DNA of 64,000 nt from Bradyrhizobium sp. 186 (lineage in GTDB: Bacteria; Pseudomonadota; Alphaproteobacteria; Rhizobiales; Xanthobacteraceae): NCBI RefSeq assembly GCF_023101685.1, contig NZ_CP082164.1, positions 8,866,001-8,930,000 of the forward strand, read 5' to 3'. The notes below the pieces were generated by a model. That model was not told the DNA's origin, searched no databases, and saw only the letters and a list, made by a program, of their open reading frames with translations. The position numbers and the translations under genes are program-made. Shown piece after piece: positions 1 through 64,000 of the stretch (position 1 is its first letter; every line of letters begins with the position of its first letter).

Positions 1-332
1 AGGTTTCCTGCATCCACGGGCGATACGCGCCTGGCTGCCTTCACCGCAGGAAAGTTCGCTGATGGCAGGACAATTACGCGCCCTGAGATCTCGCGGGGTG
101 TAAGACGGCGAGCGAGGTTCATTAGCGCAATCTGGCCCTCATATTCGTCTCCATGGTTGCCCGCGATAAGCAACGCCGTCGGACCGATCGCGTTCTTGAT
201 GCAGACGATGGGGATCTGAATGCAACCGTAGGCAGACCTATCAGTGGAATGAGGCAATCGAAGGTAGTCAACAAACTTTCCATCTCGTTCAAAGTCGAGC
301 GGAGTCCAGATGCGAGACTGACTTGCGATCAT
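1..332 (-). CDS. Succinylglutamate desuccinylase/aspartoacylase-family deacylase, DoeB-like (partial)
   Basis: The N-terminal 110 codons of a gene that runs off the left edge. The translation begins MIASQSRIWTPLDFERDGKF and contains NHGDEYEGQ near residue 60, the zinc-binding His/Glu signature of the AstE/AspA zinc carboxypeptidase-like family. Members of this family that sit next to M24 hydrolases include DoeB/EutE, which deacetylates N-alpha-acetyl-L-2,4-diaminobutyrate in ectoine degradation. The start lies 7 bp below the stop of the upstream M24 gene, so the two are almost certainly co-transcribed. The substrate is inferred from context, and the C-terminal catalytic Glu is outside the window. 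Confidence 0.75.
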   Translation of the reverse strand, partial: MIASQSRIWTPLDFERDGKFVDYLRLPHSTDRSAYGCIQIPIVCIKNAIGPTALLIAGNHGDEYEGQIALMNLARRLTPREISGRVIVLPSANFPAVKAARRVSPVDAGN

Positions 333-339
333 GCCCCCC

Positions 340-1554
340 TCACGCCGATTTCTTGGGCCACGCAGGGACTATAGGTAGCTCGTCGGGAGACAGCTCACTG
401 ATGAACTCTACGCCATTCTCGCGAACGTAGATGACTTCTTCAAACTGGAAAATTGCGCCATTCTTCTCAAGCTTCGGTTCGACATGGAAAATCATGCCAG
501 GCAAAATCAGAGTGTCGTCGCTGGCCGACACCGAGGGAGGCTCAGTGATATCAAGCCCCCCACCATGTCCTATACGTGATACATGTCCGTAGAGTTCACC
601 TAGATCTGCGTCTTTCCAAAGTCGCAGAAAGTTGTTGTAGACGTCACGGCAGCGCAGGCCAGGTTTGAAACTTTTTGCAACTTCGATCGTCAACGAACGC
701 GTCCGCTTGTACGTTTCAATTTCCCAATTTTGCGGACCTCCACATCGTGCAATTCGGTTCCGATCGGCAGGATAGCCGCCGTATGTTGCATTGTTGTCAG
801 TCCAAATATAGTGCCCCTCTCTAAGCCTGCGCTCAGAAGGACGGATGCCATAAACAAAGTCACCGTCGCTAAAGAGCATAGGAATATTGTCAGCGCTTTC
901 TGCGCCATTTAAGTGAATCTGGGCCTGCAACATCCGTGACAGCTCAAACTCGGTGATGCCGATATAGGCCTGCGCAATCACCTGGTCGAACGCATCATTG
1001 ACGATGCTCATAGCGGTTCTTTTCATTGCAGCTTCGAATGGAGTCTTTATCATTCGAACACGGAAAAGCAGATCGACTGCGGTCTGTACCACGCCATCGG
1101 ACGCCAATTCTTTTAGCCGATCGAGCATGCGGAGTGAGCCGCGCCCGAGCATCTCTTGCCCGTAGTCAATAGCAATTCGTTGACGACCCGACGCCGCGCC
1201 GCTACGTATCCGTTCAGCTACTGCGTCTACCGCCTCGGAAATGTAGCCGTTATAAGAAATAACCGAGTATCGCCGCGGAGCACTCTCCATGATCTTTACT
1301 TCTGACGGGCAACCCACGACATGAAGCTGATCTTGGGTAATTACAACGAAGCTAGGCCTTGATTTGTAGGCGACCGAGAGCGTTCGATAGTCTGTAAAAT
1401 ACTGTATGTTCTTCAGATCCGACAGAACAACAACGTCTATGTGAGCCCGCTCCATCTCTTTCCGCACGCGGCTCAACCGCGCGTCAAGTTCTTCAAGTGG
1501 GACTTGCGGGGACGGCGGCAACGGACGCACTTTTAGAGTCCTATCCGGATTCAC
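340..1554 (-). CDS. M24-family (pita-bread) hydrolase, DoeA/ectoine hydrolase-like
   Basis: 404 aa with a creatinase-type N-terminal domain and a C-terminal pita-bread fold. The usual M24 metal ligands are all present: two Asp in the TDNNATYGGYPADRNR stretch, His in GHGGGL, Glu in HVEPKL and Glu in QFEE. The family includes Xaa-Pro peptidases, creatinases and ectoine hydrolase DoeA/EutD, which opens the ectoine ring. Ectoine hydrolase is favoured here because a DoeB-like deacylase follows within 7 bp, and DoeD-, DoeC- and DoeX-like genes plus an importer lie on the far side of an inserted IS. A peptidase or another amidinohydrolase-type role cannot be excluded from sequence alone. The promoter side now faces the IS, so expression may have changed. 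Confidence 0.65.
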   Translation of the reverse strand: MNPDRTLKVRPLPPSPQVPLEELDARLSRVRKEMERAHIDVVVLSDLKNIQYFTDYRTLSVAYKSRPSFVVITQDQLHVVGCPSEVKIMESAPRRYSVISYNGYISEAVDAVAERIRSGAASGRQRIAIDYGQEMLGRGSLRMLDRLKELASDGVVQTAVDLLFRVRMIKTPFEAAMKRTAMSIVNDAFDQVIAQAYIGITEFELSRMLQAQIHLNGAESADNIPMLFSDGDFVYGIRPSERRLREGHYIWTDNNATYGGYPADRNRIARCGGPQNWEIETYKRTRSLTIEVAKSFKPGLRCRDVYNNFLRLWKDADLGELYGHVSRIGHGGGLDITEPPSVSASDDTLILPGMIFHVEPKLEKNGAIFQFEEVIYVRENGVEFISELSPDELPIVPAWPKKSA

Positions 1555-1876
1555 GAGGCTCTCCTAGTCCAAGGCGGCTGGTTCCAGAACCCAGCAATTG
1601 GGCGCAAACGGTCAAGTGCGCGCCTGAAGCGGCACCTAGATCCTGACGACAATTTTCCCGATTTTGATATCACGAGTTTCTATCCCGACTGACACTATTT
1701 GCGGCTTGTGACGCAGATTTTCTGCAAGATCTAAGGTTGCGCGGCTGGAATTCGAGGACAAGGCCTAGCCGCTGGCGAGAACGTTAGCCGCGGCATAATC
1801 TTGTCGACAGAAGGTGCGGACTGGAAGTGATCTGTGACCTCGTGCACTAAGCAGTCGACCGTGAAGATTCCTGTTT

Positions 1877-2946
1877 TCAGGTTGGATTGAGCAGCGGCCG
1901 GGCGAAGAGGGCGGCCAGGATTTGGTGCAACAAACGCCTGAGCCAGCGGAGGAGACGGCGGAAGTTGTAGCCGACGGCGGCAAGCACGGCGTTGTTGGCA
2001 TCGCCGTGCTTGAACCAAAGATAGTTGCGTTCCATGCGGTGCTCGGCCTTGAGATGGCCGATGACAGGCTCGATGGCGGATCTGCGGCGCATGGTGCGCT
2101 TGATCGACGGCGTGACACCTCGCTTCTGACCCGAGATGAAGACCCTGAACTTGTAATCCGGCGCGTTGTGGCCGCGGTATCCCTTGTCGAGGAGGAGCCG
2201 CTCGATGATGTTGCCGACGAGCTTTTCCATGTCTGGGATGATGGTTTGCAGGGTGTGGCCGTCATAGGGATTGCCGGGCAGCGCCTTCACATGGGTGACG
2301 AACTGGCCGCCCCGGGCGTGGCTGAGCGTGGTTGCGACGGAGACCTTGACGCCGAACTCGTAAGGGCGATGGGCCTTGCCCTTGCCGATGCATTCGACCT
2401 CCGGCGCATGCAGCGAATAGACCTTCGGCCCGCGCTGGCGCTGCTGCTGCTCGTGGACGCGGCGCGCCAGCAATAACAGCTTCGAAAACCTCCCCTCGAG
2501 CGCGGCGTCGCCCGCGATCTTGCGGCTGATGTCGCGCATGACCCGGCCGAGATAGGTACGCAACGTCTTCAGCGCCCGCCTGGCACGCTTGAACTGCTTG
2601 GCATGGGCGTAGCGCTGATGTTTTATCAGGGCGAACTTGCCCACCCTCGCATAGGACTGGCGTAAACCCACCCCGGTGAGCTGCGCCAGCCGCACCAGCT
2701 TCTCGCGCGCCCGGTTCAGAAGCTTGGCATCGGTCGGAAACATCACGTTCTTGGGCTGCACCGTCGTGTCGACGATCACCCGGGAGAGCTCGGACGGTTT
2801 GATCGCCTTGGTCCTGACGGCAACCGACAGGCTCTCCTGCAGCAGGGCCTGAAGCCGCTCCTCGCCCATCCGGTTGCGCCAGCGCGTCAACGACGAACGA
2901 TCAAACACCAGCCGGTGCTGGAAGAACTCCTCGCCGCAGAAGAACT
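1877..2946 (-). CDS. IS5-family transposase, 3' exon (C-terminal about 355 aa)
   Basis: The reading frame resumes with QFFCGEEFFQHRLVFDRSSL directly after the intron and runs through IVDTTVQPKN (first catalytic Asp region), LLDKGYRGHN (second Asp) and the RRRSAIEPVIGHLKAEHRM block carrying the catalytic Glu of IS5/IS4-like DDE enzymes. With the 5' exon the spliced product is about 446 aa, typical of the longer IS5-family transposases. An apparent N-terminal extension read into the intron is not real coding sequence. The gene looks intact apart from the intron, so the element may still be mobile if the intron splices. Confidence 0.85.
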
Positions 2947-2986
2947 GTCGAGTGGGCCGAGGGAGTTTCACCCTCAGCCCCTCACA

Positions 2987-3020
2987 GAACCGGACGTGAT
3001 ACTCTCGCATCATCCGGCTC
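2987..3020 (-). ncRNA. Group II intron domain V
   Basis: The 34-nt hairpin begins GAGCCGGATGATGCGAGAGT and closes with ATCACGTCCGGTTC. It has the near-invariant domain V shape with a GCGAGAGT loop region, and is followed by a domain VI-like GC-rich hairpin before the 3' splice site at 2947. Confidence 0.88.
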
Positions 3021-3023
3021 TTG

Positions 3024-4271
3024 TTACCCAACCGTTGCGTGACCAAGGCGCGCCCAATGGACGAAGAATGAGGGATTGCGCTTCGCGATACTGTTCAGCC
3101 GCCGCAAGCTCCGTCCCCGGTGCCTCCTGAGCGACTTGTACTTCCGTCGGAGCCAGGCTCCGAGACGTTCATCAAAGTACGTGAACAGCTTCGACATCTC
3201 CGTTGGATAGAAACGCCCGTAATACTGCCACCACCCTTGAAGGACTGGATTGAGTATTCGGGCTACATCAACCAACGGAAGTGGCGCGTGCTGTGGCAAG
3301 CGCCAGCTCCTTATCCGCTCCCGCATGCGCTCGAGCGCCTGCGGACTAACTGCGGGAAGGAAGCACGTGAAGAGCTTGCCCCAACGATTCTTCGCCATGC
3401 GGGGCCGGAAGGTGAAGCCAAGGAAGGTGAAGTGGATCTGCGGATGTGTCCCACGTCGATTACTGTCCTTGCAGTAAACCACTTGGGTTTTCTGCGGGTG
3501 TAGCGTCAGATGACAGTCGGCCAATCTCTTTTCCAACGCTGCCTTCAGATGTTCTGCTTCTTGCCGTGTTCGGCAATGGCAGATTGCATCATCGGCATAG
3601 CGTTCGAACGGAATGCGCGGAAACGTCCGACGCATCCATGCATCGAAGCTGTAATGCAGAAAAAGATTCGCCAGCAGCGGGCTTACCACTCCACCTTGCG
3701 GTGTTCCGGTTTCCCGTTTCTGGATAGTCCCATCGGGCATCTCTACCGGAGCCTTCAGCCATCGTTCGACGTAGAGCAAAACCCAGGGCTCCTGACAGTG
3801 CTTCCGAAGCGCTCTTACCAGAAGGGCATGATCGATCGTATCGAAAAAGCCTTTGATGTCGAGGTCCAAAGCCCAGTCATAGTCCCAGCATCGCTTGCGC
3901 GTTTGCTCGATCGCCTGATGCGCTGATTTTCCAGGCCGATAGCCATAGGAGTCGGGGTCAAACACTTGATCCAACCCCGGTTCCAGATACTGCTTGACCA
4001 CCATCTGTGCGACGCGGTCCGCGACCGTCGGAATGCCCAGAGGACGGATGCCGCCGTTGGCCTTGGGAATCTCCACGCGCCTTACCGCTGGCGGGAAGTA
4101 GCTTCCCGACGCCAAGCGATTCCAGAGCTTGTAGAGGTTGTTTCCAAGGTCCTGCGCAAATTCATCCAGACTCTGACCATCGACGCCCGCCGCCTTTCCA
4201 TTCCCTGCCACCAGCTGGTAGGCCTCCCAGACCATACGCTTGGTGATGGGCAACGGTTTGTCCGACGTCAT
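3024..4271 (-). CDS. ltrA: Group II intron reverse transcriptase/maturase
   Basis: 415 aa intron-encoded protein. RT blocks are visible: RPLGIPTVADRVAQ near residue 76, SYGYRPGKSAHQA near 108, LDLDIKGFFDTIDH near 136, TPQGGVVSPLLANL near 190 and the catalytic YADD at 225-228. These are followed by a maturase (domain X) region with GWWQYYGRF. The protein ends shortly after, with no HNH-type endonuclease domain, as in the RmInt1-like lineage common in rhizobia. Such proteins promote splicing and retrohoming of their own intron. The length is normal and no frameshift is seen, so the intron is probably functional. Confidence 0.92.
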   Translation of the reverse strand: MTSDKPLPITKRMVWEAYQLVAGNGKAAGVDGQSLDEFAQDLGNNLYKLWNRLASGSYFPPAVRRVEIPKANGGIRPLGIPTVADRVAQMVVKQYLEPGLDQVFDPDSYGYRPGKSAHQAIEQTRKRCWDYDWALDLDIKGFFDTIDHALLVRALRKHCQEPWVLLYVERWLKAPVEMPDGTIQKRETGTPQGGVVSPLLANLFLHYSFDAWMRRTFPRIPFERYADDAICHCRTRQEAEHLKAALEKRLADCHLTLHPQKTQVVYCKDSNRRGTHPQIHFTFLGFTFRPRMAKNRWGKLFTCFLPAVSPQALERMRERIRSWRLPQHAPLPLVDVARILNPVLQGWWQYYGRFYPTEMSKLFTYFDERLGAWLRRKYKSLRRHRGRSLRRLNSIAKRNPSFFVHWARLGHATVG

Positions 4272-4807
4272 GACGCTCCTCCCGACAAAGCCGGTTGGCG
4301 TCCGATGTCGGACAGGGTAACGCAGCCCCTTCGCTCCATGGCCATTACAGCCACTTCAACGCTACTACAGGCTGCTCCGCCCCTGTCTCGGGTATTGGTA
4401 TTCTCCCTCGTGGTGTGCGCCACTTGCGGATTTCCCTTAACACCCCGAGCCAGGTTCCCTCGTTCCGGATTGAAGCCTGTGATGAGATCATGCCGCCTAT
4501 ACACCGGCTGCCGCGTGGACCGTAAGCAGGTGTCGCCCACACCCTTCCGAGCATCATTAACCCCATGCCCGTTTTGACAGCGTCTGGACCCATTTCGATG
4601 CGTCATCGGCGGTTCGCTTGCGCTCATCTTCTCATCACTCACCTGACGGCGTAGCTCGCCGCCTTTTCTCCAGCGCTCACCACCACGTCTCTTAAACGCA
4701 GCAGCCTGGAGTGGTTTGAAGCCTGCCCCTGCAGGCCGGCTCCGGGAGGCCAACTCCCATCTTCAACACAGTTGTGCTGGCAGATACGCACCAGCTACGA
4801 GGCACAC

Positions 4808-5078
4808 GGTAATAGGGGTTCTCCACCCAGCGCTCGCACAGCACCTCGTCGGACAGGTCATAGGTGTGCTTGAGGATCGCGAGCCCCGCCATCAAGCGCG
4901 TCGGCAGCGGCGGCTGGCCAGGGCCGTCCGTGTAGACCGCTCCGAACGCCTGCTCCAGGAAGTCCCAATCCACCGTGCGCGCCAGCGTCACCAGCGAATG
5001 CTTCATGTCGATGATCTGATCGAGCCGGGAACGAAACAGATCCTGCTCGCCGGTCTCGCGCCGCTCCCGTGGCCGCAT
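4808..5078 (-). CDS. IS5-family transposase, 5' exon (N-terminal 90 aa)
   Basis: Encodes MRPRERRETGEQDLFRSRLD through LSDEVLCERWVENPYY, the usual N-terminus of long IS5-family transposases (DLFRSRLDQIID... and LSDEVLCERW blocks). The frame ends at the intron 5' splice site and continues at 2946. Reading past the splice site into the intron gives unrelated residues. Confidence 0.85.
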
Positions 5079-5433
5079 CCAAACCTCCGCTCATGCACTC
5101 TGACGAGCAGAGAATCACGACCGCCGATTCGACGGAATCCCTCATTCGATTTTGCAAGGAAATTGGCCCCGCCATCGCGATTGCCGGCAAAATCAATCGC
5201 CGGCATTCCTCGAATTAGCCCGTAACTTCAGGCTGTTCGCGTTACTTCACGGGCGACTAAGCAAAGGAGGGAGGCACGTCATCGGTCTTCGTGAGGACCA
5301 GGGGGCTCTCGTGTGGCGCCATACAGCAATCGCTGATGGTCAGGCCGAGCAGAGCCGGTCAGCGGTTGGGCCTTTGCCGCAAGTTACAGATAGTTGCTTC
5401 CAAATCTCCATCTACTGCTCTAATGCCGCTAAC

Positions 5434-6522
5434 CTACTCTGTCAGGATTGTTGCGTCGTTCGCAGCCCAAGAGGCGACGCACGGATCGCCCACCTCCATG
5501 GAATTGGCCGATACGTTCAGCACCTTCGATGACAGCTGCAATCCCGTTTCGCTGCGGAATTCCAAGACCGTCGCATCGCCAACGAACGTCATGCCGCTGA
5601 TGCGTCCCTGAATTCCGCTGGGTGACCCGGCGCCGCCCGTTTCGAGATGCAGATGTTCGGGCCGCACGCACAGCGTCGCCTCTCTGTCCGCATCCTGCCA
5701 CGGCGGAGCCGGCAGGGATTCGCCCGCAGGCCCGTGCACGGTGCCAGAGTTGAGCTTGACGGGTATCAAATTGACCTCGCCGACGAAACCCGCCACGAAC
5801 AAGTCGGCCGGCCTTCGATAAATATCCTTTGGCGCCGAGACTTGGCGGATCCGTCCCTCGTGCATCACCGCGACACGGTCGGACATGGCGAGCGCCTCAT
5901 CCTGGTCGTGCGTGACGTAGATCATCGTCTTGCCGACTTCCTTGTGCAGGGTCTTGATCTCGTTCCTCAGATGCTCACGCAGCTTCTTGTCCAGAGCGCC
6001 CAACGGCTCATCAAGGAGAAGAACGGGCGGATCGAAAACCAGGGCTCGCGCGATTGCTACTCTCTGCTGCTGACCGCCGGACATTTGGTGGGGGTAGCGC
6101 GAGGCCAGGGCACCGAGATGCACCTGATCAAGAATACGACGCACGCGGGCTTCGATCTCCGCCTTTGCCATACGCCGCATGCGAAGCGGATATGCAACGT
6201 TGTCGGCGACCGTCATGTGCGGGAACAGTGCATAGTTTTGGAAGATTACACCGAGTTCGCGGCGGTGAGGCGGCAGGCGCGTGATATCCTTCTCGTCCAG
6301 CAGAACCTGACCGCTGTTAGGCATCTCGAAACCTGCGATCATCATCAGAGTTGTTGTTTTTCCCGATCCGCTAGGACCCAGCAAGGAGATGAACTCTCCG
6401 GGCGATACGGAAAGGCTGACATCATCAACGGCCATCGCGCTACCATAACGCTTCTGCAAGTTATGCAGCGTGATGCCTCCGGTCTTCACATCAGTGCCGC
6501 TCACGGTCGCTTTCATCAACAT
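5434..6522 (-). CDS. ABC transporter ATP-binding protein, PotA type
   Basis: 362 aa. It carries Walker A GPSGSGKTTTLMMI, signature MSGGQQQRVAIARAL, Walker B PVLLLDEPLGALD and a C-terminal TOBE-like domain with LCVRPEHLHL. This is the layout of the importer ATPases of the polyamine/iron/opine class. It is the last gene of a three-gene transporter operon (binding protein, fused permease, ATPase) and would energise uptake across the inner membrane. The substrate is not visible in the sequence; proximity to the ectoine-type catabolic genes suggests a compatible solute or its breakdown product. The gap to the permease gene is 64 bp. Confidence 0.9.
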   Translation of the reverse strand: MLMKATVSGTDVKTGGITLHNLQKRYGSAMAVDDVSLSVSPGEFISLLGPSGSGKTTTLMMIAGFEMPNSGQVLLDEKDITRLPPHRRELGVIFQNYALFPHMTVADNVAYPLRMRRMAKAEIEARVRRILDQVHLGALASRYPHQMSGGQQQRVAIARALVFDPPVLLLDEPLGALDKKLREHLRNEIKTLHKEVGKTMIYVTHDQDEALAMSDRVAVMHEGRIRQVSAPKDIYRRPADLFVAGFVGEVNLIPVKLNSGTVHGPAGESLPAPPWQDADREATLCVRPEHLHLETGGAGSPSGIQGRISGMTFVGDATVLEFRSETGLQLSSKVLNVSANSMEVGDPCVASWAANDATILTE

Positions 6523-6586
6523 TTCAGCTCCCTAGGGTACAATCCGTCATTGGTTTTCGTTTGACCTACGCGCCCGTTCAGGGCCG

Positions 6587-8341
6587 TCAGGTGTTTTTTT
6601 GCCGTCTCAGCAGGGTACCGACGAGAATAACAATCGTCGCGATCAGCATCTGCAGCGTGGCCACAGCAGCGATGGTGGGACTGATGTCCTGCCGGATTCC
6701 TTCCCACATGCGCATCGGCAAGGTCGTGATCTTTCCGATGCCGAGGAACAACACGTAGACCACGTCGTCGAACGAGGCCAGGAAGGCAAAGAAGCTGGCG
6801 ACGATGAGCGCCGGCATGACCAGCGGCGCGACGATCGTGCGAAAGGTGGCCAGCGGTCCGGCGCCAAGGCTCCGCGCCGCTCGCTCATAGCTCGGGTTAA
6901 GGTCGCGCAGATTGGCAACCACGATCACCACCACGTAAGGAATGGCGTGGACCGCGTGGCCAAGGGCCAGGCCGAACTCGGTGCCCTGCAGACCCAGTCG
7001 CGCCAGCAGGAAATAGGTTGCGATGGCCACGACAACTGTCGGCATAATGATGGGTGAGAGCAAGAGAGCGACCATGGCTCCGCGACCAGGCATGGCACCG
7101 CGCGACAGACCGAAGGCAAGCATGGCACCCAGCGCAGTTGCCATGCCGACCGCCATCAGCGCAATGCGCATGCTAGTGAAGGTGGCGCGCACCCACAGCG
7201 TATCGAAAAAAAAGGCTTCGTAGTTGCGCAGCGAGTAACCTGGCAACGGGAAGACAAAATAGGACGAGGCGCTGAATGACAAGTATGCAACGATGAGTAC
7301 CGGCAGCAGGAGAAGCACGGCCAGAAAGCTTGCTAGGATCGGGACACTTCGGCCTCCCATCGAAGGAAGCCAGCGATCAAGTGCGTTTGCCGCGGAGCCG
7401 ATCCGCATCAACATTTTGGCACCCATCTGACGGCGGGCAACGGTCGAAGCGAGCTTGCCGTCGGAGAATCCCAGAAGTTGCTCAATGGGGAAGAAGCGCG
7501 AGCCAATCCACAATATGGTCAGGACGGCGCCCAGGAGGACCACGGAAAGCGCAGCACCGAAATTCCAATTGAGTTGCTCCAGGATCTGGGAGCTGATCGC
7601 CATGGTAATCATGACGTCTGACAGCCCACCCATCAAGGCAGGGGTGATGTAGAAGCCGAGACAATAGATGAAGACGAGCAGAACCCCCGCAATCAATCCC
7701 GGAAGGCTAAGCGGCAGAAAGATCGTGAGGAAGGCAGCGAGCGGGCTCGCTCCATTTGCCCTCGCGGCGCGCAGAAGCTTCGGGTCAATGCTGGACATGA
7801 CCGTATACATCGGCAGGATCATCATCGGCATGACAATGTGGGTCATGCCGAGGATTACACCAAATCGGTTATAGAGCATTGGGACCGGTTGAGATACCCA
7901 GCCAAGTTCGAGCAAGAACTGGTTAACGACACCATTACGTCCGAGAAGGACGATCCAGGCGAAGGTCCGCGCCAGAGTGCTGGTGAAATAGGGCAGCACG
8001 ATCCCTATGAGCAAAAAGGTGCGCAACGCCACTCCGCCCGTCGTGAGCGCGTAGGCAATGGGATAGCTTAAGACGAAGGCGATCGCAGTCACGGTAACGC
8101 TGATCTCCAGCGTGTTGCGCATCACCGTCAGATAGACGGGCGTGTCTGCGACGCGCGAGAAATTCGCCAGCGTCCAGCTCGGCATCCCAAAGGCAAGCAA
8201 CAGAAGACCTGTGAGCGGCACCACAAAGAGCACCACGAGGAAGATGCTTCCAGGCAGCAGCAGCCAAGCCCAGGGCGTGGGCCAAGGCCGCGAGGATTCC
8301 GCCCGGCCTTTGATTGCGATAGAACTCATTGTGCCCGCCAT
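6587..8341 (-). CDS. ABC transporter permease, two permease domains fused in one chain
   Basis: 584 aa with two BPD_transp_1-type halves. Each half has about six hydrophobic segments and an EAA-like cytoplasmic loop: RAARANGASPLAAFLTIFLP in the first half and RAARSLGAGPLATFRTIVAP in the second. The chain is twice the length of PotB or PotC, so both channel halves are supplied by a single polypeptide, as in some iron- and polyamine-type importers. The start overlaps the end of the binding-protein gene by 16 bp, indicating translational coupling. Confidence 0.88.
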   Translation of the reverse strand: MAGTMSSIAIKGRAESSRPWPTPWAWLLLPGSIFLVVLFVVPLTGLLLLAFGMPSWTLANFSRVADTPVYLTVMRNTLEISVTVTAIAFVLSYPIAYALTTGGVALRTFLLIGIVLPYFTSTLARTFAWIVLLGRNGVVNQFLLELGWVSQPVPMLYNRFGVILGMTHIVMPMMILPMYTVMSSIDPKLLRAARANGASPLAAFLTIFLPLSLPGLIAGVLLVFIYCLGFYITPALMGGLSDVMITMAISSQILEQLNWNFGAALSVVLLGAVLTILWIGSRFFPIEQLLGFSDGKLASTVARRQMGAKMLMRIGSAANALDRWLPSMGGRSVPILASFLAVLLLLPVLIVAYLSFSASSYFVFPLPGYSLRNYEAFFFDTLWVRATFTSMRIALMAVGMATALGAMLAFGLSRGAMPGRGAMVALLLSPIIMPTVVVAIATYFLLARLGLQGTEFGLALGHAVHAIPYVVVIVVANLRDLNPSYERAARSLGAGPLATFRTIVAPLVMPALIVASFFAFLASFDDVVYVLFLGIGKITTLPMRMWEGIRQDISPTIAAVATLQMLIATIVILVGTLLRRQKNT

Positions 8342-9474
8342 GCCAGCCAGCGCTCCTGGAGATGATCTACATTGGTCTGTCCGTCAGGTCGCTTGGCGGC
8401 GAGCCAAGCATCATCCTGAGCCACGAGTTGGGATGCATTCTCCTCAGTAATGCTGAGGAGCGGAACAAGATCGGCCGGCAAATGCTTGAGCTGATTCACA
8501 TTGGGACCAGTCAAGTTTGTCCCGAGCGTGAATTCCGCAGCGTTCTGAGCCCGGTTCAGGAATGCAACCAGCTTTTGTGCGTTTGCGGTGTTAGGACCGC
8601 CTTTGAGCACCGTCCAGTAGACATAGACCAGATTGCCACCGCTCCACACCATGCGAATAGGCGCCCCCTGACGGATGGCCGACAGCGCACGACCATCGTA
8701 ACAGCTCGTCATCACGAACTCCCGATTGATCAACGCTTGAACAGGCTCCCCTCCAGCCGTCCACCACTTCGCGACATTCGGCTTGATCTCCGAGAGCTTC
8801 TTGAGAGCCCTCTCGACCTTGTCATCGGTCAAGGGCCAACGATCCGAATTTGGCACGCCGTCAGCTGCGAGCGCCAACACCATATGCCTGGCGACCGCAC
8901 TGAGGCCCCGCGGCCCTGGGAAGGCTTTGACATTCCAGAAATCGGCCCAGTTTTGCGGTCCTCCCTTCGGAAAGGAACGCTCGTCATAAGCGAGCAACGT
9001 CGTTGAACGGAATGCAACGACTGCGTCACTGAGGCGAGCACTCTGCGGTGCCCCCTTGAGCGCTTCCTCGTCCCACAAACCGTAGTCGATGGGCTGAAAC
9101 AAACCCGCCTCATGCATGGTCGGGAAGTTCTGCCCGTCAATCAGGGCGACATCCCAGTCGATGCGCCCGGCGCGAGACATTGCTCTCACTTGGGGCTCGG
9201 CAATGTCAGCGGTCACATCGACCACAGCAATGCCCGTCGCCTTTGTGAAAGGCTCATAAACGTATTTTCTCACCGCTTGCGTGTACGATCCGCCATAGCT
9301 GAAGACGACAACTTCGCCACTGCCGGCGAGCTTGTCCTGCGCCCAGGCAGCGGTAGCCTTAGCGACGAACGGCACGCTCAGTAAAGCCGCCGACGTTCCA
9401 ATAAATGAGCGCCGGCTCGTGCCGCGATGAAAACGGCCAGCCCTATCGCTTGTGATCATGACACTCCTCCCCAA
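8326..9474 (-). CDS. Periplasmic substrate-binding protein of ABC importer (PotD/PotF-like)
   Basis: 382 aa with a twin-arginine export signal (TSRRSFIGTSAALLS near residue 19) followed by an AWA-QD type cleavage region. The mature protein has the extracellular solute-binding family fold, with VVFSYGGSYTQAVRKY near the N-terminus and IDWDVALIDG. Tat export suggests folding before secretion. It is the first gene of the importer operon and overlaps the permease gene. The 457-bp gap to the aminotransferase gene leaves room for a separate promoter. Ligand identity is inferred only from the catabolic neighbours. Confidence 0.88.
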   Translation of the reverse strand: MGRSVMITSDRAGRFHRGTSRRSFIGTSAALLSVPFVAKATAAWAQDKLAGSGEVVVFSYGGSYTQAVRKYVYEPFTKATGIAVVDVTADIAEPQVRAMSRAGRIDWDVALIDGQNFPTMHEAGLFQPIDYGLWDEEALKGAPQSARLSDAVVAFRSTTLLAYDERSFPKGGPQNWADFWNVKAFPGPRGLSAVARHMVLALAADGVPNSDRWPLTDDKVERALKKLSEIKPNVAKWWTAGGEPVQALINREFVMTSCYDGRALSAIRQGAPIRMVWSGGNLVYVYWTVLKGGPNTANAQKLVAFLNRAQNAAEFTLGTNLTGPNVNQLKHLPADLVPLLSITEENASQLVAQDDAWLAAKRPDGQTNVDHLQERWLAWRAQ

Positions 9475-9931
9475 ACTAACCCAGCACTACATCGTTTACC
9501 GCCACCATTTAGACCGTCTAGCGAGCCATCCGCGCGCAAATCCAGCAAAGAATGGCGAACTATCAAAGAAAAACTGCAAATCGCGGGCCACTTCTACGCA
9601 ATTCCACCATCAGCTATTGCAATATGTCGGCTTTACAACCACAGGCTCGTAACTCGCCCTCCAACGCTCGCTCTTGAAACCGAGACGCCGCCCACCTCAC
9701 GACAGGTTTCTCCGGCGAGGCCAGCCGAAACACCGCACGGTTAACCCACAGAGTGGAAGATCCGGTAGGATCCCATCATGATACTTCCTGCCTGCGCGCG
9801 AATGCTATCGAGCGCTAGGGGGAACCTTGCTACGCGATCTCAGCTGAGCTCGTTTCAGCTGCAACACACTTATCAAAGGTGCGCGAATGAACAAGCCTGT
9901 TGGTTCAGATCGGAATACAAGAAGCGACGTT
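9475..9931. other. Intergenic, no gene recognised
   Basis: 457 bp between the aminotransferase and binding-protein genes. It probably holds the promoter of the importer operon, but I see no clear regulatory motif. Confidence 0.4.
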
Positions 9932-11329
9932 TCAAATTGCCGCTTCTTTCGCAAGTTCGTCCATCACTTGCTTCGTCGCGCGATAGGCGATCTCGACGAT
10001 CTCATCTATCTCAGATTCGGAAACGACGAGAGGCGGAGCGAAACCTAGAATGTCGCCATGCGGCATTGCTCGCGCGATGAGTCCCCTGTCGCGCGCCGCC
10101 TTGGAGATGCGGGCGCCCATCTTGAGCTGCGGATCAAAGCGTCGTTTAGTCTGCCGATCGGCGACAAACTCAACGGCACCGAGCAGGCCCACTCCCCTTA
10201 CCTCACCCACGATCTCAAGCTGGGCGAACCGCTCCTTCAGCCGCTTCAAAAAATGCAAACCCACGGTTCTCGCTCGCTCACTTAGTCGCTCCTTCTCGAC
10301 AATATCGAGGACCGCGTTAGCAGCTGCAGCCGCAATCGGATGACCGGAATAGGTATATCCGTGGGAGAATGCGCCGACACGGTCGGCTGCTTCTTCCATG
10401 ACCGCGTAGACTCTCTCCCCGACGATTGCTGCCGAGAGCGGCATATAACCGGACGTCAGACCCTTGGCCACTGTTACAAGGTCAGGCTCCATTCCATAAA
10501 GAGTGCAGCCGAACTCAGCGCCGGTCCGGCCGAACCCACAAATCACTTCATCGGCGATCAACAAAACGTCGTAGCGCCTAAGCACGGCTTGAATTTCACG
10601 CCAGTAACCATCCGGCGGGGGCGTGATCCCTCCTGTACCCAGCACCGGCTCGGCAATAAAGGCGCCGATCGTTTCCGGTCCCTCACGGACGATCATCTCT
10701 TCTAGTTCGGCTGCTCGTCGACGAGAGAACGCCTCCTCCGTCTCACCTGGCTCGGCACCCCAATAGTGGTGAGGCGCGCCTGTGTGCAAAATGCCTGGAA
10801 AGGGCAGATCCATGTGATCATGGTAGAACGACATGCCGGTCATAGAACCGGAAATAACCGAACAACCATGGTAACCGCGATCGCGCGAGACAATCTTCTT
10901 CTTCTTCGGCTGACCGCGTAGATTGTTGTAGTACCAAACAAGCTTAGCTTGCGTTTCGTTGGCGTCCGATCCGGATAGCCCGTAAAAGACTTTGCTTGGC
11001 TTACCTGGCGCCATTCGCACGAGGCGATCCGATAGATTAGCCAGCTCATCCGTCGTGTGGGCGGCATATGTATGGTAATAAGCCAACTTGTAGGCTTGCC
11101 GCGCAATCGCCTCAGCCACTTCGGTCCGGCCATACCCAATGTTGACGCAGTAAAGACCAGCAAAGCCGTCAATGTAACTATGGCCCTGCGCGTCTTCAAT
11201 GCGGATACCCTTGCCCCCGCTGACGATTGTCGGATCACCAATCTTGCCAGTGGCGAAATCCTTAAGTTGGGTGAAAGGATGCAGAACAGTCGCGCGATCT
11301 TTTTCGGCGGTCGTCTTGATATCGTTCAT
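9932..11329 (-). CDS. Class III PLP-dependent aminotransferase, DoeD-like
   Basis: 465 aa of the omega-amino acid/diaminobutyrate transaminase type. The PLP-anchoring Asp is at 260 (LLIADEVICGFGRTG) and the Schiff-base Lys at 289 (TVAKGLTSGYMPLSA); HYWG and EPVLGTGG blocks are also present. Enzymes of this class move the terminal amino group of 2,4-diaminobutyrate, GABA or beta-alanine to an oxo acid, giving a semialdehyde. The gene lies 10 bp downstream of the aldehyde dehydrogenase gene, so product and consumer are co-expressed. By context it is the DoeD step of ectoine breakdown, but other omega-amine substrates are possible. Confidence 0.82.
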   Translation of the reverse strand: MNDIKTTAEKDRATVLHPFTQLKDFATGKIGDPTIVSGGKGIRIEDAQGHSYIDGFAGLYCVNIGYGRTEVAEAIARQAYKLAYYHTYAAHTTDELANLSDRLVRMAPGKPSKVFYGLSGSDANETQAKLVWYYNNLRGQPKKKKIVSRDRGYHGCSVISGSMTGMSFYHDHMDLPFPGILHTGAPHHYWGAEPGETEEAFSRRRAAELEEMIVREGPETIGAFIAEPVLGTGGITPPPDGYWREIQAVLRRYDVLLIADEVICGFGRTGAEFGCTLYGMEPDLVTVAKGLTSGYMPLSAAIVGERVYAVMEEAADRVGAFSHGYTYSGHPIAAAAANAVLDIVEKERLSERARTVGLHFLKRLKERFAQLEIVGEVRGVGLLGAVEFVADRQTKRRFDPQLKMGARISKAARDRGLIARAMPHGDILGFAPPLVVSESEIDEIVEIAYRATKQVMDELAKEAAI

Positions 11330-11339
11330 ACCACTTCTC

Positions 11340-12875
11340 CTAAGCCACCAGATCGCCGAAGCAGACGTATTTCAATTCCATGTATTCTTGAATGCCATGT
11401 CGCGAACCTTCGCGACCGAGCCCGGATTGCTTCCAACCTCCAAACGGAATTGGCGGCCCAGTGAATGAGGCGGTATTGATGCCAACCATTCCGTACTCGA
11501 TGTTCTCAGACAGTCGCAGCGCTCGGCGCAAGCTGTCGGTGTAAACATAGGCGGCCAAGCCCATTTCACTGAAATTGGCTCGGTCCAGAACCTCCTTTTC
11601 AGAATCGAACGGAAGCACCGCGGCGACTGGACCGAATGTTTCCTCGCTCGAAATGAGCATGTCATCAGTGACACCGCTCAGCAGCGCTGGAAAGACGAAG
11701 TTCTCGCCGAAGACCCCGTCTTGCTTCGTAGAAATAACCCGCGCCCCTTTTGCCGCCGCATCCTTAATCTGAGCCCTGCACTTTTCGGCCACGGATAGCT
11801 TCGTCATCGGCCCGATATCAGTCGCAGCCTCCAGGCCATGGCCAACTCTGAGCCGAGCGATTGCCGCAGCAAATTTCTCGACGAAGGCACTATAAATGCT
11901 CCTCTGTACGTAGATGCGATTAGCCGCCAAGCAGTCCTGCCCCGACGTGGCAAACTTTGCAGCCATGGCGCCTTTAACGGCCTTATCCAGATCGACATCA
12001 TCAAAGATAATGAAGGGAGCGTGCCCGCCGAGCTCGAGCGACACCTTCTTCACACTCTGCGCGGCCCCCTCCAGTAGCAAACGACCGACTTCCGTAGACC
12101 CCGTGAACGAAAGGGCTCGCACGCGCGCATCCCGCAACAGGGGCGCTGAAAGTTCGATCGGATTGCCGACGAGCACCTGAAACACACCACGTGGAACTCC
12201 AGCCTCTTCAGCCAACCTGGCTAGGGCAAGAGCCGAGAGCGGCGTCTCGGGCGCAGGCTTCACGATGACCGGGCAGCCAGCCGCCATGGCGGCACCGGCC
12301 TTTCGCGTAATCATAGCGACAGGAAAATTCCAAGGAGTGATTGCCGCAGCAACACCAACGGGCTGCATTCTTACTTGCAGCAGACTTCCAGGCTTATGGC
12401 TCGGGATCGTCTCGCCATAGGCGCGATCTCCCTCTGCGGCAAACCACTGGAGAAATCCGGCACCATATCCAATCTCGTACCTTGCTTCCGCGAGCGGCTT
12501 GCCCTGCTCGCTAGTTATGAGGACCGCAAGCTCCTCCGAATGGGCGAGCATTAACGACGCCCAAGTCCTGAGAATTTCGCCGCGCCTCTCTGGCAGCAGC
12601 TCTCGCCATTGAGCAAAGGATCGCTGCGCTGCGTCGATGGCAAGATTCATATCTGCTGCGCCGCAACGAGCAACTTCAGCGATCACTTCGCCAGTTGCTG
12701 GATCGACGACAACATCTCTTTTGTCGCCCTCGATCCAGCGACCATCGACCAGAGCAGCCCCCGTGATAAAATCTCGACGGCGCAGATGGTCGATATGCCC
12801 CTTAGCTAGCCCGACCAGAGATGGACTTTTGGGCCAGGCAGCTTGCAACACCATTTGGAAGTCCTTGGCCGTCAT
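11340..12875 (-). CDS. NAD(P)-dependent semialdehyde dehydrogenase, DoeC/GabD-like
   Basis: 511 aa aldehyde dehydrogenase. The general base is Glu281 (VSLELGGHAPFII) and the nucleophile Cys315 (FATSGQDCLAANRIYV); PWNFPVAMITRK and SFTGSTEVGRLL form the cofactor site. The closest functional class is succinate-semialdehyde dehydrogenase, which includes DoeC, oxidising aspartate semialdehyde to aspartate. It is the first gene of the aminotransferase operon, directly opposite the Lrp/AsnC regulator gene across a 130-bp divergent promoter region. Confidence 0.85.
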   Translation of the reverse strand: MTAKDFQMVLQAAWPKSPSLVGLAKGHIDHLRRRDFITGAALVDGRWIEGDKRDVVVDPATGEVIAEVARCGAADMNLAIDAAQRSFAQWRELLPERRGEILRTWASLMLAHSEELAVLITSEQGKPLAEARYEIGYGAGFLQWFAAEGDRAYGETIPSHKPGSLLQVRMQPVGVAAAITPWNFPVAMITRKAGAAMAAGCPVIVKPAPETPLSALALARLAEEAGVPRGVFQVLVGNPIELSAPLLRDARVRALSFTGSTEVGRLLLEGAAQSVKKVSLELGGHAPFIIFDDVDLDKAVKGAMAAKFATSGQDCLAANRIYVQRSIYSAFVEKFAAAIARLRVGHGLEAATDIGPMTKLSVAEKCRAQIKDAAAKGARVISTKQDGVFGENFVFPALLSGVTDDMLISSEETFGPVAAVLPFDSEKEVLDRANFSEMGLAAYVYTDSLRRALRLSENIEYGMVGINTASFTGPPIPFGGWKQSGLGREGSRHGIQEYMELKYVCFGDLVA

Positions 12876-13005
12876 CTTGTTGAAATTCTGCTGCCAATCA
12901 GGATACTAATGTCAGAGACAGATTTGCGCCGCTTTTCACCGTCGTTTGGACGGTTTCCTGCAGGACCTCACCATTTTGCAGCGAAATTCACCCGGAGCCT
13001 GACTT
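12876..13005. promoter_or_regulatory. Divergent promoter region between dehydrogenase and Lrp/AsnC genes
   Basis: 130 bp separating two head-to-head genes. Lrp/AsnC regulators such as DoeX commonly bind such divergent regions, so this is the expected operator. No specific operator could be fixed by eye. Confidence 0.5.
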
Positions 13006-13482
13006 ATGCAATATGACCGAACTGACGCCCGCATCTTGGAGATCGTCCAGAAGAACAATCGCCTGACATCCGAGATCATCGGCGAACTTGCGGGACTTTC
13101 TGCTACTGCGTGCCAACGGCGATTGAAGAGGCTCCGCTCTGACGGCATTATCGAGGCGGACGTCTCGATCGTTTCGGCAAAGGCGGTAGGAAGGCCTATT
13201 CAGATGCTCGTGCTCGTAAGCCTCGAGCGCGAGCGCGCAGATATTATAGACAGGTTCAAGAAGGCGATTAAGTCGTCAGCTGAGGTCGTCAACGGATTCT
13301 ACGTCACTGGGGACGCGGACTTCGTTCTGTATATTACGTCGCGGACCATGGAAGATTATGAGCAATTCACGCGGCGCTTTTTCTATGAGAACCCTGACAT
13401 CAAGGGCTTCAAGACGATGGTTGTCATGGATCGCGTAAAGGCTGGTTTTGCGATTCCGGTAGAGGTTCCAGACGCAGATTGA
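13006..13482 (+). CDS. Lrp/AsnC-family transcriptional regulator, DoeX-like
   Basis: 158 aa. The N-terminal winged helix contains DARILEIVQKNNRLTSEIIG and LSATACQRRLKRLRSDGIIE; the C-terminal effector-binding RAM domain includes VNGFYVTGDADFVLYI and GFKTMVVMDRVKAG. Length and layout are standard. Its position opposite the semialdehyde dehydrogenase/aminotransferase operon indicates local control of that operon; DoeX regulators respond to ectoine-derived intermediates. The effector here is an inference. Confidence 0.88.
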   Translation: MQYDRTDARILEIVQKNNRLTSEIIGELAGLSATACQRRLKRLRSDGIIEADVSIVSAKAVGRPIQMLVLVSLERERADIIDRFKKAIKSSAEVVNGFYVTGDADFVLYITSRTMEDYEQFTRRFFYENPDIKGFKTMVVMDRVKAGFAIPVEVPDAD

Positions 13483-13949
13483 TCTTCGTATCTTTGCGGT
13501 CGTTCTTTCGAGGCCTCGCGCGTTTTTTCATCGCTCATCCTCGCACAACGCGAGAAACAAGCACCAGCGCTCTTGTAGTCTCTGTCGATGTTAACGCGCG
13601 CTAAGGTAGAGGAGCATGGCTGCTCCAGTAGGTGGAATGGCGGCGAAGTGAAGCGACGTCGCGGACATCTGAGAGCAAATCCAACTGCCGTTGTGGCTGT
13701 GACGCCCCGATCGGATCGTTGCTGGAGCAATGCTAAAAAGCTGTCAAAGAACTTGACAAATTTATTCCTTGATCTGGATATCATTTTTGCAGGTCGTGGT
13801 AGAAGCAGCAAATTCGCAAACGAACTGGGCACACAACGCGAATTTCAGATGTTTGAGGGCGGGCCAGAACCGCTCGTCCGATTTGGCTTCAACGTTCCGC
13901 GCCAAACACTGACCTTAGTCAGGTCGTGGTGCACGGCCCGTGGATCCAA
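13483..13949. other. Intergenic, no gene recognised
   Basis: About 470 bp. It contains an imperfect dyad TGTCAAAGAACTTGACA near 13740 and a TGGATATCATTTTTGC stretch downstream, each one base off the NifA/sigma-54 spacing, so neither is called. Confidence 0.35.
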
Positions 13950-15602
13950 ATGATGAAACTTTCCGATCCTCAGATTTTTAGCGTCGATGGTATTGCGGCC
14001 CCGCTGTGTTACCCCACCTTCCGCCGGATTTGGATCGCGAGCCTCCTGTCGAACCTCGGTTTACTTGTCCAAGGCGTCGGCGCGGCTTGGGCCATGACAG
14101 AGATGACATCGTCAGCCGATAAAGTTGCACTGGTGCAGACGGCTTTGTTGCTGCCCGTCATGTTGATCGCTGTGCCGGCCGGTGCCATCGCTGACATGTA
14201 TGACCGCCGAATTGTGACGCTCGTTGCGCTCTCGATCGCGCTCTGCGGCGCGACAGCGTTGACTGCGCTCGATTGGTCGGGGCTTACCACGCCGGATCTA
14301 CTCCTGGCGCTTTGCTTTGTAGTCGGCGGCGGCATGGCGTTGATGGGGCCGGCCTGGAGCTCCTCGGTTAGCGAGCAGGTTCCGCCAAAGACGCTGCCGG
14401 CGGCGATTGCCCTCAATGGCATTAGCTACAACATCGCGCGTAGCTTTGGGCCCGCGGTCGGGGGAATTGTTGTTGCGACCGCGGGCGCGGGTGCGGCCTT
14501 TGCAATCAACGCATTCCTCTATCTACCACTGATCGTGGCGTTGTTCCTCTGGAACCGTATCGCGGAGCCGTCGCGGCTGCCGCGCGAACACCTGAGGCGC
14601 GCCATTGTCTCGGGCGTGCGCTACATCGCCAATTCGCCTTCAATCAAGATTGTGGTAGCGCGCACTATGATAACCGGCGTCGTCGGCAGCGCGCTCCAAG
14701 CGCTAATGCCGCTGGTCGCTCGCGACCTGTTGCACGGGGGCGCTCAGACTTACGGCATCATGCTAGGTGCGTTCGGGTTGGGCGCGGTAGTAGGAGCTCT
14801 CAACATCGGCAAACTGCGCAGGCGTATGAGTGGTGAGGCTGCGGTTCGTGCCTGCACACTGTCCATGAGCGGCGCGATCGCGGCGGTCGCGCTCAGTCAC
14901 AATTCGGTCTTGACAGCCGCAGCTCTGGTTTTAGCGGGTGCCGTATGGACCATCGTCTGGACGCTGTTCAACATTGGCGTGCAGCTCTCCGCCCCGCGCT
15001 GGGTTGCGGGCCGCTCCGTTGCGGCTTGGCAGGCTGCGTTCTCTGGGGGCCTCGCAGTTGGCAGTTGGGGATGGGGCCGCCTCACCGATGCCGTCGGTGT
15101 CGACATCACGCTACTCATCTCTGCCGGACTGATGCTGCTCTTGCCGCTGCTTGGACGCTGGCTGCGCATGCCGGCCATCACCGAGCGCGGGGAGGGCGCC
15201 GAGATGCTTGCCGATCCTAAGGTGCGGCTCCCGCTGACCTACCGGAGCGGCCCACTGGTGGTTGAGCTCGAATATCGGGTGGCCTTGGAGAATGCCCGAG
15301 CCTTCCACAACGTCATGCAGGATGTGCAGCTCTACCGGCAACGCAACGGGGCCTATGGTTGGTCAATTGCGCGTGATATCGCCGACCCCGAGCTGTGGAC
15401 CGAGCGCTATCACTGCCCGACATGGCTCGATTATTTGCGCCAACGCAACCGCTGGACCCAGTCGGAACGTGCATTAGACGAGAAGGCCATGGCTTTCCAT
15501 ATCGGGCCCCAGCCCGTGCGTATCCGTCGTATGCTGGAGCGTCCGTTTGGATCGGTACGCTGGAAGGATGATGTGCCCGACCGCGCCGCGAGTGAGCTCT
15601 AG
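13950..15602 (+). CDS. MFS exporter with C-terminal soluble domain
   Basis: About 550 aa. The first 410 or so residues form an MFS transporter with about 12 hydrophobic segments and the loop motif GAIADMYDRRIVTLV between TM2 and TM3, as in enterobactin/drug exporters of the MFS_3 type. The last 140 or so residues are soluble, resembling the monooxygenase-like C-terminal extensions seen in rhizobial members of this family (VELEYRVALENARAFHNVMQ). The ATG at 13950 is chosen; an in-frame ATG at 13926 exists and neither has a strong ribosome binding site. Substrate unknown. There is no operon partner: an IS256 element follows. Confidence 0.75.
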   Translation: MMKLSDPQIFSVDGIAAPLCYPTFRRIWIASLLSNLGLLVQGVGAAWAMTEMTSSADKVALVQTALLLPVMLIAVPAGAIADMYDRRIVTLVALSIALCGATALTALDWSGLTTPDLLLALCFVVGGGMALMGPAWSSSVSEQVPPKTLPAAIALNGISYNIARSFGPAVGGIVVATAGAGAAFAINAFLYLPLIVALFLWNRIAEPSRLPREHLRRAIVSGVRYIANSPSIKIVVARTMITGVVGSALQALMPLVARDLLHGGAQTYGIMLGAFGLGAVVGALNIGKLRRRMSGEAAVRACTLSMSGAIAAVALSHNSVLTAAALVLAGAVWTIVWTLFNIGVQLSAPRWVAGRSVAAWQAAFSGGLAVGSWGWGRLTDAVGVDITLLISAGLMLLLPLLGRWLRMPAITERGEGAEMLADPKVRLPLTYRSGPLVVELEYRVALENARAFHNVMQDVQLYRQRNGAYGWSIARDIADPELWTERYHCPTWLDYLRQRNRWTQSERALDEKAMAFHIGPQPVRIRRMLERPFGSVRWKDDVPDRAASEL

Positions 15603-15720
15603 TTGTTGGTCGGGAGCGCGGCGCAAGCACTAACCGTCGTCCCTTCGATTGCACCGCATTCAAGACCCCTGGATGCGATGACGCCGTTGCGCTTGGCTAA
15701 CCCCTCGCCGTCATCACTTC

Positions 15721-17149
15721 GGGGATGTCCCGCTCGCTGTTGAACTAGGTCGGGCCGACGTTGCCGGAATGGATGTTACGCGGCCCTCGTGACGTGGGCA
15801 ACGGGGTTGATCGTCATGCGATTGTGGCGAGCTTGAAGGGCCGCACGCAGAACCGACAATTGCTTATGCGCCTTCAATCGTCGGAAGCCCTTGTTGGCCT
15901 CGATCATGCCGGCCGCGACCCATCGCAAGGCCATACCGGCATCCCGCCAGCGTTTGACGTTGCGCGTGACGCGGCGAATGGTGCCCATCATGTTCTCGGC
16001 GATGTTGGTACAGGCGAGCGATCGACGAAGCTCCTTCGGCAGCTTCAACCGGACGACAGTCAGGATTTCGTCGAGGCCTTCGAGGATGCTGGCCGCTACG
16101 CCGGGCCATTGCTGGTCGAGTCGACGCGCGAGATTGCGGATCAATTTTTCAGCCTTGTCGGCGTCATCGAGCTCCCAGGCCTGGCGCAGCACCCGACGGG
16201 TGGCCGCATGATGCTCTTTCGGCAGGCGTTCCATGATGTTGCGCGCCTTGTGGATCTGGCAGCGCTGGATCGCAGCGGCCGAACCGAAGGTGCGGCGGAT
16301 CGCCTTCGACAACGCCTTCGCGCCGTCGGCGATGAACAGTCTTGGCACCGTCGGGTCGAGCCCGCGCGAGACCAGGTTGTCCAGCAGGGCCTGAACCGTT
16401 GCGGCATTCTCGGTCGCCCCTTCCACCAGCGCCAGCGGATGCTTGTTGCCTTCGCCGTCAACCCCGATCGCGGCGACCAGCACGAGATCGTCGCCGAGAT
16501 GCAGCCCATCGATTTGGACCACCAGAAGGTCGAGCGCGGACAGGTCGGCAGCCATGAAGTCGGCCAGCCGCGCCGCCGACAGCGCTACGAACCTCCGCGA
16601 GGCCGCCGACTTCGAAACCCCCGATCCGGGCGGTGCCGGCACGTCACCCTCGGGCAGCCGGACAGCGCGGCCGAACCGGCGCGTCGACACATTGATCAGC
16701 ATCAGGTTCATCGCCCAGCGACCGAGCCAATCCTCCTGCGCCGCCGTTTCCCAGCTCGGGATCGTGACCTCGCGGCCGTCCACGCCCCGGACCCGCGGGC
16801 GCTCGACCTCGATCTTGCCGCCGTGGAAGCCGATCCGTCCCCGCGTTCGGCCCCAACGGTGCGCCCGCCGCGCCGCGTCGCGACCGTGGCGCGGCCCGCA
16901 GGCCGCCGTGACATCCGCCTCCATCATCGTGCCGAGCGCCTCGATCCCTGCCGCAAGGCAGAACCGATCGAAGCTCGCTCGCACTTCCGCAAACGCTTCG
17001 TCCACAGCCCCGGTCGCCGGCCAACCAGCCGGTGTGATATCTCTCGTCATGGCGTTGCTCTCCTTTGTGGAATCAGCACCCCGAGCCTACCGGCTCAAGG
17101 TGGGCAACGCCGACCTCTTCAGAAATTCAACAGAACCCGGGACATCCCC
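15721..17149 (-). mobile_element. IS256-family insertion sequence, intact, 8-bp target duplication
   Basis: The 1,429-bp element begins GGGGATGTCCCG and ends CGGGACATCCCC, with imperfect inverted repeats extending through CTGTTGAA and GGTCGG blocks. It is flanked by an exact 8-bp direct repeat ATCACTTC (15713-15720 and 17150-17157), the duplication length expected of IS256. The perfect duplication indicates a fairly recent insertion. Confidence 0.93.
15776..17050 (-). CDS. IS256-family (mutator-type) transposase
   Basis: 424 aa. DDE-type core with LLVVQIDGLHLGDDLVLVAA (first Asp), RLFIADGAKALSKAIRRTFG (second Asp), the family motif CQIHKARNIMERLPKEHH and the late CTNIAENMMGTIRRVTRNVK (Glu region). 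Full length, no frameshift, inside an element with perfect target duplication, so probably active. Confidence 0.93.
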   Translation of the reverse strand: MTRDITPAGWPATGAVDEAFAEVRASFDRFCLAAGIEALGTMMEADVTAACGPRHGRDAARRAHRWGRTRGRIGFHGGKIEVERPRVRGVDGREVTIPSWETAAQEDWLGRWAMNLMLINVSTRRFGRAVRLPEGDVPAPPGSGVSKSAASRRFVALSAARLADFMAADLSALDLLVVQIDGLHLGDDLVLVAAIGVDGEGNKHPLALVEGATENAATVQALLDNLVSRGLDPTVPRLFIADGAKALSKAIRRTFGSAAAIQRCQIHKARNIMERLPKEHHAATRRVLRQAWELDDADKAEKLIRNLARRLDQQWPGVAASILEGLDEILTVVRLKLPKELRRSLACTNIAENMMGTIRRVTRNVKRWRDAGMALRWVAAGMIEANKGFRRLKAHKQLSVLRAALQARHNRMTINPVAHVTRAA

Positions 17150-17412
17150 ATCACTTCCCCCAGATAAGATACTCACCGGACATATGTCAGTCAGATTTAA
17201 CGCGGACCGACATCGCCAACTATTGTGATGCTCTTTCTACTACCCCTAGCAGGATCTTGAAAAGCTCGAGAGCAATCTGGGGTGCGGTCTAGCAAATACA
17301 GGCCCGACGAACGATCGGCTAAAAGCGATCGGTATTAATATGAACCCCAAATTCTTTAGCACTACTTGTCGCTTAAGCTTTTGTTTCTTGGACTAATGGC
17401 CAGTTTAAACGT

Positions 17413-17640
17413 ATGAACGCACGGTCAAAGAAGCAACCGTCCAAGGCCATCATTACGACCGACACGATCAGCTCGAAGCACACCTTGCCGACTTCATCAA
17501 CGCCAACAACTACACTCGGCGGCTGAAGACACTGAAGGTGTCTTACACTTTACGACTACATCTGCAATTGCTGGACTTCCCAGCAAAAACGATTCAAACT
17601 TAACCCGCTCCAGCAAATGCCAGGACTAAACACCCAGCTT
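17413..17640 (+). pseudogene. IS481-family transposase remnant (C-terminal end)
   Basis: Translating in shifted frames gives TVKEATVQGHHYDRHDQLEA then HLADFINANNYTRRLKTLK, and after a frameshift YDYICNCWTSQQKRFKLNPL and QQMPGLN. This is the typical C-terminus of IS481/IS3-like integrase-core transposases. Only about 75 codons survive, with at least one frameshift. Confidence 0.65.
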
Positions 17641-18801
17641 CCTAAGTGTGCCACCAATCACACCCAACACGCCCTTCTCATTCACCCGACGAAGGTGATA
17701 ATCGGCATCCCCAAACGTGTTCTCGATCATGGCCAGCCGCTTAAAATAGTGGCCGATCTTAGCCGCCATGGTCATGCCAATCCCGCCGTGAAGCTGGATC
17801 GACTGCTGACCGATGAATTTTCCGCTCCTCCCGATCTGCACTTTAGCTGCGGCTACCGCTGTTGCACGCTCGGCAGCATTCTCGATATCCGAGGCCATGG
17901 TGGCGAACATCGACATCGAGCGCGCCTGTTCGAGCGCCACAAACATGTCGGCGGCGCGGTGCTGCAGACTCTGAAACGAGCAGATTGGCACCCCGAACTG
18001 CTTTCGCGTCTTCATATAATCGACTGTGGTCTTCAGCGATTCGTCCATTAGGCCCACGGCTTCCGCGCAAAGCGCGGTGCGGACGTCGTCAACCACCCGC
18101 TCGATCAATGGCAACGCGTTCTCGGGATCGCCGATCGCCGCTGCGCTGCCCACCTCGACCCTTGTGAAGCTGATGTCGGCGGCATGCAGCCCATCTTGGG
18201 TCGGATAGCTCTTTTTGGAGATGCCTCTCGCGTCGGCAGGCACCAGAAGCACCGCGATACCGCCTCTATCGCGTTGAGCGCCTTTGATGCGCACGGTGAC
18301 GATCAACGTGTCGGCGTTCTCGCCATTGAGCACAACACATTTTTCGCCGTCAATGACCCATCCATCTCGGCTCTCCTTGGCGGAGGTAGTCACGTCGTTC
18401 AGATCATAGCGAGAGTTCTTTTCGAGTTGCGCGAATCCGAAGGTCTTGCTGCCGTCGATGATCCCAGGCAGATGAGCTGCCTTCTGCGCGTTCGAACCGC
18501 CACGGCGCAGGAAGCCGCCGCCGATCACAACCGTGGCGAGATAGGGCTCGACCACAAGCGCTCGGCCGAACGCTTCCATCACGATCATAGTCTCCTCGCC
18601 GCCGCCACCAAACCCGCCATCCGCTTCGACAAAGGGAAGTCCGAGCAGTCCCTGCTCAGCAAAGCGGCTCCAGATCAATCTGCTCCAGCCGCCCTTCTCC
18701 TTCGAATATTTTTTGCGCTGCTCGAAATCGTAGACATCGGTCAAGAGTCCATCGACACTTTCCTTGAGGAGCCGCTGCTCCTCGGATAAATTGAAATCCA
18801 T
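17626..18801 (-). CDS. Acyl-CoA dehydrogenase (FadE-like), second subunit-type gene
   Basis: 391 aa acyl-CoA dehydrogenase: N-terminal helical part starting MDFNLSEEQRLLKESV, middle beta domain with FGFAQLEKNSRYDLND, and C-terminal part with KTRKQFGVPICSFQSLQHRA and QLHGGIGMTMAAKIGHYFKR. The enzyme oxidises an acyl-CoA to the 2-enoyl-CoA using FAD. It lies 54 bp downstream of the start-proximal acyl-CoA dehydrogenase gene (start chosen at 20056), a pairing often seen for heteromeric enzymes acting on unusual side chains. The operon appears to be driven from the NifA/sigma-54 promoter at about 20.5 kb. Confidence 0.9.
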   Translation of the reverse strand: MDFNLSEEQRLLKESVDGLLTDVYDFEQRKKYSKEKGGWSRLIWSRFAEQGLLGLPFVEADGGFGGGGEETMIVMEAFGRALVVEPYLATVVIGGGFLRRGGSNAQKAAHLPGIIDGSKTFGFAQLEKNSRYDLNDVTTSAKESRDGWVIDGEKCVVLNGENADTLIVTVRIKGAQRDRGGIAVLLVPADARGISKKSYPTQDGLHAADISFTRVEVGSAAAIGDPENALPLIERVVDDVRTALCAEAVGLMDESLKTTVDYMKTRKQFGVPICSFQSLQHRAADMFVALEQARSMSMFATMASDIENAAERATAVAAAKVQIGRSGKFIGQQSIQLHGGIGMTMAAKIGHYFKRLAMIENTFGDADYHLRRVNEKGVLGVIGGTLRKLGV

Positions 18802-18868
18802 ATCTCAGCTTCTCCTGACGACGGATCTGGACTCTTGCGGGTCCGCATTTGCGGGGATGAAAGAAGAG

Positions 18869-20056
18869 CTAGAGTCCCAGCATCGCCTTGGCGATGATGT
18901 TGCGCTGGATTTCGTCCGAGCCGCCGTAGATCGAGACTTTGCGGTTGTTGAAGTAGCTCGGCGCGATCTGCGCGGTCCAGTCCATCGCTTCATACGAAGA
19001 CTCAGGATGTTCGTTGTAGGGCGCAGCGAATGGCCCGATCATCTCCATCAAGAGTTCAGTCGCAGTCTGCTGGCTTTGTGAGCCCTTAATCTTAAGCATG
19101 GAAGACGCTGGATTTGGCTTACCCTTGCCGTGCTTGCCTTCGTCGCCGACAATGCGTAGTTGCGTGAGCTCCAGTGCCTTCAGCTCGATCTCGGCTAAGG
19201 CGAGCTTCTCCCGGAACGCGGGATCCTCAATCATAGGCCGGCCGCCACTTTTGACGTCAGAAGCCACATCCTTGATGCGCCGGATGCGCTCCTTGGAGAC
19301 GCCGACCCGTGCAATGCCAGTGCGCTCGTTGCCGAGCAGGAACTTTGCGTAGTCCCAGCCCTTGTTCTCATCGCCGATTAGGTTTTCGTATGGCACCTCG
19401 ACGTCGTCGAAGAAGATTTCGTTGACCTCATGGCCACCATCGATGGTCTGAATCGGACGCACCGTCACGCCCTTGGAATTCAAGCAGAACACGATGAAGG
19501 AGATGCCCATCTGCTTTTTGGCGCGGAGATCGGTGCGGCAGAGGCAGAAGATCATGTCGGCATGCTGCGCGAGCGTGGTCCAGGTCTTCTGGCCATTGAT
19601 AATCCACTTGTCGCCTCTGCGTTCGGCCTTGGTCGTGAGCGAGGCGAGGTCCGAGCCAGCGCCGGGTTCCGAAAAGCCCTGGCACCACCAATCATCCACG
19701 TTTGCGATGCGCGGTAGGTAATATTTTTTCTGCGCCTCATTACCGAAGGTGTAGATGACCGGGCCGACCATGCCCACGCCAAAGGCGAGCGGCGTCGGCG
19801 CCGGATACATCTGCAGTTCCTCCCTGAAGATGTAGTGCTGGACCGAGCTCCAGCCTGTGCCACCGTATTCCTTCGGCCAGGAACTAACGTTCCACCCCTT
19901 CTTGTTGAGGATGCGCCACCACCTAACCATTTCCTCCTTCGACACATTGCGACCTTCGATCATCTTGTGCCGCATCTGCGGCGATACATTGTTGCGCAGA
20001 AACTGCCGCACTTCCTGTCGGAAGGCTTGTTCTGCCTCGGTGAATACAAGATCCAT
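18869..20056 (-). CDS. Acyl-CoA dehydrogenase (FadE-like), first subunit-type gene
   Basis: 395 aa from the chosen start MDLVFTEAEQ, which has AGGAG 7 nt upstream; an earlier ATG at 20071 is less likely. It shows the family blocks WCQGFSEPGAGSDLASL, KWIINGQKTWTTLAQHAD, GNERTGIARVG and the C-terminal IYGGSDEIQRNIIAKAMLGL. It catalyses the first oxidation of a beta-oxidation-type cycle. With the next gene it may form a two-component enzyme; which subunit carries the catalytic base is not settled from sequence. The 5' leader to the nearest promoter is long, about 430 bp. Confidence 0.9.
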   Translation of the reverse strand: MDLVFTEAEQAFRQEVRQFLRNNVSPQMRHKMIEGRNVSKEEMVRWWRILNKKGWNVSSWPKEYGGTGWSSVQHYIFREELQMYPAPTPLAFGVGMVGPVIYTFGNEAQKKYYLPRIANVDDWWCQGFSEPGAGSDLASLTTKAERRGDKWIINGQKTWTTLAQHADMIFCLCRTDLRAKKQMGISFIVFCLNSKGVTVRPIQTIDGGHEVNEIFFDDVEVPYENLIGDENKGWDYAKFLLGNERTGIARVGVSKERIRRIKDVASDVKSGGRPMIEDPAFREKLALAEIELKALELTQLRIVGDEGKHGKGKPNPASSMLKIKGSQSQQTATELLMEMIGPFAAPYNEHPESSYEAMDWTAQIAPSYFNNRKVSIYGGSDEIQRNIIAKAMLGL

Positions 20057-20071
20057 CGGATTCTCCTGCAA

Positions 20072-20495
20072 CCGAATTAATTCGGTTCGCGCTAAGATGG
20101 TGAAACCCTCTCAATGCATGCCAAATAGGAAAAGGCCTCGACGTAAGGTGGAACCGAACGCAAAACGTATCGAGAGGGTTGTCGAGGGGCAAAGGATCCG
20201 CCTGTTTCCAGCGTCCTTGGGTGGCGATACCGAGCATTCGCCCTTCCTGGCCCCTGCGAACCCGTTAGATGCCCCATGTCCGCGTTCGACTTCTCGCTGT
20301 TCGATTTGTCCTAAAATGTGACTTGTCCCACTAGCGTCTTGCTCCCCATCAAGCGAGCGTCAAAGCTTGCGCAGCTATTCCCGCATTCTATCTCCGTCAG
20401 GAATCGGGCACCCTGGTTTACGGGAGCGAAGCATTGCTCATCCTGCGCTCCTAAATGCATTCAACCGTCCCTTCTCAATGTTGCCACGTCTCTGT
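20072..20495. other. Long leader upstream of acyl-CoA dehydrogenase operon
   Basis: 424 bp between the sigma-54 promoter at 20496-20511 and the first gene. No gene recognised; it could be an untranslated leader or hold further regulatory sites. Confidence 0.35.
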
Positions 20496-20624
20496 AGCAA
20501 CGCTCGTGCCAGCCGCGTTCGAGCGCTTTAAACCTCTGATTCGTTTTGAGAATGGCTCGTACCTCGTAAACAACGACCTCCGTTTTGAACCGAACAGAAA
20601 TGGTACGCTGTCAGAGATCGGACA
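20496..20624 (-). promoter_or_regulatory. NifA UAS plus sigma-54 promoter (acyl-CoA dehydrogenase operon)
   Basis: On the minus strand, TGGCACGAGCGTTGCT (20511 to 20496) matches the -24/-12 consensus TGGCACG-N4-TTGCT exactly. About 105 bp upstream, TGTCAGAGATCGGACA (20609-20624) is a perfect TGT-N10-ACA NifA upstream activator sequence. Orientation points to the acyl-CoA dehydrogenase pair. Confidence 0.8.
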
Positions 20625-21146
20625 ATCATCGAGAGTGGACCGTTGTTTCGATTGCCGCACAGCTGGCGGATCCAAATTTGCTAGCCTTCATTATCTCTCA
20701 GCTCGATGCGAATGGATGTGGACTAACGTTCGCCTGCCGTTCGAGCCCTGTGGTCATGAGAACGGACGGAGCAGAAGCCTCAGGTTTGCCGAAATGCTGG
20801 CGGACGCGCAGTTGAGGCGTTTTCGGCACGACGGCCCTGCGAGGACAGTCCAGAACGGCTTCCGACGCGCGCAGCTTGACGCTGCCATAGCCGACCTGTC
20901 AGCAGGTTCGACGAGCAGTCTGCCGCAATAGTTTGTCCTAAGCAGACCACCGCCATCATCATCCAGCCCAACGGTTCTTCGATCCGTTTGCTTATCAATG
21001 CTGATCCAACACCGGGCATGACCGTGAACGTGAGCAAGGACGGCGGAAGCATCGCTCGCCGTCTGCCCGAAACGTCAGATGTGTGGCAGGGATCGCGAGA
21101 CTCGAGCCAATCAGCAATGCTGGGGTCGCGCGCAGCGGCTGATGCA
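20625..21146. other. Intergenic, no gene recognised
   Basis: About 520 bp between the UAS and the enolase-superfamily gene end. Short open frames occur on both strands, but none resembles a known protein. Confidence 0.35.
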
Positions 21147-22280
21147 TCACCGCCTAGCAAATCGGGCCAGCGCCTTCTGATCGATCTCGATGCCCAATCC
21201 CGACCCGTTAGGCACGGGGACGATGCCGCGAGTGTGCTCGATGGGCTCGGTGAAAATCGCCTGCCGGAGCGGGTTTTCGGTTCGGTCGAACTCCAGCAAG
21301 GGCGCCACGGATATGGGCGAGGACCGCGTGTGCGGCGGCAGAACGGCGAGCAAATGTAGCGAGGCGGCAATTGCAATCCCGGTGCCCCAAACATGCGGAT
21401 TGAAACGGACGCCGAACGCTTCTGCCATATCGGCGATCTTCTTGCATTCGGTCAAACCGCCGGCCGCGCAAATGTCCGGCTGCGCTATATCGAGCGCGCG
21501 CGAGACGAACACGTTACGGAACCCGAAGCGGGTGAACTCACATTCTCCGCCTGCGATCGGGATCGAAATTGCCCCTTTTACCGCGCGGTAGCCGGCTAGA
21601 TCCTCTGGCGGTACCGGCTCCTCAAACCAGCCGATATCGTGTTTCTCGATCATGCGCCCCAGACGGATCGCTGCGACGCTGTCATAGGCGTGGTTGGCAT
21701 CCACCATCAGCGACACAGTCGGCCCTACCGCCTCGCGCACGACGCGTGTCGCGGCCGCATCCTCCTCCACACCGAAGCCGACCTTGAGCTTCACCGCCGA
21801 GAATCCCTCCGCGACGTAGCGCGCTGCCTCCTCGGCTAGATACCGGCTCGGGTCTTCAGCTTTGCGTCGGTGGAGGCCAGTCGCGTAGGCGACGATGTGA
21901 CTCCGCTGCGCGCCGCCGAGCAGCTGATGCACGGGAACGCCGAAACACTTGCCCTTGACGTCCCAGAGCGCGATATCGATACCGCTCAACGCCTCTATCA
22001 CGACACCCTTCTGGCCGTGATCGCGCAGGCGCGCATAGATCATTTGCCAGAGATACTCTGTGCGCAGCGGATCCTCGCCAACTAGCCATGGCGCGACGCT
22101 CTCGACCACGGCGGCCGTCATCCCCGCCGGTCCGTAGCATTCGCCCCAGCCAACAAGACCCTGGTCGGTCTCGATTTCGACCAGCATCGCTGTACGCGTA
22201 TCGTACCAGCCACGCGCGGAGGCAAGAGGCTCCGACAGCGCGGCTTGAAGGATATGAGTGCGAACGCTCGTAATCTTCAT
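21147..22280 (-). CDS. Mandelate racemase/muconate lactonizing-type enzyme (enolase superfamily)
   Basis: 377 aa. Capping domain followed by a TIM barrel with the superfamily catalytic residues: KxK at 164-166 (AVKLKVGFG), metal ligands Asp194 (MVDANHAYD), Glu220 (WFEEPVPPED) and Glu246 (AGGECEFTRFG), and a general-base His296 in NPHVWGTG. The KxK plus His pair places it in the mandelate racemase subgroup, which includes acid-sugar dehydratases and racemases. The substrate cannot be read from sequence. A decayed copy of the NifA/sigma-54 promoter lies just upstream. Confidence 0.87.
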   Translation of the reverse strand: MKITSVRTHILQAALSEPLASARGWYDTRTAMLVEIETDQGLVGWGECYGPAGMTAAVVESVAPWLVGEDPLRTEYLWQMIYARLRDHGQKGVVIEALSGIDIALWDVKGKCFGVPVHQLLGGAQRSHIVAYATGLHRRKAEDPSRYLAEEAARYVAEGFSAVKLKVGFGVEEDAAATRVVREAVGPTVSLMVDANHAYDSVAAIRLGRMIEKHDIGWFEEPVPPEDLAGYRAVKGAISIPIAGGECEFTRFGFRNVFVSRALDIAQPDICAAGGLTECKKIADMAEAFGVRFNPHVWGTGIAIAASLHLLAVLPPHTRSSPISVAPLLEFDRTENPLRQAIFTEPIEHTRGIVPVPNGSGLGIEIDQKALARFARR

Positions 22281-22339
22281 CGGCTTTGCCTTGTTCCAGT
22301 CCTGCTGCGCCCCTCACTCAGAACAGTCGCTTCTAAATG

Positions 22340-22459
22340 GGTACCGGCCGTGCTGCGGCGTTCAAACGCATTAAGCTTTTGCTTTGACAATATTCGCACA
22401 TAGGAAACGATGATCGATGCATCGAAGGCCGGATCTTTTAAGCTGTCAGAAACCGGACA
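22340..22459 (-). promoter_or_regulatory. NifA UAS with degenerate sigma-54 promoter (enolase-superfamily gene)
   Basis: A perfect UAS, TGTCAGAAACCGGACA (22444-22459), nearly identical to those at 20.6 and 30.4 kb. At the expected distance the minus strand reads CAGCACGGCCGGTACC (22355 to 22340). This aligns with TGGCACGGCCGTTGCT but has lost the -24 GG and the -12 GC, so it looks like a mutated promoter. Confidence 0.55.
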
Positions 22460-23481
22460 AAATACCGGCCGTTCATGCATGAAGAGCGCCGGTATTCACC
22501 ATGGTGGCCAATGGCCGTCGTCCAGGCAGCGGCAGGGGAGCAGCGAAGCACTGCCTCTCGCTGTGCATCACCGGACACCCGCAAGTCCTAGATGCCTGAG
22601 TTGGAATCCCCGTTGAGCCGCGCGGTGCTCGTGGACACAATCATCGCCGCGGTAGTTAGTACCGGACGCCTTGAGAGCCTCAGCCCACATCTCCGGCTTC
22701 ATTGATGCGCATATCCGTATTGCGCAAGGACCGGTCCAGCTGCCATGGATCCTACAACGCGAAATACGAAGCCATGAAAAAAAGAGCGGTCGAATGCTAT
22801 CCTGCCATCATTTTGGGGTTTCATCTTTGAAGATGCTGTTCGCAGCCAAACCATCCCCATGGAAGGCTACTTCAAAGGTCATCATTTTCGCGCTTGGCGC
22901 CATATAAAGTCGTGAAGATGTGCCTTCTGGAGCGGGTCAGCGCACCTCTGCAAGATGATCTGTAGAGTTGGCGCGACAAAGCTCATACCCTCGAACAACT
23001 CGTAAAACGCGACCTCGTTGTTTTTGTCGAAACCACCAAACTCTATCTCGTGATTTTGTTGGGGAGCGATCAAGCTTTAAAGTTGGAGACGTGGGCGCCT
23101 TTGCTGATCTAGTCAGCGCGATCACGATAGACTTAAGGAAATCGGATCCTGTCTTTCCCCTTGCGGCGGCGGCATGATCATATACTTGCAGCAATGGGAC
23201 GTGCAGCGGATCAACTAGGATACTCATGTCTGTACTCCGTCCAGCTGTGACCTGCGAATAGTATTGCTGTACACCGTCAACAAGAATCGGGACACTACCT
23301 ACTCTGATAAGGAGTACATCTGATAGAAGGGCTATTACTATTTCGACGCGAACCGCGGCGCACGAGCTTCAGCCGAGGTTCAACGGACCAACAACGCCCC
23401 TTGGCCGACTTTATTGACCTTGATGCCAAGAACTGGTCACTTAGAACTTTCCTAACATCGAGCTCGTTTCAACGATTTCCA
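22460..23481. other. Gene-poor stretch with possible remnants
   Basis: About 1 kb. Minus-strand frames at 22882-23227 (beginning MSILVDPLHVPLLQVYDHAA, continued by a frameshift into FDKNNEVAFYELFEGMSFVA) may be a decayed small gene of unknown kind. A plus-strand LADFI-like stretch near 23405 may be a trace of an IS481 transposase. Neither is firm. Confidence 0.3.
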
Positions 23482-24544
23482 TTACCTCGCACCCGCCTTC
23501 TGCGCATATTTCCATGACGCTTTCGCGAGCGGCACGGTGCGCTTGGCAGCTTCGATCGCCTTGGCATTGGCGGCTGTGCCGTCTCGGATGCGGGCTGCGA
23601 TACCTTGGGTCATGCCGACTAAGCGAAAGAGATTATACGAAAAATACCAGTTCAAATCCGGCAGCTCGCTGCCCGTGTAGTCGCAATAGATTTGCGCGGC
23701 CTCGTCCATGCTAGGAATATTGAGCGCCTTCAGGTCGGCGGTCGCAAGCCCCGGCCTAATCCATTGCATCAACAGATAGGTAAAATCGGACATGGGATCG
23801 CCGAGCGTCGACAATTCCCAGTCGAGCACGGCGATCACGCGCGGCTGCCTTGCATGGAAGATAATGTTTTCGAGCCGATAGTGCCATGCACGATGGAGAT
23901 ACGCTTCTGCTCGGGGACCGTGATCGGCAGCCACTCGATCAGCTTTTGAACCTCCGGAATATGTTGCGTCTCCGAAGCGCGGTACTGCTTGGTCCAGCGA
24001 TCGACTTGGCGCGCGAAATAATTGCCAGCCTTTCCGAAGTCGGCAAGGCCGATCCTATCGGGATCAAACATGTGCAGCTTTGCGAGAGTCTCGATCTTGC
24101 TGCGGAAGATCTTCGGTCGCATCCCGGACGGCTGGCTCGGCAAGGTCGGATCCCAATAGACCCGCCCGTCCTCCATCGACATGATGTAGAAGGCCGAGCC
24201 AATGACAGCATCGTCAGTGCAGAGCGCAAATGCATGCGCGACCGGAAAGCCCTGATGGCCGAGCGCAGAGATGACACGGAACTCGCGATCCACCGCATGC
24301 GCCGACGGCAGCAATTTGCCGAACGGCTTTCTGCGCATGACGTAAGAGCGGCCGGGGCTTTCGAGTTTGTAGGTCGGATTGGATTGGATTGGCCTCCCTT
24401 AAACTGTAAGACGGTCAAGGGGCCGGCGTAGCCCTCGACATGCTCGCGCATCCAACAATCGAGGCGGGTCTCGTCGATGCGATGTCGCTCTTCGACGGGT
24501 TTCGTGCCCGAAAACTCCTCGTCATTCCCGACGCCATCGGCCAA
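23482..24544 (-). pseudogene. APH/ACAD10-type phosphotransferase, two frameshifts
   Basis: Three consecutive frames reconstruct a phosphotransferase of the aminoglycoside-phosphotransferase/ACAD10 N-domain type: VLQFKGGQSNP, then MRRKPFGKLLPSAHAVDREF, then NIIFHARQPRVIAVLDWELS and TLGDPMSDFTYLLMQW. Two lesions can be placed. Near 24390 the unit CCAAT is present three times where two would keep the frame (a 5-bp duplication). Near 23880 the catalytic HGDYRLEN codons read CATGGCACTATCGG, one G short. Family members sit in acyl-CoA degradation clusters and are thought to phosphorylate hydroxyacyl-CoAs. Inactive as written unless the lesions are sequencing errors. Confidence 0.85.
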
Positions 24545-25009
24545 TGTGACGCTCCTCGCACTTCTTGAAGCGTCCCGCGTGGCCGCTTCTTATTAATCAC
24601 CCGAACAGTTGCATACTTCCGAGGTTCCAGTCTGACAACGGGGCGGCACTGCTTTTCATCGGCTCATCCGTCAGACGCATGGTACGCGTCGAGGCTTAGT
24701 CGCGGCGGATAAAGCACACCTCTTGGACGCGCGGGCGCAAGCTCTGCGTCCCTCCGGTCGCTGATTCACAGGCTGGTTTGTCTTCAGACGCCAATTCAGC
24801 AGTAGTCCCTCGTTGTCGAACCTCTTGTGCGGACCTCAAGCCGCTGGGCTCGAGGAGAATTGAATGTTTGCGGCGGTGCGAACGGGCCGGAGCTAGCAGA
24901 CTTTTTTCTCTGCGCACAATACGATCCTGTCTCGCGTTGAAGGGGTGCGACCTTGCGCAATATTCCATTTTGTTGAACGACCAATAGTCGGACGGGGGGA
25001 ACGGAACAT
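24545..25009. other. Intergenic, nothing recognised
   Basis: About 465 bp. I found no UAS/sigma-54 pair and no credible gene. Confidence 0.3.
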
Positions 25010-25310
25010 CTCTCATTACCGACGGGAGCAGCCTTCAGATGATCTCCGCGTGATCACTGGCATCGTTCATCTTTTGAAACGTCGCTGCCGCCTGGCGCGC
25101 GCTACGGATACGCAAATTATCGACGCCACGCACGTCAAATGGCACCGCTTGCCAGCGAGCGGAACGATTGGGAGCGCAACCAGGTTATTGGCCGCTTGCG
25201 CGCAGGGACAGCAAGAAGATCCACGCAGTCGCAGATGCTGATGGGCCCGATCGCAATCCTGCTGACGTGGATGAGGCGCATGACTGCCGGTCGCTGAACG
25301 CTTTTGTTCA
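25010..25310 (+). pseudogene. IS5-family transposase remnant
   Basis: Plus-strand frames give DDLRVITGIVHLLKRRCR, then after a deletion TQIIDATHVKWHRLPASGT, then in shifted frames NQVIGRL and KKIHAVADADGPDRNPADVD. These match the order of N-terminal, first-Asp (IDSTHVK) and central blocks of IS5-family transposases, with an internal deletion and frameshifts. Confidence 0.65.
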
Positions 25311-26180
25311 CTTGGAAACCGAACGCCGTTCGCGCACCGAGCCCTCCTGAGAGACGGACGCTACCAGCGTGCCGTCACGCGTGAAGATCAAGCCGCGCGC
25401 AAGACCGCGTCCGCCTTGCGCGCTCGGCGACTCTTTCGCGTAAAGTAGCCACTCGTCGGCGCGAAACGGGCGATGAAACCATATTGCGTGATCGAGGCTC
25501 GCCGAGATCATGTGCCCGTCGAACAGAGTGCGGCCATAGCGCACCATTACCGCATCGAGCAGCGACAAATCTGAGGCATAGGCCAGCGCGCACATATGCA
25601 GCGCAGGATCATCGCGCAGCTTTGCTGCGGCTTTGATCCAAATATGAAAGCGGCCGTCGTCGATCTTCTGACCGACATAACGGCCAATCTCGACCGGACG
25701 CAATTCAATCGGTCGATCGAAGTCATAATAGCGCCGGATGAATTCCGGCATGTCAGGAAACATCGGCCGCTTGGATAGTTCCTCGGCGGTAAGCCCTTCT
25801 GGCGGCGGAACATCGGGCATGTCGTTTTGGTGGTCGAAGGCGCCTTGCTCGCCTGCATGAAAGGACACCATGATGGAAGAGATTGCCTTACCCGCCTGGA
25901 TCGCGGTGACGTTCCGTGTCGAATAGCTCTTACCATCGCGCAGCCGTTGGACCTGGTAGATGATCGGAACCTGCGGGTCACCGGCCTGAATAAAATAGCC
26001 ATGCAGCGAATGCGGCAGCCTGTCTTCGACGGTGCGACATGCCGCGACCATCGCTTGCCCTATCACCTGCCCGCCGAACACCCGCTGCGAGCGAGTGTTC
26101 GAATGTTTGCCGCGAAACAGGTTCACCTCGATCGGTTCAAGGTCGAAGATGGCGGATAGATCGATTGAGGTTTTTGACAT
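25308..26180 (-). CDS. Acyl-CoA thioesterase II (TesB-like), copy 1
   Basis: 290 aa from the chosen start MSKTSIDLSAIFDLEPIEVN. Double hot-dog TesB family: RVFGGQVIGQAMVAACRTV and LHGYFIQAGDPQVPIIYQV in the first half, ASLDHAIWFHRPFRADEWLL and GLARGLIFTRDGTLVASVSQEG in the second. It hydrolyses acyl-CoA to free acid and CoA. Longer starts exist in frame, but the alignment with the tandem copy and the family length favour this one. A perfect sigma-54 promoter and a TGT-N10-ACA site lie 250-350 bp upstream. Confidence 0.9.
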   Translation of the reverse strand: MSKTSIDLSAIFDLEPIEVNLFRGKHSNTRSQRVFGGQVIGQAMVAACRTVEDRLPHSLHGYFIQAGDPQVPIIYQVQRLRDGKSYSTRNVTAIQAGKAISSIMVSFHAGEQGAFDHQNDMPDVPPPEGLTAEELSKRPMFPDMPEFIRRYYDFDRPIELRPVEIGRYVGQKIDDGRFHIWIKAAAKLRDDPALHMCALAYASDLSLLDAVMVRYGRTLFDGHMISASLDHAIWFHRPFRADEWLLYAKESPSAQGGRGLARGLIFTRDGTLVASVSQEGSVRERRSVSK

Positions 26181-26433
26181 TGACGCACTTTCGTTCTTCT
26201 TCGGCATCATTCCCCGGCACGGCGGCCCAGTGACGAAGCCGAGCTCTCGAGATCTGGCATTCTTTCGCGCCACCCAGAGGGGTTCTTGTTTTTCGTCCAT
26301 CTTTTCGCAGCTAAGGACCCCCAACTGCGACTATGCTGAGTCTATTGACATTGATTTGGACAGATCGAGAAGTCCTAGTTGGACTCCTGCGACCGGGACT
26401 ACCGCGTCGACCATTTCCAATGATGCTCCCCCC

Positions 26434-26534
26434 AGCAATCACCGTGCCACGAGGGTATACTTGAACAGATGCGAAATCGATGTGCTCATCCCGCGCCGGC
26501 AATAACACTTGCGCTTACTGTCGGACTGCCAACA
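26434..26534 (-). promoter_or_regulatory. NifA UAS plus sigma-54 promoter (thioesterase copy 1)
   Basis: Minus-strand TGGCACGGTGATTGCT (26449 to 26434) is a perfect -24/-12 match. TGTCGGACTGCCAACA (26519-26534) is a TGT-N10-ACA site about 79 bp further upstream. Confidence 0.72.
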
Positions 26535-26662
26535 TAGACGTCAACCGGACACGGCCCGAACACGACAACGCACATGAAAGAGACATGAACGCATCTCGTG
26601 CCGGAGGATCGACGGCGCTGGGATCTTCGAAATTATCATCACGTCTATACTGACGTGAAGGC

Positions 26663-27511
26663 TCAGCGTCGCTCGCGAACCGAGCCTTCCTGGGCGACAG
26701 ACGCGACCAGCGTGCCGTCAGGCTTGAAGATTAAGCCGCGCACGAGACCGCGTCCGTCTTGCGCGCTCGGCGACTCTTTGGCGTAAAGTAGCCACTCGTC
26801 GGCCCGAAGCGGGCGGTGGAACCACATTGCGTGGTCGAGACTTGCAATCATCATCCGCTTGTCGAACAGTGGGCGCTCGTAGCGCGCCGTTACCGCATCG
26901 AGCAGCGAGTAATCGGAGGCATAGGCCAGCGCACACATATGCAGCGCTGGATCGTCGCGCAACCTCGCTGCGGCCTTGATCCAGATATGAACGCGACCGT
27001 CATCAATTTTCTGACCGACATAACGGCCGATCTCGACCGGGCGCAACTCTATCGCGTAATAGCGGCGGATGAACTCCGTCGTTTCGCAATACATCGGCTG
27101 CTTAGGCAGTTTCCCCGCCATGAGCTTTTCCGGCAGCGGCACTCGGGGCATCTTGTCCTGGTGGTGAAAGGCGCTCTCCTCCCCGGCATGGAACGATACC
27201 ACGATCGAGAAGATTGCGTTGCCATGCTGGATTGCGGTGACGCGGCGCGTCGAATAGCTCTTGCCCTCACGCAACCGTTCGACCTGGTAAATGATCGGCA
27301 CCTGGGGGTCGCCGGGCCGGATGAAATAGCCGTGCAGCGAGTTCGGTAGCCGACCCTCGACCGTGCGGCATGCCCCAATCATCGCCTGCCCGATCACCTG
27401 GCCGCCAAACACGCGTTGCGCGTTGGTGTTCGGACTCTTGCCACGAAATAGGTTCGTTTCGATCGGTTCCACGTCGAAGATAGCGAGCAGGTCGATCAGG
27501 CTTTCGGACAT
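26663..27511 (-). CDS. Acyl-CoA thioesterase II (TesB-like), copy 2
   Basis: 282 aa from MSESLIDLLAIFDVEPIETN. Tandem paralogue of the neighbouring TesB gene, sharing RVFGGQVIGQAMIGACRTVE, LHGYFIRPGDPQVPIIYQVE, GRYVGQKIDDGRVHIWIKAA and FHRPLRADEWLLYAKESPSA. A much longer in-frame reading (to 28138) adds about 200 residues with no family similarity and is rejected. Upstream sequence is also homologous between the copies and carries its own sigma-54 promoter, so the gene was duplicated together with its control region. Confidence 0.9.
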   Translation of the reverse strand: MSESLIDLLAIFDVEPIETNLFRGKSPNTNAQRVFGGQVIGQAMIGACRTVEGRLPNSLHGYFIRPGDPQVPIIYQVERLREGKSYSTRRVTAIQHGNAIFSIVVSFHAGEESAFHHQDKMPRVPLPEKLMAGKLPKQPMYCETTEFIRRYYAIELRPVEIGRYVGQKIDDGRVHIWIKAAARLRDDPALHMCALAYASDYSLLDAVTARYERPLFDKRMMIASLDHAMWFHRPLRADEWLLYAKESPSAQDGRGLVRGLIFKPDGTLVASVAQEGSVRERR

Positions 27512-27738
27512 TGATGTGCTTTCGGTTTTCTTTGGCATCATTCCCGGGCATGGCACACAGCCGTGAACCAAAAAATTTCGAGATTTCAGGGCGTTCTTTC
27601 GAACCGCACAATGCAAACGCAAATTTGCGGGACGGCACGCGACAGTGCAACTGTCTATGGTATTGAGTTGGATAGATCGAGACCTTCTCATGAACTCCGG
27701 GCTGTCGGCATTTCGCAACGATGCTTTACGCTCGCTAC

Positions 27739-27845
27739 AGCAATCGGCGTGCCATAAAACGCTGTGCATGCCAGAGGAGATGCAAATCCATCTACTTTGT
27801 GCCGCGCCGACGAAATACTTACACCCTAGCGTCGCGCTCCGAACA
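27739..27845 (-). promoter_or_regulatory. Sigma-54 promoter with near-consensus NifA UAS (thioesterase copy 2)
   Basis: Minus-strand TGGCACGCCGATTGCT (27754 to 27739) matches the -24/-12 consensus. CGTCGCGCTCCGAACA (27830-27845) sits at about the same place as the UAS of copy 1 but has CGT instead of TGT. Confidence 0.65.
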
Positions 27846-28672
27846 TAGATATGAAACCGGACACGGCTGAGCACGACAACGACGCGAAGGACACCCGTCG
27901 CCTCGCCGAACGTTTGGCGATGACGGTCCTTCGAAATTATCTCACAGGTGACGCTTCGTATTAGATTCGACGTCCCTTGCACTTTCGCAATTAGAACAAA
28001 GAAACGCGTCCGCGCTGTCATGCGCAGAAATAAGCCTACAGCGGCCTCTAATCTCGCAAGCCCTTCTGCCCCCTGCGTCTCCAAGGCAGTCCGGGAAAGG
28101 AGCTTCGAGGTCGATCGTTGCAATGGATCGCCTTCCATCCGGCTTCTCCGCTGGGCGAGCTGTTGCCCAGCTGACGAGCGCTATGGTCTACTCATCCTCC
28201 GCGCCAAAGGTGCGCGCGCTAGCTGGCGCCACCCGCGGTTTGCATCTGGCAACGGCTGCGCAGCGCGGCCAGCAAGGTCAGTGTTGCGACAACGCGCTCG
28301 GCGGAAGCTCCATCCTCGATGGCCGGCGCGGCTCTTCTCCTACGACGCTCACACCGCTAGCCCGCTCTGAAGCAGTACTGCAGTACACTCGCAGCACGCC
28401 CGCCGTAAAATATGAGTAGTAGATAGCCGCTCACATCTCACTTTCCGCGGCTTGGCGGACCACCAAGCGCGGCCGGTCGTTCAGGCGGATCACCAGGCGG
28501 CAGCAGAGGGAACGGCTCTTTTCAGATTTGCGCCTTCGCCTTGCGGGATCGTGATTGGGGCAAAGCAACGCTGGCACCAAGCGCCGCCTCGCCATACCGG
28601 CAGGCGTCGATTCCCGGGCGCTAAGGCCCGCACGGGCGTCGCCGATTCCGTTGGCATCTTCACCTAGACAGC
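27846..28672. other. Gene-poor stretch
   Basis: About 830 bp. Open frames on both strands between 28120 and 28660 have no recognisable domain. The minus strand near 28565-28580 reads TGGTGCCAGCGTTGCT, a weak sigma-54-like match without an upstream site. Confidence 0.3.
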
Positions 28673-29533
28673 TCAGCCCAGCAGCGTCTGCCCATTTCTG
28701 GCGACGGTAACTTGGCGCTCCCGAACATGAGCTTCGAACGAAATCGAATCGCCGTCCTTCCATAGATTCACCGTAATGATCTCACCCGGAAACACCGGGG
28801 CAGAAAAGCGGACGCGATGACGATGGAAGGCAGAGGGATCGTAGTCAGCATACGTCTGCAACACGGCTCTGCAGGTCAGTCCATAGGTGCACATACCGTG
28901 GAGAATGGGCTTGGGAAAACCGGCCTTACGCGCGAATTCCGGGTCGCTGTGCAAGGGATTTCGATCACCCGATAGACGATAGAGCAGTGCTTGGTCGGGC
29001 CGGATCGGGATATCGACTGATCTGTCCGGCGCTCGCCGAGGTACTTGGTGCGGCTCGGGCATTCCCTCTGATGGTCCACCGAAGCCACCGTCGCCCCTGG
29101 CAAAAATCGAAGAAGCGATCGTGACGATCCTGTCACCCTCGCCATCTTTGACGACGACTTCGTTCTGAATGATCGCGCCTTTCTCCTCGCCCTTGTCGTA
29201 GACGCCGCGCACGCGCGCATCCGCCGTAACGCTGGCCGCGACAGGCATCGGCTTGTGAAATGTGATGTCGCGTTCGCCATCAACGACCATGACGCGGTCG
29301 ATGTCGATGAATCCGGGTCGAGCCCCCCAGACGCAGACCGACGCAAAGGTGGGCACCACCTTCAGCGGCTTCGATATTGCAAATGCCTCGTTGACAAACT
29401 GCAGCTCCTTTAGGCTCAGAGGATCGGAGCCCATGCCTATGCCAAGCGCATAAAGCATCACCTCGCGATCGCTCCACGAATAGGGAGCGGCTTCGGTCTT
29501 GAGATCGAGTATGGCGGGATAATCGATCGGCAT
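28673..29533 (-). CDS. MaoC-family enoyl-CoA hydratase 2 (double hot-dog)
   Basis: 286 aa. An N-terminal hot-dog domain (YALGIGMGSDPLSLKELQFV) and a C-terminal catalytic domain with the hydratase-2 motif YRLSGDRNPLHSDPEFARKA followed by GFPKPILHGMCTYG; the Asp/His of that motif are the catalytic pair. It hydrates trans-2-enoyl-CoA to (R)-3-hydroxyacyl-CoA. This would act directly on the product of the acyl-CoA dehydrogenases encoded nearby. It lies downstream of the NifA-type promoter at 30.3 kb, with a fragmentary redoxin start between. Confidence 0.9.
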   Translation of the reverse strand: MPIDYPAILDLKTEAAPYSWSDREVMLYALGIGMGSDPLSLKELQFVNEAFAISKPLKVVPTFASVCVWGARPGFIDIDRVMVVDGERDITFHKPMPVAASVTADARVRGVYDKGEEKGAIIQNEVVVKDGEGDRIVTIASSIFARGDGGFGGPSEGMPEPHQVPRRAPDRSVDIPIRPDQALLYRLSGDRNPLHSDPEFARKAGFPKPILHGMCTYGLTCRAVLQTYADYDPSAFHRHRVRFSAPVFPGEIITVNLWKDGDSISFEAHVRERQVTVARNGQTLLG

Positions 29534-30094
29534 CGGGCCGCTCCCTCGTTGTCGTTACGCTTTGACGTCAGGCCATCTTATAGAGCGGCAGTGGAGGTCC
29601 ACGTTCGATCACCATTTGTGTACATGCGAGCGGGCCGTTGATGGCCATGGCCCAAGGTTTGGCGAGGTTTATGTCGCAACGGCACCGAGAAGTGGCGGCT
29701 CTGCTCGAACAGAACCTTGTTATCGCGACCTCGCCCCTTCTCAACACGCGCACATAAGTGCGGCTCATGCGCTCGGGCGTCGCAAGATCGGCGCTGGCTG
29801 ACAGCGCTTTTTGCATGCGGTGATGGCGACGCCTCTGACGGCGGAAGTTGAGCCGGACCCCAATTCGAGGCTTGGCTGCTCGCTGGCTCTCCACGGCATA
29901 GGTATCGACATAATCGCGCGAAGAGTTGGCGCCGCCGCGGATCGCGATGCTCATGCTGGCCGCTCATCATCTGGACTTCGGCGGGATCCACCGCATCGAG
30001 GCCGAAGGCGCAGAACAGACTGATCTGCACCTCAGGCATGGCTTCATCTAGTCCCACTTTCAGCGCTACGAAGCGGCGTTGCCGTTCCACGTTA
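29534..30094. other. Region between hydratase gene and redoxin fragment
   Basis: About 560 bp. A minus-strand frame continues from the redoxin fragment (AMPEVQISLFCAFGLDAVDP and on) but has no recognised family. Likely decayed sequence acting as a leader. Confidence 0.3.
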
Positions 30095-30188
30095 TACACT
30101 TTCCAGGCTGGAACTTCGCCACGGGCTGGCCTCTTAGCCGACTCTCCCCTTTAATGGAATGAGCCAGCGATTCCATGCGCAGCACCAT
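30095..30188 (-). pseudogene. Truncated redoxin start, copy of the 5' end of the 50.7-kb gene
   Basis: The minus strand reads MVLRMESLAHSIKGESRLRG then QPVAKFQPGK, homologous to MVLRIEPPAPPIKVGSWLRG of the redoxin-HAD-UbiA fusion. It has the same GGAG ribosome binding site and the same upstream promoter. After about 30 codons the frame shifts and homology ends before the active-site cysteine. Confidence 0.7.
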
Positions 30189-30333
30189 GTTGCACTCCGA
30201 AGCTATTGCCAAAGCTGCGCGGCTTTGTGCGTGAGCTTTTTTGTTCAGGACCGGCGACACACAGGTTGAAGGGAACAGCATCCATCGTCTTCCGTGCGAG
30301 ATTGGCGCCCCAACCGTGTTGCTGCATCTCAAT

Positions 30334-30459
30334 AGCAACGGCCATGCCAGCGTCTCACCGCTATCTAAGCGTCTGATCACGCATTCGAAACTCCGACAAC
30401 ATCCAAGTCCCCCAGTGTTCTGAACCTAACGGGGGCTTGTGCCTGTCAGAAATTGGACA
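30334..30459 (-). promoter_or_regulatory. NifA UAS plus sigma-54 promoter (redoxin fragment/hydratase)
   Basis: Minus-strand TGGCATGGCCGTTGCT (30349 to 30334) is a sigma-54 core with one substitution. TGTCAGAAATTGGACA (30444-30459) is a perfect TGT-N10-ACA site about 104 bp upstream. Sequence, spacing and downstream leader match the 50.8-kb promoter. Confidence 0.8.
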
Positions 30460-31441
30460 AGAACCGAGCGCTCGGCGCCGCCAGGACGCGGCTTAAAGGC
30501 TCAGCGAAATGGATTTGACCTTCAATTTTCCGCCGCTCTCCCGGCGCAACTTTTCCAATCCGTGCTAGGCCACTTTGAGCGCAGCGTCGCAGCCTTGGCC
30601 TTCGTACGGCGATATATACTGACGTTTCCTACCTGGCGGCACCAGGCGCGAATCGCACCGCCCGCCGATCGCACCCATGGTCCTGAAAGCTGTGAAGGCG
30701 TTCTTTCCAGTTGGTGGTCTAAATTGGAGTGATTTTCCCTCAAGCTGTTAGCATGCGCATGCAGCTGATGGACCTTGATTGACAAATCGGACAACCTCAT
30801 CGCAGCCGGGAAATGTCGGCACCCGGATGAGGCAAACCGAACGTAGCGTAGACGCGGCAAACGGAGGCGAATGACCAACGCGGATAATTGCAGACACAGT
30901 CCACGGGAAGTTGCACCACTCTGCGCGCCCTCTCCATTAAGTAACTGAGCGGACAAACATGTTTGCCAGGTAACCAAAGCGCATGGACCCAGACGGAGGC
31001 ACGGAACGGGATGAAGTTATTGGACAAAGTCCCCTCGCTCCGTACGTTCTTATGATAATCGAGCCGGATCAGGTGGTGCCAACTCCACGAGCAGTTCGTT
31101 GAACAGCTCGCCGAACAGGTCGCGCGGATCAGAGGGCGGATGGCAATAGCCTGCAGCTTCTGCACGGCTCGGTGACGCCGCTAGGATCGTCCCGTTTGTC
31201 CGAGAGGATGATGATCCATCTCGCTGAGACGAATGTTCATGCTAGGCGAGCGACCCTTGTCGCAGGCGTTTGCGTGGAAGCACGAAGAACGTCGTTCGGA
31301 ACACCCATCCGCATAGTTCCTCGGGGCACACGGCCTGCCAGCTCCTGATAATCGTACTCAAGTCTGACGCACCATATAGGCGTGACCAAAAGGCGTCCGA
31401 TTGTCGGGTTTCGATGCTTCGCATGGGTCTGGTGTGACCGG
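30460..31441. other. Gene-poor stretch, about 1 kb
   Basis: No recognisable gene. A 122-codon minus-strand frame at 30797-31165 is unlike any family I know and is probably chance or decay. Confidence 0.3.
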
Positions 31442-33252
31442 CTAGCTCGTCGCCGAGACCCTACCGCTGGCTTGCCGTTCGAACAGCCATTGATAGATGC
31501 CGCCGGCCCGAGTCAGGGAGGCGTGGGTGCCCTGCTCGACGATCTCACCGCGATCGAACACCAGAATGCGATCGAGGTCGCGCACCGCCGATAGCCGGTG
31601 CGCGATAACGATCGAAGTGCGTCCCTTCATCAACCGCTCCATCGCCTGCTGGATCAGCCCCTCCGATTCCGAATCGAGGCTCGACGTCGCCTCGTCCAGA
31701 ACCAACACCGGCGCGTCCGCGAGGAACGCCCGCGCCAGCGCGATCCGCTGCCGCTCACCGCCCGACAGCTTAACGCCGCGCTCGCCGACCAGCGTGCCAT
31801 AACCCTTCGGCAGCCGCAGGATGAAGTCATGCGCATTGGCGAGCCGCGCTGCCTGCTCGATCGCCGCCATGGTGGCGCCGGGCCGGCCGTAGGCGATGTT
31901 CTCAGCCAGGGAGCGGTGAAACAGGATCGGCTCCTGCTGCACGATCGCGATCTGGCTGCGCAGCGATTGCTGTGTCGCTTTGGCAATATCTTGGCCGTCG
32001 ATCAGGATCCTCCCGCCGGAGAGATCATACAGGCGCTGCACCAACTTGACGAACGTGGTCTTGCCGGAGCCGGAACGGCCGACCAGCCCAACGCGTTCGC
32101 CGGCGCGGATGTCGATCGACAAACCCTCGTAAAACGGCGCGCGGCCCCCCCCGTAGTGAAAGGTCACATCCTCGAATGTGATCCTTCCGCCCTGAATATC
32201 GATCGGTTTGGCGCCGGGTGCATCGATGATGCCGATCGGCTCGCCACTAATTGTAACAAGTTCCACCATGTCGTTCACCGAACGCTGCAAATTGTTGATG
32301 TGCATGCCGACCTCGCGCAAATAGGCGTGAATCAGATAATAGCTAGTCAGCACATAGGTGACGTCGCCTGCGGAGGCGTGCCCTGCTATCCACAGCAGGA
32401 TAGCGCGCCAATTACCGAACCACGAAAGCACAAGAGCATCACGTGCTGCAACACATTGGTGGCGTTGCCACGCAGCCACGTGCGCGATACCCGTGCCTGC
32501 CAGCGGTTGATGACACCGTTGAGCCGCGCATCCTCGCGCGCCTCCGCGCCAAATGATTTCACCACGGGGTTGCAGGTGAGCGCGTCCGCCAGCGTACCCC
32601 CGACCTTGGTATCCCAGGCATTGGCTATTCGTGCAGTTGGCACGATGTAGCCGATCGTCATCGCTATCGTGATCGCGACATAGATTACGGTGCCGACAAC
32701 GATCACGCTGCCCAGTGCGGGCCAGTGCAGGCCGAGCAGGATCATCGATCCCACGAGCACGGCGAGCGACGGCCACAATGCCATCAGTATGATGCTATTG
32801 AGCAGGTCGAGCGCCCACATGCCGCGCGTGATCTTGCGCACGGTCGAGCCGGCGAAGGAATTGGAGTGCCAATCGGTCGAGAAGCGCTGCACCCGCATGA
32901 AGGCTTCGCGCACCACATCCGAGATCGTGTTAAGCGTGAATAGCACAATCGCCTGCAGGCCAACAAACCGCAGGATGAGCGACATGAGACCCAGCGCGAC
33001 GATGCCGCCGAACGCAACGAGCGCCGCATGCCGTGCGGCCAAATCGGACGGACCCGACGTTAATGCATCGACCAGATGGCCCGAATAGACTGGCATGAAC
33101 AGGTCGGCGACCGATGCACCTAAGAAGCCGACGAAGACGATCGTGAGGCGGACAGGCTGCTTCAGCCACTGCTGGAACACGAAAAGGATCACTTCGCGGA
33201 TCGCGGCGGGTCGTTTGTCGTCGGAAACAATCATGGCGCAATCCGGCCGCAC
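31442..33252 (-). pseudogene. ABC exporter (fused membrane and ATPase domains), one frameshift
   Basis: The 5' part (33252 to about 32420) encodes a six-helix exporter membrane domain (VADLFMPVYSGHLVDALTSG, FSTDWHSNSFAGSTVRKITR). The 3' part, in another frame, carries the rest of it plus the nucleotide-binding domain: GLVGRSGSGKTTFVKLVQRL, LSGGERQRIALARAFLADAP, VLVLDEATSSLDSESEG and the H-loop IVIAHRLSAVRD. The frames join at about 32425, where a single missing base would restore LQHVMLL-VLSWFGNWRA. Otherwise full length (about 600 aa). A type IV-like ABC exporter half-transporter of unknown substrate, inactive as written. Confidence 0.85.
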
Positions 33253-33369
33253 TCACAGCGCGTGGCCACTCCATCTAAATTGACGCGCGGTGGCGCAAGG
33301 AACGACAGAGGAGTCATCGGAAAACAGTAGGTTGTTGGGTGCTTTGGGCGAGCGGGACGTTGGTCCGGA

Positions 33370-33840
33370 TCAACGCCGGCGGTCAACGGCACGGACGAAA
33401 ACCCAAAGAACAGCGGGCGTAGGCGCGCGATCGTTGAACAAGATATGACCACGAAAAGCCTCGCCCGTTGGAGTGACGAGGCGCAGCCTACGGATGTATT
33501 GGGTGCAATCTGCCAAATGGCAAGCCCGTGAGCGCATCCATCTCAATGCGCGTCGTCGAATGACGCCGCCACGGTGGCGGCCTCGTTTGTAGCCGATCTG
33601 GCCATCTTGCAAGAACACAGGGGCATCGGTGACGTTGCGGTAGATTGATGGACCGTAGTCACCGAAGGATTTCCGGCCACAGTCGCCGCCGACGAGCACG
33701 CCAATAGATCCTCCGGTCCACCTCCACAGTCCAGGCGGGATCTTCACCGCAGGCTCGAGATCCGCTGAATTGGCAGTACCGCTTGCAACAAGCGTAACCG
33801 TTGTGTCGTCACGCCAAAAACGCACTTCAGTTCGCATCAT
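33370..33840 (-). CDS. Hypothetical protein
   Basis: 156 aa, begins MMRTEVRFWRDDTTVTLVAS. No domain recognised; the second half is arginine-rich and may not be genuine. It lies between the sigma-54 promoter at 34.3 kb and the broken ABC exporter gene on the same strand, so it could belong to that transcription unit. Coding status uncertain. Confidence 0.3.
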   Translation of the reverse strand: MMRTEVRFWRDDTTVTLVASGTANSADLEPAVKIPPGLWRWTGGSIGVLVGGDCGRKSFGDYGPSIYRNVTDAPVFLQDGQIGYKRGRHRGGVIRRRALRWMRSRACHLADCTQYIRRLRLVTPTGEAFRGHILFNDRAPTPAVLWVFVRAVDRRR

Positions 33841-34307
33841 AAACTTTCACAAGGTGCATATTCCCGACTTGCACACACGTCCATCGATGGAACGAGTGCG
33901 ACATCCCTGCTCTAGGCGTCAGCTCACATAACCGACGCGCTGAAATGGCCTGACGCTGTTACGCCGTGTTCGCGCCCCTTTCTTGCGGCCGCAGGATTTG
34001 GGGCCGCGAAAGCCAATCGCCTGCTCTGGTTTTGTGCGCGACGTCGCGTTCGCAAACAGTTTGTTGTCGTGGACACAAGCCGCGCGCTTCCTTTCAGATA
34101 GAAGGCGCTGTGCACGCACCGGCTAATTCCGGCGGCGACAGATTTGCTCGGCCTAGCCATTGCCCCGTCTCTTGCTCCAGCACCATGCAACAGTGCGGCC
34201 GCACTTCTTTGTCGGTATGTCTCCGCTGCAGCACGAATGTGCTCACGACTCGAACACCGGGGAAACAGAGTATCGGTCGTCTGGCTCCTCTGTCGCTGCC
34301 TTTGAAC
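33841..34307. other. Leader region with possible third redoxin-start remnant
   Basis: Downstream of the 34.3-kb promoter the minus strand has an ATG reading MVLEQETGQWLGRANL near 34187, in a context (GCATGGTGCTG) like the redoxin starts at 30188 and 50688. Likely a decayed third copy. Nothing else recognised. Confidence 0.35.
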
Positions 34308-34437
34308 AGCAATAACCATGCCAGCACCTTGCAAACGTGTTAAGCTGTTGTTTGGGATTGGAAAAGCCGTACGTCGGCAGGCGACGGCTGGTTGTTTTGA
34401 GCGCGACGGCCGTCATACCGACGACAGAAACCGAACA
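34308..34437 (-). promoter_or_regulatory. Sigma-54 promoter with decayed NifA UAS
   Basis: Minus-strand TGGCATGGTTATTGCT (34323 to 34308) is a good -24/-12 core. At the same spacing as in the 30.3-kb copy, CGACAGAAACCGAACA (34422-34437) aligns with TGTCAGAAACCGGACA but has lost the TGT half. Confidence 0.55.
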
Positions 34438-34630
34438 GGATGGGCGGTCGTTTGCACCCGAAAGAACGCCTTGCTGCGTTTGTCAGCACGGCTGAGCTGA
34501 TCCTAGTGGCAGACCCAATCATCGTTGAAATTTCGCTCTGGCCCAATGCATGGCCAGAGCATCAAGCGCAGCTACGTTGGGATTACGCGTATTTCCTTTA
34601 TCGAGCAAGGCGCGCGTCCGATTCCACGAG

Positions 34631-34646
34631 TGGCACGTCGATTGCT
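34631..34646 (+). promoter_or_regulatory. Sigma-54 promoter (plus strand, ahead of GlcD-like oxidase)
   Basis: TGGCACGTCGATTGCT is a perfect -24/-12 match on the plus strand, about 210 bp before the FAD oxidase start. No intact TGT-N10-ACA site was found upstream; TGTCAGCACGGCTGAG at 34481 shares only the first half-site. Confidence 0.55.
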
Positions 34647-34858
34647 AATGCGACAGACCCCGCAGCCCGAGAGCAGTGGGATTCTTCCGGCGTTATCGAT
34701 GAAGATTGCTTAGATCGGTACAATGAATGCGCGAAGAAGATTTTTGGTTCTCGACAAACATCAACAAAGCTGCTGAGAACCTCGCCCCGCAGGCCAATGA
34801 GAACGCTGCACCGCTCTAACAGGGGACCATGCCATCAAGATTAGCTCGAGTGAGGGAC

Positions 34859-36253
34859 ATGACCGACAGCTTCATCGACCGACTCTGCAAGGCGCTCCGC
34901 AAGGGTTCGGTGCTGACTGGCACGGACATTGACTCTCGCTATTACCACGATTTGGCCGGTAAACCGGTCGCGCAGCCGCGAGCGGTCGTCCGTCCAAGGA
35001 CGACGGAAGATGTCTCGGCCTTGCTTCGGCTCTGTCACGGCGAAAAAGTGCCACTGACGACGCAGGGCGGCATGACCGGGTTGGTGCGCGGCGCTCTGCC
35101 GAATCCGAATGAAATTGTGCTGTCGATGGAACTTATGAATGCGGTCGAGGAGGTGGACATCTCGTCAGGCGCAGCCGTGGCGCAGGCCGGCACGCCGCTG
35201 CAAAAGATTCAGGAACGGGTCGGGCAGGAAGGGTACATGTTCCCGCTCGATCTCGCCGCGCGCGGTAGCTGTACTATCGGCGGCAACATCTCGACAAATG
35301 CCGGCGGCAATCGCGTGATTCGGTACGGCATGACGCGCGACTTGATCCTCGGCCTCGAAGTCGTTACCGCCGATGGCACGGTGCTACAGGGCTTACGCAA
35401 ATACATCAAGAACAATACTGGCATCGATCTTAAGCAGCTTTTCATCGGCAGCGAGGGGGTTCTCGGCGTGGTGACGCGAGCCGCCTTGCGCATCTTTCCC
35501 GCCCCTAGGGAGCGGCAAGTGGCGCTTTGCGCCCTGCCCTCTTTTACACGAGTCATCTCGATCTTAGGAATGGCGCGAAAACATCTGGGCGGAGAACTGT
35601 CAGCATTTGAGGTGATGTGGAACGAGTACTACCGCCTCGCGCTCGAGCGCGTGAACGGCATGGTTCGGCCGCTGCCGGTCGATTATCCCTTTTATGTCTT
35701 GATCGAGGCCTCTGGTGACGATGCCCATCGTGTCCACGCCGATCTCGAAAAGCTGCTCGATACGGCAATGCGCGCGAACATGATCCTTGACGCGACGCTC
35801 TCGACGTCGAATGCATCTGCAGCAGCGATATGGCGTATCCGCGATTGCAGCTTAGAACTTGCCCGGACGTTTCCTTATGCTGCACGTATCGCCCTCGACG
35901 TCAGTATCGCCATCAACCGGATGGATCAGTATGTGAAGACAATTGTCGCGCGTATTAAGGAGATCGACCCCGGCGCGTTCACGATCGTCTTCGGCCACGC
36001 CGGCGATGGTAACCTGCATATCGAGCTACATCACGAGCACACGCCCGACAGGCGGCAGGAATTGGAGAGGCTTGCTTATCAGATCACCAGTGAATTCGGC
36101 GGATCAATCTCAGCGGAACACGGCATCGGCATAGTTAAGCGGCCCTATCTGCAGATGAGTAGGACATGGGAGGAAATCGAAACCATGCGTACGCTCAAGC
36201 GAGTGCTCGATCCGAACAATATCCTGAACCCGGGACGAATTTTCATGATGTGA
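34859..36253 (+). CDS. FAD-linked oxidase, GlcD/D-lactate dehydrogenase type
   Basis: 464 aa from MTDSFIDRLCKAL (an upstream in-frame ATG at 34829 is less likely). The PCMH-type FAD domain shows VPLTTQGGMTGLVRGALPNP and GSCTIGGNISTNAGGNRVIR. The C-terminal cap domain shows VFGHAGDGNLHIELHHEH and ISAEHGIGIVKRPYLQ, the metal/substrate motif of this family. Members oxidise D-2-hydroxy acids (glycolate, D-lactate, D-2-hydroxyglutarate) and pass electrons to the respiratory chain. It stands alone on the plus strand, with a perfect sigma-54 promoter upstream, suggesting co-regulation with the acyl-CoA genes. Confidence 0.88.
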   Translation: MTDSFIDRLCKALRKGSVLTGTDIDSRYYHDLAGKPVAQPRAVVRPRTTEDVSALLRLCHGEKVPLTTQGGMTGLVRGALPNPNEIVLSMELMNAVEEVDISSGAAVAQAGTPLQKIQERVGQEGYMFPLDLAARGSCTIGGNISTNAGGNRVIRYGMTRDLILGLEVVTADGTVLQGLRKYIKNNTGIDLKQLFIGSEGVLGVVTRAALRIFPAPRERQVALCALPSFTRVISILGMARKHLGGELSAFEVMWNEYYRLALERVNGMVRPLPVDYPFYVLIEASGDDAHRVHADLEKLLDTAMRANMILDATLSTSNASAAAIWRIRDCSLELARTFPYAARIALDVSIAINRMDQYVKTIVARIKEIDPGAFTIVFGHAGDGNLHIELHHEHTPDRRQELERLAYQITSEFGGSISAEHGIGIVKRPYLQMSRTWEEIETMRTLKRVLDPNNILNPGRIFMM

Positions 36254-36808
36254 GAGGATGCGGGGGCGGCGCGGGTATCTCGGTCGGAACGGTCGAACGT
36301 GCGTGAGGTCGTTGGGCAAGTGGAGGCCCAACACCTTGTCGTCGCCCTGCACCCTCACGGTGTACGGCGTGCTCCGTTCGATACCCATAAGGAGATAGCC
36401 GAGATGCGCGACGGTCTCGAACTGGTCGCGTTACCAATGCTGCATCTCTCACCGTTTGGCGCGGATAGAGCTCGCCTTGATTGAAGGAGACAATGCGCCA
36501 ACAATTCAGGAATTTGAGCCTGCTAACGGTGCCTTTCGCCCTCGCGGCACCTTGCGCGATGTCGCGTCTGCTCGTCACTGGCTACAGCTTGCAAATTCTC
36601 TGTTGTTGTTCGCGTGGCGTGCAGTAGCGGCTGGCGAGCACGGCCCAATCAGGATCATCGCCTGATCCTGAAAGCACTGCGATCGGGCAACGTCGATCAG
36701 GTTCGTAACCCGCTCGCGCGCCACATTCAACCGATTGAGCGGCTTGCCCTTCCAACCTCCTGACGGGAATGAGACTGGTGAATTCCGTTGCAGCCCACAA
36801 GGACTATC
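36254..36808. other. Intergenic with possible decayed gene
   Basis: About 555 bp. Minus-strand frames near 36300-36560 (FETVAHLGYLLMGIERSTPY and VLGLHLPNDLTHV) look protein-like but are split by frameshifts. No family recognised. Confidence 0.3.
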
Positions 36809-36812
36809 TTAG

Positions 36813-38247
36813 CATTACAGTTGCTTTGTTTGCGGGCTTCTGAATCCATGGGCAACCATGATTCGAATGTCGTGGACGCGGGCCGCGTCGGTTGAGGAGA
36901 CGCTTGCGTTGTGGGCGGCGTCGCTTCGAGAGGTCAAGCAGCGGATACGTCCGTTGTTCACGCAAGAGCGTGTGGCGACGAATGCAGGCCTGTTCCTGGA
37001 AGGTCTGCTCGGAGATGAGCAGCGCAAGACCGGTTGGATGCGCGCGGAGGCGGCTGGCGATCCCGGCCCATGGCGGCAGCAGGCGATCCTGGGTCGCGGG
37101 GATTGGGACGCTGATGCCCTGCGCGACATCGTCCGGGACTATGTCATCGAGCATTTGGCGGATGACGATGCGGTGCTGGTGATCGACGAGACCGGCTTTC
37201 TCAAGCAGGGTAAGGCCTCGTGCGGAGTGGCGCGGCAATACACTGGTTCGGCAGGGAAGATCACGAACTGCCAGATCGGCGTCTTCGCTACCTACGTTTC
37301 GCGTCATGGTCATGCGTTCATCGATCGCGCGTTGTATCTTCCGAAGGAATGGACCGACGATCCAGATCGTCTGGAAGCCGCATACGTGCCTGCCGATGTC
37401 GGCTTTGCGACCAAACCAAAGCTTGCGACGAGAATGATCGCACGTGCGATAGCCGCGTCTGTACCATTCAAGTGGGTTGCCGGTGACACGGTCTACGGTG
37501 TTGGCGATATCGAACAGCAGCTACGGCGGGCAGGCAAAGGCTATGTGCTCGGGGTCAGCAGCTCTCATGTCTTCCGATCCTGGGGCAAGCGACAGCCGGT
37601 CGCCGGCAAGGCCGAAGACATCGCCCGGACGCGGCGCCCGTCCGACTGGAAGCGCTTGTCGGCGGGAGCCGGAACCAAAGGACCGAGGCTGCATGACTGG
37701 TGTTATCTCGAACTGGCCGATCTCGAGGTCGAGCAGTTCAACAGCGCAAATGATGGTTTATGGACGCGCGGTCTGCTGATCCGTCGCCATATCGCCGATG
37801 GCGATCTCGCCTTCTTCACCACCTGGTGCCCAGCGGGAACATCAATTGAAACGCTGGTCGCGGTCGAAGGCCATCGATGGGCGATCGAGGACAGCTTTGA
37901 AACCGCGAAAAACGAGTTCGGGCTCGATCACAACGAGAGCAGGTCCTGGCATGGCTGGCATCGCCACGTGTCCCTGGTGATGCTCGCCTTCGCCATGATG
38001 GCGGCGATCCGCCATCGCGCCAATCCGCCACCGCCCAAAAAAACCAAACGCCGCCCCCCGGCAAAAGCCAAAGCACACCCACGCCGCCGCTGATCCGTTG
38101 GTCAATCCAGGAAATCCGCCGCATCGCCATCAGGCTTGCTCGAAAGCGGATCCAACCCGCGCATGTCATCGCATGGTCATTCTGGCGCAGAGCTCACCAG
38201 GCTGCCGCTCAGCGCGCGCATCTCAAAGCAAAACGGCAACTGTAATG
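36813..38247 (+). mobile_element. IS701-family insertion sequence, intact, TTAG duplication
   Basis: The 1,435-bp element has perfect 12-bp terminal inverted repeats, CATTACAGTTGC and GCAACTGTAATG, flanked by TTAG on both sides (36809-36812 and 38248-38251). IS701 elements duplicate a YTAR-type 4-bp target. The right-hand TTAG overlaps the first base of the neighbouring IS5 element. Confidence 0.93.
36858..38093 (+). CDS. IS701-family transposase
   Basis: 411 aa. DDE-type core with DDAVLVIDETGFLKQGKASC (first Asp), KWVAGDTVYGVGDIEQQLRR (second Asp) and VEGHRWAIEDSFETAKNEFG (Glu). The C-terminus is a lysine/arginine/proline-rich tail. Full length with intact element ends. Confidence 0.93.
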   Translation: MIRMSWTRAASVEETLALWAASLREVKQRIRPLFTQERVATNAGLFLEGLLGDEQRKTGWMRAEAAGDPGPWRQQAILGRGDWDADALRDIVRDYVIEHLADDDAVLVIDETGFLKQGKASCGVARQYTGSAGKITNCQIGVFATYVSRHGHAFIDRALYLPKEWTDDPDRLEAAYVPADVGFATKPKLATRMIARAIAASVPFKWVAGDTVYGVGDIEQQLRRAGKGYVLGVSSSHVFRSWGKRQPVAGKAEDIARTRRPSDWKRLSAGAGTKGPRLHDWCYLELADLEVEQFNSANDGLWTRGLLIRRHIADGDLAFFTTWCPAGTSIETLVAVEGHRWAIEDSFETAKNEFGLDHNESRSWHGWHRHVSLVMLAFAMMAAIRHRANPPPPKKTKRRPPAKAKAHPRRR

Positions 38248-38250
38248 TTA

Positions 38251-39183
38251 GTGTCTGTCCGGGAACATCTTGAATCATCGGAATCATTTGTGATTCAAGG
38301 GTGGCGGTCCGATTCGAAGGGGCGCCCATGTGGACGAAGGAGAACCGCGGTCGTTACGACCGAAGCCGGCTACGCTATCCAAGCGATTTGACTGATGAGG
38401 AATGGGCGTTGGTGGAGCCGCTGATTGCGCCAGCCAAGCGAGGCGGCAACAAGCGCACGGTCGATGTGCGCGAGGTGATCAATGGCCTGATGTATGTGCT
38501 GAGCACCGGTTGCCAATGGCGAGCGATCCCGAAGGACCTGCCGCCACGCAGCACGGTGCACGACTATTTTGACTTGTGGGCTTGGAACGGCACGCTCGAT
38601 CGCATCCATCACGCGCTCTATGTACAATGTCGAGAATTGGCTAACCGAGAACCCAGCCCGAGCGCCGCCATCATCGACAGTCAAAGCGTCAAGAGCGCGG
38701 AAAAAGGGGGGCGTGGATCGACCCGCATGGCTACGATGCGGGCAAGAAGATCAAGGGCAAGAAGCGCCACATCCTAGTCGATACTCAAGGCTTGCTGCTC
38801 CACGCCCTCGTGCATTCGGCGGACATCCAGGATCGTGACGGTGGGGTGCTGGTGATGGCCACGCTGTTTGGCCTGCATCCATTCCTGCTGAAGCTCTATG
38901 CTGACGGCGGCTATCAGGGGCCGATCTTTCAGTCCGCCGTTCGCAAAATCCTCCGGCAAATCGACGTCGAGATCGTCAAGCGCTCCGATACAGCAAAGAG
39001 TTTTGCGATCTTGCCCAAGCGATGGATCGTCGAACGCACCATCGCCTGGCTCAACCGCTGCCGCCGTTTGGCCAAGGATTGGGAGTGCCTCAACCGAAAG
39101 GCATTGGCGTTCTTGCGCCTCGCCTCAATCCGCCTCATGCTGCGAAAGCTCTGCCAAAAAACAGCATGATCCCGGACAGACTC
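38251..39183 (+). mobile_element. IS5-family insertion sequence with frameshifted transposase
   Basis: The 933-bp element has inverted ends GTGTCTGTCCGGGA and (reverse complement) GAGTCTGTCCGGGA. Its right flank is TTA (39184-39186); the matching left TTA now lies at 36809-36811, displaced by the IS701 insertion. A 3-bp TNA duplication is typical of an IS5 subgroup. Confidence 0.85.
38328..39169 (+). CDS. IS5-family transposase, two frames joined by -1 frameshift
   Basis: Frame 1 starts MWTKENRGRYDRSRLRYPSD and runs through INGLMYVLSTGCQWRAIPKD and IIDSQSVKSAEKG. The second frame continues AWIDPHGYDAGKKIKGKKRH, LYADGGYQGPIF and PKRWIVERTIAWLNRCRRLA. The junction near 38705 is AAAAAGGGGGG, and the second frame is -1 relative to the first, as in IS5-group elements that use programmed frameshifting on an A/G run. 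A genuine mutation in the homopolymer cannot be excluded. Confidence 0.82.
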
Positions 39184-39299
39184 TTAGAGCGTCGAACCAC
39201 CGTATTGCGGCGCGACGCGCCGGCGACGACCATGCGCCGAGGCAGTTAAAGTAGAGCTTCGATCCAGCTGCCTCCGGCTCGGGAGCGTGCCTTTGTTTA

Positions 39300-39810
39300 C
39301 CAGACGACGCTACGCCGCTTCGATGACAAGGAACTGCCTGAGATAGGATCGTCCGTTTCATTATCGGCGAACCGATCCTTCCCGCCGGTAGAATTATGCT
39401 TAGGCGTGGGGCCGTGCCATGCCGCGAACTCTCGCCGGGCGCTGAACATGTTCGGATCTGGCGCGGTCGCAGCGAGAGCCGTGGCCGTTATGGGACCAAT
39501 CCCCGGAATGAAGGAAAGCAATTTCGCGCCACCGGATTTACTTTGTGGATCTGAGCCAGCTCTCGCTAGATGGCATCCACTTGCTGGTCGAATTCCTTCA
39601 ATAGGTTCACAAGAACAGCCAGTGTCGTACGGGCATTGGCTGGCAGCGGCAACCCGTCGCCACCCAGCACGGCCACCGACCCCTCCACCTTTGCCGGCCC
39701 TGTCCAACCAAGAACCCGAATTAGAGCAGAATGAGCTCGGATAGCGTAAGCCCTCATGGTTCTCCGGCGCACCAGCAGCCCTGCTGCTCGATGGTGCATC
39801 AAGGCGCCCT
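39300..39810 (-). pseudogene. IS110-family transposase remnant
   Basis: Minus-strand frames give LPANARTTLAVLVNLLKEFD, then in a shifted frame AKLLSFIPGIGPITATALAA and MFSARREFAAWHGPTPKHNS. These are the central and C-terminal (transposase_20) blocks of IS110 transposases. The N-terminal part is missing, and stops and frameshifts are present. Confidence 0.75.
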
Positions 39811-40574
39811 GGTTCGGGCGGCGGCCAAGACTACGCGGCCACTGTTCCGGGGGGTTGCTGCCGGACTCACGCCAACGGATGCTGAATGAACGCCCTCGGC
39901 CTAAAGGGCAAACTCTGAACGAGGGCGGTCACGTACGGACCTGGCTCGTAAACAACAAATGCCTAGATGGATGGCTAGCTGATCAGGAAGTGCCTTCGCT
40001 GCGTCAAGGACTCGCGCATCAGCCGGCGCGTCTCAACCCGAAAACGAAATGGATCAGGTGTCCTCCAACTTCGCACCATCAATGATGAAGTCCCACCTGC
40101 GGACCGTCAGAAGACGCCAGGGGGAGATCGCCGAAAAGTTTGCAAATCTCACCAGGACGTCATGGCGCATCGCAAAAAGAGCTGCCCGAATGGCACGCGC
40201 CTTCGCGCTCGCCGCCGGCCTGTTTGAGTTTTGCGGGTGCTGCGGCGGCCCTACTCCCTCGCGGGCCCCGGCATATGCGAATCCCCATGGCTCCGAGGCA
40301 TCGAATTGCATCATTTCGCGTCAACCGTCGCTTAGCTCAGTCCGCGATGGCTGCACCTTTTTCGCGCGCGCATCGGTGACGGATTGACGCAGGCTGTGGT
40401 CAATGCATGCCTGTGAGCTCGTCGCTCGAGTCACCACTCGCGGATGAACACGGTGGGAGCCTTTCAAGGGCTACATCATCGGAGCGCTGGTCAAGCGCGT
40501 CTGACCAACTTGAAGGCTAAAGGGTTCATGGGTTCGATGCCAATGTTCGGCATTGCGACAAGGGCGGAGACGTC
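39811..40574. other. Gene-poor stretch
   Basis: About 760 bp between two decayed loci. The open frames here have no recognisable family. Confidence 0.3.
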
Positions 40575-41460
40575 GGGTTCTAAAATTATTCAATCTCCTC
40601 GTAGCGATTCCACTTCTGGGGATTTTGGGGCCGAGCGGCTGGCTCGTTTTTGTTCGTCCGGAAGCGTTGCCGCTCGCCTCCGCCTATGCGGCAAAAATCT
40701 TCTGCTCGAACCTATTGTCAAACTCATGAACATCGACGTCGACCGCGCCAACCGGCATGTCGAGGCCGCACTTTTCGGCCTGTTCGGGAAGCGTTACGCC
40801 GCATATGTCGAGGGGCGTGGTTGCACACTGGTTTCAAGAGACAAAATCCGGGCTCCTGCCGCCACACCGCTGTTGCTAGCGCTGGCGACTGCTGACGCCC
40901 TTTAGTCGACCGGCGAGACGCGCATTTGTCCGATGATCGTCGTTAGCGGGCGGTGCTGAACGATCCGGCTCTTCAGGGACCGGGGTTGCGCGCGATCGTC
41001 GTTGCCCATGACGGGCGCATTGTCGGCGAGTACCTATGAAGGCTTCAACGCTTCGACGCCCTGGGCTGGTCATGACGAAAACCGTCAATGCCGCCATGAT
41101 CGGAATGGCGATCAAGGACGGCAAGCTTTCGCTGGATCAGAAGGGTCTGTTTCCGAATGGACCGGGGACGCGCGCGCCGATATCTCGGTGGCCCACTTGA
41201 TGGCCATGTCCAGCGGTTTGGAATTCAACGAGGACGAGGGCCTCGTCAACGACGCCGCGGGTATTGAATTCTTGGTGAGAGATGCGGCGCCTTTTGCGAG
41301 CGAGAAAGTGCTCGTCGCCGCGCCCGGAACGACATTTCATAATGGGTCAGGATCGTCCGTCCTGTCGGCGCGGATTTGGCAGAACGCGATCGGAGCGGCT
41401 GCGCGGGCTTTTCCGCAGGAACGATGTCAAGCCTCCCGAGTGAACGTCACGCCGCCGAGC
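40575..41460 (+). pseudogene. Beta-lactamase-fold serine hydrolase, decayed
   Basis: Shifted plus-strand frames spell a class C-type serine hydrolase: KLFNLLVAIPLLGILGPSGW (N-terminal anchor), IDVDRANRHVEAALFGLFGK, LRAIVVAHDGRIVGEYL, GFNASTP, MTKTVNAAMIGMAIKDGKLS, ADISVAHLMAMSSGLEFNED and AAPGTTFHNGSGSSVL. The nucleophile motif SMTK is broken: the DNA reads TGGTCATGACGAAA, one base short. At least four frameshifts and loss of the C-terminal third make it clearly non-functional. Confidence 0.8.
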
Positions 41461-42106
41461 TCATGCTTCTGTCCGTGGTCAACGCCTGGCCGCCACATCA
41501 TGCTGTCAGAGGAAGCGGTGAGCCTATCTAGATACGCGCGGTTCGTCGGATGACGGCCACTGGGCGTGTAACGGCTTCACCGGATCCACCGTCCCGGCGA
41601 CGGGACTTCGGGCCACTAGGCTTCAGTTCAGCCCGGTTGCGTTCGTAATCTCCTCGAGTGCTCTATGCTGTGATCGGCACCGCTTCTGACCATGATAAGT
41701 TGTGCCCTCGACTCAGATCCGATGCAGGATCACTGCGAGCTTGCGTGCCAGGCGACTTTTGCGCGCTTCGAACCTCGCCACTTGGCGACGTCCATCCCCC
41801 AACGCTTGAGTCTTGAGAACCGCGTGATGCACGATAGCAGAACGTTGGCAGCCTCATACAACACCGTGCGCACGATCTCGTCCCGGCCAGCGTGATTCCG
41901 CCCGTGACGTCCTTTTCTCCGGACTGGTATTTCTTGGGCGTGAGCCCGAACAGCGCGCCCGCCGCCTTCGATTTTAAGATGCGATGAGGGTCATCAATCG
42001 CCGATTTGTAGTAATAGCCAGCAGGGGACCAACGCCTGGCAGTGTCATTAGCCGGCGACAGACCGCGTCGTCACGCACTTGCCAGCACAGCCTTTTGTCC
42101 TCCCGT

Positions 42107-43524
42107 GAGCTATCGCCAATTTTTGGTGACGGCCGGAGCCGGTCAGGCGGCGGCGGTTGCGGGCTGACCGTCGGTCGGCTTGGCGATGACCTCGATCCCG
42201 TTGTTGAATGTCACACCGAGAACGAGTTTTGGCAACTGGTTGTGGCCATCGAGACGACGCCAATTTTTCTGGGCGCCCTCGACCAGTTTGAAGACCATCG
42301 CGAGCGCGGTCTTGTTGGATAGACAGCCCTTCGATCGGATCGTGCGATGACGCACGGTGGCGAAGGTGCTTTCGATGGGGTTGGTCGTGCGCAGGTGTTT
42401 CCAATGCTCTGCCGGGAAGTCGTAGAAAGCCAGCAGCGTGTCTCGATCCTTGCGCAGGCAATCGGCGGCCTTCTCGTATTTCAGCGCGTAGCTCTCGATG
42501 AAGGCGTCGAACGCCAGCTCGGCTGTGGCCTTGGTTTCGGCCATCCATATCTCCTGCAACGCGCGTTTGGCTTTCGGCTGCTGGCTCTTCGGCAGCTTGG
42601 CAAGTACGTTGGCGGTCTTGTGCACCCAGCAGCGCTGCTCGCGCGTTTTCGGCCAGACCTCACCGGCCGCCTTCCAGAACCCGAGTGCGCCATCGGCGAT
42701 GACGAGCTGCGGGGGCACGTCGAGCCCGCGCCGCTTCAGGTCGAGCAGCAGATCGCGCCAGTCGTGCGCGCTCTCACGGGCGCCATCGGTGAAGCCGACC
42801 AGTTCCTTGCGGCCCTCCGGCGTCGCGCCGATCAGCACGAGGATGCACTGCTTTTCGTCTTCGAGGCGGGCTTCGAGATGGATGCCATCAGCCCAGATGT
42901 AGACGTAGCGCTTGGCCGACAGATCGCGCTTCTGCCACGCGCCGTGCTCGTCGAGCCAGCCGTCCTTCAGTCGGCCGATGGCGGATGCCGACAACCCGGC
43001 AGCATCCTTGCCAAGCAGCGCCGCCAGCGCTTCGGAGAAGTCGCCAGTCGAAATACCCTTCAGATATAGGATCGGCAACAGCGTTTCGATCGACTTCGAG
43101 CGGCGCATGTAGGGCGACAGGATCGACGGCGAGAACCGGATGCGGCCAGGATCGGCAGCGGCCACCTCACGATCGCGTACACGTGGCTGGCGGACGGCGA
43201 CCGGACCGATGCCGGTCATCACCTCGCGCTCCGGCAGGTGACCGTGGCGGACGACGCGCTGGTGGCCGTCCCGGGTCTTCAAATCGGCATGCTGGCCGAG
43301 AAAGTCCGCGACCTCAGCCTCGACCGCTTTGGCGAGAAGGGCACGTGCCCCGTTGCGCAAGACTTCTGTGAGTTGATCGTCGAAGATTCCTGGCTGAATC
43401 AGTTGGATGACGTTATCGTTGGACACGGCATATCGCTCCTTCGGTGGAGAAGTGGAGGCGTCAAGCACCCCCACGATATGCCGCCTTCCCGATTCCCGCC
43501 GTCACCAACTTTCGGCGACAGCTC
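42107..43524 (-). mobile_element. IS256-family insertion sequence inside IS110, 9-bp duplication
   Basis: The 1,418-bp element has ends GAGCTATCGCC and (reverse complement) GAGCTGTCGCC, with further similarity through TTGGTGACGGC. It is flanked by an exact 9-bp repeat TCCTCCCGT (42098-42106 and 43525-43533) within the host IS110 gene. Confidence 0.92.
42143..43474 (-). CDS. IS256-family transposase
   Basis: 443 aa, with a probable alternative GTG start at VSNDNVIQLIQ (43426). Core motifs: KRYVYIWADGIHLEARLEDE, PPQLVIADGALGFWKAAGEV, QRCWVHKTANVLAKLPKSQQ and LRTTNPIESTFATVRHRTIR. It differs from the other IS256 transposase in this window, so the two elements are separate arrivals. Full length and apparently intact. 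Confidence 0.92.
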   Translation of the reverse strand: MGVLDASTSPPKERYAVSNDNVIQLIQPGIFDDQLTEVLRNGARALLAKAVEAEVADFLGQHADLKTRDGHQRVVRHGHLPEREVMTGIGPVAVRQPRVRDREVAAADPGRIRFSPSILSPYMRRSKSIETLLPILYLKGISTGDFSEALAALLGKDAAGLSASAIGRLKDGWLDEHGAWQKRDLSAKRYVYIWADGIHLEARLEDEKQCILVLIGATPEGRKELVGFTDGARESAHDWRDLLLDLKRRGLDVPPQLVIADGALGFWKAAGEVWPKTREQRCWVHKTANVLAKLPKSQQPKAKRALQEIWMAETKATAELAFDAFIESYALKYEKAADCLRKDRDTLLAFYDFPAEHWKHLRTTNPIESTFATVRHRTIRSKGCLSNKTALAMVFKLVEGAQKNWRRLDGHNQLPKLVLGVTFNNGIEVIAKPTDGQPATAAA

Positions 43525-44411
43525 TCCTCCCGTACTCTGCCTTCAAGGCCGATCGGGCCGAAAGCATCGCTGTGGCAAGGCGCTCCAATGTCGCTTGCCC
43601 CGCAACCAACTCTCGGATCCGCGCTTCGAAATTCTTCTGCGTCACGGGGCCAACCTTCAGTCCAAAGCCACGCAAAATCCCGCGGATGCTCAATTCCACA
43701 TCGACAAGTCGCCCAAGAAGCTGCTTGCGCGCAACCAGCAGCGCTCGAATCTCTTCAGCCCCTATCGACTTTGCGTGCACCGAGCGGAACCATCCCATCC
43801 GGATCAGCTGGGCAATCCCGCGTGCATCTTTGCGATCAGTCTTCACCGTCATCGCTGATAATGCTGCCTTCACATGCCGTGTTTCCAGCAGGACCGTCTC
43901 GAATCCCGCTCTTTTCAGGCCCGCATGCAGCCATTGCGACAGCGGCCCAGCCTCCAGCCCGATCCGCTTCACTCAAAAGCCAAGCGTCTCGAAAATTCAG
44001 CCAAGGCGTAGGGTTCGCTCGCGACCTTCGCTTCCTTCAGGATCTTACCCTGGGCATCCACGACGCATACGCTCGACAGTTCCAATGAAACGTCAATTCC
44101 GGCATAGTTCTCCACGGCTGTCCTCCGTCTCCAGATGCTTGGGGCCGACTCAAGTTGTGACCCCGTTTCATCATCTATCGGAGGACAGCCACCATCATCA
44201 CCCCTTGCTCGGAGGAGGGCCCATTATGGCATCTAGTCCGCAAGGTCCCGCTTGATCCGTCTTCCGTGAACCGGCCCGGCTTCTGTCAACCCCCATCCGA
44301 GTGACGGGCTCTACCAAGTCTTGGAGAAGATTGCGCGGCTGGGGTCAGTTAGAAGCTCCTCAAGGCTAATATCCTTTGGAATGGGCCTCCTCTACGAAGC
44401 TGGAATGGCCA

Positions 44412-46238
44412 ATGTCGAGAGATAACCACTTTACCAGCGAAAGGACTTTGTCGATCTTGCTAGATCGGACTTTGCTGGCTCTGTCCGCCGCAACTACAGC
44501 AATCCTTTTCGTGTGGCTGCTATACTACAGCAGTTACGGTCTCATTCTAAGCGACGAGGGTTTCTGGCTCACCTCCATGGCCAACCCATTCGCCTACTCA
44601 ATCAGTATTCCGCCGACCTTTTTCGACTTTGTCCATCACTGGCCTTATCAGTGGGCCGGGGGCGATATCGCAGTACTTCGCATGGCAAACGTCGCGCTCA
44701 CCATGGCGCTGGGCTGGATTCTCAGCTTCCTGGCGGTCCGGCGCCTCTGGACGCCGGTGGGCTGGCCGCATGCGGCAGCGCTATCTGCAGGGATTGCCAG
44801 CCTTGCATTAGTTGTCTTTCGCTGGCGAGCACTCACCCCTAACTACTACACACTGAACCTTCAATCGGTCTTGATAGTGATGATTGGCTTGCTGCTAACC
44901 GGCCCCCCAGGGCGCATCCGCCAAGTGTTAGGGTGTATCCTGGTCGGCGTTGGCGGCTGGTGCTGCTTTATGGCCAGGCCTCCCACCGCTGTAGCCATCG
45001 CCATTGTCGTTGTGCTCTATTTCGTCGTTTTGCGACGAAAGTCGCTGCTGCCCATTCTTGGCGCGGCGTTGGTCGCTCTCGCTCTACTGATTGTTACCGC
45101 CCATTTAATCGGCGGCGGGATCACCGGGCTGGTGACTCGTATCGTCAACGGCTCTGAGGGGGTCGCCCTGCTGGATGCCGGCTACGAGGTCTTTCACATT
45201 CTCCGGATCGATTGGCTCGAAACCAGTCTCTCGCAACTTGCTATCGCCGTGTTAGTGGCTACAGCCCTTCTGCTCAATATTTTCATGGGGTCTAAGCTCA
45301 AGCTGCTCACGTCGCTGGCTCTCGCTGCGGTGTTGATCGTGACAATAGCACTTGCGCTGCTGGGGATCGATCTGATCAGCATCAAGCTCTCGACGCTGTT
45401 CCTTGTACCGGCCTTCACATGCCTTGGCGGCATGTTCTATCGTAAGGGAATGGTTCTGCGCACCCACACTCCCACCAGCATCGCTCTAGCGCTAACCTTT
45501 TTGATCGTTCCGCACCTGCTCGCACTGAGCTCCAGAGTCAACTACTGGATCGTTGGTTCGGAAGGCTGCTTGTTCTGGATGCTTGCCCTCGTTGCATTCC
45601 TGAGCCCTCTGGCACAACGGGGCCGCAGCGTCACCACCATTCTGCCCCTGACGGTGCTGGCACAGTTGCTCACTGCCTCAGTTGTCAATGCGGGCATGCT
45701 CAACCCGTGGGCGCAGATGAAAGATCTGCGCGCCTATGCCGCTATCACGTCCCTGTCAAGTGGTGGAAAATTAGTGCTCTCGCAACCCCTCCACGACTAT
45801 CTAGTCATGGCAAGAGCCCGGGCTCGTGCGGCCGGCCTTGAAATCGGTACCCCCGTGGTCGACCTCTCCAACGCGCCGACCCTACTCTATGTGCTCGAGA
45901 CACGAGCGCTTGGTCTGCCATGGCTGCAAGGAGGATTACCCGGCAGTAACGCAGTTGCGGTGAAAGCGCTTAGACTTGAGAACTGCGCCGATCTGGCCAA
46001 AGCGTGGATCCTGATCGCACCAGATGGCCCGCGTCATCTTGACCAAGCCAGCGTCATGGCTTCGTTCGGAAGCGGGCAAGTGGACTACGCCGCCGCCGCT
46101 ACACTCGAAACCCCCGTCATTGACGGGTACTATCCGAATGCTCACAGGCAGGTTTTGTTGAAACCCGTACGCCCTTCCGCGCTGGCGGAGCAATCCTGCC
46201 TTGAAGCCAGGCGACAACGGCCGGATAGCGAGAAATAG
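44412..46238 (+). CDS. Polytopic membrane protein, GT-C glycosyltransferase-like
   Basis: 608 aa from MSRDNHFTSERTLSILLDRT (an ATG at 44376 adds 12 residues). About 11 hydrophobic segments are followed by a soluble C-terminal domain of about 150 residues. After TM1 comes GLILSDEGFWLTSMANP, an acidic DE loop of the kind seen in the first periplasmic loop of GT-C enzymes that use polyprenyl-phosphate sugars. No family name can be assigned with certainty. It lies 2.5 kb from, and converges on, the UbiA-type polyprenyl-phosphate prenyltransferase fusion, with only a decayed IS3 element between. Confidence 0.6.
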   Translation: MSRDNHFTSERTLSILLDRTLLALSAATTAILFVWLLYYSSYGLILSDEGFWLTSMANPFAYSISIPPTFFDFVHHWPYQWAGGDIAVLRMANVALTMALGWILSFLAVRRLWTPVGWPHAAALSAGIASLALVVFRWRALTPNYYTLNLQSVLIVMIGLLLTGPPGRIRQVLGCILVGVGGWCCFMARPPTAVAIAIVVVLYFVVLRRKSLLPILGAALVALALLIVTAHLIGGGITGLVTRIVNGSEGVALLDAGYEVFHILRIDWLETSLSQLAIAVLVATALLLNIFMGSKLKLLTSLALAAVLIVTIALALLGIDLISIKLSTLFLVPAFTCLGGMFYRKGMVLRTHTPTSIALALTFLIVPHLLALSSRVNYWIVGSEGCLFWMLALVAFLSPLAQRGRSVTTILPLTVLAQLLTASVVNAGMLNPWAQMKDLRAYAAITSLSSGGKLVLSQPLHDYLVMARARARAAGLEIGTPVVDLSNAPTLLYVLETRALGLPWLQGGLPGSNAVAVKALRLENCADLAKAWILIAPDGPRHLDQASVMASFGSGQVDYAAAATLETPVIDGYYPNAHRQVLLKPVRPSALAEQSCLEARRQRPDSEK

Positions 46239-47379
46239 GCTCATCGTGAACCGGTGATCGACCTTAGCCCGAGATCGAGCTCGGCGGTGCCAATTCTGCG
46301 GCCCATCCTTCAAATCTACTCGCGATAGGGTGTCAATGATTTTGTGATCTGCTGCGGCTATATGGTCAAGGAATAGATCCCAACTAATGCCCGCACGTGT
46401 CGGATGACACCCTGGAAATGAAAAGTAATCGCATGGGTCACAAGCTCCGTGGCGAACCCCGGAAGGTGGCGGACCGGCGAGAAGATCATAACTCGTGGTC
46501 GGCTTAAGCGAGTTCCTAACTACCTGAACGATGATGACGCCTTTCACCTATGGCGATGGTGTGGGAGCCATTCGACATAGGGGCATTGATCGTCTTCCAC
46601 CTCGCCATGGTAGGCTCGCGCTCTCGAAATTCGTGCTGATCACCCTTCCGCTTTCAAGGAAAACCCGTGCGTGACGGGGATGATTAATGGCGGCTTCTTA
46701 GTGCGTCGTCGAAAATAACTGGCCTGCTGGTGGATGACGAGAAACGCGAACAAATCCTGGGTTTGGGCCCAAGTACAATTCACGATCTCGTAGCTCTGAA
46801 CGTAATGTAGAACGTACTGTATGATGGCTGCGGACTTAGCTTGTAACATCCAGACTTGAGGGCAAGTTTCACGACCTAGACGGCGTTCGTGTCTGCCCAA
46901 ATCATCACATTGGTGACGGCGCGGCATCATTCGTGCGCTACTGAACGTGCGACGCAGCCAGCTGCCATACGGGCGATGGACAGTTTTCGATGGTTTGCGT
47001 GATGCACCATGTCCCTCCGCCCGAATAGGAGAGGTTCACTGCTGAGGCGTATTGCGTGACTGTGCCGGGGCTCATGCGCGCATGCTCGTACTGCGATCAG
47101 CGCGACTCGTACCGGTAATCCCTGCTTCGATGCTTGCTGCGTTTGAATTTGATCCGATGCAGCTGGTGCGGCGAGCTACGCCAGGATGACGGTCGCCGGA
47201 TTCGAAGCGCACAATCGTGGCTAGGAGTGACACGTCTCTAGCAATGCGCCTCGCTGATAACAGCTGCTGCTAAATCTATCGCCGAACGAGCGCGACAGAA
47301 TCCAAGATATGCCACGGGATCACATCCCGATCAGCAAAGTCTCTTCTCTTCAACAACATAGACAGGTGCGCGGTTGTAT
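46239..47379. other. Gene-poor stretch, about 1.1 kb
   Basis: No credible gene or repeat recognised. Short frames on the minus strand (46240-46550, 46640-46930) lack any family signature. Confidence 0.3.
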
Positions 47380-48385
47380 TATCTCCGCCAAATCTCCACC
47401 TTTTCCTGGGCGTCCGCAAGGCTGAGGAACCAGTGGGTGTTTGAGGCATTCAGCCCGGAAGAAGCGTCCGTTGAAGGCCTCGATCAACGCATTGTCGCTC
47501 GACTTGCCGGGCCGCGAGAAGTCCAACGTGACGCCGCGCTGGTAGACCCATAGGTCAAGATCGCGCGACACGAACTCGCTGCCCCGATCGACGCGGATCG
47601 TCGCCGGGAGTCTCACTTTCCAGGCCCTTTCTAGGATCGCCACGACGTCGCTGCCGCGGAAGGTGAGCCGGGGCTGCAGCGCCGGCGAGACGCGGGAGAA
47701 GATATCGACGATCGTGAGCACGGGCAGCTTATGCCCGTCGCCAACTGATCGTGGACAAAATCCATCGCCCTGGTCTTGTTCGACCGCGTCGCCCGCCGGC
47801 GATCATTGCGCAGCTTGGCCATGACCGGCGCTTCGGCGTCTTGTTACGTAACTGCAGGCCCACTCGCGATAGATGCGCCGTGCCTTGCTCTGACCGTGGC
47901 GCCAACTGTCGCAGCAGGACGTGAGCGCGGCGGCACCGTAGCGAACGCGTGTATGACAGATCTCCTTGATCCGATGTTCGGGGGCAGCCTGGCCGGAGCG
48001 ACGCGATTGTAGTGGTAGGTCGATCGATCAAACTCGACCGCCGCGCTGGCCCGGCGGATCGACACCTTGCACTCGCTACGGACTTCGTCGACCAGCTTGT
48101 GCTTCGGCCAGGCCTCATAGCTTTCGGCGGATCACGCCCTGCAGCATCTCCTTGTCGAGCGAGAGAACGGCGACCAGGTTCTTCAGCTTGACGTTCTCGT
48201 CCTCGAGCTGCTTCAGCCGCATTTCGGTCGGCAACAGCCCGTCATACTTCGTCTTCGAGTTGAAATAGGTCGCCGGCCTTGCGGCAGATCTCCGCAACGG
48301 GCACGCCGTGGGGGGCACTGCTTGAGAATGAACGCCTTCTGGGCATCTGAAAACTTCGAGGCCTTCATCGTTCTTCGCTCCTCCC
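47380..48385 (-). pseudogene. IS3-family (IS407-like) element remnant
   Basis: Minus-strand frames, in order: SKTKYDGLLPTEMRLKQLED and KNLVAVLSLDKEMLQGVIRR (OrfA), then pieces of OrfB: VHVLLRQLAP, GLQLRNKTPKRRS, AMDFVHDQLATG, MLTIVDIFSRVSPALQPRLT, ATIRVDRGSEFVSRDLDLWV and SSDNALIEAFNGRFFRAECL. All three integrase-core acidic residues can be located, but in several different frames, so the element is dead. Confidence 0.85.
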
Positions 48386-48420
48386 ATCCAGGAATCGGTG
48401 CGAAAAACTCTAGCCAACAA

Positions 48421-48765
48421 TCTCCAGTTTGCCGACCTCAGAGCACAGAAAGAAGCAGGCCTATTTTTACGGTCACCCGACCCATCTTCGAGTCGAAAGC
48501 TCGCATCCGGTTAAGGTGATCAAGCGCGATCGTCTGGCGAAACCCGGTGGCTGCGTCCTCGTAGGCCCTGCCATTGCCGCGGGCAATTGCGTGATCGCCC
48601 TGGGCCGACGCGCGTTGGGCGGCATCAGCTGTGCGGGGATGAATCATTTCGGCGGCGATGATGGGATAGCGGCCCACCCCGAAATCGCCGTCAATATCTT
48701 CAGCTCCTCGGTCCTCATTCAGGTCGTAAGAGGATCTTCGACGCACCTGGAAAATCTTGAATGCG
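48421..48765. other. Intergenic with ambiguous open frames
   Basis: About 345 bp with overlapping open frames on both strands (plus 48429-48782, minus 48438-48746). Neither has a recognised domain, and I cannot choose between them. Confidence 0.3.
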
Positions 48766-50688
48766 TTAAATGGCGATTATAACTACGGCAACGATCGCGG
48801 CAATGGCAATCGCGCTAATACGGTCCCTCAGTGCAAAGACAATAGGGTCGTCGTCCATTAGACGCCGGTGCGCCATCATGAGCGCCCTGCCTATCCAATA
48901 GAGAAGAATTGGACAGATGAGCCATAATGCTTTGGGATGTCGATAGAGTCTCTGCACATCGGGCGATGTAATATAGAGGGCAAAGATCGTGACAGCGTTC
49001 AAGCCCGCCGCAGCAACCAAAGCGGCAACGACGTCAAGATCGCCCATCCTATAGTCACGGCCTGAACGATCCGGGACTCGGCGGTCTAGACTCGTCGCCA
49101 GTTCAACATACCGCTTGATTAGGGCGAGTGATGTGAAGATGAACATAGAGAAGATGAAAAGCCACTGCGAAATTTGAATTTCAGCAGCTACACCACCTGC
49201 AATAATCCGTGTCGTGTAGAGCATTGCAAGCACGACGACGTCCAGAAGCATCTTGCGTTTCAGATAGACAGAATATGCACTCGTTAGCAGAAAATAGCCA
49301 ACCAATACGCCGACAAACTCAAGTGAGATTGTGATTGCCAGCATCAGAGAAAATAGCAGGAGCGCCGGGACCATAAGCAAGCCGGTCCGAAGTTGGAGAT
49401 GGCCACTCGCAAAGGGTCGAGCACGCTTGCTAGAGTGCGCGCGATCAGATTTAAGATCTAGCAGATCGTTGAGGATGTAGACGGCTGACGCGCAAGCACA
49501 AAAAGCTAGAAAGGCCATCACATCTGTGATGATGTTAGCCAAAGTAAATCGATGCGAGGTCAGCGATGGTACAAAAATGAGAAGATTTTTGACGTATTGG
49601 TGGACCCGAAGGGCCCTGAACCACGCCCGCCTCCCCGCAGTCCCGTCATCTAACGCGACGCAGTTACCCTTGAGCGCGAAGAGCCGCCTCTTTACCGCCT
49701 TGGAAGGCCCGATGGCGTAGGCTTTATCGGCAATCTCCCACACCGGCAAATCTGAGGAACCATTGCCAACGTAATCAAATCCGTTCTCACCGAAGGCAGC
49801 AGCGAGCATCTCGGCCTTGAAAGATCCCGACAAACTCGTTTTTGCGTCAGAAGCAAACCAACCATCGAAGATGCCCAAGTGATCTGCGATGGCCTTTGCG
49901 TGCTTCGCGTTGGCTGCCGTAGCTAGGTAAACTTGAGTGCCCCGCGCTTTCGCTGTCTGGATTAGATCGATAACACACGTGTTGTACGGGAGAGTCGCAT
50001 AATCCAGTTCGGACGCTTGGGCAAGATGATGCTCTACGGCCGCTTTGCCATTGGCTAGACCCCGGACCGTTGCAAAATTCGAGCGGAACCCAAGAGGCAA
50101 GACGTTTAAGAAAGACTCATATAGAACATCCGTTAGCAGCAAAGATCCGTCGAGATCTACTACCAACGGTTTGTCGCGCGGTAACTCCGTATCGGCGCTT
50201 TTAGCATCATGGCTGGGGTGCCAAATGCCGTTGAGAACCTTCGGTAAAACGTCATCGAGTTGCCTCGGACGACCGATAAACGCAATGTAGCCATCACGAT
50301 CGATAAGGAACGAGGCGGGAATCCCGCAAGAAGAAGAAGAAGAAGAAGCGGCATCCATCCAAAACTTGTTCATTTCCCCTGTGTCGTCCCAGGCGATCCG
50401 ATAATTCAGATCCGGGAACTTTTTCGTCAACCATTCGTCAAACTTAAGCCGGGCCTCATCCGGCGTTGGAGCTCGTTCACAAGCTGCGACCCCGATAACC
50501 TCGAGTCCGCTGTCTTTATACTTCTCTTGCAGCTGTACCAGATGGGATATCGCCGCCACACATCCGCACCAAGTTGCCCAAAACTCAACGATGTACACTG
50601 TTCCGAGTTGCAAGCTCATGAGGGGTTGGCCGCGCAGCCAGCTCCCCACCTTGATCGGAGGCGCCGGGGGTTCGATGCGCAGCACCAT
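48766..50688 (-). CDS. Redoxin-HAD phosphatase-UbiA prenyltransferase fusion
   Basis: 640 aa from MVLRIEPPAPPIKVGSWLRG (GGAG 8 nt upstream); a longer start at 50781 is less likely because the homologous 30.2-kb copy also begins here. Residues about 1-160 are a TlpA/AhpC-like redoxin (VEFWATWCGCVAAISHLVQL). About 165-355 is a HAD phosphatase (PLVVDLDGSLLLTD). About 360-640 is a UbiA prenyltransferase with NDLLDLKSDRAHSSKRARPF and about eight membrane helices. HAD-UbiA proteins of this type resemble decaprenyl-phosphate phosphoribosyltransferases, which start polyprenyl-phospho-arabinose synthesis. The redoxin CxxC has become CGC. A perfect NifA UAS and sigma-54 promoter lie upstream. Confidence 0.85.
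   Translation of the reverse strand: MVLRIEPPAPPIKVGSWLRGQPLMSLQLGTVYIVEFWATWCGCVAAISHLVQLQEKYKDSGLEVIGVAACERAPTPDEARLKFDEWLTKKFPDLNYRIAWDDTGEMNKFWMDAASSSSSSCGIPASFLIDRDGYIAFIGRPRQLDDVLPKVLNGIWHPSHDAKSADTELPRDKPLVVDLDGSLLLTDVLYESFLNVLPLGFRSNFATVRGLANGKAAVEHHLAQASELDYATLPYNTCVIDLIQTAKARGTQVYLATAANAKHAKAIADHLGIFDGWFASDAKTSLSGSFKAEMLAAAFGENGFDYVGNGSSDLPVWEIADKAYAIGPSKAVKRRLFALKGNCVALDDGTAGRRAWFRALRVHQYVKNLLIFVPSLTSHRFTLANIITDVMAFLAFCACASAVYILNDLLDLKSDRAHSSKRARPFASGHLQLRTGLLMVPALLLFSLMLAITISLEFVGVLVGYFLLTSAYSVYLKRKMLLDVVVLAMLYTTRIIAGGVAAEIQISQWLFIFSMFIFTSLALIKRYVELATSLDRRVPDRSGRDYRMGDLDVVAALVAAAGLNAVTIFALYITSPDVQRLYRHPKALWLICPILLYWIGRALMMAHRRLMDDDPIVFALRDRISAIAIAAIVAVVIIAI
50328..50348 (-). repeat. 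In-frame trinucleotide repeat (7 x CTT on coding strand)
   Basis: Seven consecutive AAG units on the plus strand encode six consecutive serines (AASSSSSSCGIP) in the redoxin domain, just before the conserved GIP-A-F-L-I-D-R-D-G strand. Such tracts change length by slippage. Confidence 0.9.
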
Positions 50689-50837
50689 GTTGCTCTCCAT
50701 TGCTATTAACAAACACTGCACGACGTTAGGCACGAGCTCGCTTTTCTCAGGGGACACACTGTTACTAGGAAAGGAGAGCATCGCTCGTCTGCGCGCCTGC
50801 GTGCACTCAGCCTCACTCAGTGTTGCTGCATCTGAAT

Positions 50838-50964
50838 AGCAACGGCCGTGCCAGCGCCGTCAGCGCGTATTAAAGCACCTCGTACCCTTTAAAAACTTGC
50901 CCCTCCCCAAAACCGGCGGTGTCTTGAAGCAGACGGGCTTTGTGCCGGTGTGAGAGATTGAACA
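50838..50964 (-). promoter_or_regulatory. NifA UAS plus sigma-54 promoter (redoxin-HAD-UbiA gene)
   Basis: Minus-strand TGGCACGGCCGTTGCT (50853 to 50838) is a perfect -24/-12 element. TGTGAGAGATTGAACA (50949-50964) is a perfect TGT-N10-ACA site about 105 bp upstream. The predicted transcript start is about 140 bp before the chosen ATG. Confidence 0.82.
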
Positions 50965-51130
50965 CGAATTGTGCGCTTCGCGCCGTCAGACGATCGTGGT
51001 TCAGTTTCAAAAACCGGGCTCGATAATTCATTGATTTCAAACATAGCGTTACATGTCGCGCGCCATGGAAAACTGCCCCCTCGGCGTCACGAGGAATTGC
51101 CCCCTCCTTGGATAGCCGAGGAGACAGTGA

Positions 51131-52436
51131 ATGAACGAGGAACGAATCACGGAAGGCTCGTCGTGGATTGATCCACGGGGGCAGGTGATGAAGACGCCGG
51201 ATGATGTGACGGAGATGTTGCGCCTGAGGGCTTGCGGGTAGGGTCTGAAGCGGATTGCGCGGCAGCTGGGCTGCAGCCATCACACGCTGAAGGACTACGT
51301 GGCGGGGGCGGGGTGAAGCCGTTCAGGTCGCCTGAGCGCCCGAAGCGGCTCGATGGCCTCGAAGGTTGGCTGCGCGAGAGGTTCATTCGGCATCGCGGCA
51401 ATGCGGATGTGGTGCGCCAGGACCTGTTGGCCGAAAAAGGCGTGGCAGTCAGCCGGCGAACGCTGCAACGCGCCGTGCAGCCCTATCGCCAGGCGCTCAA
51501 GGCCGAAGCGCTGGCGACGACGCGGTTCGAGACGCCCCCCGGCCGGCAGCTGCAGATCGACTTCGGCGAACGTCTGGTCGAGATCGGCGAGGTGAAGATC
51601 AACGCATTCGTGTTCGTGGCGACGCTCGGGCATTCGCGGCGGCTGCATGTCCGTGCGTTCCGGGGCGAGAAGCAAGAGCACTCGTTCGCCGGGCTCGAGA
51701 GTGCATTCACGACCTTCGGCAGCGTTCCGGAGGAAGTGCTGATGGACAACCACGCGCGCTCGTGGTGCGACACGACGCGGTGAGCCGGTCGGTTCAGTTT
51801 AATGACAAGCTCATCGCGTTCGCGAAGCATTGGGGGTTCCGTCCTCGGGCCTGCGCGCCGTATCGGGCGCGCACGAAGGGTAAGACGGAGAATGGTGTCG
51901 GCTACGTGAAGAAGAACGCAATCGCGGGGCATTCCTTCGCGTGCTGGGAGGCATTCGAGGCGCATCTCGCCGAGTGGGAGCGTGAGGTGGCGAACATGCG
52001 TATCCACGGCACGACTGGCGAGGCGCCGATCGCACGCTTTGAGCGTGACGAGGCACACCGGTTGAAGCCGCTCGGGGGCAGCCGTCGTTCGGATCGTTGC
52101 GCGAACTGGCCCGCGTCGTCGGCAACGATTGTGCCGTCGAAATCGACACGAACAGCTACTCGGTGCCGTGGCGGCTGATCGGCGAGCGCGTGGCGTGACG
52201 GTTGCGGCCGGCGAGGTGCGCATTCGCCACGCCATGCGCGAGGTTGCGGTCCATAAGCAATCGGAAGGTCGCCGGCTGCGGATCATCGAGTCCGCCCACC
52301 TCGACGGGATTGCCGGTCGCAATGGCGCGGTCTGCCGACCGGCAATCGCGACACCGACAGTGCCGGCGCCTTCTCCACTACCCTCGTTGTTGCGTCCTCT
52401 TGCCGAACACGAAGCAGCGGTCGGAGGGAGCTTCTG
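51131..52436 (+). pseudogene. istA: IS21-family transposase IstA, broken
   Basis: Begins MNEERITEGSSWIDPRGQVM. A TAG at 51239-51241 replaces the Trp codon expected in ACG-W-GLKRIARQLGCS. The frame continues to ETPPGRQLQIDFGERLVEIG and EEVLMDN, shifts near 51750 into FNDKLIAFAKHWGFRPRACA and PYRARTKGKTENGVGYVKKN, and shifts again near 52080 into the C-terminal IDTNSYSVPWRLIGE region. One nonsense change and at least two frameshifts. Confidence 0.85.
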
Positions 52437-52785
52437 ATGGCGCGCACAAAGAAGGCTACCGAAGCACCAATCGATCGGCTCGAGGCCATGCTGGTGCGGT
52501 TGCAGCTCTCCGGCATCCGCGACCACCTCGACAACCTGCTCGACGAGGCGGCGCGCGCGAACCTGTCGGCACGTGAGACGCTGATCCTGCTGTGCGAGGG
52601 CGAGATCGCACGCAAGGTCATCGCCGCATCGAGATGGCGCTGAAGCTCGCACACTTCCCGGCCGTGAAGGAGCCTGCTGGCTTCGACTTCGAGGCGCAAC
52701 CGTCGATCGATCCAAAGCAGATCCGTGATCTTGCCGCGTCACGTTGGATCGCCAACGGAGAGAACGTGCTGCTGCTTGGCCCGCC
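52437..52785 (+). pseudogene. istB: IS21-family ATPase IstB, 5' part (broken)
   Basis: Starts MARTKKATEAPIDRLEAMLV, with RLQLSGIRDHLDNLLDEAAR, shifts frame near 52630 and continues LKLAHFPAVKEPAGFDFEAQ and IANGENVLLLGPP. Homology ends at the first half of the Walker A codons, where the recombinase element is inserted. Confidence 0.82.
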
Positions 52786-52820
52786 CGAGTCAGATTCATA
52801 CTGCCCATCTCGCTGCCCCC

Positions 52821-54890
52821 TTAGAGTTGAAGCTCTTTTTGACCCGGATCGCCAGACGATGGCCGCCGGAACCGCCGCGCATGCGCGGCGCGCTCGACAT
52901 CGGGATGTTCCAGATCAACCGCTTTGATCATCCACGGTGCGCCTTTGCACAGCTGCTGCGCAGGCAAGCTCTGTTCTTCGATCAGACGGCGAACCGTCGA
53001 AGGACTGACTTTCAACGCAGTTGCAGCTTCGTCCAAAGTGACATCTCCACGCTCGGCGCGCTCGCCCTCTCGGTAGGCCGCGATGGCGTGTTGGTTGCGC
53101 AGGCTGCGAACGCGGACACGGGTCCAACTGTTGCCCCGCCCCGTCGACTTATCGCCGCGGTTGAGAACCGCGGCGATGGTGCTGTCGGGCATCTGACGCG
53201 CGAGGACACGAACGAGATCGACCACATCTGCCGCGGTGCTCCAGCGGTGCTCGCCGGTGCGGTTCTTCCTCACCTGCAATGCCGTGTGATCGCCGCCATG
53301 CCAGTGGACAATCAAGTCCAGCACCTCGTCGCGGATGCGCACAACAATCTCATGGATCAAGCTTCGGATGATCCTCTTGCGCGTCGCAGCTGTTGCACCC
53401 GGACTTTCCCAAGCTCTCTCGAGATCGGCACCAAGCGCAAGTAAGCGATCGCGATCGATGTCGCTCAAGGTCATCTCCGGCGTAGCCAGCAATGTCTCGC
53501 GCTCGCCCTCAAGCTCGCGGACAGCGACCAGGCGTTCGTTCCAGCGCCGCTCCAGCTCGCCGGCAACAAGGCGATTGTCCGGATCGACAGCCTCGTATCG
53601 CCGACGAGCGCGAGTTGCCTCGTAGCGTGCCTGCTCCAGAGTCAACTCGAGCTGACGCAGCTTGTCGGCGTGTTCACGCCCGCGCGCTTCCATGGCTGCC
53701 AGCGCCGCCTGTACACCCAGCGGCTGCAGCCGCGCGATGACCTCCGCGCTGATCGCGCGATCCGCGCGCAGACCGCCGAATGAGATGCACGGATCTCCAC
53801 CATGGTTGATCTGGCTACCGCGGCAATGATAGCGCCCGACAGTACTGTGCGTGCCGCTGTAGGCAACGTGAAGTTTGCGGCCGCAGTGGCCGCAACGAAG
53901 AAGCCCCGCGAGAAGGCCTTCGCCGCGGCGGACCGAGCCACGACTCATGAAGCTTTTTCCGTTGGCGTTGTCGGTGATCAGGCGCTGATTCCTCTCGAAC
54001 TCCGCCCACGTAATGTAGCCTTCATGGTGGTCCTTGATCAAAACCTCCCAGTCGTTTCGCTCGCGCCGGAAGCCCCGCACGATCCTCTTGCGGCCGGCCT
54101 CGATCGTCACCCGACTGCCCGAGCGCCCGAAGACATAGGCGCCAGCATAGGCGGGATTGGTCAGGATGTGGTAGATCGTATTGTACACTGGTAACTTCCA
54201 TTCGACGTGGCGGCCCTCGGGGCCATGGCCGACCGCGGGCAAAGTGATTCGCTCCTGCCGTAACCAGAGGTGGACCTGGCGCAGTGTCTGCATCTCCGCA
54301 AACTTGGTGAACACGAGTGCGAGCGCCTCCTGAATGCGCCGATCAGGGTCCTTCTCGATCCGATCGTGGGAGACCTTGAGATAGCCGATGGCGACGTGGA
54401 GGAAGAGCTCACCCCTGCGTGCCTTTTGCTTCAAGGCTTCAAGCGAGCGTTGCCGAAAGATAGACAGCTCCATCTCGCTCATCGTGCCCTTCATGCCGAG
54501 CAGAAGGCGATCGTTGGGGTGGCGCGGATCGTAAACGCCATCCTCATCGACGATCAGTGTTCCAACGAGCCCGCAGAACTCCAGGAGCGTATGCCAATCC
54601 CTGCCGTTGCGGGCCAGCCGAGAGGCCTCAATCGAGACCACAGCGCCAACTCGCCCTTCGCAAATGGTGGCGAGCAGCTTCTCGAACCCGGGACGCGCGA
54701 TGCCGCCACCAGAGCGACCGAGATCTTCGTCGATTACGACCACCTCGCTCCAGCCCAGCTGCCGCGCACGGTCGGCCAAGCCGTACTGGCGGCGCTGGCT
54801 CTCGCGGTTGTTGATAACCTGGTCGGCCGTCGACTGACGAATGTAGACGACGGCCTGGCGAGCAAGGTGCTCAGGCGTGATCTTGCTCAC
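52821..54890 (-). CDS. Large serine recombinase
   Basis: 689 aa. The resolvase catalytic domain has the nucleophile Ser in AVVYIRQSTADQVINNRESQ and the Arg motif IEASRLARNGRDWHTLLEF. It is followed by a recombinase domain (AIGYLKVSHDRIEKDPDRR, YHILTNPAYAGAYVFGRSGS), a zinc ribbon (LLRCGHCGRKLHVAYSG) and a coiled-coil stretch around residues 400-470. The C-terminus has a helix-turn-helix (ALKVSPSTVRRLIEEQSLPA). Full length. It presumably integrates and excises its own element; its start overlaps the end of the small upstream gene by 20 bp. Confidence 0.9.
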   Translation of the reverse strand: MSKITPEHLARQAVVYIRQSTADQVINNRESQRRQYGLADRARQLGWSEVVVIDEDLGRSGGGIARPGFEKLLATICEGRVGAVVSIEASRLARNGRDWHTLLEFCGLVGTLIVDEDGVYDPRHPNDRLLLGMKGTMSEMELSIFRQRSLEALKQKARRGELFLHVAIGYLKVSHDRIEKDPDRRIQEALALVFTKFAEMQTLRQVHLWLRQERITLPAVGHGPEGRHVEWKLPVYNTIYHILTNPAYAGAYVFGRSGSRVTIEAGRKRIVRGFRRERNDWEVLIKDHHEGYITWAEFERNQRLITDNANGKSFMSRGSVRRGEGLLAGLLRCGHCGRKLHVAYSGTHSTVGRYHCRGSQINHGGDPCISFGGLRADRAISAEVIARLQPLGVQAALAAMEARGREHADKLRQLELTLEQARYEATRARRRYEAVDPDNRLVAGELERRWNERLVAVRELEGERETLLATPEMTLSDIDRDRLLALGADLERAWESPGATAATRKRIIRSLIHEIVVRIRDEVLDLIVHWHGGDHTALQVRKNRTGEHRWSTAADVVDLVRVLARQMPDSTIAAVLNRGDKSTGRGNSWTRVRVRSLRNQHAIAAYREGERAERGDVTLDEAATALKVSPSTVRRLIEEQSLPAQQLCKGAPWMIKAVDLEHPDVERAAHARRFRRPSSGDPGQKELQL

Positions 54891-55053
54891 CGCTGTCCTC
54901 CCGGTTGTGTGCCTCGACTGCGCTGTCGGTGAGCGCTTCGGTCAGAAGCTCCTTTAAGAGCTCCAGCATTTGCTGATGGGCTTCGATTGGAATGCTGCTG
55001 TATGTCGGAGGGCTCTCGAACAGATCCCCCTGACGACGTGATGCGTCCGCCAT
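54871..55053 (-). CDS. Small protein coupled to the serine recombinase
   Basis: 60 aa, MADASRRQGDLFESPPTYSS then an amphipathic helix IEAHQQMLELLKELLTEALT. The stop overlaps the recombinase start by 20 bp, indicating translational coupling. Function unknown; possibly a directionality or accessory factor, which is inference only. Confidence 0.55.
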   Translation of the reverse strand: MADASRRQGDLFESPPTYSSIPIEAHQQMLELLKELLTEALTDSAVEAHNREDSGEQDHA

Positions 55054-55327
55054 GACCGCCTCCTCGCGAATGGGACGATTCCCTGGAAGAGGAGGCTAAG
55101 AGCGCGTCGACAAGAAGACGCGCCTCCAGTAGACGATCCACCGGAAGCCGCGGTTCAGCTTTGAGATGGAAGGAAGCGGCGGCGGGAGCCGCAATCCATG
55201 CCGGCAGCAGCGTTAACGTGGCGTCAGGTTGTCTGATAACAAAATGCGTCTCACCCCCAAGTCGCTTGCAGGCGACAACGACGACTGACACTCCGCATCG
55301 CGGATGGAACGGGTAAAGGATCTCCAC
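54887..55327 (-). CDS. Small protein of the recombinase element (DUF5372-like)
   Basis: Up to 146 aa from a GTG at 55327: VEILYPFHPRCGVSVVVVAC, then RLGGETHFVIRQPDATLTLL and PAWIAAPAAASFHLKAEP. This beta-rich pattern resembles the short proteins often encoded beside such recombinases in rhizobia. The 3' end overlaps the 60-aa gene in another frame, so either the true stop is earlier (a frameshift near 55060) or the genes overlap extensively. Confidence 0.5.
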   Translation of the reverse strand: MEILYPFHPRCGVSVVVVACKRLGGETHFVIRQPDATLTLLPAWIAAPAAASFHLKAEPRLPVDRLLEARLLVDALLASSSRESSHSRGGGHGGRITSSGGSVREPSDIQQHSNRSPSANAGALKGASDRSAHRQRSRGTQPGGQR

Positions 55328-55367
55328 CTCAGATCCCAGACACCCGGCATTATGACGCTGGTCCGCC

Positions 55368-55680
55368 GGGCGTCGGCAAGACGCACCTGTCCATTGCACT
55401 CGGGCGAGAGGCAATCCTGGCCGGGTATACGGTGCAGTTCACCACGGCGACGACGCTGGTCGCTGGCCTCGCCAAGGCGCACGGCGAGCGACGCCTGGAC
55501 GAGAAACTGCTCGCGTTGTCGAAGCCAAAGCTGCTGATCGTCGACGAACTCGGCTACCTGCCGCTGGAACCCGACGCGGCGCATCTGTTCTTCCAGCTGG
55601 TCAGTCGGCGCTACGAAACCGGCGCCATGCTGATCACGTCGAACCGCAGCGTTGCCGAATGGGGCACCTTGCTTCTTTAA
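55368..55680 (+). pseudogene. istB: IS21-family ATPase IstB, 3' part (broken)
   Basis: Resumes with GVGKTHLSIALGREAILAGY (rest of Walker A), then TVQFTTATTLVAGLAKAHGE, KPKLLIVDELGYLPLEPDAA (Walker B) and MLITSNRSVAEWG, after which homology stops. The C-terminus is lost. Confidence 0.85.
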
Positions 55681-56086
55681 AGGTACTGCGGGATTGCTTC
55701 GCGCCGCGCGGCGCCGCCGGGATTGGGAGACGTTCGAAGGCCTTGCCGCGGCCATTGAAAATTCATCCAGGGTGAAGGAGGCGCTTGCTTACGAGCGCGC
55801 GTTGCGTTGCCGGGATAAGCTGAATTTTACGGGCCTTGCCGCATCCATCGGCTCCGTGAAGGGCGACGATGCTGCGCGGGCGATTCGGCGGGCCGCCCTG
55901 CACTGTGACCTGAGCCAGGATAATAAGGCGGCTGAAACGCTCTTTGAGGTTTGGAAAGATTTAAAGGAGCGCCGGGCACGCGATCGCCAGTTGATCTGGC
56001 TTTTATCACGTGAGGCATGGACCGCTTGGCTCATGAAACGAGTGAATTTCATGATGCGCGACAATCCTTCAGAAGGTCTTCGATGA
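55652..56086 (+). CDS. Hypothetical protein, coding status doubtful
   Basis: Up to 144 aa. It contains AAIENSSRVKEALAYERALR, ALHCDLSQDNKAAETLFEVW and REAWTAWLMKRVNFMMRD, giving a helical, protein-like composition but no recognised family. The annotated start overlaps the truncated istB end, so the true start is probably later or the gene has lost its 5' end to the IS21 insertion. Confidence 0.3.
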   Translation: MPNGAPCFFKGTAGLLRAARRRRDWETFEGLAAAIENSSRVKEALAYERALRCRDKLNFTGLAASIGSVKGDDAARAIRRAALHCDLSQDNKAAETLFEVWKDLKERRARDRQLIWLLSREAWTAWLMKRVNFMMRDNPSEGLR

Positions 56087-56433
56087 TGAGTATGAACGCT
56101 GGCCGGTTAAATACAAAGGGCGAACTGCGATCCGTGGGATGAGACCACGTATTTCGACCATGAAAATAGGCCAGCCTTCGAAAATTCGCGGGACGTTTAG
56201 GGAACCAGGCATTATTCGATATCGACAAGGAGCTCGTCACGCACCATCACGATGTCCCGTAGTCGAGTCACTTCGAGGAAAAGGGCCCCCGCGCGCCCCT
56301 GCAACCTATCGCGAGCCAGCGGCCCGCTCCCATTGTCCGCATCGCGCTCACGATCCGAGCTATCGTAATGTAGGAGGATGCTCCAAATCTAGCTTTATCG
56401 TATGCTGGAGAGATGCCCGGCACGTTCGTTGGG
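56087..56433. other. Intergenic, nothing recognised
   Basis: About 350 bp between convergent reading frames. No gene, repeat or terminator stands out. Confidence 0.3.
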
Positions 56434-56940
56434 CTATGCGAGATCGTGCAACCGTAACGTTACCTTCGAGAGCAGCAAGCTCGAAAAGAAGATCCGTCGC
56501 GCTTTGAACGCGCCGACCCATGCCGTCGCCTCCCACGCGCCCTTAGCGCCGTGAAGCACGATCATGATGGGAGTAGGTGCTCTTGCTGCGGGTGTTGCGA
56601 TGATGCGCCGGAGCACGCTGCGATCAGTCCGGCTTAAACGGCCGGATTTTGCAGCCGGATGCGTATGCCAGTCGCCGATGTAGGTTTCACGGCGGCCTGA
56701 TCGTGCGTAGTGCCGCGCGATCTGCTCGACCTGCCAATGTTGATCCGGTTCGAAACTGTAACGTTGATGAAGCGCTGCGGGACCGGCTTCGATAGTTGCG
56801 GTTATCACCGCCGTGTCACCGTACCAGTACCCCATCAGCGCTCCACCCGTTTCGAGATTGTAAAAGCGATCGGCATCGGTGGCGCAATGATTAAAGAGGC
56901 GTATAGGCAGCCAGATCACCGGGGGTTTGCGCATGAGCAT
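56434..56940 (-). CDS. JAB/JAMM (MPN) isopeptidase, Cap3-like (VC0181 family)
   Basis: 168 aa. The complete JAMM zinc-protease motif is present: Glu30 (LETGGALMG), His92 and His94 (GDWHTHPAAKSG), Ser103 and Asp106 (RLSRTD). Length and motif layout match the VC0181-type proteins, which in type II CBASS (Cap3) remove a conjugated partner from targets of the E1-E2 enzyme Cap2. The start overlaps the E2-E1 gene by 25 bp, so the two are translationally coupled. It is the last gene of the operon. Confidence 0.85.
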   Translation of the reverse strand: MLMRKPPVIWLPIRLFNHCATDADRFYNLETGGALMGYWYGDTAVITATIEAGPAALHQRYSFEPDQHWQVEQIARHYARSGRRETYIGDWHTHPAAKSGRLSRTDRSVLRRIIATPAARAPTPIMIVLHGAKGAWEATAWVGAFKARRIFFSSLLLSKVTLRLHDLA

Positions 56941-58670
56941 TTATCCGCCCTCGGAAGCGGGTCCACGCGCCAGATTGGGGGCGAGCGCCGACCATCGATT
57001 ACGAGCCCCAAAGATTGCACGACGGATTCTTCGCACCCCTCGGACGCTTCCAAGGTTTCGATTATAAGCCGTACGGCTTGCAGTGACAGCTCTTGAAGAT
57101 CGTACGAAGCGCCAGTGAAGGTCCGCTCGGCACAGCCGGGTGGTTGCTGAAGTCCTCTTTCACCGTCAAATCCGGGCGGCCGTTTAATTGTGCCGGCGTG
57201 GTATGCGAACTCAAGACAGGTCGGGCATCCGGATTTAGGCGCAAACCGCGCAACGACGCCCCCTTCCACTGGCGGCGAGGCATAGAGAGAAACTAGCGGG
57301 ATGCCCCTCCTACGACAGAGATCGCTCAAGAACGTGGAGACGCCATAGGATGCGGTGCTGTCCACCACCAGATCCACATCAGGCAGAATGGATTCGAAAA
57401 CGCTCTCATCACCTGCCTCGGGGCGATCGCTATCGAAACTGCCGATAGCATGAGGGTGCTCGTTCACTTCGGTTCTTGGATATTCCCGCCGAATGAAGAC
57501 AGAAAGACTCTCGGTCTTTCGGCGGCCCCATGCACTAGTGCCAAGTGGCCATCTAATTGAATTGCCCGGCTCGACGACATCATGATCAAGCAAGTGTAGT
57601 TTGCAGCATCCGTTTCGCGCAAGCTCGACAGCGACTGGTGCTCCAACTGCGCCGACCCCGATCACCGCTATCCTCTTGTCGCGGATGATGTCAATCGCAG
57701 GAACGCGCATGCCTAGATCGGGTTCGCCTGCGCGGTATGTGGGGAGGACGGCATCGCGCGGCGCCTGCTCACGCTTTCCCGGCTTCGCGGGCCTAAATAC
57801 TCTCTTAGGGCCAAACAGGAACGGAAACAACCAACCGACGCCCTCGGTCTGAAAGCCGACTTCCATCTTGTAGAGCACCGCAAACCAACGGGCGGATACA
57901 GAACCTAGCTGGGTAAACCGCGGGGTGGTAGCGAACCGCCCCATAAGATTACTGACGCTTTGCGCTGTTCCGTCGGGCAATATGGTCTCATTGATAAAGA
58001 TCCAGGGAATGGTGATCTCTTTTTCCGCCTCCAGTCCAGCGGGGATGGCTCCGGACCAATTTTGAATTGCGGTGCCCGCGCCATCCCTAATCTCGGTGAC
58101 AATGGCTTGAACTCCCACCTGATCGGTCTTGCGGAGCCGATAGCGCAGAAGAAGCGTGCCATTGGCTACCGAACCCAGGGTCCACGATGTATCGACGAGG
58201 CAGTAGGAGTCACGTAGCCTATAATGATTCCACCAATACTCCGCTGGTTCGCCTTGGTGGTCCTCTTCGCCGGTACCGGCCACAGCGCTTTGTAGCTGGG
58301 ATTCGAGAAGCTTGCGCAAGGTCCATTGTTGTCGCCACTGGCGGGTGTCCCGACCGAGCAGACAGAGATTTCCGTCAATGGGACTGCAGTGGCGCGCCGG
58401 AAAAGTTGAACGGTCACCGCGGAGTTGGACGATTGGCCGCAGGCGCGGAAAACTGTCCGGGTAAGTTACCCGCAACGGAATAGGTCCGCCCTCGAGAGGC
58501 CAGTCGAACTCGACGATCAAAACGCCCTTGGCGAGCGCCTCCTCGTCGACTCGAAGACTGTCCCCGACAACCTCCGTGAGCGCGCGCATCTCGAAGTCGT
58601 AACGACGCGGCGCTGACCGCTCCCAAATCGGCCGAAGACAGGAGGGAATTTCACTTATCGGCTGAATCAC
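56916..58670 (-). CDS. E2-E1 fusion (ThiF-type adenylyltransferase with N-terminal E2 domain), Cap2-like
   Basis: 584 aa. The N-terminal E2-like domain (about 1-135) has PDSFPRLRPIVQLRG and the candidate catalytic Cys103 in SPIDGNLCLLG. A linker region of about 190 residues follows. The E1 adenylation domain starts at about 330 with RIAVIGVGAVGAPVAVELAR and LDHDVVEPGNSIRWPLG. A CPTC pair lies near 482, and the likely E1 active Cys512 is in PPGCAERTFTGASYDLQEL. This architecture equals CBASS Cap2, which activates and transfers the C-terminus of the CD-NTase onto targets. The start overlaps the upstream gene by 20 bp. Confidence 0.88.
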   Translation of the reverse strand: MIQPISEIPSCLRPIWERSAPRRYDFEMRALTEVVGDSLRVDEEALAKGVLIVEFDWPLEGGPIPLRVTYPDSFPRLRPIVQLRGDRSTFPARHCSPIDGNLCLLGRDTRQWRQQWTLRKLLESQLQSAVAGTGEEDHQGEPAEYWWNHYRLRDSYCLVDTSWTLGSVANGTLLLRYRLRKTDQVGVQAIVTEIRDGAGTAIQNWSGAIPAGLEAEKEITIPWIFINETILPDGTAQSVSNLMGRFATTPRFTQLGSVSARWFAVLYKMEVGFQTEGVGWLFPFLFGPKRVFRPAKPGKREQAPRDAVLPTYRAGEPDLGMRVPAIDIIRDKRIAVIGVGAVGAPVAVELARNGCCKLHLLDHDVVEPGNSIRWPLGTSAWGRRKTESLSVFIRREYPRTEVNEHPHAIGSFDSDRPEAGDESVFESILPDVDLVVDSTASYGVSTFLSDLCRRRGIPLVSLYASPPVEGGVVARFAPKSGCPTCLEFAYHAGTIKRPPGFDGERGLQQPPGCAERTFTGASYDLQELSLQAVRLIIETLEASEGCEESVVQSLGLVIDGRRSPPIWRVDPLPRADKCSCANPR

Positions 58671-59331
58671 AGCCTACCCTACGTGGTGGGGGGACCGGAG
58701 GATCGACGGGGCCCGGGGGGACACCGTTGGGGGGCCCCGGTGGAACACCGTCCGGCGGGCGGTACGCCACCCGGACCGTGCCCCGGGTGGTTGGGGCGCT
58801 GACCGCCCGCGTTTCCTGAATTTCCAGGCATCCTTTACCTTTCTTGGGATCCGCTGAGCCAGTTACGGCTTCGGTGAGAATTGACCTGTTAAGCGAGGCA
58901 CACGCCGCAATTCCAAACATTTGCAGGCGATCGCCGGCTCCATTTGCAATCTCCGTGCTTGCCCCTCCTCTAATCGGAAGAAGCGGTACAAAGCCTGCGA
59001 TCAGCCACCCACGGTCGCAGTAATCCAGCGATCTTTCGGACGTAAGGCAGGATTTGAGCGAACAAGAAGGACGATCCCGAGCCAAGTTCAGCATGTACAC
59101 GCGGATTAGCCAGGCCGGACCTCGCCCTCTGATGAGGGCGTTGATCAGCGGCTCCGTCCGCGCTGTGCCACTCCGAAATCTTGCTTGAGCTTGCTTTCCC
59201 GGCGGCTCCATTGGGGGCGCGCCAAAAGTGCGGTCGATGGAAATTTCGAACAGGTGGCGCGAGACGTCCATTGCGGGACGATCTGCTTTCATCGGGTTAA
59301 ACGGGCACATGGATACGAATTTTGCGATCAA
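58651..59331 (-). CDS. Unknown protein with proline-rich tail, first gene of E2-E1/JAB operon
   Basis: Up to 226 aa; the true start could be MKADRP or MDVSRHLFEISIDRTFGAP further in. No family recognised. It has a hydrophobic stretch GWLIAGFVPLLPI and then DRLQMFGIAACASLNRS. The C-terminus repeats GVPPGPPNGVPPGPVDPPVP and ends CDSADK. No CD-NTase signature (GS with a D-x-D pair) is present. Its 20-bp overlap with the E2-E1 gene supports a role in the same system: a substrate, a modifier or an effector. Confidence 0.6.
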   Translation of the reverse strand: MIAKFVSMCPFNPMKADRPAMDVSRHLFEISIDRTFGAPPMEPPGKQAQARFRSGTARTEPLINALIRGRGPAWLIRVYMLNLARDRPSCSLKSCLTSERSLDYCDRGWLIAGFVPLLPIRGGASTEIANGAGDRLQMFGIAACASLNRSILTEAVTGSADPKKGKGCLEIQETRAVSAPTTRGTVRVAYRPPDGVPPGPPNGVPPGPVDPPVPPPRRVGCDSADK

Positions 59332-59529
59332 ACTGTCACAATCGACGAGAACTTGGCCGTTTTTATGCAGGTGGCGAGATAATGGCGACGTCGAAAGAGG
59401 CCCAAATACGAGAAGACGCTCGCCACGGCGCAGCGATTCGCTGACGCATTTTGTTCCGAAACGTCTGCTTCATTTCTAATTACGAATCCTTTGTCTTCAA
59501 CATTGCCCCTACTTCGGGGGGCTTGGTAA

Positions 59530-59930
59530 ACTATGCGCTCCGCGGCTTTCCGGTCGACCAGCAGGGTCGATGCGATCTTCGAACGGCAAGGCTTTGAGAT
59601 CAGACATTCGTCACTGTTCCTCGAAGGAGTTGGCCATGCCGTTCAAGCCGAGCTCGTTAAGGCTTCGTGGGTGGGATGGTGAGCATCCAGCACTCTTTGG
59701 CTTCAGTGGAAATAGTCCTAGTTATCGATGTCGCCCTAGCGCAGGGGTTGGTGTTCGGAATGCTCGTCGAACAGGTGCGATCCAGGTCGTTTTCGAGGAT
59801 GGAGCAGGATCGAGGCGACGGATGCCCTGGAATCAGAATGCCGCGCCGGCAGTTCGCATCGACGAGATCGGCGCTGTAGCTTTTTGCCAGTGACAGGATG
59901 CCGTCTTGCGACGCACACTTCATAGGGCCC
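59530..59930 (-). pseudogene. IS21-family remnant (istA end and istB start)
   Basis: Minus-strand frames give SCSILENDLDRT (IstA C-terminal block), then from about 59690 MLTIPP, LNELGLNGMANSFEEQ and SDLKALPFEDRIDPAGRPES (IstB N-terminal pattern), with frameshifts between. Different sequence from the 51-kb IS21 element. Moderate confidence because each match is short. Confidence 0.5.
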
Positions 59931-59932
59931 AA

Positions 59933-60850
59933 CTAGGCAGCCTTGGCGGCCTGCGGCTTTGACTTGGTGCGCGCCACGCTGCGAGGACTACCGATACTGA
60001 GCGGCACATCGCCATCGATGGCGATGCGGCTCACCACGCGATCTCGATCGCTGGATTCCTTGAGGGAGCGACGCTCGGTCGCCAGGTTATCCCAGATTAC
60101 GACGTCGCCCGACTTCCAGCTCCAGCTCACGGTATTTTCCCGCGCTGTGAGGTAGGATTGAAGCCGGTCGAACAGCTTCTGGCTGGCATATTTTTCTAGG
60201 CCAACGAAGTTTTGCACAGAATGTCCGAGCACGAGCAAGCGCTCGCCCGTCTCGGGATGGACGCGGACAACCGGACACGCGGTTTCGCAGATTGTTCCGG
60301 TGAAGACATCATCGAATTGCTGCGCGTCCATCTCGATGGCGTGCCTGGTCACGGTGCAATCAAAGGCGCTGCAGTGCACCGCCCAGAGGTTGTCGGCCAG
60401 CATTCGCAGCGGCTCGGGAAGATCAAGATATGCAGCCGCAGTGTTTGACCAAATAATGTCATCGCCATCAAGCGGGATCACGACGCCGCGCAGTACCGAG
60501 ATTTTCGGACATGAGTCACCGAAGCTGAGATCCATGTGCATCCGGTCGGCACGACCGCTGCCGCGGCCCGGCGCCATGTCCGGGGTCAATGTTCCCTTTA
60601 TGGTACGCGGGATCAGAGAGCCGAGGCGGACGGCAAAGCGCTGCTGTTCGGCATCATCGAGATGTCCCTGATCACGGAAGAAGATGACTTTGTGCTCGAG
60701 AAGCAACTGGCTAATGGCGCAGATGACCTCGTCGGACAATCCGTCCGATAGCCTGATGTTCTTGATCTCGGCACCAAGCCGGGCCGCGGACTTGACGATG
60801 TCCGATCGCGGAATGACATTATCCATGGTCGTCACGTTGCTCATGATCAT
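59933..60850 (-). CDS. TauD/TfdA-family Fe(II)/2-oxoglutarate dioxygenase-like protein, distal His missing
   Basis: 305 aa with the family fold: KVIFFRDQGHLDDAEQQRFA near residue 54, HxD metal ligands His105 and Asp107 (RMHMDLSF), GDVVIWDNLATERRSL at 248-263 and the 2-oxoglutarate-binding Arg region RDRVVSRIAIDGD near 270. In canonical members the WDN.AT.H motif supplies the third metal ligand; here position 260 is Arg (codon CGT). The protein may therefore be catalytically altered. An alternative start at MSNVTTMDN is possible. It stands alone; the neighbours give no pathway. Confidence 0.85.
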   Translation of the reverse strand: MIMSNVTTMDNVIPRSDIVKSAARLGAEIKNIRLSDGLSDEVICAISQLLLEHKVIFFRDQGHLDDAEQQRFAVRLGSLIPRTIKGTLTPDMAPGRGSGRADRMHMDLSFGDSCPKISVLRGVVIPLDGDDIIWSNTAAAYLDLPEPLRMLADNLWAVHCSAFDCTVTRHAIEMDAQQFDDVFTGTICETACPVVRVHPETGERLLVLGHSVQNFVGLEKYASQKLFDRLQSYLTARENTVSWSWKSGDVVIWDNLATERRSLKESSDRDRVVSRIAIDGDVPLSIGSPRSVARTKSKPQAAKAA

Positions 60851-62283
60851 GCTCTCACTATGGTGATGCCTAAAACAAAGCTGCGCGATATTTGGTCGCG
60901 AGACTAATGGGGGAGGCCAAGGAAATCGGTTTGTTGACGGATCCTACTCGGCCGCAATGTGCTCCAGCATCCGCCACAACGAGCCACGCCGGGTCGTCGG
61001 CACGCACCACCATCATCATCATGTGCCCCGCTCTGTCACGATCAGGGCCACTCTTGCATCGGCTCCGATCAGACGACGGAAAAGGCCGGCAACGCTGCCG
61101 GGATCGACGTGCAGCATGATGAATTCCCTCGCTCTTACATCTCAATCATACGGTCAATCGATGTCTAGTCCATGAAACGAAACCAGCTTTCTTTTCGACG
61201 ATGAGAAATGTTCATTTTGTCGGCGAGCCCAGGCACCGAGCTATTTTTAGGAAGACGATTTCTCACGCGTCGCAACAGGTACAATCGCGGTGGTCAGGAC
61301 AAAATGAATAGCTCGTGGTCTTAACCAATCGGTGCGATCAAAGTTACTATACCTTCGATTGTCGATACCTTCACGCGCAATTTCCACGTTAGGCAAGATT
61401 TTCGCCGTATCGAATTTTCAATGTGTGCGGCTGTTTCACCCGTCTGTCACAGATGGAGCAGGTGCCGACTGCTCGCGAAGCGAGAGATCGATACCCGTGC
61501 GCTTTAACAGTTCCCGCTTCGGTTTAACACGGGCTATATCACCCGTTTTGCGCGACGGGCTTCCCAAACACGAGGAACGTCGCGATGCAACCTGAAGTCG
61601 GACTTGCTTTGAGGTGGAACATCATCATCGCCGCGAAATCAAAAGGATTGGAGTAACGTATAGCGACTTGGCGAGGATCCGCTTGCAATAAATGTCACGA
61701 TAAGGTGAGCGCCGTCACATGTTTCCTCTCGAGAAATCGGGAGTGGCCAAGCACCGCCAAGCCGCCAACGACAATGCCTGGGCGAGTGACTCGTGCGCGC
61801 AACACACCCCAAGAAGAGCTAATCAGTCTCGGCTCAATGAGCGTCCTATCCGGAGTTTTTCTCTTACAAATGCTTGCCGCGGTCGTCGATTGGCGCGCCG
61901 CCACGTGCAAGCTTCACTTAGCCGCCCTACGGGCGCCTTCGGTGGAATTATGGGTCCGCTTACCTGTTCGCGATCTGCGCCGCGTCGGCAAAAAGTCTTG
62001 ATTTAATCAATGTTGAGCCTCTTGCCATCGCGATTTTTCAGGAAAAGGGGCAGCGAAAAGCGCCAAGATGGGCAACAAAGCGAGCGGCTTAAGAGCGCAA
62101 TCGACGTCTCCATCTCGCGCCACCACCGCGGAGATAGATCAGAGTCCGATGAAGGAAGCGATTCACCCTCATCTTTTGTTACCACGAAGCTGAGGCGGCA
62201 GGACGCTGCTCGGCAAGATCGCTGCATCACTTGAACGCCGGCGAGGAACGGATGCCGCCGAGCTCCATAAATGGTGCGCTTGG
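60851..62283. other. Gene-poor stretch, about 1.4 kb
   Basis: No credible gene. A near-palindrome TTGATTTAATCAA at 61998 resembles an FNR/FixK box but is one base short of the TTGA-N6-TCAA spacing. Short frames on both strands lack family signatures. Confidence 0.3.
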
Positions 62284-62600
62284 TTATCCATGTCTCTGCT
62301 GGCCAGATGAGGGCAAGGATGGCTGCGACTTCGCCGCGGCACGACAGAAGCTCCTTGAACTGCCGTTCATTCCAGCATAAGCGGCCAAATCTTCTGGACG
62401 CCACGTTGTTTCGAGCGCGACGTCGATGTCCCCTAGTTTGTCCTCACCTCGCATCAGGCTACCGAAAGCCCAGACCCATTCCAAGCATCGGACTGCAGCG
62501 GGATCACGGTTGAGATACCAACACGCCGCAGGAACCCGTCCAGCAGCACCTGTGCCTGATCCCGTCCGGGTCTGAACAAATCGTTCAAACGAGAGCTCCT
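62284..62600 (-). pseudogene. Nucleotidyltransferase-domain protein, fragment
   Basis: The minus strand reads PGRDQAQVLLDGFLRRVGIS, shifts frame near 62490, and continues WVWAFGSLMRGEDKLGDIDV, the GS...G...DID signature of MNT-type minimal nucleotidyltransferases. It then runs only about 45 further codons. Such proteins are usually antitoxin partners of HEPN toxins; no HEPN partner is visible here. Confidence 0.6.
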
Positions 62601-62769
62601 ATTTCTTGAAGCAACTCCGGGACGATAAGGATCGATTTCGGAAGATGTTGAAGGCCCATTGCGACTCGGCCCGAGGAGTTTCCCTAAAAGAGTCTTTCCT
62701 GATTCAGAGCCAATGCGCGAACCGCAGCCGGTCTCTCCAAGCTTGCGATTGTGCATGGACATCAGAATC

Positions 62770-63648
62770 CTACCTTTCGGGCAAATCGATCCATACATCT
62801 GCAGGACCATTCAGAAGTGTATCTTGATCCGGCACAAAGATATTATCAAACACTCTGAGGCCGTGACCAAGGGCAACGCCACTGATTATGAAGGGAAGTT
62901 CGATCTGCTCCTGATCTTCGAAGCTGTCCGCGCTAACAATTCGAAGAGATTCCAATTCAAACTGTCGGAACGTGATCAGTGGTTTTGCCGAATCTATCAG
63001 ATCTTGGGCGCACGACACTCCCCTCGCGACCTCTTTTCTCAAATGGTTCAGCGCCATGAAGAGGGACGAAAGCTCGTCGAGCTCGGAAGGATTGAAGTGT
63101 CGCAAACGCGACGAAATAGGCACCCCGTTCTTGTATCGTACCGTCGGCACAAATCGTATCTCGCAATCAAGAAGCAGGTCTGCGACCGCTCGCTTCACTA
63201 GCAGGGCCTGTCCGATATCCTTCAAACCGAAATAACTACGAAATGGTCGCGCGAAACAGATCCAGCGGATGCATCCGGTGACAGCTTCCTTTAGGAGCCC
63301 ATGAGGCCCGTTCAAACGCAGCGGATACTCCCCTTGAGACACAAACGTTCGAAATCCTGGCGGAAACATCTCCGCGTCGCTCGTCGAAATCACGGCAGAA
63401 GCGCCCGCCCCTAGCGCAAGCGCTATGTCATCCTCCAAATTGAACTCGTAGTCAGCACCTGGCCTAAGCTGAATCTTGTTCGGATAGACTGTGACAATGG
63501 CCACATCGTTCTCGACTGCGGCCCTTCTGATTAACTCAGCGTGCCCTAGATGCAACGCACCTAAAGTGTGTACTGTGCCGATAGTTTGACCTCTTCTTGC
63601 TACGTCCGTAATGAAGGTCTTGCCAGCTGAAAGAGACGCTAGATGCAT
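62770..63648 (-). CDS. Divergent pantothenate synthetase-like protein
   Basis: 292 aa from MHLASLSAGKTFITDVARRG (AGGA 5 nt upstream); earlier starts to 63789 add an unsupported extension. PanC landmarks: IGTVHTLGALHLGHAELIRR with the HxGH nucleotide motif (33-36), YFGLKDIGQALLVKRAVADL near 139 and VPTVRYKNGVPISSRLRHF near 167. The motif RPGHFRGV expected around residue 112-120 is replaced by NGPHGLLKEAV, and the SSRN block reads SSRL. It is therefore a paralogue that may not make pantothenate. It would join an acid to an amine using ATP if active. Confidence 0.72.
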   Translation of the reverse strand: MHLASLSAGKTFITDVARRGQTIGTVHTLGALHLGHAELIRRAAVENDVAIVTVYPNKIQLRPGADYEFNLEDDIALALGAGASAVISTSDAEMFPPGFRTFVSQGEYPLRLNGPHGLLKEAVTGCIRWICFARPFRSYFGLKDIGQALLVKRAVADLLLDCEIRFVPTVRYKNGVPISSRLRHFNPSELDELSSLFMALNHLRKEVARGVSCAQDLIDSAKPLITFRQFELESLRIVSADSFEDQEQIELPFIISGVALGHGLRVFDNIFVPDQDTLLNGPADVWIDLPER

Positions 63649-63856
63649 ATTTCCTGATCCGTCTTGTTGATCGCCCAGTAGCCCTGCTGCCCGATCAGAC
63701 ATGACGCATTGTGAGCGCCGCCCGCCAGATCGTGCCGCGCGGCGAATGAGCTCATGAGCGCCTGGAGTCCGGCCAAGGCGGGGACGCATCCCGCTTCTTC
63801 ATTTTCCTTCTCTGAGATGACAGCTGCCCCAGATCGGCATGCGTCCTTTAGCCCAA
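63649..63856. other. Intergenic
   Basis: About 210 bp between the PanC-like gene and a partial frame; nothing recognised. Confidence 0.3.
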
Positions 63857-64000
63857 TCAGCTCGATCCTTCTCGACCGCGCCTCATTAGCGATAAGAATT
63901 CAGCCAGATACTCTGAAGGTTCGCATTTCTGATCTTCCACGCCCTTCAAAGCATCCTTGAGCCCAGGACATCTGTCTGCAAAAAACGGCGGTTCAAACGT
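63857..64000 (-). CDS. C-terminal end of an unidentified gene (partial)
   Basis: An uninterrupted minus-strand frame enters from the right edge (FEPPFFADRCPGLKDALKGV then EDQKCEPSEYLAEFLSLMRR) and stops at 63857. Composition looks coding, but only 47 codons are visible and no family is recognised. Confidence 0.35.
   Translation of the reverse strand, partial: TFEPPFFADRCPGLKDALKGVEDQKCEPSEYLAEFLSLMRRGREGSS

Follow-up and report, generated by a model that had tools for sequence, protein, structure and literature searches.

Bacteroid carbon metabolism is generally portrayed as C4-dicarboxylate oxidation together with polyhydroxybutyrate. The acyl-CoA locus described here resembles two systems in enzyme content, namely, the pim operon of Rhodopseudomonas palustris (pimFABCDE) and the combination of PhaJ/MaoC and TesB, which releases (R)-3-hydroxy acids. 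The likeness to the former lies in PimC and PimD, which pass the curated pimeloyl-CoA dehydrogenase models; however, the island genes have separate sigma-54 promoters and are accompanied by TesB, MaoC, and a flavoenzyme instead of pimF, pimA, or an intact pimB, none of which was recognized beside pimCD; the scanned neighboring open reading frames (ORFs) belonged to other families. The likeness to the latter is that a hydratase 2 and TesB are adjacent under one type of control, whereas the PimCD-type dehydrogenase and the NifA-type promoters are additions. With the rhizobial NifA/sigma-54 regulon, the locus shares −24/−12 promoters with upstream TGT-N10-ACA and a symbiosis-island location, and passages on Mesorhizobium loti describe nif-fragment promoters ahead of non-nif genes (PMC3538637). 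In Bradyrhizobium diazoefficiens, the acyl-CoA dehydrogenase gene bll2063 appears among the nodule-stage differential genes in a table of PMC8632152; it is numbered close to symbiosis-region genes. Passages on ACAD10/ACAD11 (PMC12440821 and PMC11342911) describe a 4-hydroxyacyl-CoA kinase with a dehydrogenase, and an ACAD11-kinase-like gene occurs among the acyl-CoA genes here. Predicted sigma-54 promoters ahead of acyl-CoA dehydrogenases and related β-oxidation genes have been described for Clostridia and Bacilli, which belong to a different phylum; a link to NifA or symbiosis is absent from the passages seen of that paper (PMC12316311). In nodules of a Paraburkholderia rpoN mutant, an acyl-CoA dehydrogenase and an enoyl-CoA hydratase, encoded by genes other than those of the module, rise rather than fall according to passages of PMC5979394. 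A study of phaR in B. diazoefficiens also mentions acyl-CoA dehydrogenases (a valine-catabolism operon and acd), with no link to NifA in its passages. Term searches returned no passage describing this acyl-CoA module, and neither acyl-CoA genes nor thioesterases were named as targets in the passages of the NifA/sigma-54 regulon papers covered, a set that did not extend to the regulon studies of B. japonicum (2007) and R. etli (2010).

We analyzed a window of 64,000 nucleotides from Bradyrhizobium sp. 186. Its acyl-CoA gene cluster (Table 1) is well supported, at the level of sequence, as a NifA/sigma-54-type module of symbiosis islands. Six TGGCAYG-N4-TTGCT promoters had been proposed in a sequence-only reading, and all six were found, exact and at the positions it gave; a seventh exact site lies elsewhere in the window (50838, minus strand). 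With up to one mismatch allowed, the window contained 9 matches compared to 1.63 expected, a number that was reached in 0 of 100 shuffles. In the whole genome (10.77 Mb), 35 exact sites were found when TTGCW was allowed, while the reversed-pattern control gave 2. Six of these 35 sites fall within 14 kb, and six sites per 14,151 bp correspond to a Poisson P value of 1.3e-11 for a fixed window and of about 1e-8 after scan correction. The rest of the genome thus did not match the cluster in its density of such sites, and the idea withstood this comparison. The −24 GG and −12 GC elements were found at a fixed spacing, as the cluster regions of five genomes gave 24 matches for N4 and none for N0 to N3 or N5 to N8. 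Shuffles, genome-wide density, and the spacer control together ruled out chance matches as the origin of the six sites. At the homologous promoter positions of four relatives, which were picked by protein search and not by motif (G262, G205, G045, and G195), 17 of 24 sites were exact, 3 had one mismatch, and 4 were missing.

Table 1. Features of the acyl-CoA gene cluster (window positions)
Feature	Position	Strand	Evidence or remark
PimD, small subunit of PimCD-type acyl-CoA dehydrogenase	17626..18801	-	NCBIfam TIGR03203, 733.6 bits (cutoff 652.7)
PimC, large subunit	18869..20053	-	NCBIfam TIGR03204, 791.7 bits (cutoff 623.85)
Predicted sigma-54 −24/−12 promoter of pimCD	20496..20511	-	Exact; also exact in G262, G205, G045, G195
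NifA-type UAS of pimCD	20609..20624	-	TGTCCGATCTCTGACA
MR, enolase-superfamily (mandelate racemase-like) dehydratase	21147..22280	-	Pfam MR_MLE_N, MR_MLE_C
Degenerate −24/−12 of MR	22340..22355	-	Aligned with one-mismatch site in G166; position counted by eye
UAS of MR	22444..22459	-	16 bases identical to G166
ACAD11-kinase-like phosphotransferase (APH) gene	23482..24544	-	Split over frames here; single open frame in G262, G195
TesB1 acyl-CoA thioesterase	25308..26189	-	TIGR00189, 307.3 bits (cutoff 292.85); PDB 1c8u, 4r4u relatives
Predicted sigma-54 promoter of TesB1	26434..26449	-	Exact; identical 16-mer in G262, G195
UAS of TesB1	26519..26534	-	Exact TGT-N10-ACA
TesB2 acyl-CoA thioesterase	26663..27511	-	Pfam thioesterase matches; TIGR00189, 285.7 bits (under cutoff of 292.85)
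Predicted sigma-54 promoter of TesB2	27739..27754	-	Exact here and in G262, G195, G166; one mismatch in G205, G045; UAS degenerate
MaoC/hydratase 2 (MFE-2 type)	28673..29533	-	Pfam MaoC_dehydratas, MFE-2_hydrat-2_N; PDB 3khp, 7mku, 1s9c
Probable thiolase remnant, between MaoC and its promoter	29578..30099	-	Weak PRK08242 match, E 3e-5
Predicted sigma-54 promoter of MaoC	30334..30349	-	Exact; identical in G262, G195
UAS of MaoC	30444..30459	-	TGTCCAATTTCTGACA, same in G262
Fused ABC exporter gene	31442..33252	-	Frameshifted here
Predicted sigma-54 promoter facing ABC exporter	34308..34323	-	Exact; exact in all four relatives
Degenerate UAS between divergent promoters	34422..34437	.	Two mismatches; position counted by eye
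Predicted sigma-54 promoter of flavoenzyme	34631..34646	+	Exact
FAD-linked D-2-hydroxyacid (D-2-hydroxyglutarate-like) dehydrogenase (flavoenzyme)	34856..36253	+	Pfam FAD_binding_4, FAD-oxidase_C; PDB 3pm9, 6lpn

The proposal that most of these promoters carry TGT-N10-ACA upstream was too generous. Exact upstream activator sites (UAS), expected some 80 to 150 bp upstream, were present at only three of the six, beginning 113, 85, and 110 bp before the −24 elements of the pimCD, TesB1, and MaoC promoters, respectively; the site at 50838 also has one. Judged by eye from alignments, the UAS of the TesB2 promoter is degenerate, and the divergent pair at 34308 and 34631 has one degenerate UAS between its members that is closer to the consensus in the relatives. 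When the loop length was varied for 30 conserved sites, TGT-Nn-ACA was found upstream of 15 at n = 10 and of 0 to 2 at n = 5 to 9 and 11 to 15. The NifA model matched 17 places in the genome, with one locus over the cutoff (C1:8504521-8506188), and nifA and nodC are located on the same chromosome as the cluster, 0.35 to 0.38 Mb away. These 17 matches with a single one over the cutoff imply that other activators of the class exist, and an exact NifA UAS is absent from half of the conserved sites. The sigma-54 promoters could thus be real but driven by an enhancer-binding protein other than NifA. We consider this highly unlikely, as the loop length of the UAS is specific for 10 and a nifH-like gene of the same genome (identified by eye) displays the same promoter type with a UAS. 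The density, spacing, and UAS loop controls, the conservation across genomes, the nearby nifA and nodC, and the absence of such sites from the 77 other pimC loci fetched lend strong sequence-level support to the predicted NifA/sigma-54-type control of the cluster.

The acyl-CoA dehydrogenases expected behind these promoters were confirmed, albeit as two subunits of one PimCD-type enzyme and not as two enzymes. Both scored over the cutoffs of the curated pimeloyl-CoA dehydrogenase families; activity on pimeloyl-CoA is putative. Among acyl-CoA dehydrogenases composed of two kinds of chain, PimC best matched chain A of PDB 4x28 and PimD chain A of PDB 6wy8; the substrate of these enzymes, a steroid side chain, need not hold for PimCD. 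Residue E243 of PimC aligns with E247 of 4x28 chain A, which we take to be the catalytic Glu, and is kept in all 8 island copies and all 78 other copies. The PimC proteins of the five close genomes formed a single clade (support, 100/100), and none of the 77 other fetched pimC loci had such promoter sites. Named records with the island pimC are those of B. yuanmingense ALSPC2050, B. glycinis CNPSo 4016, and Bradyrhizobium sp. CCBAU 51627. Chromosomal paralogues (82.7% identical for pimC and 77.6% for pimD) are located at about 0.83 to 0.84 Mb behind ORFs of 698 and 627 amino acids, and island PimCD was most likely derived from chromosomal pimCD of Bradyrhizobium.

Both TesB thioesterases and the hydratase 2 named in the sequence-only reading do lie behind sites (26434 and 27739 for TesB, 30334 for MaoC). 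TesB2 is 78% identical to TesB1, and MaoC matched both PF22622 and PF01575 over the cutoff, which identifies it as a hydratase 2. The supposed GlcD-like oxidase reached only 286.6 bits with TIGR00387 (cutoff, 567.9) and is nearer to D-2-hydroxyglutarate dehydrogenase; loci of this flavoenzyme with at least 82% identity, its own included, had the site in 7 of 7 cases (one with one mismatch), compared to 0 of 3 below 80%. Acyl-CoA oxidation and acyl release, as had been suggested, fit the dehydrogenase, hydratase 2, and thioesterase families. No ligase, intact thiolase, or 3-hydroxyacyl-CoA dehydrogenase was recognized among the cluster genes examined, and the probable thiolase remnant gave no Pfam match and no hit above 45% in the relatives compared. 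A tentative alternative is ordinary catabolism, in which the genes would provide bacteroids with energy and reductant by boosting the full β-oxidation of fatty or dicarboxylic acids, the ligase, thiolase, and 3-hydroxyacyl-CoA dehydrogenase would come from the chromosome, and TesB would merely avert CoA trapping. The chromosomal pimC and pimD genes are consistent with this possibility, as are the thiolase remnant within the MaoC unit and an enoyl-CoA hydratase gene of genome G207 that lies 3′ of an exact sigma-54 site with a UAS. However, a standard β-oxidation spiral needs neither two thioesterases nor an (R)-isomer hydratase, and the cluster contains no recognizable intact thiolase.

Several genes of the cluster are broken in one genome or another. 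The kinase gene, which is split here and could not be found in the clusters of G205 and G045, is therefore not an essential part of the module. The minus-strand promoter at 34308 aims, across about 1 kb, at the frameshifted ABC exporter gene and has an exact UAS as well in G262 and G195. The exporter gene forms one 650-amino-acid frame in G262, its halves share one frame in G205 and G045, and it contains a stop in G195; its N-terminal half is less constrained (dN/dS, 0.34 to 0.41). The MR frame is open in its own genome, G262, G205, G045, and G166 and broken in G195. An ORF at 33370 to 33840 was not supported as a module gene (dN/dS, 0.64 to 0.86; no Pfam match). The split kinase and exporter genes, the thiolase remnant, and the MR promoter, which is degenerate here, might be signs of a decaying cluster that has lost its function. 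Such a relic is very improbable given that PimC, PimD, TesB1, TesB2, MaoC, and the flavoenzyme all retain open frames and their promoters, and that their dN/dS values are 0.14 to 0.27. With MR included, these enzymes showed dN/dS values of 0.14 to 0.30.

In a wider scan of 30 further regions, the window, G262, and G195, sites with at most one mismatch were sought in the 1.3 kb preceding each gene. Sites were present at 21 of 26 TesB, 16 of 31 MaoC, and 7 of 7 PimC loci, and the reversed motif was found at 0 of 26, 0 of 31, and 1 of 7, respectively; the remaining 15 MaoC loci and all 7 MR loci had no site. Among other copies, 1 of 11 TesB and 1 of 26 MR loci had a site, and these two positives are module copies in G147 and G166. 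Island-type MaoC was detected in 31 of 265 genomes of the genus, which rules out a module confined to five genomes. NodC scored over the cutoff in 30 of these 31 genomes compared to 105 of the 234 others (Fisher P = 6e-9). The gene content is patchy: the clusters of G205 and G045 yielded neither TesB1 nor the kinase, and the cluster MaoC is truncated in one of these and was not found in the other. Both genomes have a second locus with an intact MaoC without a site and another TesB with a one-mismatch site and a UAS. None of the records listed from a plasmid collection contained a close copy (best identities, 66% for PimC, 49% for MaoC, 55% for TesB2, and 48% for the flavoenzyme), and in a DNA search of plasmids the match was limited to about 850 bp of the ABC region among the 20 of 69 records listed. 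A 397-genome sample of the order gave, among matches with an E value of 1e-130 or better, two MaoC proteins outside the genus (65 and 67%) and five further ones of the same genus at 66 to 67%, which we took as the non-island level.

Fifteen leaders were compared using single-base shuffles. With a score of 28 compared to a mean of 7.4 for shuffles, the UbiA-fusion leader at 50.8 kb showed a clear relationship to the nifH-like leader; the MaoC transcript start resembled the nifH-like promoter less strongly (as high in 6 of 2,000 shuffles here and in 0 of 2,000 in G074). A common dyad over the −12 element and start (GTTGC...GCAAC) showed no clear tie to the UAS (10 of 36 with and 3 of 23 without) and was discarded. 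Elsewhere in this genome, another ORF lies behind a promoter and a nifH-like fragment (by eye), and passages on M. loti report nif-fragment promoters before P450 and methyltransferase genes (PMC3538637). These leaders and fragments, the separate promoter of each unit, and a gene order that differs between genomes would suit a scenario in which copies of nif-type promoters came to lie beside unrelated duplicated genes, making the acyl-CoA theme a chance recruitment without a common pathway. This scenario is unlikely, since the PimC, TesB1, TesB2, ABC, and flavoenzyme leaders resembled the nifH-like leader no more than shuffles did, many genomes combine the same families with promoters of this kind, and purifying selection acts on the enzymes.

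We therefore favor, with a probability of roughly 0.62, a symbiosis-island acyl-CoA enzyme module with one promoter per unit that is on together with nitrogen fixation. Because each transcription unit would have its own NifA/sigma-54-type promoter, the onset of nitrogen fixation at the low oxygen level of the nodule would also activate these units. PimCD would convert a bulky or omega-functionalized (dicarboxylyl-like) acyl-CoA to the enoyl-CoA, from which MaoC would form the (R)-3-hydroxyacyl-CoA; the two TesB enzymes would release free acid and CoA, and the flavoenzyme would oxidize a D-2-hydroxy acid. We expect the PimCD and flavoenzyme types to pass electrons to ETF. Of the NifA-controlled module first proposed, the type of control stands by sequence, as do the gene identities, conservation, purifying selection, and the association with nodC-bearing genomes, whereas NifA activation in bacteroids, the substrates, and a single coherent pathway ending in acyl release are what we infer. 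A far more speculative version builds on FixAB, which are ETF-like, NifA-induced proteins. A bacteroid-only β-oxidation branch might halt at the thioester, with PimCD, hydratase 2, TesB, and the ABC exporter (intact in relatives) converting host- or envelope-derived acyl-CoA to a free (R)-3-hydroxy or dicarboxylic acid that could reach the plant cell as a signal or carbon currency; electrons from PimCD and the D-2-hydroxyacid dehydrogenase would then go to FixAB.

The recurrence of this arrangement in related nodule bacteria suggests that nodules harbor a metabolic task not yet studied. In some of them, an additional acyl-CoA reaction sequence linked to nitrogen fixation may operate, and the cluster would represent a case of metabolic genes entering a regulon promoter by promoter.

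The six TGGCAYG-N4-TTGCT promoters that the sequence-only reading had placed between 20.5 and 34.6 kb are all exact matches. The pattern occurred 35 times in the whole 10.77-Mb genome, compared to 2 matches for a reversed control, and the presence of 6 of these 35 sites within 14,151 bases far exceeds chance (fixed-window P = 1.3e-11; ~1e-8 after scan correction). Spacing was strict: counting TTGC without the final base, the cluster regions of five genomes held 24 matches at N4 but not a single one at N0 to N3 or N5 to N8. A NifA-type upstream site (UAS; TGT-N10-ACA) 75 to 105 bases further upstream accompanied 8 sites genome-wide and none of the control; two of these places lie in the interval (20496 and 30334) and one at 50838. 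Since the UAS of the 26434 promoter is slightly nearer than this range, exact UAS were found at three of the six promoters, not at most of them as had been proposed.

Among the genes assigned earlier, the acyl-CoA dehydrogenases (PimC and PimD), both TesB thioesterases and the hydratase 2 held up. The supposed GlcD-like oxidase scored well under the GlcD cut-off; the solved structures nearest to this flavoenzyme are 3pm9 (putative oxidoreductase) and 6lpn (D-2-hydroxyglutarate dehydrogenase). The top structure matches of PimC and PimD were chain A of 4x28 and chain A of 6wy8, entries that each contain two different acyl-CoA dehydrogenase chains. E243 of PimC, present in 8/8 island and 78/78 other copies, is the counterpart of E247, the catalytic Glu, in the alignment with 4x28 chain A.

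Cluster genes (left to right) and neighbouring or related loci. Bare coordinates are window positions; C1 is the contig of the window, G000 its genome, and L numbers are compared regions.
Feature	Position	Observation
PimD, PimC	promoter 20496 (-)	left end; both over curated pimeloyl-CoA dehydrogenase model cut-offs
MR		next after PimC; enolase-superfamily dehydratase
Phosphotransferase, ACAD11-kinase type		after MR; split over frames in window, open in relatives G262 and G195
TesB1, TesB2	promoters 26434 (-), 27739 (-)	after kinase gene; 78% identity between the two
MaoC	promoter 30334 (-)	after TesB pair; MFE-2 hydratase 2 type
Probable thiolase remnant		after MaoC
ABC exporter	promoter 34308 (-)	frame broken in window; one 650-aa frame in G262; both halves share one frame in relatives G205 and G045
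FAD-linked dehydrogenase (flavoenzyme)	34856-36253 (+), promoter 34631 (+)	right end; opposite strand to other cluster genes
Redoxin-HAD-UbiA fusion	48766-50853, promoter 50838 (-)	exact sigma-54 site and UAS
TauD-family dioxygenases	59933-60850; L205:8352-9392; L211:10803-11798	L205 copy adjoins module, with one-mismatch sigma-54 site and UAS immediately upstream
Near-identical sigma-54/UAS promoter pair	L030 (G000:C1:8961685); L028 (G000:C1:8635362)	downstream, by eye: L030, nifH-like N-terminal fragment, then P450-looking ORF; L028, ORF resembling FkbM-type enzyme
Third pimC/pimD pair (61% and 55%)	L194 (G000:C1:8755000-8774000)	with 738-aa ORF and MaoC with internal gap; exact motif absent from L194
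DnaJ-domain gene	G262 L151:12774-13394	past flavoenzyme, directly 3' of exact sigma-54 site and UAS
Enoyl-CoA hydratase	G207 L212:2740-3633	near TesB and MaoC, ~1 kb 3' of exact sigma-54 site and UAS
Identical sigma-54-like sites	L016, L017 (G000:C1:2941178 and 3081566)	apparent repeated element, without exact UAS
Mobile-element genes flanking module	15776-17050; 36858-38093; 38301-39169; 52821-54890	last, resolvase/recombinase by Pfam; others transposase-like by eye only

Judging from the promoter type, NifA and sigma-54 RNA polymerase would switch these genes on in the nodule. Family assignments suggest that PimCD would convert a bulky or omega-functionalised acyl-CoA to the enoyl-CoA, that MaoC would yield the (R)-3-hydroxyacyl-CoA and that TesB would free the acid from its thioester. 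The two thioesterases, and the fact that no intact thiolase was recognised in the cluster, favour release over thiolysis. Chromosomal enzymes could nevertheless provide thiolysis, and ordinary catabolism retains some weight, although we consider it rather unlikely.

A PimC search of a species-genome collection recovered the exact motif at 3 of the best 80 loci, the same copies that have neighbouring cluster genes. Probing 265 genus genomes with MR, the flavoenzyme and TesB1, with no genome picked by motif, revealed most of the cluster in four further genomes (G262, G205, G045 and G195). The 24 homologous promoter positions (six per relative) comprised 17 exact, 3 one-mismatch and 4 absent sites: 6 exact in G195; 5 exact and 1 one-mismatch in G262; and, in each of G205 and G045, where the TesB1 and MaoC units are not intact, 3 exact sites and a single one-mismatch site, the other 2 positions lacking one. 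In the alignments, the 16-mers were retained while flanking sequence diverged through substitutions and indels. The dN/dS values between window copy and relative were 0.14 to 0.30 for PimC, PimD, MR, TesB1, TesB2, MaoC and the flavoenzyme, 0.13 to 0.20 for the fragments of the broken kinase, and 0.12 to 0.16 for the ATPase half of the ABC exporter, with higher values (0.34 to 0.41) for its membrane half. The frame breaks in the kinase and ABC genes may be recent events or sequencing errors.

Island-type MaoC (81 to 89% identity to the window copy, E of 1e-140 or better) was found in 31/265 genomes; the next identity level in a sample of the order was 65 to 67%. Regions from all 31 were scored over 1.3 kb upstream, allowing one mismatch with GG and GC retained, at identity floors of 75 (MaoC), 70 (PimC), 60 (TesB) and 70% (MR); matches had to begin close to the N-terminus and loci to have at least 700 bp upstream, and a 32nd MaoC locus with insufficient upstream DNA was left unscored. 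Sites preceded MaoC at 16/31 loci, TesB at 21/26, PimC at 7/7 and MR at 0/7 (reversed motif: 0, 0, 1 and 1), with an exact UAS in addition at 11, 14, 5 and 0. Copies elsewhere, serving as controls, carried the site at 0/77 PimC loci (L039-L115), 1/11 scored of 12 TesB loci (L170-L181) and 1/26 MR loci (L120-L145); both positives, in G147 and G166, are themselves module copies. Among 10 flavoenzyme loci drawn from 26 matching genomes, the site occurred in 7/7 with at least 82% identity and in 0/3 below 80%. Two genomes (G015 and G056) hold pimC, two tesB, MR and maoC on one contig in an order differing from the window, with sites upstream of pimC and tesB but not within 1.3 kb of maoC; in G043 these genes are spread over two contigs, and G082 has sites upstream of pimC and maoC, not tesB. 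NodC exceeded its cut-off in 30/31 MaoC genomes, as taken by eye from result rows, versus 105/234 others. In the window's genome, the cluster (8.884-8.902 Mb) lies 0.35-0.38 Mb from nifA (8.505 Mb) and nodC (8.516 and 8.530 Mb).

PimC of the five close genomes formed one clade (support 100/100, long stem of 0.24) that nests with moderate support among other Bradyrhizobium PimC; of the module copies, the tree and with it the single-origin reading cover these five and not the more distant PimC of G015, G043, G056 and G082. The 50.8-kb UbiA fusion and the nifH-like gene have clearly related leaders, and the MaoC leaders of G000 and G074 resemble that of the nifH-like gene; the remaining module leaders compared showed no such resemblance. 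We read this as duplicated genes that would have been recruited promoter by promoter, partly from nif promoter copies.

Among the matches listed in open-access literature on NifA, bacteroids, nodules or Bradyrhizobium with acyl-CoA dehydrogenase, beta-oxidation, thioesterase or MaoC, the portions covered leave the module undescribed; the classical Bradyrhizobium NifA regulon paper might mention it. Three papers bear on the module. They describe beta-oxidation genes under predicted sigma-54 control in Clostridia and Bacilli (PMC12316311), one acyl-CoA dehydrogenase and one enoyl-CoA hydratase that change with rpoN in Paraburkholderia nodules, going up in the mutant (PMC5979394), and bll2063, an acyl-CoA dehydrogenase gene that B. 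diazoefficiens has on its list of nodule-stage genes (PMC8632152). Accessory NifA regulons are a known kind; the acyl-CoA membership seen here and its breadth appear to be new within the literature searched.
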